Shown here: piece by piece, positions 1 to 29,125 of the stretch
How the letters are laid out: every line of letters starts with the position of its first letter
Numbering within the stretch: the stretch's first letter is position 1
The notes under the pieces: model-generated
What the model saw: the letters and a program-made list of their open reading frames with translations, nothing else
What the model was told of the DNA's origin: nothing
Database searches by the model: none
Made by a program: the position numbers and the translations under genes
IMG/VR virus record: IMGVR_UViG_3300037189_003677
Span: 1 to 29,125 of that record
Direction: 5' to 3' (one strand)
Source of the DNA: a virus
DNA length: 29,125 nucleotides

Positions 1-285
1 AGCCGAAACTAAGTTGTTGATTGACTCAGCAGCGGTGTAATAAATATTCTTCTTCGCTCTATCTCCTTTATCTACATTGGTTAGCCATGTGGCTTTGAAG
101 GACATTTTCGCAGCAATCGCTTGCAGACGAACAATCTCCACTTGAGCAACATTGAGCGGAATGTCTGGCTTAAGAATTACCTTAGCAATAAAGGTAAGTG
201 CTGTAGTCAGTTCCTCGTCATTCATGTAGTCAGCAATCTCTGTAAGACCATTAACCATATCAATTGTTGTTTGTTGTTGTTCCAT
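1..285 (-). CDS. Unknown phage protein, C-terminus cut by window edge
   Basis: This open frame starts at ATG 285 and has no stop before the left edge, so 95 residues are visible and the C-terminus is missing. It begins MEQQQTTIDMVNGL and looks mostly helical and soluble, with no membrane segment or catalytic motif. The visible tail (KGDRAKKNIYYTAAESINNL) has the look of a small conserved phage protein, but I cannot name a family. A clear ribosome-binding site (AAGGAA) lies about 5 nt before the start. A good promoter lies just upstream at 311-340, so this gene probably begins its own transcription unit after the recombination genes. It lies downstream of a RecA-like recombinase and a resolvase-like nuclease, which makes a role in DNA metabolism possible but unproven. 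Confidence 0.8.
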   Translation of the reverse strand, partial: MEQQQTTIDMVNGLTEIADYMNDEELTTALTFIAKVILKPDIPLNVAQVEIVRLQAIAAKMSFKATWLTNVDKGDRAKKNIYYTAAESINNLVSA

Positions 286-310
286 TTTGTTTCCTTAATG
301 TTGTAGTTCT

Positions 311-340
311 ATTATACACTATCAGGTGGCAGTTGGTCAA
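311..340 (-). promoter_or_regulatory. Sigma70-like promoter for the gene starting at 285
   Basis: On the minus strand, TTGACC (335-340) is followed by an 18-nt spacer and TATAAT (311-316). The -35 matches 5 of 6 consensus bases and the -10 matches all 6. The predicted transcript starts near 304, leaving a leader of about 20 nt that contains the AAGGAA ribosome-binding site. The promoter is embedded in the last codons and stop of the nuclease gene, so it adds transcription to the downstream gene without a dedicated intergenic region. Confidence 0.65.
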
Positions 341-611
341 GTATCATTTCTAACAAGGACAACTCAACAACAGCGAGGCGAGTCTTGATTCCTGAATCGC
401 CCAGTACGACAATAATGACAGGGTCATTCCCATTGCGAATAGCATCAGTAGTAGCCTTAGCCCATACCTCTTTGTTAATTGTAAAAGACTTACCAACTTC
501 TTTGAAATCGGCTGTAAAATTCCTCCAGGTAGCATCACCTTTGTGGGTGTTCCTACCAGAGTTCTTGTGTTGTTTGGCATCAATACGCTTAGACTCACTA
601 CGCTCACTCAT
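312..611 (-). CDS. PD-(D/E)XK nuclease, Holliday-junction-resolvase-like
   Basis: This is a 99-residue basic protein. Residues 18-37 read like the core of a small PD-(D/E)XK nuclease: a conserved-looking SGRNTHKGD supplies Asp26, and ADFK supplies Asp35 and Lys37. A hydrophobic strand (VIIVVLG, about 65-71) follows, as in Hjc-like and related phage resolvases. Family knowledge suggests cleavage of branched DNA with divalent metal during recombination or genome processing; the assignment rests on motif spacing only. The ATG start overlaps the end of the upstream 56-aa gene by 8 nt and has a strong AGGAAGG ribosome-binding site. Being directly downstream of a RecA/UvsX-like recombinase supports the resolvase reading. 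It could instead be another small PD-(D/E)XK endonuclease. Confidence 0.6.
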   Translation of the reverse strand: MSERSESKRIDAKQHKNSGRNTHKGDATWRNFTADFKEVGKSFTINKEVWAKATTDAIRNGNDPVIIVVLGDSGIKTRLAVVELSLLEMILDQLPPDSV

Positions 612-774
612 AATCCTTCCTAGATTTCTTTGTATTTAATTTTACCACACTTAAATGTTTGTCGGGACACATCCATGTAAGTTCCTTCTCTTCTGAATAT
701 GAACGTAAAGTTTTTACCTCTACCTTACAAGTGTGGCAACGAAAACTACCAGGATAGATAGTGTACTTACCCAT
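604..774 (-). CDS. 56-aa zinc-ribbon-like small protein
   Basis: I find a 56-residue frame from ATG 774 to TGA 604-606 that fills the apparent gap between the recombinase and the nuclease. The start lies inside the recombinase stop context (ATGGGTAA, 8-nt overlap) and the end overlaps the nuclease start by 8 nt, exactly the coupling seen elsewhere in this operon. The protein begins MGKYTIYPGSFRCHTCK. It holds C-x2-C (Cys13, Cys16) followed by Cys35 and His39, a plausible single zinc site. The basic C-terminus (KKSRKDYE) would suit nucleic-acid binding. I do not recognise the family, and its function is unknown. A role as a small accessory factor for the recombination genes on either side is an inference from position. 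Confidence 0.7.
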   Translation of the reverse strand: MGKYTIYPGSFRCHTCKVEVKTLRSYSEEKELTWMCPDKHLSVVKLNTKKSRKDYE

Positions 775-1774
775 TAGTAACCTTAGCCTTAATTTCGTCT
801 TGCAAGTCTAAGTCTTCTCGTACTCGTGCTACGAACTTATCCCTACCCTGCAACTTAGTACCGTCAGGAAGGATGTACCAGGCTCCTGTACGCTCCACAA
901 TGCCCATCATCTCTGCGGTATCAACCAGGTCTCCAATGCTGTCTACGCCCACGTCACCACGGAAATAGAAGTCATATTCGCCAGATTGGAATGCTGGTGA
1001 TGTTTTTGAAAATTGAATCTCCCAACGAACCTTGCGACCAATCTTTTCTTCAATGAGTTTATCCCCTACAGGAATCTTACCCTTGATTGCTTGATTGTCT
1101 GACTCAGAACTAAACAGTTTAATTACTGTTGATGAATAGAACTTGGTAGCCTGTCCACCTGTTGGCTGTTGGCTTGTATACATAGCAGAGATGTTGTTAC
1201 GGCTCTGACTAATTAGAACGAATAGAGTTGGCTTTACTTTGTTATTAGCATAGTTAAGCATCTTCCATGCGTTACTGAAGTCACGAGATTCTGCACCAAT
1301 CTGCTTGGTATTCTCCAACTGTTTGAGTTCATCCGAATCCTTCTCAAAATAAATAGCAGGTAGAAGTGATGTGATAGAGTCTACTACAATCAGGTCTACG
1401 CCAGCATTCATTAAGTTAGTTCCTACGTCCACCATCTCGTTAATTGTGCGAGCCTGTGATACGATTAGGTTATCGGTATCTACCCCAAGAGCCTTAGCCC
1501 AGTCTTCAGAGTATGACATTTCGGCATCAATCCAAGCACATAATTTCCCCTGTTCCTGTGCTAGTGCAATCATCTGCAGACAAAGTGAAGACTTTGCAGA
1601 CGACTTGCTTCCCCAAATCAATACCTGACGACCATATGGTAGTCCACCATTTAATGCACGGTTAAGACCAAAACTAGGTGTAGGTTGATATGTAGTCTCA
1701 AACCCTGCACCATTCGACAGACGCTTGCGAATGCGTGGGTCTAGTTGTGCCATTGCTTCTTCGAATGTGGTCAT
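767..1774 (-). CDS. RecA/UvsX-like DNA recombinase
   Basis: This 335-residue protein should form filaments on single-stranded DNA and catalyse ATP-dependent strand exchange in phage recombination and repair. The Walker A loop is at residues 55-63 (GSKSSAKSS). The catalytic glutamate is at 85 in WIDAEMS, Walker B at 128-133 (LIVVDS), and a RecA-like L2 region has the pattern LISQSR then TGGQATKFYSS. The length is close to bacterial RecA and a little short of T4 UvsX. The usual Gly before the Walker A Lys is Ala60; T4 UvsX also departs from the consensus there (Phe), so activity is still likely. The start overlaps the upstream NrdH-like stop as TAATG. No acidic RecA-type C-terminal tail is obvious. 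Confidence 0.92.
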   Translation of the reverse strand: MTTFEEAMAQLDPRIRKRLSNGAGFETTYQPTPSFGLNRALNGGLPYGRQVLIWGSKSSAKSSLCLQMIALAQEQGKLCAWIDAEMSYSEDWAKALGVDTDNLIVSQARTINEMVDVGTNLMNAGVDLIVVDSITSLLPAIYFEKDSDELKQLENTKQIGAESRDFSNAWKMLNYANNKVKPTLFVLISQSRNNISAMYTSQQPTGGQATKFYSSTVIKLFSSESDNQAIKGKIPVGDKLIEEKIGRKVRWEIQFSKTSPAFQSGEYDFYFRGDVGVDSIGDLVDTAEMMGIVERTGAWYILPDGTKLQGRDKFVARVREDLDLQDEIKAKVTNG

Positions 1775-2001
1775 TACTTGATTGCCCCCAACTTATCTGG
1801 CTTATACCCAGACCAAGTTTCTGTATCGGTTACTACAATTGGTGCTGCCTTGAACCCCTGATTAACAAACTCAACTAACTTCTCATAGTTTTCATCTGAT
1901 TGTAGATTTTCTACTGTGTACTCAATGCCTTCTTTATCCAAGAACTTCTTGGTCATTTCACACTGAACACAGTTTGGATTTGTATATACTGTTACTGACA
2001 T
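1774..2001 (-). CDS. nrdH: NrdH-type glutaredoxin-like redoxin
   Basis: This is a 75-residue thioredoxin-fold protein with the NrdH signature: redox pair C-V-Q-C at 11-14 followed by TKKFL, a cis-proline in AAPIVV (Pro54), and WSGYKPD at 63-69 near the C-terminus. NrdH supplies electrons to class Ib ribonucleotide reductase and is itself reduced by thioredoxin reductase, which suits a phage raising dNTP supply. No reductase subunit genes are present here, so it would serve a host reductase or one encoded elsewhere in the phage. It is coupled by TAATG junctions both to the MazG-like gene upstream and the recombinase downstream. Confidence 0.9.
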   Translation of the reverse strand: MSVTVYTNPNCVQCEMTKKFLDKEGIEYTVENLQSDENYEKLVEFVNQGFKAAPIVVTDTETWSGYKPDKLGAIK

Positions 2002-2336
2002 TAGAATCTTACTCCGTGCTTCTCTGGGCGTGTCTTGTTAAACCCAGTCTTCTCTTCTAGGGCATAGTCAAGTGACTTAGTTAGATAACCAAGGTCAACC
2101 ATACCTGCGTATAGGTCAAGTGTGCGGATTAGAATATCTGCAAACTCTGCAGCAATTTCATCCTCGCCCTTGTCTTTACGAATTGCTTCCATTACCTCAG
2201 TAACTTCAGACACAATCATCATCAATTGCTTGGTGATAAAGATATCTGTCTGCTCTGCGGTAGCATCATCAATTACTTTCCAGAAACCCTTTTTAACTGC
2301 GGTTTCATGCAGTTCCATTGCTAGTGCATCAAACAT
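2001..2336 (-). CDS. MazG-like nucleotide pyrophosphohydrolase
   Basis: This is an all-alpha NTP pyrophosphatase of 111 residues. The metal-binding pattern E-x2-E...E-x2-D is visible as EVTE (44-47) and EFAD (64-67), and the C-terminal KTRPEKHGVRF is typical of phage MazG-like proteins. The family hydrolyses NTPs or dNTPs to monophosphate and pyrophosphate; phage copies are thought to clean or adjust the nucleotide pool or alter host starvation signalling. The frame opens further upstream, to 2411, but the extra residues lie entirely within the polymerase 3' end. A GGAGG site ends 9 nt before ATG 2336, whereas it directly abuts ATG 2345, so I choose 2336. The gene overlaps the polymerase stop by 8 nt. 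Confidence 0.85.
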   Translation of the reverse strand: MFDALAMELHETAVKKGFWKVIDDATAEQTDIFITKQLMMIVSEVTEVMEAIRKDKGEDEIAAEFADILIRTLDLYAGMVDLGYLTKSLDYALEEKTGFNKTRPEKHGVRF

Positions 2337-5300
2337 TGAATACATCCTCCATAATAGTTGTTCCGTCTTTAGTTTTACCCAAAGAGAATTTATAAACGTT
2401 ACCCTCGTCAATCTTCATGTAAGCCTTTGAAAAGGCTGTAGGAAAGACTGTAACGCTGTGTAGGTCACGGCTGGCATCAGCCAGGACCAATGAAGCCATC
2501 TTCTTACCTGCTTTGGTAACTCGTGGCTTGAATGATACCACATATAGTTCATCATCCTTGTATGGCAACTGTCGGAAATTAAGAATCTTAATTAGTGCCG
2601 AAGGGTTGCCCTTAATTTCGTCTGCTGGAATAGCAGTTACAATTCGGTTATCGCTTGCGAGGATGATGTATGTTCTACCTGCTTCGATTGTAGTCTGTTC
2701 ATCATCAAAGATGCCAGTGCTACCAGTCTTATCTAGTAATTCTACTCGTGACCATCCCTTGCCACGCTTTATACCCTTGACCATTCCCATAAGAACATAA
2801 GCACCCTTCTCTTCATACTCTTCTACATCATTGATGAATGCGTGGTAGTGTGACGGTACAGACATGTTGAACTCTGGAAGGTTGAGATACTCGTACAGGT
2901 TCTCTTTAACTTCTTCATCATTGCGTGGATTGTCTGGGAATGTTGCTGCTCCAATTACCTTGAGTGCTTGCAGGGCACGAGAGTTTACTCCGTTACCTTT
3001 ACCAAAAGTGAACTCTTCCAGTTCCTTGTATGAGTTAAATGGACGAGCAGACATATACTTACTGGCAATGTTATCACTAATAAACTTAATAGATGATAGA
3101 CCAAATCTAATACCTTTGCCCTCAATCTTAAAGTCAATGTCAGAGTCATTAATGTGTGGCAACTTGACTGGGATGCCCATACGCTTTGCTTCAATCAGGT
3201 ACTCTGTGCGAGCATCTTTATCGCTCTCGTTCTTGAGCAATGCAAACATGAACTCAATTGGGTAGTAATACTTTAGCCATGCAGTCCAGTAGGAAACGGT
3301 TGAGTAAGCCACAGCGTGAGACTTGTTGAATGAGTATCCAGCATGAGCCTCAAAGTCTGTCCAGAGTTCTTCTGCAACTTCTGGGCGTAGGTGTTGTGAA
3401 GCACCCTTTACAAAGCGTTCCTTGAATACGTCAAACTCACGAGCATCTTTCTTCTTACCGATAATCTTACGAACCTTATCAGCCTCAGCCATTGTCATAC
3501 CGCCAAGTTCTGTACAGGCTTGCATTACCTGCTCCTGATATAGAATACATCCATAAGTATCTACGGTGAATGGCTTCATCAGTTGGTGGTGGTAAGAGAT
3601 GTTCTGCTTACCATGCTTGCGAGCGATGTAGTCTTTACCAATGGTATTCATAGCACCTGGGCGAACCAGAGCGTTAGAGGCAGCCAACTCGTTAAAGTTC
3701 TTGACACCCATTTTGACTAGCAGGTTCGTATAAGGTGTGGCTTCACACTGGAACACGCCCTTAGTGAATCCGTCAGATAGCATACGATAGACATTTGCAT
3801 CTTCCATATTGATAGCGTGTAGGTCAATCTTGGTTCCTGTACGTTCTTCAATAATCTTAGTAGTGTCTTGAATAACAGACAATGTCTTTAGACCCAAAGC
3901 ATCAATCTTGATTAGACCAATCTTTTCTGCTTCTTCCATGTCTACTGCTACTACAGGGATACGTTCTTTGCTACCTGGGGCTGTGCGAGTTTCTAGTGGA
4001 GCAAACTTGAAGATAGGCTCTTTAGAAGTTACAACACCTGCAGCGTGAATACCAGTACCACGAATGCGACCACGAAGTTGTTCTCCATACTGCTCAATCT
4101 CTGGATACTTCTCACGGAACTCTGCAGTTGACTTTGATGTTAGATAGTCATCCCAGTCATCAACAAGTTTAAGAACTTTATTAACGTCTGCTAGTGGAAT
4201 GTTAAGAACACGAGCAATGTCACGAACCATACCCTTACCCTTGAACTCAAGGAACGTAGCAATAGAAGCAACGTGACGATACTGACGAACCAAGTAGTCC
4301 TTTACATCTTCTCGTCGTGAGTCCTGGATATCTGTATCGATATCTGGAAAGTCATTACGCTCTGGGTTGATAAAGCGGAAGAACAGAAGACCATGTTCGA
4401 TTGGGTCAATATCTGTGATGCCTAGAGCATAGCACAGTAGAGAGCCAGCAGCAGAACCACGACCTGGACCTACCATGATATCTTCTTTCTTAGCCCAGTT
4501 AATCATGTTACGAACGACTAGGAAGTAAGGACCAAAGTTCTTATCCTTGATAATCTGAAGTTCTTCATCTAGACGGTCTAGGTATTCCTGCTTGTCAGCA
4601 AGGTTACGTTCTGCAAGACCAGCCAGAGCAAGTTCACGAAGTTCTTGGTCTGGGTTCTGGTACTGAACAGGTAGCAAGTCTAGGTGGTCTGGTAGGTTAT
4701 AGTCTTCAATCTGGTCTGCAATGTCAATGCTATTCTGGTACATATCCTCACGGTCAATACCCTGCTTGAGCATAGCGTTACGCATCTCTTCGTCAGACAG
4801 TAGGTGAATCTCAAAGTCTTTGAATGACATTTGACGGTCTGCACCATATAGGTAATCCAACTTATCCATAAGATTATCGTAGTCTTGAGTGCCAGCGAAG
4901 TTTGCATCGCCCTGAACCTTGTTAGAGTATGTGTTTAGGATTAGTTTAAGTTCCTGAATGTCACGCTGGGTTGTGTCTGCGTGGTGGCAGTCTGGAGTGA
5001 TTACAGGCTTGATACCAAACTCGTCAGCAAGTTCAAGTAGCAACTTGTTTACTTCTGCTGGGTTATGTGGCATTACTTCAATGTAGTAGTCGTCACCAAA
5101 GGTTTTCTTAGCCCACTGGATGTGCTCTTTGGCTACTGCTAGGTTATCTGCTTCGATAGCCTTGCATAGAAAGCCTGATAGACAGCCTGAAGTAATCACT
5201 AGACCATCCTTGTACTTCTCTAGAATCTCCCAGTCCATACGAGGCTTCTTGAAGAAACCCTCAGTCCAAGCAAGTTCATTCAACTTGTTAAGGTTCTCTA

Positions 5301-5607
5301 GACCCTTAGCATTCTTGGCTAGGATAATAAGGTGATTGTAGTTTAGGTTGAGCAGGTCAGTCTTGTCCTTCTCGTCATGGTCAAAGCGGTCTTTACAGAT
5401 GTACCCCTCAACGCCAAGAATTGGCTTGATACCTGCAGCCTTAGCAGCACGATACATCTCTCTGTGTCCTGACAGAGAACCGTGGTCTGTGATTGAGATA
5501 GAAGTCATACCTACAGAAACTGCTCTATCTACATATTCCTGTGGTGTTGCAATACCGTCAAACAGGCTAAAGTGCGTGTGGACGTGAAGTGGAGCGTAAC
5601 TGCTCAT
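2329..5607 (-). CDS. dnaE: DNA polymerase III alpha subunit (DnaE-like replicative polymerase)
   Basis: This 1092-residue C-family polymerase is expected to be the phage replicative enzyme. The N-terminal PHP domain (about 1-280) keeps a full metal site in the order H8, H10, D17, H42, E67, H92, C142, D206 and H208, as in proofreading bacterial DnaE1. The palm holds GPGRGSAAGSL and FPDIDTD; Asp422 and Asp424 are the likely catalytic pair. Fingers and thumb (SFNKSHAVAYSTVSYW) are recognisable, followed by an OB-fold-like C-terminus. It is slightly shorter than E. coli DnaE, with no truncation or frameshift. The start has an AAGGAA site and is preceded by a strong promoter at 5642-5670. No clamp, loader or epsilon gene is in the window, so the PHP site may be the only proofreader. 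Confidence 0.96.
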   Translation of the reverse strand: MSSYAPLHVHTHFSLFDGIATPQEYVDRAVSVGMTSISITDHGSLSGHREMYRAAKAAGIKPILGVEGYICKDRFDHDEKDKTDLLNLNYNHLIILAKNAKGLENLNKLNELAWTEGFFKKPRMDWEILEKYKDGLVITSGCLSGFLCKAIEADNLAVAKEHIQWAKKTFGDDYYIEVMPHNPAEVNKLLLELADEFGIKPVITPDCHHADTTQRDIQELKLILNTYSNKVQGDANFAGTQDYDNLMDKLDYLYGADRQMSFKDFEIHLLSDEEMRNAMLKQGIDREDMYQNSIDIADQIEDYNLPDHLDLLPVQYQNPDQELRELALAGLAERNLADKQEYLDRLDEELQIIKDKNFGPYFLVVRNMINWAKKEDIMVGPGRGSAAGSLLCYALGITDIDPIEHGLLFFRFINPERNDFPDIDTDIQDSRREDVKDYLVRQYRHVASIATFLEFKGKGMVRDIARVLNIPLADVNKVLKLVDDWDDYLTSKSTAEFREKYPEIEQYGEQLRGRIRGTGIHAAGVVTSKEPIFKFAPLETRTAPGSKERIPVVAVDMEEAEKIGLIKIDALGLKTLSVIQDTTKIIEERTGTKIDLHAINMEDANVYRMLSDGFTKGVFQCEATPYTNLLVKMGVKNFNELAASNALVRPGAMNTIGKDYIARKHGKQNISYHHQLMKPFTVDTYGCILYQEQVMQACTELGGMTMAEADKVRKIIGKKKDAREFDVFKERFVKGASQHLRPEVAEELWTDFEAHAGYSFNKSHAVAYSTVSYWTAWLKYYYPIEFMFALLKNESDKDARTEYLIEAKRMGIPVKLPHINDSDIDFKIEGKGIRFGLSSIKFISDNIASKYMSARPFNSYKELEEFTFGKGNGVNSRALQALKVIGAATFPDNPRNDEEVKENLYEYLNLPEFNMSVPSHYHAFINDVEEYEEKGAYVLMGMVKGIKRGKGWSRVELLDKTGSTGIFDDEQTTIEAGRTYIILASDNRIVTAIPADEIKGNPSALIKILNFRQLPYKDDELYVVSFKPRVTKAGKKMASLVLADASRDLHSVTVFPTAFSKAYMKIDEGNVYKFSLGKTKDGTTIMEDVFNV

Positions 5608-5641
5608 TTTTTCCTTAGTGTCTTGTAGTTGTTAGGTTATA

Positions 5642-5670
5642 AGTATAGTGCATCAGAGTGTTCTTGTCAA
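5642..5670 (-). promoter_or_regulatory. Strong sigma70-like promoter for dnaE operon
   Basis: On the minus strand TTGACA (5665-5670), a 17-nt spacer and TATACT (5642-5647) form a near-perfect promoter in one of the few real intergenic gaps. The predicted start is near 5635, giving a leader of about 28 nt with the dnaE ribosome-binding site. Its first nine bases (TTGACAAGA) are the same as in the promoters at 6412-6441 and 9416-9444, suggesting a common early-class promoter read by the host housekeeping RNA polymerase. Confidence 0.8.
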
Positions 5671-5679
5671 GTGTGGAAA

Positions 5680-5712
5680 GTGGGGGCAGGGCTGTCATTC
5701 ACCTACCCCCAC
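5680..5712 (-). terminator. GC-rich hairpin, probable terminator of the SSB transcript
   Basis: GTGGGGG at 5680-5686 pairs with CCCCCAC at 5706-5712. After one mismatch the stem continues for three more pairs (5688-5690 with 5702-5704), leaving an 11-nt loop. It lies just after the SSB stop and just before the dnaE promoter. The minus-strand tail after the stem is only TTTCC, so there is no strong U-tract; such U-poor hairpins can still terminate in some actinobacteria. A role as an RNA-stabilising or regulatory hairpin is the main alternative. Confidence 0.6.
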
Positions 5713-5724
5713 AATCACTAGTTA

Positions 5725-6378
5725 TTACCAGTCAATGTTGCTGGATGTTGCTGAAGTTGTTTCGAAACCAAAGTAGAAGTTCTCCTGGTCCTCGTACTTA
5801 ACTTCACGAACGACTTTCTCAAGGTCAAAGGTTTCCAGTTCGCCCCACTTGTATGGTTCGGTGTCTGGCTTGGTTGGAAGCAAGGTGTAGTTGGTTTCAG
5901 TTCCCTGACCATTACGCTTAATTTTCCACTCAAGGTTTGAGATTGAGCCAGTTTCGATTGCGTACTCACGCAAGTTACCGAATGCTGACTGCTTTGAGAT
6001 ACCCTGTGACCAAACAGCCACATAAGGTGCTTCGGTTCCGTCGTCGATGATTACGTTACCGTACCAACGTAGACGTGAACGCCATCCACCCTTTGGCTCC
6101 TTGCGAGCCATCTCACAACCGTAGCAACGACCTTCTGAATCGATGGTACATGCTGCCTTACGCTTGTAGTCCTTTGGGTTGGTGTGTTCAGCAATAACCA
6201 CGGATAGTCCACGGTCCTCGCTGAAGTTTGCTGATTCGCTGTCAAGTTCCTCAACGAAACGAATCTTTGCAGCCTGTCCGTCAGCCAACTTGACCCAACG
6301 AACCTTCTGTCCTGTGTTTTCGAATTTTGGCTTATCCATTAGTGCACTGATATCTTTTAGCCCTTTAATTACGCTCAT
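5725..6378 (-). CDS. Single-stranded DNA-binding protein, T4 gp32-like
   Basis: This 217-residue protein matches the layout of gp32-type SSBs. A basic N-terminal arm is followed by a core with a zinc-site pattern His65-x11-Cys77-x7-Cys85-x2-Cys88, close to the spacing in T4 gp32. An aromatic-rich OB-fold stretch (RLRWYGNVIIDDG, then APYVAVW) and a strand region (LEWKIKRNGQGTETNY) follow. The C-terminus is moderately acidic and would contact replication or recombination partners. It should coat single-stranded DNA for the helicase, polymerase and UvsX-like recombinase encoded around it. The start has an AGGAGA site and its own promoter at 6412-6441 inside the primase gene. A hairpin follows its stop, so it may be transcribed partly as a single-gene unit, as suits a protein needed in bulk. 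Confidence 0.85.
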   Translation of the reverse strand: MSVIKGLKDISALMDKPKFENTGQKVRWVKLADGQAAKIRFVEELDSESANFSEDRGLSVVIAEHTNPKDYKRKAACTIDSEGRCYGCEMARKEPKGGWRSRLRWYGNVIIDDGTEAPYVAVWSQGISKQSAFGNLREYAIETGSISNLEWKIKRNGQGTETNYTLLPTKPDTEPYKWGELETFDLEKVVREVKYEDQENFYFGFETTSATSSNIDW

Positions 6379-6409
6379 ATTATTTTCTCCTATGTTTTCT
6401 AGCGGATAT

Positions 6410-7354
6410 CTAGTTTAGCATACTAGCGATGGTCTTGTCAAATGTTTCTTCAAGATTTTTTATCGCATCGTCCGACATGTCACCGATATCCTTGTATTGT
6501 TTATCTATTTTAATTACAGTAACACGAGAACCTAGTCGTTCCACAATCTTGTCCTTCATGTTACCGCCAGCCTCGTCATTATCAGCAATGACAATAATGT
6601 TATTGAAATATTTCTGAAGCAAGTCTGTTTGTATCTTGGATACGTTTGCACCCAATGTTGCTACTGCAGGAAACCCACACTGGTCAAGTCGAATGGCATC
6701 AAATGATGATTCAACTACATAGACTTTACCAGCACTCTTCACCCTGTGCAGATTGAATAGGACCTTGCTCTTTGGCAGTCCTGGTGTATTCTTGAATTCC
6801 TTACCCTCAACGGAGCGTCCCACAAACCCCACAGAAACGCCGTCAGGCGAGTGTACAGGGATTGTAACCATATCCTGCTTCTCAGAGTACCCTAAATCAA
6901 ACTTACGGATTGATGCCTCGTTTATGAGCCTTCCTGAGTAGTATCTCATGGCTCGTGGAGACTCTAGTGCCTGTGCACTTAGTCGTTTGATTAGCAGTTC
7001 ATCATATGGCAGGTAGTCTGGCTTGCTTACTAATGACTGATTGATTTGATAAGATAGGTCAGTCTCTGTTTCTTTAGACTTGATGTAGCGTACTGCCTCA
7101 AAGTAGGTACGACCAGAAGTATGCATAATTAAACTAGCAAGGTCACAGACATGCTGACATGAGAAGCAAAAGAAAAAGCCAGATTTTTTGTCTACTTCGC
7201 CAGCAGGTGAGCGATAGTTATTGTGGAATGGGCAGAAGATGATGTAGTCAGAGTCTACTTCTGATTCGACGTTGATTCCAGACCCATTGATAACTCTTTT
7301 AATTTGCTCTTGTGAGTAGGAACTAGTAGTGTTCCGTCTATTCCCATTATGCAT
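6410..7354 (-). CDS. DnaG-like primase (CHC2 zinc finger plus TOPRIM)
   Basis: This 314-residue primase should make RNA primers at the fork. The N-terminal zinc finger has Cys41, His44, Cys63 and Cys66 (FCPFHNN and FCFSC). The TOPRIM part shows the acidic glutamate at 215 (VVESSFDA) and Asp258/Asp260 in IADNDEAGG. It lacks the C-terminal helicase-interaction domain of full-length DnaG, as is common for compact phage primases; the helicase is a separate gene. Its ATG at 7354 falls inside the upstream 114-aa gene, giving a 100-nt out-of-frame overlap; no later start would keep the zinc finger, so I accept it. The purine-rich AGGAAAGAAG sits before the start. Confidence 0.93.
   Translation of the reverse strand: MHNGNRRNTTSSYSQEQIKRVINGSGINVESEVDSDYIIFCPFHNNYRSPAGEVDKKSGFFFCFSCQHVCDLASLIMHTSGRTYFEAVRYIKSKETETDLSYQINQSLVSKPDYLPYDELLIKRLSAQALESPRAMRYYSGRLINEASIRKFDLGYSEKQDMVTIPVHSPDGVSVGFVGRSVEGKEFKNTPGLPKSKVLFNLHRVKSAGKVYVVESSFDAIRLDQCGFPAVATLGANVSKIQTDLLQKYFNNIIVIADNDEAGGNMKDKIVERLGSRVTVIKIDKQYKDIGDMSDDAIKNLEETFDKTIASMLN
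6412..6441 (-). promoter_or_regulatory. Promoter for the SSB gene, inside the primase 3' end
   Basis: On the minus strand TTGACA (6436-6441), an 18-nt spacer and TAAACT (6412-6417) preceded by TGC form a plausible promoter with an extended -10. It shares TTGACAAGA with the dnaE promoter. The leader to the SSB start is about 27 nt and carries the AGGAGA site. Confidence 0.6.
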
Positions 7355-7599
7355 TCTGATTTCTTCTTTCCTAAATATGTTGCGTATAGCGTTAGTGTAA
7401 ATTCAAAGTATTCTTTTGTACTGTTATATTTTATCGTAAATTGTGGGTCTATGTCAAGTCTTGGCACATACCCCAACTCACGCATCTGTAATGTTTGTAG
7501 TCTTTCTACCTCAAGCCGAATTCTACTGATGGCAGCATCATCTTTAATGATACCTTCAACAGTAAAAGTTTTAATAGACTTGTGATGTAAATGTTCCAC
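7255..7599 (-). CDS. Unknown 114-aa phage protein between helicase and primase
   Basis: The protein starts at GTG 7599; an in-frame stop three codons upstream rules out an earlier start. The sequence has a helical N-terminal half (VEGIIKDDAAISRIRLEVER then a charged turn) and a strand-rich middle (QFTIKYNSTKEYFEFTLTLY). I do not recognise a family. No membrane segment or catalytic motif is visible. Its last 100 nt overlap the primase start in another frame. TATAAT at 7605-7610 lies 5 nt before the GTG with only a weak ribosome-binding site, so it might also be expressed from a leaderless transcript, though no -35 is evident. Position between helicase and primase suggests a replisome accessory role, which is inference only. 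Confidence 0.75.
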   Translation of the reverse strand: MEHLHHKSIKTFTVEGIIKDDAAISRIRLEVERLQTLQMRELGYVPRLDIDPQFTIKYNSTKEYFEFTLTLYATYLGKKKSECIMGIDGTLLVPTHKSKLKELSMGLESTSNQK

Positions 7600-7611
7600 A
7601 TTCCATTATAA

Positions 7612-8832
7612 CTAGTTTTCTTCATAATCCTTGTATTTATACCAGCCCTTGTCAAAATCTACCTGCACTAAGAACTCGCCCATAAATCCGTTACGGTTCT
7701 TGCGAAACACGCATTCTAGAATGTCAGAGTTGGTGGCACGACCAAGTGCCAGAACCCAGTCAGCATCATATGCAATCTGGCGTGACCAAGCGGTTTGACC
7801 CAGGGTAGGCACAGTGTCTAGTTTATTTACATCGTCTGGCGTAGCGGATGAAATGGCAATGATTGGCATCTCTTCGCTAATAGCCATCAACTTGAGTTCA
7901 CGAGAAAGATTCTTCATACGAACAGTTTCATTGTCAGACTTCTGGTTGGGCGACATAAGTTGTAGGTAGTCTACGATAACTAGGTCTGGCTTATACTGGT
8001 CAATCTTACCACGAATAACTGATGGTGTAACTTCCCCACCAGAATCGTTAGAGATGATGTGGAACTCTGGCTTTCCAGCAAGTTCCTTCTTGTGCCAACG
8101 CTTTAGGTCTTCAATCTCTACCTGACCGTTGCTCAACTTGCGGTGTGACCATAGACCTTCGCCCATAATAGCAAATACACGGTTACGAACTTCTGTCTCC
8201 GACATTTCAAGTGAGATGATTAGTGGGGACTTGCCCTGCTTCCATGCCTGTACCGCCATGTAAAGAGCAAACCAAGACTTACCAATACCTGGGTAGGCAA
8301 GGAAGACACCCAACTGACCTGGAGTAATGCCAGCAGGTAGGTAGTTATCAAAGCCTGGCAGACCAACCTTGATACCGATAGAGCCTAGTTCATTCTGACG
8401 AGCAAGGTTCTCAAAGTAGGCAACAGCAGAATCAATATCAGTAGCATCAATGTCACGAATAACAGCAGTATTCTTCTTTAGTTCGGAGGTCTTCTGGATA
8501 AGGTCTTCTAGTGCCTTTGTACCCTGACCAGACTGCACCTCGGCAGCAGTAGAGCGTAGAACATCTTTTAGGCTATCGTTTAGAAACTCTGCCTGTAGTT
8601 CTTCTAGGTGATACTTAGTAGCACCAATGCCATCTACAGGAGCAAAGTCACGGAACTTATCCACCACGAGAGAGACTGGTGGCACTGTGCCATTGGCTTC
8701 AGAGTAGTTACGAATGAACTGCCAGATATCATTATGAGTTCTAAGAATATTTTCCACGTTTGCTTGTAGCAGGACGTGAACCTGCTTGTCTGCTAGAACA
8801 GCAGAGATTAGTTTTGATTCTGTATTATTCAT
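7612..8832 (-). CDS. DnaB-like replicative DNA helicase
   Basis: This is a 406-residue RecA-fold hexameric helicase. The N-terminal helical domain (about 1-125) resembles a DnaB primase-interaction domain. The ATPase core has Walker A at 179-186 (AYPGIGKS), the catalytic glutamate at 209 (SLEMSE), and Walker B at 284-291 with Asp288 (LVIVDYLQ). A later stretch (LGQTAWSRQIAYDADWVLAL) covers the Q/arginine-finger region typical of DnaB. It would unwind the fork in the 5'-3' direction and recruit the separate primase. The start overlaps the preceding 102-aa gene by 8 nt with an AAGGAG site. Confidence 0.94.
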   Translation of the reverse strand: MNNTESKLISAVLADKQVHVLLQANVENILRTHNDIWQFIRNYSEANGTVPPVSLVVDKFRDFAPVDGIGATKYHLEELQAEFLNDSLKDVLRSTAAEVQSGQGTKALEDLIQKTSELKKNTAVIRDIDATDIDSAVAYFENLARQNELGSIGIKVGLPGFDNYLPAGITPGQLGVFLAYPGIGKSWFALYMAVQAWKQGKSPLIISLEMSETEVRNRVFAIMGEGLWSHRKLSNGQVEIEDLKRWHKKELAGKPEFHIISNDSGGEVTPSVIRGKIDQYKPDLVIVDYLQLMSPNQKSDNETVRMKNLSRELKLMAISEEMPIIAISSATPDDVNKLDTVPTLGQTAWSRQIAYDADWVLALGRATNSDILECVFRKNRNGFMGEFLVQVDFDKGWYKYKDYEEN

Positions 8833-9133
8833 TTAGCCACTCCTTAGCCTTTGCTCGGCGTTCGGCTCTCTCCTTAAGGTCTTGTTGTAACTGGTTTCTA
8901 CCGTCAATAATTTTATCGGCATAGTTTGCAAAGTATTTCCATGTTGGTGATTGTGCTGCTTCAAAATAGTATTCCAGTAGGTCATAGCATTCTGGCATAC
9001 CATAAGACTCAATGAGTGCATCTGCAGCCCATTGCTCTACATTTAAATTTAGTGAAGGCTTTTCTTCGTATCTTACAGTATGTAACTTACTGTAGCGACT
9101 GAGCAAAGCCATACGGTCTTTGCGTTCAGCCAT
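8825..9133 (-). CDS. Small helical protein upstream of the helicase, possible helicase partner
   Basis: This 102-residue highly charged, helical protein has a core WAADALIESYGMPECYDLLE followed by an aromatic stretch (PTWKYFANYADKII) and a basic C-terminal helix (KERAERRAKAKEWL). I do not recognise a named family. Genes directly before a phage DnaB-like helicase often encode loaders or replisome organisers, and the tight coupling (8-nt overlap with the helicase, TAATG junction upstream) fits that, but no ATPase motif is present and the assignment is only positional. Confidence 0.75.
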   Translation of the reverse strand: MAERKDRMALLSRYSKLHTVRYEEKPSLNLNVEQWAADALIESYGMPECYDLLEYYFEAAQSPTWKYFANYADKIIDGRNQLQQDLKERAERRAKAKEWLNE

Positions 9134-9342
9134 TATTTATTGTCTGCCTCTTCTACTGACTCACGGACTTTTTCTGCGAGTTTCTCTTCTACAAACTTGT
9201 AGACACGCTCAAAAGCGTCGTTGGTGTTCTCGCCTTCACGCTTGTTGTCTGCAACTGAAATATCAATGCGTAGCGATTGAAAGTTGCCTAGATTGAGGGT
9301 ATATCCTAGACCCACTGTTACTTTGGTGCTGTCGTTTTCCAT
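9133..9342 (-). CDS. Small conserved-looking phage protein of unknown function
   Basis: This 69-residue protein has an N-terminal beta part (KVTVGLGYTLNLGNFQSLRI, then DISVAD) and a helical C-terminal half rich in Glu and Lys. The pattern 'tLNLGNFqSlRidi' recurs in many phage early proteins as I know them, but no function is assigned to it. The TAGGAGAG site before ATG 9342 is strong. It is the first gene downstream of the promoter at 9416-9444, with a predicted leader of about 67 nt, so it probably opens the replication operon. Confidence 0.8.
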   Translation of the reverse strand: MENDSTKVTVGLGYTLNLGNFQSLRIDISVADNKREGENTNDAFERVYKFVEEKLAEKVRESVEEADNK

Positions 9343-9357
9343 ATCTCTCCTAATGGA

Positions 9358-9888
9358 CTAAATTGATTCGGACCAGATTGGGATAAATCTTCCGTCTTCT
9401 GTCCTTGTATATGTAAGTATACCATCTCCCATACGTCTTGTCAACTCTTGTTTTGAAGGCGTTACATCGTTGGTAATTAAACCATCTTTACGAGGTCTAC
9501 CAAAGTGGTATGATGCTAGTATATCACGAAGTTCACGAACTTGCGACTCTGAATAATAACTTCTTACTTGCCATGCCCTGGCTCCGCCCTTCTGTGCCCC
9601 CATAGGTTCTGGGATAACGCCACGTTTAACTAATTGTGGCATATACTTTTTATGTCTATTTACTAGGGCTGCTGTTTGACCAACAGTGTAGGCACGTTCC
9701 CTACTCTTTTTAAAATCACTAATAAGACAACTTTCAATCTGGTCTTTTGTAATATTATAAACAGACATAATTCCATTAGATTTATTTAAATGATGGACAC
9801 GGACAAGGTCGCCATTTAAAAACCAAACGTTCTTATTTCCAGGGATAATTGGTGAAGAGTTATACTCTTCCATTGTCTGGGCAGCCAT
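9358..9888 (-). CDS. Helix-turn-helix DNA-binding protein with AT-hook-like motif
   Basis: This 176-residue protein is probably a transcriptional regulator or DNA-architecture protein. Residues 67-95 (YTVGQTAALVNRHKKYMPQL and on) resemble a MerR/excisionase-style winged helix that reads 'sequence of sites, then pick a row'. A helix at 111-125 (YYSESQVRELRDILA) fits the same fold. GRPRKDG at 130-136 matches an AT-hook core. The gene sits at the border between tail and replication genes and its 3' end contains the promoter that should drive the replication operon, so autoregulation or control of that promoter is an attractive idea. Its start overlaps the preceding stop as TAATG with a GGAG site. 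Confidence 0.75.
   Translation of the reverse strand: MAAQTMEEYNSSPIIPGNKNVWFLNGDLVRVHHLNKSNGIMSVYNITKDQIESCLISDFKKSRERAYTVGQTAALVNRHKKYMPQLVKRGVIPEPMGAQKGGARAWQVRSYYSESQVRELRDILASYHFGRPRKDGLITNDVTPSKQELTRRMGDGILTYTRTEDGRFIPIWSESI
9416..9444 (-). promoter_or_regulatory. Strong promoter for replication operon, inside the HTH gene
   Basis: On the minus strand TTGACA (9439-9444), a 17-nt spacer and TATACT (9416-9421), preceded by TGG as an extended -10, give one of the best promoters in the window. The predicted start is near 9409. It would transcribe the 69-aa gene, helicase partner, helicase and primase. It shares TTGACAAGA with the dnaE and SSB promoters. Confidence 0.75.
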
Positions 9889-10316
9889 TATACTCCAACA
9901 GCAATAATATTCAGGTCAACTGTTGTTGTTCCCTTGTCGGTAAAGACTACCTTGTAGTATACCGCTGAACTATCTACACCTGTAATTGTTACAGTAGCAT
10001 TTACGTTAGTGGTATTTTTAGATACTAGCGTTGCAGTAACAACTGGGGTTTGTGTGAATGTGGTTTTAAATGGAATAAAACCAGTTAATGGATTTTTGGG
10101 GTCCACAGGCTGGCTAGTAATAATGTTAATGCTTTGTGCATCTACGTTTAGATTACTAGTATTTACTGTTGGATATGGTACTGTTCCAATTTTAACATTT
10201 GAAGAGCCTACAGTAGTGATTGCACTGTTAATGCTAATTAAAGAGTTAACAATATCGTAAATGTACTGTGTGTCAATTGGTTGACCATTGCTTGGTAATG
10301 AAGGTACTTGTGCCAT
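9888..10316 (-). CDS. Small tail protein with H-type-lectin-like C-terminus
   Basis: This is a 142-residue virion-type protein. The N-terminal third contains a helical stretch (TQYIYDIVNSLISINSAI) suited to trimerisation. The C-terminal part (about 80-142) has a beta pattern 'FkttFtqtPvVtAtlvs...vyykvvFt', resembling H-type lectin domains often found at the ends of phage tail proteins, where they can bind sugars on the host surface. It follows two larger putative tail or fibre genes, so a receptor-contact or fibre-tip role is plausible. No ribosome-binding site precedes the ATG; a TGGTATAAT element ends 6 nt before it, indicating a leaderless transcript. Confidence 0.7.
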   Translation of the reverse strand: MAQVPSLPSNGQPIDTQYIYDIVNSLISINSAITTVGSSNVKIGTVPYPTVNTSNLNVDAQSINIITSQPVDPKNPLTGFIPFKTTFTQTPVVTATLVSKNTTNVNATVTITGVDSSAVYYKVVFTDKGTTTVDLNIIAVGV

Positions 10317-10322
10317 ATTTTA

Positions 10323-10331
10323 ATTATACCA
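10323..10331 (-). promoter_or_regulatory. Extended -10 element giving a leaderless start
   Basis: TGGTATAAT on the minus strand is a perfect -10 with a TGn extension. Six bases separate it from ATG 10316, so transcription should begin at or within a base or two of the start codon. No good -35 is seen at 16-18 nt, and there is no ribosome-binding site, both as in leaderless actinobacterial genes. Confidence 0.55.
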
Positions 10332-10333
10332 TA

Positions 10334-11842
10334 TTAGAAGCGTAAGTTGGTAATGATTCCATTGGTCAGGGCAGTTGTACTTGCAACAACAAAAGATGTA
10401 GAGTCTGTATAGTCTGCATAAGTAACTAATCCACCACCCATAGACCCACCGCTATTGGTAGCATATACTCTTCTACCATAATCAATGCTTGAGCCTGAAA
10501 TTGCAAAAGGCATTCTTACTACCGATGCTGTAAATGGTGCAACTGTTGTAGCACCAGATATAACGCCAAAACCGCCATAAAAAGTGCTATAAGACTTTGG
10601 AACAGACAGCAAAGAATAATTTGATAAATAATCTCTAGACAAGTTGGATGCATGGAGCATTGGCTGAACTTGAAGTGGCATAGACCACTGAATAGTTTGA
10701 GTTACTGCTCCAGCAAGTGTTATTACCAAATCGGTATTATCTGCAACAAATGTCACATAGCCAGTACTTGTGTGAGTGACTGGAGATGTTCCAATTGCAT
10801 CGGTAGACACTGTAATAATATTATTAAAATAGTCTATAGCACTAATAGTAGCCCCACTACCAAAAGCACCATCACCATCAATTTTTCTGAGTGTCATTCC
10901 TACGGCTAAACCAGAATACAAAACATCTTCGTTTAGCGTAAATGTAGATAATCCAGCGGTCAGGGTGGTAGTAACAGTATTAGAGTTACTTGTTCTTTTA
11001 AATGTATAACTATTAGATGAAGTGGTTCCTGCATATTCAAAATCAGAATATGAGTTGTATTTAAAAACGTGCTTCATTGTTCCAGCAGTCCAGGTCTGGT
11101 TTGATTGAATATTAAAAACCGTAAGTGTTCCATTAGTGCTTGTTCCACTAACAATAGTAAAGTAATTTCCTGCTGCACCACCACCAGATGCAATGGCTCC
11201 TGTTGTAACAATGTTGCTAGACATTGTTATTCTTGCAGGGCTTCCCAAAGAATTCATTCTGTTATAGTAACTTCTTAATGTATTTGCAGCATTTTGTGCC
11301 CCAGTTCCTGTCAGGGTTAGGGTTCCTGAGTAAAGTCCACCACTTGGTCCAGTTGCTGCAGAGAGCGTAGCGGTTGGGTGAACATAGTTAATTGTAAACC
11401 AAGATAGAAAAACATCAAAATTTTTAACATTTAGTGATGGTGGTGCTACCCAAGAATATTTAAATAGGTCTACATCTGGACTTGCACTGGCATCTGATTG
11501 TGCAGTAATTCTTTCTACAGCACTTTGAAGCATTTTAAGTGTTGGGTCACCATAAGTATATGCAGAGATTGGAGATGTTCTGTCTGAAGATGGAGTGTCA
11601 AAACCATTTGTTTTGGCAATTTGTAACGCACCGAAAGCAGTTCCATACCTTGAATTATAAAACGCTAGGTCATAGACTGGAGACCATTCTGAAATCTTTG
11701 TGCCATCTGCTGACTTTATTCTATATCTTAATGTTATATTGCAACGGTTTGAACTATTTGAACGTGAACTTATTACCTTAGTGACAGAAAAAGCATCGAT
11801 ATCTTTAATTGGAATAATAACTTTTTTAGTATTAGAGACCAT
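10334..11842 (-). CDS. Putative minor tail or fibre protein, 502 aa
   Basis: This is a beta-rich, Ser/Thr/Gly-rich structural protein. The N-terminal part (KVIIPIKDIDAFSVTKVISS, then RCNITLRYRIKSADGTKISE) looks like a fibronectin- or wedge-like domain with an exposed-loop pattern. A module at roughly 10716-10990 resembles the recurring insert found in the neighbouring tail proteins. The C-terminus is glycine-rich (GGSMGGG) and beta-structured. No enzyme motif is visible. It overlaps the preceding 543-aa gene by 11 nt and uses an AGGAA site. It probably builds the tail tip or a side fibre; which one cannot be decided from sequence. Confidence 0.7.
   Translation of the reverse strand: MVSNTKKVIIPIKDIDAFSVTKVISSRSNSSNRCNITLRYRIKSADGTKISEWSPVYDLAFYNSRYGTAFGALQIAKTNGFDTPSSDRTSPISAYTYGDPTLKMLQSAVERITAQSDASASPDVDLFKYSWVAPPSLNVKNFDVFLSWFTINYVHPTATLSAATGPSGGLYSGTLTLTGTGAQNAANTLRSYYNRMNSLGSPARITMSSNIVTTGAIASGGGAAGNYFTIVSGTSTNGTLTVFNIQSNQTWTAGTMKHVFKYNSYSDFEYAGTTSSNSYTFKRTSNSNTVTTTLTAGLSTFTLNEDVLYSGLAVGMTLRKIDGDGAFGSGATISAIDYFNNIITVSTDAIGTSPVTHTSTGYVTFVADNTDLVITLAGAVTQTIQWSMPLQVQPMLHASNLSRDYLSNYSLLSVPKSYSTFYGGFGVISGATTVAPFTASVVRMPFAISGSSIDYGRRVYATNSGGSMGGGLVTYADYTDSTSFVVASTTALTNGIITNLRF
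10716..10990 (-). repeat. Recurring beta-rich tail module, copy 1
   Basis: This segment encodes the pattern 'L.VGMtl....G.GaFGsgatIsaID...nIItVS', shared with four other segments in two other tail genes. The shared features are a G-x-x-[ITV] strand, G-x-G-x-F-G, a [VI]-x-[SA]-[IV]-D strand and a TIT[VL]S strand. Boundaries are approximate. Confidence 0.5.
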
Positions 11843-13463
11843 CTGACATTCCTAAAGTAATTTTAAATTCAATTAGGCTTTTAGTTCCAGAATCTTTAAT
11901 GATTGGGCTACCTTGTTGAACTACAGTATACCCAACTAAACCATACAATGGATTAACATTAGATTTATTTTCAAACTTGAGTGAGTCAAGGAGAATAGAA
12001 TAATCGCTAGTCGCTGTTCCACTATAGTTTTGTGCTGTTTCTACGCTTGCATACAACCTTACAGAACGAACGTCTGTCCACTTGAAACCAGATGTTACTG
12101 ATGAAAATAGTGTTGAAATATTTGAAACTGTTCCAGCAGTAATTGCAGCAGTTGCAGAAATAGAAACGCTTGTTGAACTGATTACCGATACTACTGTAAC
12201 TGTTCCTGTTCCAAAACTACCAGAATTTGTAGTTGCTGTAATTTTAGAACCTGCTACAAGACCTTCTGTAGAGGTCATTCCAGTAATAGTAGCAGTATAT
12301 GGACCAGCACCAGATACCGTGCCAATTGTTCCGACTGTTGAAATAACTGTTGGGTCACCCAACTTTAATGAGGAAACGTGATATCTAGTATTTGTTCCAC
12401 TAGTCAAGGTTGTAGCATCTGAAATTCTAAAGTGATATTTAGCACTATCATTTCCATTAGCACTAATAAACTGAAACATAATATTTGCACTCTTGGGCGT
12501 GGCTGTTGGTGTAGTCAATTTATTAATAATTGAAAATGCTAACCTTAACTCATCGCTAGATGAGTTTTTACTTAGGTCCACTCCAAAATTAGACAAAGAA
12601 ATATAGTCACCAGTGGCAGTAAGTGCTGCTGTAAACTCTGACAGGTTTCCTGCAACAATTGTTGTATCATCAAGATATCTGGCTTTTTCATTTCTTATTG
12701 GTCTAGTATCTTGGTCAAATAAACTATTATTGGCGTTGGTTTGAAACGCCTTATCAGTTTTGATGATGTCTCCATTAGTATTGGCAATGACAGAATAGTA
12801 TGGAATATCTGAATATGATAAGGTAGTTCCATTAACATATTGCCAAACTTCATTTTGAGTAAAATCAGATAGTATACGACTGTCAGAGCCTGTTACGAAT
12901 GTATTAGTTCCTGTCGGGTATAAACCAAATTCAGTAATTAAATATCTTTTTTCTGTTGGTATTTCTGCGGTAAAAGCAACTTTTTTAACCATTGCATTAA
13001 TTTTACCCAAACCAAATACTGTATCAAGGTCTACGACTGGCAATGATTGTGTATTATTTAGTACAATATAACCGAATGTTGGGTCAAGGTCTACTACTGT
13101 ATAGTATCCATTAAAATTAGTATTTGGGTCTCCTCCACCGTTAACATATTCTGAAGCATAGGAAATTTCTATACTCTGACCCACATAATATACATTTTCT
13201 GTTACATATAAAAACATTAGGTTTGGTGTACCGCCATCGACGACCAATCTAGTTGGATATGACACTATTGGTTCAACAATTTGACTTCTTGAAATAATTG
13301 GGAATCTGCCAACTTCAAATTGCAACTCTTGTCTAGAAAGGTCAAAATTTGAATTGGCAAAGTTTGGGTCTGCACCAATGCCAATGGCAACGTGAGAGGC
13401 AAAAGAACTGGTTTGTCCAGTTAAAAATTTAGCAATTATGTCTCTACCAGTTAATGTAATCAT
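11832..13463 (-). CDS. Putative minor tail protein with interrupted jelly-roll-like domain, 543 aa
   Basis: The N-terminus (MITLTGRDIIAKFLTGQTSS, then FASHVAIGIGA) matches a pattern I know from minor tail or fibre proteins of actinophages and likely anchors the protein to the tail. The middle contains strands with aromatic and Asp-rich turns. In the C-terminal half a jelly-roll-like domain (KYHFRISDATTL then GFKWTDVRSVRLY) is split by the recurring beta module (12108-12360). The end (SLIEFKITLGMSDGL) is a single strand. TGGTATAAT at 13476 lies 12 nt before the ATG with no good ribosome-binding site, so it may be expressed with a very short leader. The gene overlaps the next one by 11 nt. Confidence 0.7.
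   Translation of the reverse strand: MITLTGRDIIAKFLTGQTSSFASHVAIGIGADPNFANSNFDLSRQELQFEVGRFPIISRSQIVEPIVSYPTRLVVDGGTPNLMFLYVTENVYYVGQSIEISYASEYVNGGGDPNTNFNGYYTVVDLDPTFGYIVLNNTQSLPVVDLDTVFGLGKINAMVKKVAFTAEIPTEKRYLITEFGLYPTGTNTFVTGSDSRILSDFTQNEVWQYVNGTTLSYSDIPYYSVIANTNGDIIKTDKAFQTNANNSLFDQDTRPIRNEKARYLDDTTIVAGNLSEFTAALTATGDYISLSNFGVDLSKNSSSDELRLAFSIINKLTTPTATPKSANIMFQFISANGNDSAKYHFRISDATTLTSGTNTRYHVSSLKLGDPTVISTVGTIGTVSGAGPYTATITGMTSTEGLVAGSKITATTNSGSFGTGTVTVVSVISSTSVSISATAAITAGTVSNISTLFSSVTSGFKWTDVRSVRLYASVETAQNYSGTATSDYSILLDSLKFENKSNVNPLYGLVGYTVVQQGSPIIKDSGTKSLIEFKITLGMSDGL
12108..12360 (-). repeat. Recurring beta-rich tail module, copy 2
   Basis: The pattern 'GlVAGSKIta..nsGsFGtGtVtVvSV...sVsIS...aaitaGtV' matches the shared module. 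The flanks belong to one domain (GDP before and FKWTDVRSVRLY after), so it looks inserted. Boundaries are approximate. Confidence 0.5.
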
Positions 13464-13475
13464 ATTATCTAGTCA

Positions 13476-13484
13476 ATTATACCA
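13476..13484 (-). promoter_or_regulatory. Extended -10 element ahead of the 543-aa tail gene
   Basis: The same TGGTATAATT string as at 10323-10331 occurs in the 29-nt gap before ATG 13463. Transcription would begin about 6 nt before the start codon, giving an almost leaderless mRNA. No convincing -35 is seen. Confidence 0.5.
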
Positions 13485-13492
13485 CAGTCAAT

Positions 13493-13975
13493 TTAGTAAT
13501 CATACTTATCGACATACGGTAAAATCTCTACCTCCACCACCTCATCAGCAAAAATATCATTCAGTTCAATGACAATGTTTTTATAGTCTGCATCGATATA
13601 TACTTTTGGATTATTTTGAATTAGATATGTGCTTGCAGAATCATCTTCTGGCAATACATACTGACTCAAAACAATATCATATTTATTTAAATTACTTAAT
13701 ATTCCGTCTGATAACGGCAAAATATTTGCAGAACTATACCTGTTATTGATATCTGCAATATTGCTGATTGGTAATGATGTACTGCTTGTAAGCAAATCAT
13801 TTGGTGATGAATTGATGATTTCTTGACCACCAATATCATTAAAGATTGCACCAATCATATAGTCAACTGGGACCTGCTGTGTTTCAATAAATAGATTTGA
13901 TGTAGCAATTTTTACAGAATCTTTTTTATTATATCCAAGATTTTGTATCTTGGGTGGTTTTGCTTTGTTTGCCAT
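13493..13975 (-). CDS. Small structural protein, 160 aa, unknown
   Basis: This acidic protein begins MANKAKPPKIQNLGYNKKD and has no recognised domain. The second half is strand-rich (PKVYIDADYKNIVIELNDIF), ending in EVEILPYVDKYDY. Position between the hub-like protein and the putative fibre proteins suggests a tail-tip connector. ATG 13975 has a GAGG site about 9 nt upstream, immediately after the upstream stop at 13977. Confidence 0.75.
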   Translation of the reverse strand: MANKAKPPKIQNLGYNKKDSVKIATSNLFIETQQVPVDYMIGAIFNDIGGQEIINSSPNDLLTSSTSLPISNIADINNRYSSANILPLSDGILSNLNKYDIVLSQYVLPEDDSASTYLIQNNPKVYIDADYKNIVIELNDIFADEVVEVEILPYVDKYDY

Positions 13976-13976
13976 A

Positions 13977-16900
13977 TTACACTACCTCACTTAAATATAA
14001 TGTCATTTCTGGACCGTCTCCAGAACGTTGATAATCAATATGGTATACCACAAATCTTGAATTTGGCAATTGCTGTACGTTATCTGCAACATAATCTATT
14101 GTAACAATATCTCCAAGTTGAATCATTGGATTTGCAAAAACTTTCATGCCCACAGACTTTTTGGGGACCATTACTTTAGCAACCATCCAATCCATTAATT
14201 TTGTTGCCATATCCTCATTTTGTAAATAAGTGCCACTAATTGAAAAGTCGTGTTTACCATATGTGTTTCGACTATTTTGAATATCTATAAATTTGTTATT
14301 CAAAGAACTATAGTTTGCATAATCATTTAGATTGCTTGTCTTCAAGAAATACTCATCGACCGATAGGTCGTGTGAGGATTGTTGGGTGAATGTGATACCC
14401 TGGATTCTAAGATAGTTTCCACTTGTTTCATCAAGGCTTAATGCAAAATCTGTAATATTGAAAATTAAAAATTCTGCTCCATATGGGTTAGACCTAAAAC
14501 CAGAAACTAAATAACCTTGTCTATCATTAAACGTTGGAGAAATTTTAGAATATAGGGCAGGATATGCTTTATCATATCTAATATTGAAGTATGCACATTC
14601 TCGCATAATTGTTCCAAATTCTTCGTAATACACCTTGTGTTTGTTTTGACCATTAGCACTAATACCGCTTAGGAATAGGTCAATTACTGTTGGGTTTACT
14701 AAGTATTTTCTATATGCGTCGCCATCAAAACTTTGTTCTTTTACCCCCAGAGCCTTTGTCATTGGAGAGTTAGATACTTCTAGTTGCGACTTTCTAGTAT
14801 CTTCAATACTATATACATGTTCAAAGATGCATCTTCCACCACCCCTTACAAAGAGTGCCATATTTTTAGTTTTGTTATCAACCAATGGAATAGCATCTGT
14901 ATCTGTTACTGAACCAACCAATACATTGTTAATGTATAAAAAGAATCTGCGTTGCCACTTATTTCCAACCTTGTTTAACTCTTCTGTTTTAACACATAAA
15001 TCATAGATTGTAGAATTTGTTTCACCAACAATTTTCCCCATTCCTGTAAACAAACCATCATCAACTAAGACTGGGGTAGAGCCAAACCAAAGAGTGTACG
15101 GAACTGCACTATTGTTTGTTGAGTCATACATCACTTTGTAGAAATAAACATTTGGTATGGACTGTGCAGATTCGGAAGTGTTACCCTGGTCTGAAATTGT
15201 GCTACTAGTTAAAGCAACCAATTCAAAATAATATCCAACGTTATCGTTACTAGAAGTATTGTTTAGATTAATTGCAATACCTCCGCCAGTACCACTTACA
15301 ATATATGAATTTTGTGATGTGGTAATAGTGTCAATTGCGTCTGCTCCAAGCGGTAATTGTTTTGCTTGTGTTGAATCATTAGTTGCATTTTGTTTTCCAA
15401 GAATTCTCATTCTAGTTCCAAAAGTATTAGCAGATGGTGTAATAGAGGAGTAGTCTTTGTAAACATATGACACATTATCGTTTGAATTTCCTGTTTTAGA
15501 TTTAACCCCATTAATGATTAATGCTGATGCTTGGATGCTTCCATTGGGAGTTGATTTGTCTAAAGACTTAGAACTACTAGACTCTGTTAGTGTTGCTGTA
15601 TTAAACATATCTTTGACTGTGGTTTCAACTACTGGTTTTTCAGTTAGGACTGGGGTAGCCCCACTAATAGTAAGATTGTGCAACACTCTGTTAGTGACTG
15701 TAACAGTTCCTGCAGTCCCTGTAAGATTTTTTGTTATTGTAAAACTCTTGCCATCTGTGGCTACAGTATCTACAAGTGTTCCAGATGGAACGCTTGAACC
15801 TGTGACTATCCAACCTTTTTGTACACTACCTGTTGTGCTTACTGAGTTTAAGGTTACTGTCTTTTGTCCTGAAGCACCTGTGCATCCAGTAAATGTATAA
15901 ATAACTTGGTCATATTGATGACTATCTTTAAACATCCATTTTGATTCCATTTTAAATGCCACAGCCTTTGTGCTGTCTAGCCATTCATTATTTGCATCAA
16001 GGATTGTGTGTTTGACTGGCTTAAGACCGCCAGTTGCAATGTCATATATTCCAGTACCAAATTGCATGCGACCATGTTTTGCAACAGCACCTTGCTTAAC
16101 AGAACCATCCAGGTTATAATCTGGCTCTGCATAAATTTTTACTCGTCCTGTTGGAAATAATTTGCCATTAAATGGAAGTTTAGCAAAATACTTTTGATAA
16201 TCATTTACATCTTTTACCCAAACATTGTGTGCAACAGTGGTGGCATCAAAGGTAACCGTTCCTGTGCTACTATGAAGTGAAGATACAGTAATTGTATTTT
16301 TTGATGTGTCTACTGCAGTAACAACTGGATTAGAGCCAAAGATACCAGTTCCCCCTGTTTTTGTGATAGTTTGACCAACTGTTACGTTGTAAACATTTCC
16401 TGATGTAAGGGTTATGGTATTGGTATTTGCAGTAATGGATGCTTGCATTCCTACAAGTTTGCTACTTTGAATTGTATGCTCTACCCCATCATATTTAATA
16501 ATTTCTCCATTTGCATATAGGTAGCCTTTATAACGTGTTAACCAATAAATGGACTGACCAAAATCCATAATGTTGTTTTGAATTACTCCATTTGAATCAA
16601 CTATTGGTAACGAATCTGTAAGTTCTGAATTTAATGCTAAAGCACTTAATACATAACTAGACTGATTGCCAACCTCATCATTTGTTGGTCTTAATGCTTC
16701 TGTGCCAGAAACTTCCCAAAGCAATACAGGCTTATATTTGTACGACTGTGCATTGTTTAGCAATGATGCTTCTTTTAAAGTTCCATAAGATTTTTGAATA
16801 TACTTATTTGAATAAGTAATCTTGCCACCATTGAATACCTGATTATCTTCTGAGTCAATTGAAACAATGCTGGACAAGATACTTTGTGTTGGCATATTGC

Positions 16901-19106
16901 TCACAATTCCACTTTGAGCAAAGTCTTTTGTCCCATAAAGTTTTATATCTGTTTTTCTTTCAGTGGCAGTTGGCATGATGTAATTTCTTGACATTGTTAC
17001 TAAATTATTATCTTCATCAAAGAACATGGATGTTTGAGTAGATTGAGCCAAATCATTAAGAACAGTGGCAACATTTGTATCTGGTGCAATATAAAAATAT
17101 GGGATTACATCATCTGTCTCATTATCATTGCGATAAAATTTATAGTTAGAAAAGCCAATAGAGTCTAGCATTGTTGCAATTGCTTTGCTTAATTTTACAT
17201 TTCGCATTAGTAGAGATGGTGCAATTTGTGATTCAAAGTAAAACAATAAGTCTCTTAGTTCAAGTGTAGCCATTCTATCGGCATTACTAATCTTAGGAAA
17301 TCCATCGACATAGAATGTTTTGATTGGTACAAAATAAGAAAGAACATTAGTGTGGTCTGTGTCGTCTATTACTTGCTCATAAAATTTAAATTGCAAATTT
17401 TTTGAAGTAATGTCGGAAACTAAACTTCCAGTAATTTTGCCATTAGATAATGTCAAATCGTTATATTCGTTAAAAGATTGGTCATAGTCAAAGATTGAAA
17501 TAGAACCAGTTGATGCAAGCAATTGACCCACAGGGATTCCACTATTTCCAATATCGGATGCAACTTTTGTAACGGAATATGAGGTTGTTTTATCCGATAA
17601 GTCAGCAACTAGTCTTGGGGACATTTCAATTAAGTCAAACATTGCACCCTGTGCACTCATTGTACTAACAACAAGTCTAATACCCTTAATATACTTAAAC
17701 TCTCTATAATTAGCATCATAAACGGTGGTTGGTGTGCCATAAAATTCTGGAGAAGTTAAGGTAGTTACATTTGAAGCATTTTCTCTTAATCCTTCTTCGT
17801 TCAAATACCATCCATATATTGGGTTAAACTTTGCAGTTGTCCAATCCGAACCATTCCAAACATATATTGTTCCTTGTGGATTTACACCACTATCTGTGTC
17901 TCCTGGAATTAAGTATGCGTCACCAACATTAGCATCTATTGGCAATGCATATCTTGATGCGTATTCTCCCAATAGTCTTTTAAATGTAGCACTTGGATTA
18001 GTAATACCATACGCAAGTTCTACATATCCATCTGAACCAATTACACGTTTACCAGTGCTTCTAGTCGATGATGCATCAAATGCTTTTGCTGTTTGCCAAA
18101 CATTGCTTGAGTCTAGGTATTGAATGGTCCATGTTTCTGGAGTTTCTTGATTGACCAATGCTCCTGTGTTGGTTGGGTCTTCATAAAATGGGTCATTAAA
18201 GTTTGTATTGTTTGATGTTTTATATGCTGGATTATTAAAATCACTTGCATTAGTTTGCATCTTAACAACAATTCTATTTGCAGGAACTGGGTTATTATAT
18301 ACAACGAATGGTGCTGCATCTTCAATATAGTATTCTCCTGTTGCTTTAAAAGCCTTTGCAATGCCACGCTCTACTGGATTAAAGTCATTAACACTAAATG
18401 TTATTGCCCCTGCTACTGCATGGTTAACCGATAGTGTCATTTGTGTAGCAGAATCAATACTTATGATAATTGCGTTGGTTCCAAATGCACCAGTACCACT
18501 GGTTTTTACAGGTGCTTGACCAACCACAAAAGAAGAAGTCGATGCTACAGATACTACGTTAGTTCCTGTTGCCAGGGTTGCTGTAAAACCAGTCAGCGTT
18601 GTGGTGTATTTGTCTGCCTCTACTCTATATGAGTTCCAATATTTAAATTTATCATCTTTTGATGCTAAGTAATATCTTGGTTGAAGAAACATGTTTTCGT
18701 TTGGAGTATTGATATACTTGCCTTTAAAAAATCTTAATTTATTAATACCAGAACGAGGTCTAAATCTAGATACACAATCTTTAAGTGAAAACAACAGTTC
18801 TTCGGTTTGATTTTTTGAAATAAACGCAGTTGGGTTAGAAGTTAAACTATTTAAGCCTGTATTATTAACAATTTGAGAAACAGTAGCACCTGTATAAGCA
18901 TTTAGTGTATCTAAAATATCAAAGGTGGTTGCAGGAACGCCATAGTTTGTTTCTGTTGGGCTACCAATAGATGGTCTATATCTATAGTTTCCAAGTGTTT
19001 TAATGTTATCTGAAAAATTCATATTCCATTCTGCAATAACAATTGATTGCAAATTTACACTTGAAGAAGTTTCTAAGTAATTTTGTAATGAGGTATTGCT
19101 ATACAT
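13977..19106 (-). CDS. Large tail hub-like (Tal-type) minor tail protein with LamG-like domain
   Basis: This 1709-residue protein probably forms the tail-tip hub below the distal tail protein. The frame opens to 19139, but ATG 19106 forms a TAATG junction with the upstream stop and has a GAGG site, so I start there. The N-terminal part (QSIVIAEWNMNFSDNIKTLG) and a mid-region (ATLELRDLLFYFESQIAPSL, then ATVLNDLAQSTQTSMFFDED) look like hub-ring domains. A LamG/concanavalin-like beta sandwich lies at about residues 1228-1432 (FFLYINNVLVGSVTD then MALFVRGGGRCIFEHVYS), a likely glycan or surface contact. The C-terminus (MIQLGDIVTIDY, RFVVYHIDYQRSGDGPEMTL) has the closing hub strand pattern. Three copies of the recurring beta module are inserted. 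No peptidase or lysozyme motif was found. Confidence 0.8.
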   Translation of the reverse strand: MYSNTSLQNYLETSSSVNLQSIVIAEWNMNFSDNIKTLGNYRYRPSIGSPTETNYGVPATTFDILDTLNAYTGATVSQIVNNTGLNSLTSNPTAFISKNQTEELLFSLKDCVSRFRPRSGINKLRFFKGKYINTPNENMFLQPRYYLASKDDKFKYWNSYRVEADKYTTTLTGFTATLATGTNVVSVASTSSFVVGQAPVKTSGTGAFGTNAIIISIDSATQMTLSVNHAVAGAITFSVNDFNPVERGIAKAFKATGEYYIEDAAPFVVYNNPVPANRIVVKMQTNASDFNNPAYKTSNNTNFNDPFYEDPTNTGALVNQETPETWTIQYLDSSNVWQTAKAFDASSTRSTGKRVIGSDGYVELAYGITNPSATFKRLLGEYASRYALPIDANVGDAYLIPGDTDSGVNPQGTIYVWNGSDWTTAKFNPIYGWYLNEEGLRENASNVTTLTSPEFYGTPTTVYDANYREFKYIKGIRLVVSTMSAQGAMFDLIEMSPRLVADLSDKTTSYSVTKVASDIGNSGIPVGQLLASTGSISIFDYDQSFNEYNDLTLSNGKITGSLVSDITSKNLQFKFYEQVIDDTDHTNVLSYFVPIKTFYVDGFPKISNADRMATLELRDLLFYFESQIAPSLLMRNVKLSKAIATMLDSIGFSNYKFYRNDNETDDVIPYFYIAPDTNVATVLNDLAQSTQTSMFFDEDNNLVTMSRNYIMPTATERKTDIKLYGTKDFAQSGIVSNMPTQSILSSIVSIDSEDNQVFNGGKITYSNKYIQKSYGTLKEASLLNNAQSYKYKPVLLWEVSGTEALRPTNDEVGNQSSYVLSALALNSELTDSLPIVDSNGVIQNNIMDFGQSIYWLTRYKGYLYANGEIIKYDGVEHTIQSSKLVGMQASITANTNTITLTSGNVYNVTVGQTITKTGGTGIFGSNPVVTAVDTSKNTITVSSLHSSTGTVTFDATTVAHNVWVKDVNDYQKYFAKLPFNGKLFPTGRVKIYAEPDYNLDGSVKQGAVAKHGRMQFGTGIYDIATGGLKPVKHTILDANNEWLDSTKAVAFKMESKWMFKDSHQYDQVIYTFTGCTGASGQKTVTLNSVSTTGSVQKGWIVTGSSVPSGTLVDTVATDGKSFTITKNLTGTAGTVTVTNRVLHNLTISGATPVLTEKPVVETTVKDMFNTATLTESSSSKSLDKSTPNGSIQASALIINGVKSKTGNSNDNVSYVYKDYSSITPSANTFGTRMRILGKQNATNDSTQAKQLPLGADAIDTITTSQNSYIVSGTGGGIAINLNNTSSNDNVGYYFELVALTSSTISDQGNTSESAQSIPNVYFYKVMYDSTNNSAVPYTLWFGSTPVLVDDGLFTGMGKIVGETNSTIYDLCVKTEELNKVGNKWQRRFFLYINNVLVGSVTDTDAIPLVDNKTKNMALFVRGGGRCIFEHVYSIEDTRKSQLEVSNSPMTKALGVKEQSFDGDAYRKYLVNPTVIDLFLSGISANGQNKHKVYYEEFGTIMRECAYFNIRYDKAYPALYSKISPTFNDRQGYLVSGFRSNPYGAEFLIFNITDFALSLDETSGNYLRIQGITFTQQSSHDLSVDEYFLKTSNLNDYANYSSLNNKFIDIQNSRNTYGKHDFSISGTYLQNEDMATKLMDWMVAKVMVPKKSVGMKVFANPMIQLGDIVTIDYVADNVQQLPNSRFVVYHIDYQRSGDGPEMTLYLSEVV
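15688..15906 (-). repeat. Recurring beta-rich tail module, copy 3 (divergent)
   Basis: The pattern 'vTLnsVs..gsVqkGWiVtGssVpsGTlVdtVa.dgksfTIt..ltGtaGtVTVtn' fits the module, but lacks the G-x-F-G turn, having a VPSG turn instead. It is the most divergent copy. Boundaries are approximate. Confidence 0.4.
16237..16452 (-). repeat. Recurring beta-rich tail module, copy 4
   Basis: The pattern 'nTiTLtsgn.ynVtVGQtItktGGTGiFGsnPvVtaVDtskNTITVSs..sstGtVTFda' is a strong match. It interrupts the hub-like protein between an ordinary-looking KYDGVEHTIQSSKLV and VWVKDVNDYQKYF. Boundaries are approximate. Confidence 0.55.
18385..18612 (-). repeat. Recurring beta-rich tail module, copy 5
   Basis: The pattern 'tnVVsVasts.FvVGQapvktsGTGaFGtnaIIisIDsatqmTLSvnhavaGaItFsv' closely matches copy 4. 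It sits early in the hub-like protein before GIAKAFKATGEYYIEDAAPF. Boundaries are approximate. Confidence 0.55.
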
Positions 19107-20269
19107 TATACCTCTTCCAATCCCACAGAAATATTCCAAAATTCCATATTAGAACTGCCACGCTTATTGACATTATAATCAAAATTATTAATGAACATTT
19201 CAATGACTTCATTGTATTGCGACAATTGTGAGTATTCATTAATAGAAAATTTATTATGGTTATCATATGCCAAGAAAACCCAGAATGAACCTGTGTGTGT
19301 CTTGTACCAATCAAGAAGTTCATTTCCTCCTGCACCGCCGTCAACCGTATATTGTGTTCCAGATATAGTTTGTCCAGAAATGTTATCGACTCTAGATTCT
19401 AACGATGTAACCCCAGATGAGTTAAAATTTGGACTATTCGAAAATGAGCGAGATGGTAAATTATCCCAAGATGTAGTTAGCGATAGTTTGTCAGCAATGT
19501 GGTATGAACGCATGCGACCATTAATCATTCTTTGTCTTTTCTCAATACGGTTTGGCTTAAACTGTAGGTCTTTTCTGTTGTGGTCTGACAAAATAATAAA
19601 GTTTTCTCCTTGAATTGATTGACCAACTTCATACCCTTGTGGCACATAGACATACTCTGGCTCAGTATATGGATTAAGAGTTGTTCCCTCTTGAAGCATA
19701 GCACCGTCAAAATACATGTATTGACCAATTGTTGGGGTTGATGCAGAATATACATATACCCTAGCATTTGTTGTTCCTGTAGGTGCTAATCCAGTTATAG
19801 ATAGTCTTGTCCATGATTCTGAATTAATTGTGGTTGCACTTGAAGTAAAAGTTTGTAGTGCTGCAGAAGCAGACCTAAATTCTAAGTTGGCTGTAAATTG
19901 TTGCCCAACTGTTCCATCTTTAACATAGATAGAAAAAGTATAATTTGTTGCAGGGCTAACGGTCAGAATTAATGATGAGTGAATGATTCCAATTTTACCT
20001 GCTGCTGCAGTTGCAGTTACCTTAGCAACGGATGTTCCTACATATGGTTTTGTTTCTGTAGAGTTAGATGCTACTGTGCCTACGCTACCGCTGGCTACTG
20101 GGTATGTCCAGTTTGTTGTCCCTGATTCAAAACTAGATGTACTTAAATTGGCAATAATGTTAGTTTGCGTTGCTGGATTAATGATAGCAAGTGGGGGTGA
20201 ATCTGACCATAGCATAGCCTGTGGTCTTCTATACTTTTTACGTCCAGCCAGATATGTTGTTGTGCTCAC
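19106..20269 (-). CDS. Distal-tail-like minor tail protein with inserted carbohydrate-binding-like domain
   Basis: This 387-residue protein lies directly downstream of the tape measure gene, the normal place of the distal tail protein. Residues 1-36 and about 204-387 look like one tail protein, with QGENFIILSDHNRKDLQF and a final NMEFWNISVGLEEV. Between them, residues 38-203 form a separate beta sandwich of the CBM_4_9 type: FESGTTNWTY at its start, LTVSPATNYTFSIYVKDG in the middle, and YMYFDGAMLQEGT at its end. Such domains usually bind polysaccharide, so it may help the tail reach host cell-wall glycans. The start is a GTG at 20269 overlapping the tape measure stop by one base, with an AGGAG site. 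Which tail-ring role it fills is inferred from position. Confidence 0.78.
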   Translation of the reverse strand: MSTTTYLAGRKKYRRPQAMLWSDSPPLAIINPATQTNIIANLSTSSFESGTTNWTYPVASGSVGTVASNSTETKPYVGTSVAKVTATAAAGKIGIIHSSLILTVSPATNYTFSIYVKDGTVGQQFTANLEFRSASAALQTFTSSATTINSESWTRLSITGLAPTGTTNARVYVYSASTPTIGQYMYFDGAMLQEGTTLNPYTEPEYVYVPQGYEVGQSIQGENFIILSDHNRKDLQFKPNRIEKRQRMINGRMRSYHIADKLSLTTSWDNLPSRSFSNSPNFNSSGVTSLESRVDNISGQTISGTQYTVDGGAGGNELLDWYKTHTGSFWVFLAYDNHNKFSINEYSQLSQYNEVIEMFINNFDYNVNKRGSSNMEFWNISVGLEEV

Positions 20270-23200
20270 TAACCAATGCTCCTAATTCGTTGTGAATCTA
20301 TTCTCTTGATTTCCTGCAATACCTTATCGGCAATATCTGAAGAATCTGATGAATTAGCGTTCACTGTAATACTATAATTATACACTGAATCTCCGCCTGA
20401 CATTGCATCTTTTCCAGCATAATTCATTCTAGCCAATTCTTGTGCTCCAATTGACTCAACTGCTGATTTCTTCATAACGAATTCTCCTGGAGTTAGCATT
20501 GCAGGGATTGTGTCAGTCCCCTGTTTTGTAAAGCCACCAAATTCAAAGTATTTAGGGACAACCGAACCACCATTAGCATATCTAGAAATCATTCCACCTT
20601 CGGCTTTTTTCTTAGTCTTATCGTCTTGTGTTGAGTTGAATCCTCCAACAAACGCTCCCCACCAGTCAGCAATTGATTTTCCAGCATTTTTAATTGCATC
20701 CATTGCTTGTTGAGGCAAACTAACTACCCAGTCAGCAATCTTTTTTGTGGTTGTTTCAAACCAGTGACCAATTGCTGGTATACCATTTTCCCAAAAATCT
20801 TTAGCCCATTTAGTCATTTTATCTGGAAGTCCTGTAATCCACTTCCATACTTTAAGTGCTTGGTCTCCCAGCCACTTGTTAATACCCTGAATTCCATTCC
20901 AAAGATTTCCAACCATTTTGCCAATGTTTTCTCCAGAGAATGTCGTTGCAAACCAATTACCAATCTTGTTAGCCTGTTCAGTAAGCCATGAGCCAATATC
21001 TTTAATTCCATTCCACATGTTGCCAACAAATTCACCAATCTTTTTAGGGTTGGTAATATCGGAGAACCAGGTTGATAATGCTTTCCATTGTTGTGCCAGC
21101 CAATCGCCAATGTTTGGGAAAAGGTTAGACCAGAAATTTGGGTCCTTCTTTTTCTTAGCATCTGCTGCAGCATTGTCAGCACCAAGCATTGGCAATGCAT
21201 CTGTTGGTGTTGAAGTTTCACTTGTTGTACTTGAACTTCCATCACCAGTACCATATGTTGGGTTATATGGTGTAGGCAATACTGAAATCTTTTTATTTGC
21301 CTCTAGTAGTCGTTGAGCAGCATCTGCAGCGATTACTGCATTTTTTCCAATGCCAACCTGACGGTCAAGTTCTAGAAGTTTATTAGCAGCAATCTTTGCT
21401 GTGTTTTCTTCAATTTTTGCTTCAAGACTTTGTCTAGTTTCAGTGTGTCCTAAAATAGTTACGGTTATATCTGCCAACTCTGCTTTTCTAGCATTTTCTA
21501 GACTGTTTTTAGCATCATCAAGTGCAGCCTTTTGACTATCTTGTTTTGCTTTTAGTGCTACACGAGCAGCAGCAGCAATGTCACCCTTTGAAAGTGCATC
21601 AGCAAGGTCCATAGTGTTTTGCTGTAGTTGATTGTTCTTTTCTTGAGCCTTGCCAATTTCATCAAGAGCCTTTACACGAGCATCATACTTTTCATTAATT
21701 TTCTTTTCTTTACCAGCAATAACATCAAGACCAGAGTTGTAAAGTTCGTTGTCTTTTCCTGCTCTTTCTGATTCGCTGGAAGTTACATAAGCCATTCCAA
21801 TCTTTGCATCTTCAACTTGCTTTGCAATACGAATAGCATCTTTACCAGCCTTAGTAAGTTTACCTGTAGCACGGTCAATAATCTTATCAATATCTTTTTG
21901 GTCTCCACCCAATACCGCCTGAATAAAGTTTGCATCTGCACCATAGGCGTGAAGTCTTTGTGCAAGACCAGCACCAGAGTTAAGAGCATCCTTACTCCAT
22001 CTTCTCATAGCCTTCATTGAATCAGCAAAGCCAATGGTGAGTTTTTGTTGCCATCCAGAAGCATCTCTAATTGAATTTACATATTGGTCAAGGAACGATG
22101 CTGCAGGTGGACCTCCGCTTCCACCTTTTTTATCTCCTCCAGGAACCTTGCTTGAGTCAACGTTTGCTGCAGTAACAGAACGAGCAACTGCTTTTTGATA
22201 ATCCTCTGCAGTTTTCCCTGGGTTTTCTTTCATATATGCTTGTGATGCTTGCTTAAATTCTTTAGTTCCCTTAAGAGCAGTGGTAGTTTTAATGCTAGTG
22301 ATATATGTAATTTGTTGTTCTTTATCTAAGTGACTAAAATATGAAGTATCTGCTTTAAGCAAAGCCATTTCATCTTTACCAATATACTTAGCCTTAGCAA
22401 TTACGTCAACATTTAATTTTCCTTTGTATCGTCCAATAGCATCCATATCTTGCTTAATCTTTAATGCATCACCTTTATTCTTTTGGAAGTAGGTCATCAA
22501 GAAGTTGAGGTTGATATTGCTTTGGTTTTTTGAAACAAGTGTCATAGCATCGATAAGTTCTTGAGATTTTCCTGAATCTGTTTGTGCACTAAAGGTAAGC
22601 ATAAATTTCTTTTGGTCTTCAATATTACTAAACATTTGTGCAACTTGAAGTGCCTGGTCTACTTGAATACCCTTTTGAGAAATCATCTTGGTAAGTTCAT
22701 CCATACCTGCTTGACTTCCACCATAAAGATTTTTAATTGTGTCAATTTGACTTAGACCAATTTGACCAGAAGAAACTTCTTGCTTAAGCAATGTTTGCTG
22801 ACCAAAGTTGCCCTGCATTTGGTCAATATTCTGTAGAGCCATCTTAGCCTGAATGTCTTGACCAGTACCTTTAAACTTTTCGGTAACAGCATTGTTTGCT
22901 GTTTCCTTAATTGCATCTTGCTGTCCCCACCAACCAACACCAAGGGCTGAAAGAGGTCCGCTATCGGCAGCATTAGACGCATTTACTATTGCATCTACAG
23001 TTTTAGTATTTTCATCAAGAAGTTTTTGCTTATCCTTTTCTTTTTGTATAGCCAAATCTGCTGCTAAAATAGAGTTGCCCTGAGCCTTGGCAATTTCAAT
23101 ACGTTTTTGATATTCAAGGTCAAGTCCATCTAGCATTTGTTTTTGCACTTCTAGGGCATTACCTGCTTGAGCAGCAAAGGCTGCTGCTGATGTGTTTGCT

Positions 23201-26200
23201 TGTTCAATACGACCCCACATCGTTGTCCACAATTTTGCAGTAACAGCAATTGAGTTACCCTCAACTAGTGATTTAAAGATATTTCCCTTGCCAGAAGCAG
23301 CGGTCATTGGAATAACAAATTGAGTCTGAACCATTTGCCCAGCAGTCTTTAGACCCTCTTCTGCATTCATTAGGCTGTGTTGTTGCATGTTATCAATTGA
23401 CTTTGCAAGTTGAACTTCTGAATCTTTAGCAACTTGCAGTCTAAGTTTTAGAGGTTCTTTGGCAAGATTTTCACCGTTTGGACCATAAATATTAAGTAGT
23501 GTTGATGCTGCTCCAATACCCAAAGTTTGGTTACCCATTTGAGCACCAACGTTTCCAGCAATGCTTCTTGCTTGGTCTGCTTTAAGCACACCAGATGAAA
23601 CTGCTGCACTAAGTTGTTCTGTAAGTGCCCTCTGTGCTTCTGCATTACCACCCTTTGATTGTGCTTCGGAAATTACCTTAACCAAGGCTTTTCCATCTTC
23701 AGTTTGCATATAACTAGAGCCAAATGTTTGTTTGCCTGGTTTAATTTGATATGGACTAAATGCTTCTGCACGTTTTCTATCCATAATTTCTGATGCACTT
23801 ACACTCTTTGCAAAATTTTCAAATTTCATCATTGCTTTATTACCAGTACCAATTGATTCTACAAAGTCTACAGTTTTCTTTCTTGCTTCTGTAAGTGCAG
23901 TATTGAGTTGAATACCAATAGTAACAAGTGCCATCAAAGCACCAACAACCATACCAGCAGGACCAGGAATCATGGACATTGCTGATGCAGCAGCACCAAT
24001 AGGACCTACAGCAGCCTTACCAATATCACCAATAGGACCTGGCATGGTAGCAGCAATACCTGCAGCGACTGCAGCACCACGAACATATTTGCCAACTTTG
24101 GCTGTGCCAGCACCCTGTGTAAATAGTTTTGTCTTTGCACTTTCAAGTCCAGACATAAACTTGTTTGGTGTCTTAGTGGTTCCAGTTGTATCACCTTCAC
24201 CACCAGTTTCTCCACCACCACTTTCTTTACCACTCAAATCTGGAATTTCAGTACCCTTTGATTTGTCCTCCATAAGCACTACAGGAAGTGGGTTTGTTTC
24301 GCTATATTTTTCTAGAGGGAATCCAGAAACATCTCCAGTTCCACTGCTATATCCTGGCACAATTGTTCCGTTGGCAAATCCTGGAAGACTTCCCTTAATC
24401 ATTTGTGAAATAAGTCCACGGTGTTGTTGAGCCTTGTCAGCAGGGATTACAGCCTCTCCTGGAGATAGCATAGCAGGAACAACATCTCCAGCACCCTTTG
24501 GACCAGGTACTGAGAATACTCCATTAGCAAGTTTTAGTGGGTCATATGTAGGAATATTTAGAAGACTAATAGCACCACGAGTTTCTGGCATGTCGTCATA
24601 AAACTCTTCAATATCGTAATACTTCATGAATGCTGATGTTTTGTCATACTTCATCTGCCACGGTTTACGGTAGTCTTTGTCTCTTCTAGATACTAACTTG
24701 ATACCTTTCATGTCAATGCCAAGTTTTGTCAAAGTTTCAATAGTATGTGGGTCATATGAATCAGGGCGAGCAGTCATAAGGATAATCTTGTTACCCCTAG
24801 CCTGAGCAGCCTTTAGTGCTGCAATACCTGCAGGAATTGGCTGAGGGTTTTTAGCAACTTCTTTGTGCCATTTAGTTCTTTGTTCTACAGGCAGTTTTTC
24901 GTTTGCTGCTTGGTGTGCTGGCATAAAAGATGATAAATCAAGTAGGGTATCGTCAATGTCAAATACAGAAGCCTTTGGCTTAACTTTAGAAACTCCGCCA
25001 ACATTTTCAGTTCCTAATGCAAATCCAGGGATACCAAATTTCTTAGCAGCGGTTGGGTCAATGTATCCGTTGCCCATAAGTGTTGATAGACTACCAGCAA
25101 CAATACCAAATAGACCTTCATTAGAAAATTCTTTTGCTGTTGAGTCATATGCTGGCTGACCCTTAGTGCTAAATGCTCCTGGTCTATCACTATTGGTCTT
25201 AAATTTAATTGGTTTAAACTTAGTTCCTTCTGATTGTGGTCCAAAGTTACCATTCTTATCTGGAAGCAAGTCTTGTGGTGCTGTTGGCATATTTCCAGAA
25301 TAGTTACCTGCTGCAGCCCAAGCCCTGTACGCTTCTTGTGCTCTTCTTCTAATTTCTTTTTCTTTTGGAGTTGCTGATGCACCATCGCTACCAAATGAAT
25401 CTAATGCCCATCTACCAAGGCGAGCACCGAATGGTGTGTCAAGACTGCTGGCAGTTGCATTAAATCCAATTTCATTGCGTCTTAGCATACCTAGAATTAG
25501 GTCGTGGTTACTTTCGCCAACTCCTCTTTCAAACTTTGAACGAACAGTTCCAACTTGATTTGACCTAGCCCAAATAAGTTCTGCAGCACCACCAAGTGGC
25601 GAGTTTTCTCCAGATTTGTTACTTAAAAAGTCTTCAACGTTTTTAGCAAAAATTTTATCTTTAATCAATGGTAGTGCTGATAGTCTTTGACCAATCATAT
25701 TTTCTAATTGTTGTGATTGTGATAGGTCTTTAACTCCTGCCATTCTTGCAGTTTTTGCTAATTTTCCAAAGAATGAATTATAGATTTCAGCAAATAGACT
25801 TCCTGGCATACCACCATTTGCTTCTTTAATTTGCTGGTTTAGTTTACCTGGCATAGTCATTGTCAGGTTACTGAGAACTTCAAAGTTTGTGAAATCTTCT
25901 GGTGTTGAGTTTTTATATACTCTCTTTAGTTCTGCTTGAATCTTTGGGTCTTTAGGGTCCAACCCACCAAAGGCGTGGGTTTCCTGAATACCACCAACAA
26001 GGAGTTGTCCAAGTTGTGCTGTGCTTAGTGTTGCTAATTTAGCATCTAGTGCTGCATCTCCAGTTGTTCCGCCATTAAATAGTTTTGGTTTAACTGCAGA
26101 GTGCATAACTTGATACTTACCCCAGTCAACACCCAAACCAGCCTCAAGTCTTTGTTGCATTTCCGCATACGCAGCCTTTTCTTCTGGTGACATTGGACCA

Positions 26201-29125
26201 AATCCAGCAATAGTAGACTGAAGTTTTGGAATTACTCTTTGAATTTCTGCTTTCATTGCTGCATCATATTGTGCAGGAGTCATCTTTGATACTTGTTCAG
26301 ATGTTGCTTCAGCAAAGAATCTCTTAGCACCGCCCTTTACACCAAGAAGATTAATAATGGCTTGTTCTTCCATTGAATTAATCTTTGCACCAAGTTCACG
26401 TTTTCCAGATGCTCTTTGGAATACACCAGCAGTTCCAACATCGGCAAGAACATTACCACCAAGATTGCCAATGCCAAGGTCTTTATCTCCACGAAGAAGT
26501 GATGCTACAAGTTGTGTGAAATAATCTTTATTGCTAAATGTTTTTGGAACATTTGCAAGTCTTTCGTCTAGTGGGGATTCAAGAACAATAAACCTACGCT
26601 TATGGTCTGGGTCTGTTGGGTCCATCATTACACGAATCTGTTGCTGAGGTGACACAAGACCATGAGCACCACGAGCAATTTCTGTTCCACGAACTTCTGC
26701 CAAAGCAGATGCTAGATTCATTTGTGGCTTAACAAATACCTTTGTACCATCTGGCTTTTGATAAATGCCACCTACCTCAAAGGCAGGGAATGAGTGACCA
26801 CTAGTTGGAGAAATTTGTGTACCAAAATCAGTTGGTGGCACATTTCCATATGGACCAGCCATAACTTCATCGCTAATTTCTTTTAGTTGAAGACCTGTGC
26901 GACCCAAACCTTCAGTTTGTTTTTGGGTTAGTGGACCATAGATGCTTTGACGCATTCCTGCACCAGCAGTACCAGTCTCAAAACCTGGAAGGTTGCCAGC
27001 AATCATTCCTCTAATTACTGGTGCATACTTTTTGGCTGAGGCAGCAGGAATAACTGCTTCTCCAGGTGATAGTAGTGCTGGAACAATGTCACCTGCACCA
27101 TTTGGACCAGGAACCATAGAAACACCAGTAGCATATTTTTTAGGAGATGGAGTAGGTGTGTTTGCAGGTGTTGCATTTGGATTACCAACAGGAACGTTTG
27201 GAACGCCAGCAAAAGCCTGTTGAGCCTGAATAGCATTTCTATATGCTGTTGTCAAATCATTAATTGCTGTTGTTTCAGATGTAAATGTTTGACGAAGTTT
27301 TGCGTGAGCCTGGTCAAGAGATGATGCAATAGCAGCACCCTTTAGTTGCTCTGTATTCATATACTGGGTTTGCTCACCAAGAATATTAGTTCTATTGCCT
27401 GTTCTATTTAGGAAACTCTTTAGGTTAGTAAATAGTTTCATAATGTTAGCAATACCGTTTGAAATCAGACCGAATGACATTAGCAATAGCGGACCAATAC
27501 CTGCTACTGCAGTTACTAAAATAGTAATAAACTTTTTAGAGCCTTCGCTAAGGTTATTAAACCCATCAAGGATTTTAGATACAAAGTTGATGATTGGAGT
27601 AACAGCCTTAAGGAAGGCTTCTCCTACTGGTGCTAACTTAGCCTTCATTTCCTCAATTGATTTTTGGAACTTGTACATAGGAGAATCTGAAATCTTTTTT
27701 AGTTCTCGTTCTGATAGAATGGCTAGTTCTTCTGCAGTTGAATTTGCTAGACCTGCAACCTTATTTGCCTGACTACCTTGGTCAATTACGTTTTTAAACA
27801 ATGTTGAAATACGAGAGAATTGGAACTTTCCAAACATCATTTCGATAGCACGAGAACGATTTAGTGGGTCAAGCGTATCAAAAGCCTTAGCCATATCAAT
27901 AACGGTTTGTTTAACATTTCCTTTATCTTGATTAACAATTGATTTAACGTTGATTCCAAAACCAGCAAGAAAGTCAGATGCTTGCTTAGTTGGATTAATC
28001 ATAGATGCTAAACCAGACTTAAGTGCGTTAGCACCTTCGGATGCATTAATGCCACCTTCTTTCATTGCTGTCATAAAGAAGGCTAGGTCTTCTACGCTAC
28101 CACCAAGTTGCTTAACAACTGGGGCAGCCTTTGGAATAGCAGTAGTCAAATCTTCAATGGATAGTACTGTTTGGTTTTCTACTGCGTTTAAGAAGTTAAC
28201 TTTTCCAGATAGTTTGTCTGCTGCTGTTCCGAATGCATTTGTCAAACTGATTGTGGTTTGCAATGCTTTATTTTGGTCAACACCGCCGAGAACTGAAAGT
28301 TTGGCTGCTTCATTTACCTGTGCAAGTAAGTCTGAGCCAGTTTTACCCATTGCAGCAGCATTTGCTGCCATGTCCATAGTATCTGCAACAGCAACTCCAT
28401 ATTGGGTAAATTGTGTAGCCAATCCCTGAACCGCTTTAGCCATCTTATTGGCTTCTTCTGCGGTAGTTTGCATATCTCCATATACACGCTTAAACTTTAC
28501 AGAAGCCTGTTCAATTTGCATATATGCTTTAGCAGCAGCAGAACCAGCCATCGTTAGTGGTACTGTAAAACCAACCATAAGTTGGCGACCTGCCCACTGA
28601 GTGTTTTTACCAAAGTTTAGAAGTTGGGTAGAACCCTGTTTCATTAACTGGTTAAATAGTGCTTGTCTTTGTGCAGCAATTTGAGTTTTAGTACCAAGGT
28701 CATTTAGGTCAAGGGCTAGTGGTCTTACAGAAATTGCTTTCATCGCACCAGAAGCATCACGTCCTAGTTTGATGTATTGCGTTTGGATTGTTTTTACTCT
28801 GTCAAGTGCTACCTGATTAATTGTTTCAAATTCAGATTTAAAAAGTTTACCAAAAGTTTTTGATGCTCCACCTGCATAGCGGAAGTACTCACCCATTGTG
28901 AGTTTGTTCTTTTCAAGTGCTGTTGTAAAGCGTTCTGCACTTGTTTGAATTGTTTGAATGTTTGCCTGAAACTTACCAGTTGCATTGATAGAGTTTACAA
29001 GGTTTTGCTGCATTGCTCGTGCAGCAGCAGCGTTGTCAGCACCTGCTTTTCGCATGGCTTGCTGAAAGGCTGATATTTGCTGTTGCAAAAGTTTTAGTTG
29101 CGCCAGAGCATCTGACGTATCTATA
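20269..29125 (-). CDS. Tape measure protein with internal enzyme-like domains, N-terminus cut by window edge
   Basis: The frame stays open to the right edge, so 2951 residues are visible and the true start lies outside. Counting from the first in-frame TTG (29088), a coiled N-terminus leads into a TP901-type tape measure core (about 155-470, KEGGINASEGANALKSGLAS). A hydrophobic stretch follows (about 518-551). Then come a 57-aa repeat (651-707), a kinase-like segment (about 767-1000), helical segments, a HAD-like domain (1370-1516), a second 57-aa repeat (1519-1575), a Gly-rich linker, a second hydrophobic stretch (about 1665-1733), long helices, a Trp-rich repeat region (about 2650-2817) and a C-terminal GTDTIPAMLTPGEFV motif. 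The protein sets tail length and may cross the host membrane. The enzyme-like middle is unusual. It ends one base into the next gene. Confidence 0.95.
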   Translation of the reverse strand, partial: IDTSDALAQLKLLQQQISAFQQAMRKAGADNAAAARAMQQNLVNSINATGKFQANIQTIQTSAERFTTALEKNKLTMGEYFRYAGGASKTFGKLFKSEFETINQVALDRVKTIQTQYIKLGRDASGAMKAISVRPLALDLNDLGTKTQIAAQRQALFNQLMKQGSTQLLNFGKNTQWAGRQLMVGFTVPLTMAGSAAAKAYMQIEQASVKFKRVYGDMQTTAEEANKMAKAVQGLATQFTQYGVAVADTMDMAANAAAMGKTGSDLLAQVNEAAKLSVLGGVDQNKALQTTISLTNAFGTAADKLSGKVNFLNAVENQTVLSIEDLTTAIPKAAPVVKQLGGSVEDLAFFMTAMKEGGINASEGANALKSGLASMINPTKQASDFLAGFGINVKSIVNQDKGNVKQTVIDMAKAFDTLDPLNRSRAIEMMFGKFQFSRISTLFKNVIDQGSQANKVAGLANSTAEELAILSERELKKISDSPMYKFQKSIEEMKAKLAPVGEAFLKAVTPIINFVSKILDGFNNLSEGSKKFITILVTAVAGIGPLLLMSFGLISNGIANIMKLFTNLKSFLNRTGNRTNILGEQTQYMNTEQLKGAAIASSLDQAHAKLRQTFTSETTAINDLTTAYRNAIQAQQAFAGVPNVPVGNPNATPANTPTPSPKKYATGVSMVPGPNGAGDIVPALLSPGEAVIPAASAKKYAPVIRGMIAGNLPGFETGTAGAGMRQSIYGPLTQKQTEGLGRTGLQLKEISDEVMAGPYGNVPPTDFGTQISPTSGHSFPAFEVGGIYQKPDGTKVFVKPQMNLASALAEVRGTEIARGAHGLVSPQQQIRVMMDPTDPDHKRRFIVLESPLDERLANVPKTFSNKDYFTQLVASLLRGDKDLGIGNLGGNVLADVGTAGVFQRASGKRELGAKINSMEEQAIINLLGVKGGAKRFFAEATSEQVSKMTPAQYDAAMKAEIQRVIPKLQSTIAGFGPMSPEEKAAYAEMQQRLEAGLGVDWGKYQVMHSAVKPKLFNGGTTGDAALDAKLATLSTAQLGQLLVGGIQETHAFGGLDPKDPKIQAELKRVYKNSTPEDFTNFEVLSNLTMTMPGKLNQQIKEANGGMPGSLFAEIYNSFFGKLAKTARMAGVKDLSQSQQLENMIGQRLSALPLIKDKIFAKNVEDFLSNKSGENSPLGGAAELIWARSNQVGTVRSKFERGVGESNHDLILGMLRRNEIGFNATASSLDTPFGARLGRWALDSFGSDGASATPKEKEIRRRAQEAYRAWAAAGNYSGNMPTAPQDLLPDKNGNFGPQSEGTKFKPIKFKTNSDRPGAFSTKGQPAYDSTAKEFSNEGLFGIVAGSLSTLMGNGYIDPTAAKKFGIPGFALGTENVGGVSKVKPKASVFDIDDTLLDLSSFMPAHQAANEKLPVEQRTKWHKEVAKNPQPIPAGIAALKAAQARGNKIILMTARPDSYDPHTIETLTKLGIDMKGIKLVSRRDKDYRKPWQMKYDKTSAFMKYYDIEEFYDDMPETRGAISLLNIPTYDPLKLANGVFSVPGPKGAGDVVPAMLSPGEAVIPADKAQQHRGLISQMIKGSLPGFANGTIVPGYSSGTGDVSGFPLEKYSETNPLPVVLMEDKSKGTEIPDLSGKESGGGETGGEGDTTGTTKTPNKFMSGLESAKTKLFTQGAGTAKVGKYVRGAAVAAGIAATMPGPIGDIGKAAVGPIGAAASAMSMIPGPAGMVVGALMALVTIGIQLNTALTEARKKTVDFVESIGTGNKAMMKFENFAKSVSASEIMDRKRAEAFSPYQIKPGKQTFGSSYMQTEDGKALVKVISEAQSKGGNAEAQRALTEQLSAAVSSGVLKADQARSIAGNVGAQMGNQTLGIGAASTLLNIYGPNGENLAKEPLKLRLQVAKDSEVQLAKSIDNMQQHSLMNAEEGLKTAGQMVQTQFVIPMTAASGKGNIFKSLVEGNSIAVTAKLWTTMWGRIEQANTSAAAFAAQAGNALEVQKQMLDGLDLEYQKRIEIAKAQGNSILAADLAIQKEKDKQKLLDENTKTVDAIVNASNAADSGPLSALGVGWWGQQDAIKETANNAVTEKFKGTGQDIQAKMALQNIDQMQGNFGQQTLLKQEVSSGQIGLSQIDTIKNLYGGSQAGMDELTKMISQKGIQVDQALQVAQMFSNIEDQKKFMLTFSAQTDSGKSQELIDAMTLVSKNQSNINLNFLMTYFQKNKGDALKIKQDMDAIGRYKGKLNVDVIAKAKYIGKDEMALLKADTSYFSHLDKEQQITYITSIKTTTALKGTKEFKQASQAYMKENPGKTAEDYQKAVARSVTAANVDSSKVPGGDKKGGSGGPPAASFLDQYVNSIRDASGWQQKLTIGFADSMKAMRRWSKDALNSGAGLAQRLHAYGADANFIQAVLGGDQKDIDKIIDRATGKLTKAGKDAIRIAKQVEDAKIGMAYVTSSESERAGKDNELYNSGLDVIAGKEKKINEKYDARVKALDEIGKAQEKNNQLQQNTMDLADALSKGDIAAAARVALKAKQDSQKAALDDAKNSLENARKAELADITVTILGHTETRQSLEAKIEENTAKIAANKLLELDRQVGIGKNAVIAADAAQRLLEANKKISVLPTPYNPTYGTGDGSSSTTSETSTPTDALPMLGADNAAADAKKKKDPNFWSNLFPNIGDWLAQQWKALSTWFSDITNPKKIGEFVGNMWNGIKDIGSWLTEQANKIGNWFATTFSGENIGKMVGNLWNGIQGINKWLGDQALKVWKWITGLPDKMTKWAKDFWENGIPAIGHWFETTTKKIADWVVSLPQQAMDAIKNAGKSIADWWGAFVGGFNSTQDDKTKKKAEGGMISRYANGGSVVPKYFEFGGFTKQGTDTIPAMLTPGEFVMKKSAVESIGAQELARMNYAGKDAMSGGDSVYNYSITVNANSSDSSDIADKVLQEIKRIDSQRIRSIG
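20415..20555 (-). repeat. C-terminal tape measure repeat 3 (GTDTIPAMLTPGEFV type)
   Basis: GGFTKQGTDTIPAMLTPGEF near the end of the tape measure protein is the third and most divergent relative of the two 57-aa repeats. It keeps the core 'G.D.iPAmLtPGE.v' and belongs to a motif widely seen in tape measure proteins. Boundaries are approximate. Confidence 0.6.
20640..21140 (-). repeat. Tryptophan-rich repeat region of the tape measure protein
   Basis: About 165 residues carry repeated units of the type 'vGnmWNGIkdIgsWLteQAnKIgnWf'. MWNGIKDIGSWL and LWNGIQGINKWL are the clearest pair; further units (ENGIPAIGHWFE, IADWVVSLPQQA) are degenerate. Regular tryptophan spacing of about 11 residues is known in tape measure proteins and is thought to match the helical repeat of the tail tube. 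Confidence 0.6.
24364..24534 (-). repeat. 57-aa tape measure repeat 2
   Basis: This segment encodes 57 residues running from KLANGVFSVPGPKGAGDVVP to SLPGFANGT. It matches repeat 1 at 36 of 57 positions with no gaps. It directly follows the HAD-like domain. Confidence 0.85.
24541..24981 (-). other. HAD-phosphatase-like domain inside the tape measure protein
   Basis: Residues 1370-1516 carry all four HAD motifs in order: motif I VFDIDDTLLD (Asp1377 and Asp1379), motif II ILMTARPDS (Thr1439), a lysine in MKYDKTSAFM as motif III, and motif IV EEFYDDMPE (acidic pair at 1498-1499). The size and the 'DxDDT...TARP...YDD' style recall the phosphatase half of polynucleotide kinase-phosphatase and other small HAD phosphatases. 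The family removes phosphate through an aspartyl-phosphate intermediate with magnesium. The substrate is unknown. All likely catalytic residues are present, so it need not be a relic. Confidence 0.8.
25009..25032 (-). repeat. Half-repeat (IPGFALGT) between the two enzyme-like segments
   Basis: IPGFALGT matches the last eight residues of the 57-aa repeats (LPGFETGT and LPGFANGT). It lies 27 nt before the HAD-like domain, in the gap between the kinase-like half and the HAD-like half. Confidence 0.6.
26090..26790 (-). other. Kinase-fold-like segment inside the tape measure protein
   Basis: About 230 residues resemble an atypical (HipA/PI3K-like) kinase. Residues 773-788 (GGIYQKPDGTKVFVKP) look like the N-lobe strands with the ATP-binding lysine. 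ALAEVRGTEIARG supplies a helix glutamate. GDKDLGIGNLGGNVLADVG (867-885) looks like a catalytic Asp and Asn followed by a DVG metal-binding turn in place of DFG. A helical C-lobe could follow. No single motif is diagnostic, so this is a hypothesis that a structure prediction could overturn. Confidence 0.45.
26968..27138 (-). repeat. 57-aa tape measure repeat 1
   Basis: This segment encodes 57 residues running from KYATGVSMVPGPNGAGDIVP to NLPGFETGT. It shares VPGP-x-GAGD-x-VPA and LSPGEAVIPA with repeat 2 at identical spacing. It directly precedes the kinase-like half of the inserted region. Confidence 0.85.

Follow-up and report, generated by a model that had tools for sequence, protein, structure and literature searches.

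The window, by which we mean the whole stretch of DNA analyzed, is a virus record of 29,125 bases whose minus strand bears one stop-free frame of 2951 residues (Table 1). To judge from relatives, whose frames begin 11 residues further upstream with MADIES.., about 11 amino acids are missing at its N terminus. The product is a tape measure protein, with matches to Pfam PhageMin_Tail (2e-24, 87 bits versus a cutoff of 33.2), NCBIfam TIGR01760, tape_meas_TP901 (1.1e-32, 113.4 bits, cutoff of 28.8), and PHROG phrog_10030 (1.1e-101). Over the N-terminal 600 residues, it shares about 30% identity with Stanwilliamsviridae tape measure proteins such as those of Streptomyces phages Wofford and Circinus, and the window encodes a RecA-like protein with about 47% identity to its Wofford counterpart. 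Judging from these similarities, an actinobacterial host is likely. The tape measure proteins of Wofford and Circinus, the closest cultured relatives examined, have 2084 to 2102 residues and contain neither the HAD domain nor the kinase-like domain described below. A PhoD search of the window's record returned nothing.

Table 1. Features of the tape measure protein frame in the window and one cassette in a relative (aa, amino acid positions in the frame)
Feature	Position	Strand	Basis or remark
Tape measure protein frame, 2951 aa	20269..29124	-	5' end cut at window edge
PhageMin_Tail / TP901-type tape measure N-terminal domain, aa 236-432	27829..28419	-	Pfam PF10145, 2e-24
Repeat copy 1, aa 664-719 (..VPGPNGAGDIVPALLSPGEAVIPA..), flanks inserted region on N-terminal side	26968..27135	-	
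Kinase-like domain, aa 735-1015: K799, E810, D882-x4-N887, D895-x-G897	26080..26922	-	Alignment, Foldseek
Variable middle domain, aa ~1024-1290, predicted folded	25255..26055	-	Identity to relatives, pLDDT
HAD phosphatase domain, aa 1382-1530, PNKP / class C acid phosphatase-like	24535..24981	-	Pfam, PHROG, structure, alignment
HAD motif I DIDDT; nucleophile Asp1389, acid/base Asp1391	24946..24960	-	Both Asp invariant, 15 sequences
HAD motif II TAR (Thr1451, Arg1453)	24766..24774	-	Alignment
HAD motif III Lys1492, aligned to T4 Pnkp Lys258	24649..24651	-	Invariant
HAD motif IV YDD (Asp1510, Asp1511), aligned to T4 Pnkp Asp277/Asp278	24592..24600	-	Invariant
Repeat copy 2, aa 1533-1588 (..VPGPKGAGDVVPAMLSPGEAVIPA..), flanks HAD cassette on C-terminal side	24361..24528	-	
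Shorter third copy of repeat core near C terminus (KQGTDTIPAMLTPGEFV)	20476..20526	-	
GNAT cassette of relative L016	Frame starting at 1316, between HAD (aa 1035-1191) and repeat at aa 1740		

The original prediction was that a HAD phosphatase domain with intact motifs lies inside this frame, and our results agree with it. No stop interrupts the frame, motifs I to IV of the HAD superfamily phosphatases are all present in the expected order, and the domain matches Pfam Acid_phosphat_B (3.5e-14, 53.3 bits, cutoff of 27) and the PHROG polynucleotide kinase family phrog_415 (8.8e-16), E values that rule out a chance motif match. The residue numbers given originally are about 12 lower than ours because they were counted from an internal TTG. 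Across 15 aligned HAD sequences, motif I reads DIDDT or DVDDT, and both of its aspartates are retained in all 15, as the prediction implied; T1451, R1453, K1492, and D1510-D1511 are likewise invariant. Comparing the window with eight relatives gave dN/dS values of 0.07 to 0.17 for the domain, at dS values above 1. The domain is under purifying selection, and its active site is intact. A decayed HAD is ruled out by the invariant catalytic residues and by dN/dS.

The fold was checked by AlphaFold2 with a 34-sequence alignment, which gave a pLDDT of about 90 across the HAD region, and by Foldseek, which matched the predicted domain to HAD phosphatases with a probability of 1.00. The Rossmann-like HAD core that was expected is present. 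The top solved match is the T4 Pnkp 3'-phosphatase (5uj0; E value of 3.1e-5, target-normalised TM of 0.69 to 0.74), with the match spanning its entire phosphatase domain; class C acid phosphatases follow it within the top ten. A profile search against PDB sequences returned class C acid phosphatases and the e(P4) NADP phosphatase at 1.8e-5 and Pnkp1 at 1.2e-4. The NCBIfam model lipo_e_P4 was hit at 5.4e-8, with a score of 32.4 bits that is below its equivalog cutoff of 216.

The domain shares with T4 Pnkp (PseT), Pfam HAD_PNKP, and phrog_415 the HAD core, DxDxT, the Arg after motif II, the DD of motif IV, and the motif III Lys with equal R-K-x4-K spacing. In the PseT alignment, Asp165, Asp167, Arg213, Lys258, Asp277, and Asp278 are all matched. 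It differs in having DDT rather than DGT in motif I and in being fused into a tape measure protein with no P-loop kinase partner. Arg176 and Asp254, which we take to be residues that matter in T4 Pnkp, also have no counterparts in the alignment: there is no basic residue for Arg176, and Pro takes the place of Asp254. The domain is therefore filed as PNKP-like and not as a PNKP member, and a 3'-phosphate substrate is uncertain. With the class C acid phosphatases (Acid_phosphat_B and e(P4)), the domain shares sequence from motif I to motif II and a similar short insert between them; these enzymes, however, are secreted or lipoproteins and larger, and they align in sequence over only about the first two-thirds of the domain. 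In sum, this HAD is PNKP-like and retains its active site; its substrate is not readable from the sequence. By its resemblance to Pnkp, 3'-phosphate ends of nucleic acid would be the favored substrate, which is the weakest step in the argument. The tape measure protein showed neither a P-loop polynucleotide kinase nor a ligase. A pairing of the phosphatase with such a kinase was rejected; the domain upstream has a protein-kinase-type signature instead.

That upstream domain, about 1.1 kb before the HAD in the same protein, had been missed in the original prediction, as had the bordering repeat; the HAD fold and the intact catalytic residues are the parts of the earlier interpretation that our results support. 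Its signature is invariant in 34 aligned sequences and consists of a strand-3 Lys (in VxVKP), a helix-C Glu 11 residues later, a D-x4-N catalytic loop (in RGDKDLxxxN), and D-x-G (in ADVG). These elements follow the order of the kinase fold in the predicted structure, which has a pLDDT of about 90. When the model of this domain plus the middle domain was submitted to Foldseek, the top 50 matches were protein kinases or kinase-fold proteins, with a best E value of 2e-3 and low TM-scores; Helicobacter pylori CtkA (probability of 0.96) and HipA (0.93) were among them. No match to the domain was found in Pfam, PHROG, or NCBIfam. Our name for it, kinase-like, carries no claim of activity. The middle domain that follows is mostly 10 to 45% identical to its relatives, with pLDDT values mostly of 80 to 95, and a search for its function gave no match.

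We scanned 2.9 million viral contigs (IMG/VR) for the HAD domain and found it intact in 16 other contigs and as one truncated copy; two pairs of contigs appear to be near-copies. In all 16, it lies inside a long tape measure frame and has the kinase-like domain upstream of it. The identical fusion in these contigs and in the truncated copy rules out an assembly chimera or a frameshift. The kinase-like domain is more widespread, occurring in long tape measure frames of 43 contigs, most of them without HAD, and HAD was never found without it in the sampled contigs. Among 50,697 records of cultured phages, no tape measure protein had either domain, and HAD matched only PNK-like proteins at 27 to 28% identity. 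When 84,980 genomes of bacteria and archaea were scanned twice with short conserved peptides, which distant forms could escape, no relative was detected, and plasmids yielded distant HADs only.

The inserted region is bracketed by a repeat with the consensus VPGPxGAGDxVPAxLSPGEAVIPA. In a tree of the kinase-like domain, HAD is limited to one supported clade (100/97), within which at least three changes are needed; one gain and two losses are compatible with this history, HAD having been lost or replaced about twice within the clade. In relatives L021 and L031, the middle domain runs directly into the repeat, with no HAD between them. In L032 and L034, other cassettes unrelated to HAD fill the slot and the kinase-like domain is kept. 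The L032 cassette recurs in L013 at a different position with 85% identity. L016 has no middle domain and adds a GNAT acetyltransferase (Acetyltransf_1, 1.7e-4, above the Pfam curated cutoff). Among complete frames in the HAD clade, lengths vary between 2847 and 4062 residues, and the repeats form the borders. The HAD is an optional cassette in a larger enzyme-bearing region in which, in our sample, the kinase-like domain is always present.

Some further modules were recognized by eye. Two in L008 (aa 1590 to 2300 of the frame starting at 5741) and one in L016 (upstream of aa 1740) look like ADP-ribosyltransferases (ARTs; FGPGTYFAEDP, LGKGMYFSA), and one in L034 (NDDGHTNNIL..NLDLG) resembles a second kinase. 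None of them matched Pfam or PHROG, nor did the L034 module match any PDB sequence, and they are leads only because no library match backs them. In L013, a module of about 190 residues is present in three copies within one tape measure protein (aa 1655 to 2640 of the frame starting at 5507), the copies being spaced by the repeat and by the cassette common to L032.

The reading that we prefer, at a probability of about 55%, is that the tape measure protein is a carrier of exchangeable enzymes, which would be injected with the DNA. In this siphophage lineage, the protein would have gained about 1000 residues and become a vehicle for enzyme modules, namely a kinase-like domain that is nearly constant, a folded domain that varies, and a slot for cassettes that in the window holds a PNKP-type HAD phosphatase. 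At infection, the tape measure protein would exit the tail either before the DNA or together with it, and the modules would refold at or inside the host membrane. The phosphatase, via its Asp nucleophile and Mg2+, would then dephosphorylate a target of host or phage origin, the most plausible being nucleic acid with 3'-phosphate ends, and would be active before any phage gene is expressed. Delivery, timing, and substrate are what we infer in this scheme. In its folded state, a HAD or kinase has about the width of a tail lumen; such domains therefore have to be unfolded or placed at an end. Tape measure proteins exit the tail upon infection, so an enzyme embedded in one could gain access to the host with no gene expressed. 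In lambda, the protein localizes to the inner membrane and acts there while the DNA enters (PMC13190303). The odds seem even to us for a broader version, in which the tape measure protein of this lineage would be a repeat-bordered effector platform whose kinase-like, phosphatase, acetyltransferase, and other cassettes are swapped between phages and injected into the host cytoplasm before expression, much as in polymorphic toxins or polyvalent proteins but with the tail ruler as the vehicle.

Effectors directed against variable host targets fit better than a structural or assembly role because of the cassette exchange, the strong selection on the active sites, and the dispensability of any one cassette. 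An assembly role would mean that the kinase-like domain and the phosphatase form a phosphorylation switch acting on tail or capsid proteins and not on the next host. The apparent kinase and phosphatase in a single protein, and the sampled HADs always accompanied by the kinase-like domain, are in line with such a switch, but we consider it decidedly unlikely: HAD is absent from L021 and L031 and replaced by unrelated cassettes in L032 and L034, all with the kinase-like domain in place, and an essential switch would not shed its phosphatase so readily. It is very improbable that the modules lack a catalytic role, whether as passengers in decay or as folded spacers. Although the linkers and middle regions around them vary freely and some relatives have no HAD, the catalytic residues of HAD are invariant (n = 15) with a dN/dS of about 0.1, and so is the kinase signature (n = 34).

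A different question is what the phosphatase acts on. Like class C acid phosphatases, it might take small molecules such as nucleoside 3'- or 5'-monophosphates, NADP, or a defense signal nucleotide, either within the host cytoplasm or, during penetration, at the cell surface. The class C and e(P4) enzymes being the top matches among PDB sequences, together with the lipo_e_P4 hit, though far under its cutoff, point this way. T4 Pnkp, on the other hand, comes first by structure with its whole phosphatase domain covered, and PNK phosphatases come first in phage databases, so we regard small-molecule substrates as unlikely.

An enzyme-carrying tape measure protein is not without parallels. Lytic domains in these proteins are known, for example, the transglycosylases in tape measure proteins of enterococcal phages (PMC10194240), which agrees with the original remark that enzymes carried there are usually lytic. 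As in our case, the enzyme is embedded within the tape measure protein; unlike our case, it cuts the cell wall for entry, whereas the phosphatase, kinase-like, and acetyltransferase domains would have targets other than the wall, probably intracellular ones. Polyvalent proteins (Iyer et al. 2017, PMC5512222) are large and multidomain, their domains including kinase, ART, and GNAT, and are believed to enter alongside phage or conjugative DNA. They resemble the protein described here in combining several domains in one large chain, with a delivery that here is presumed. The carrier here, however, is a tape measure protein, the word "tape" being absent from that paper, and the polyvalent-protein kinase has no C-terminal subdomain. 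Sle1 of Streptomyces is an actinobacterial injection-system effector with a tape-measure-like part and exchangeable functional domains (PMC13277306). Sle1-type effectors of contractile injection systems share these features with our family but are cellular and have C-terminal modules, in contrast to the internal cassettes of a phage tape measure protein. The present family may be seen as joining these three ideas in one phage tape measure protein. In the openly licensed literature, we found no earlier account of HAD, kinase, or ART domains carried by tape measure proteins.

If our reading is right, the tail ruler would deliver signaling and repair enzymes at DNA entry, before expression and while host defenses act, and the known content of tape measure proteins would extend from wall-cutting to intracellular enzymes. 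It would also offer a natural system, tolerating cassettes that differ by more than 1000 residues between relatives, in which to test the way tail length is counted, and would point to a source of modular delivery vehicles.

Two observations concern other virion proteins. In BFVD, predicted structures of portal proteins and prohead proteases from uncultured phages (A0A6J5S481, A0A6J5NAI8) show partial matches to the kinase-HAD region, a hint that other virion proteins may carry similar domains. Within the window, a motif of about 60 to 75 residues (GxxVGxxxxKxxGxGxFGxxxxxxxID...TVS) is common to three tail proteins, encoded at 10334-11842, 11832-13463, and 13977-19139, with two copies in the 1720-residue protein.
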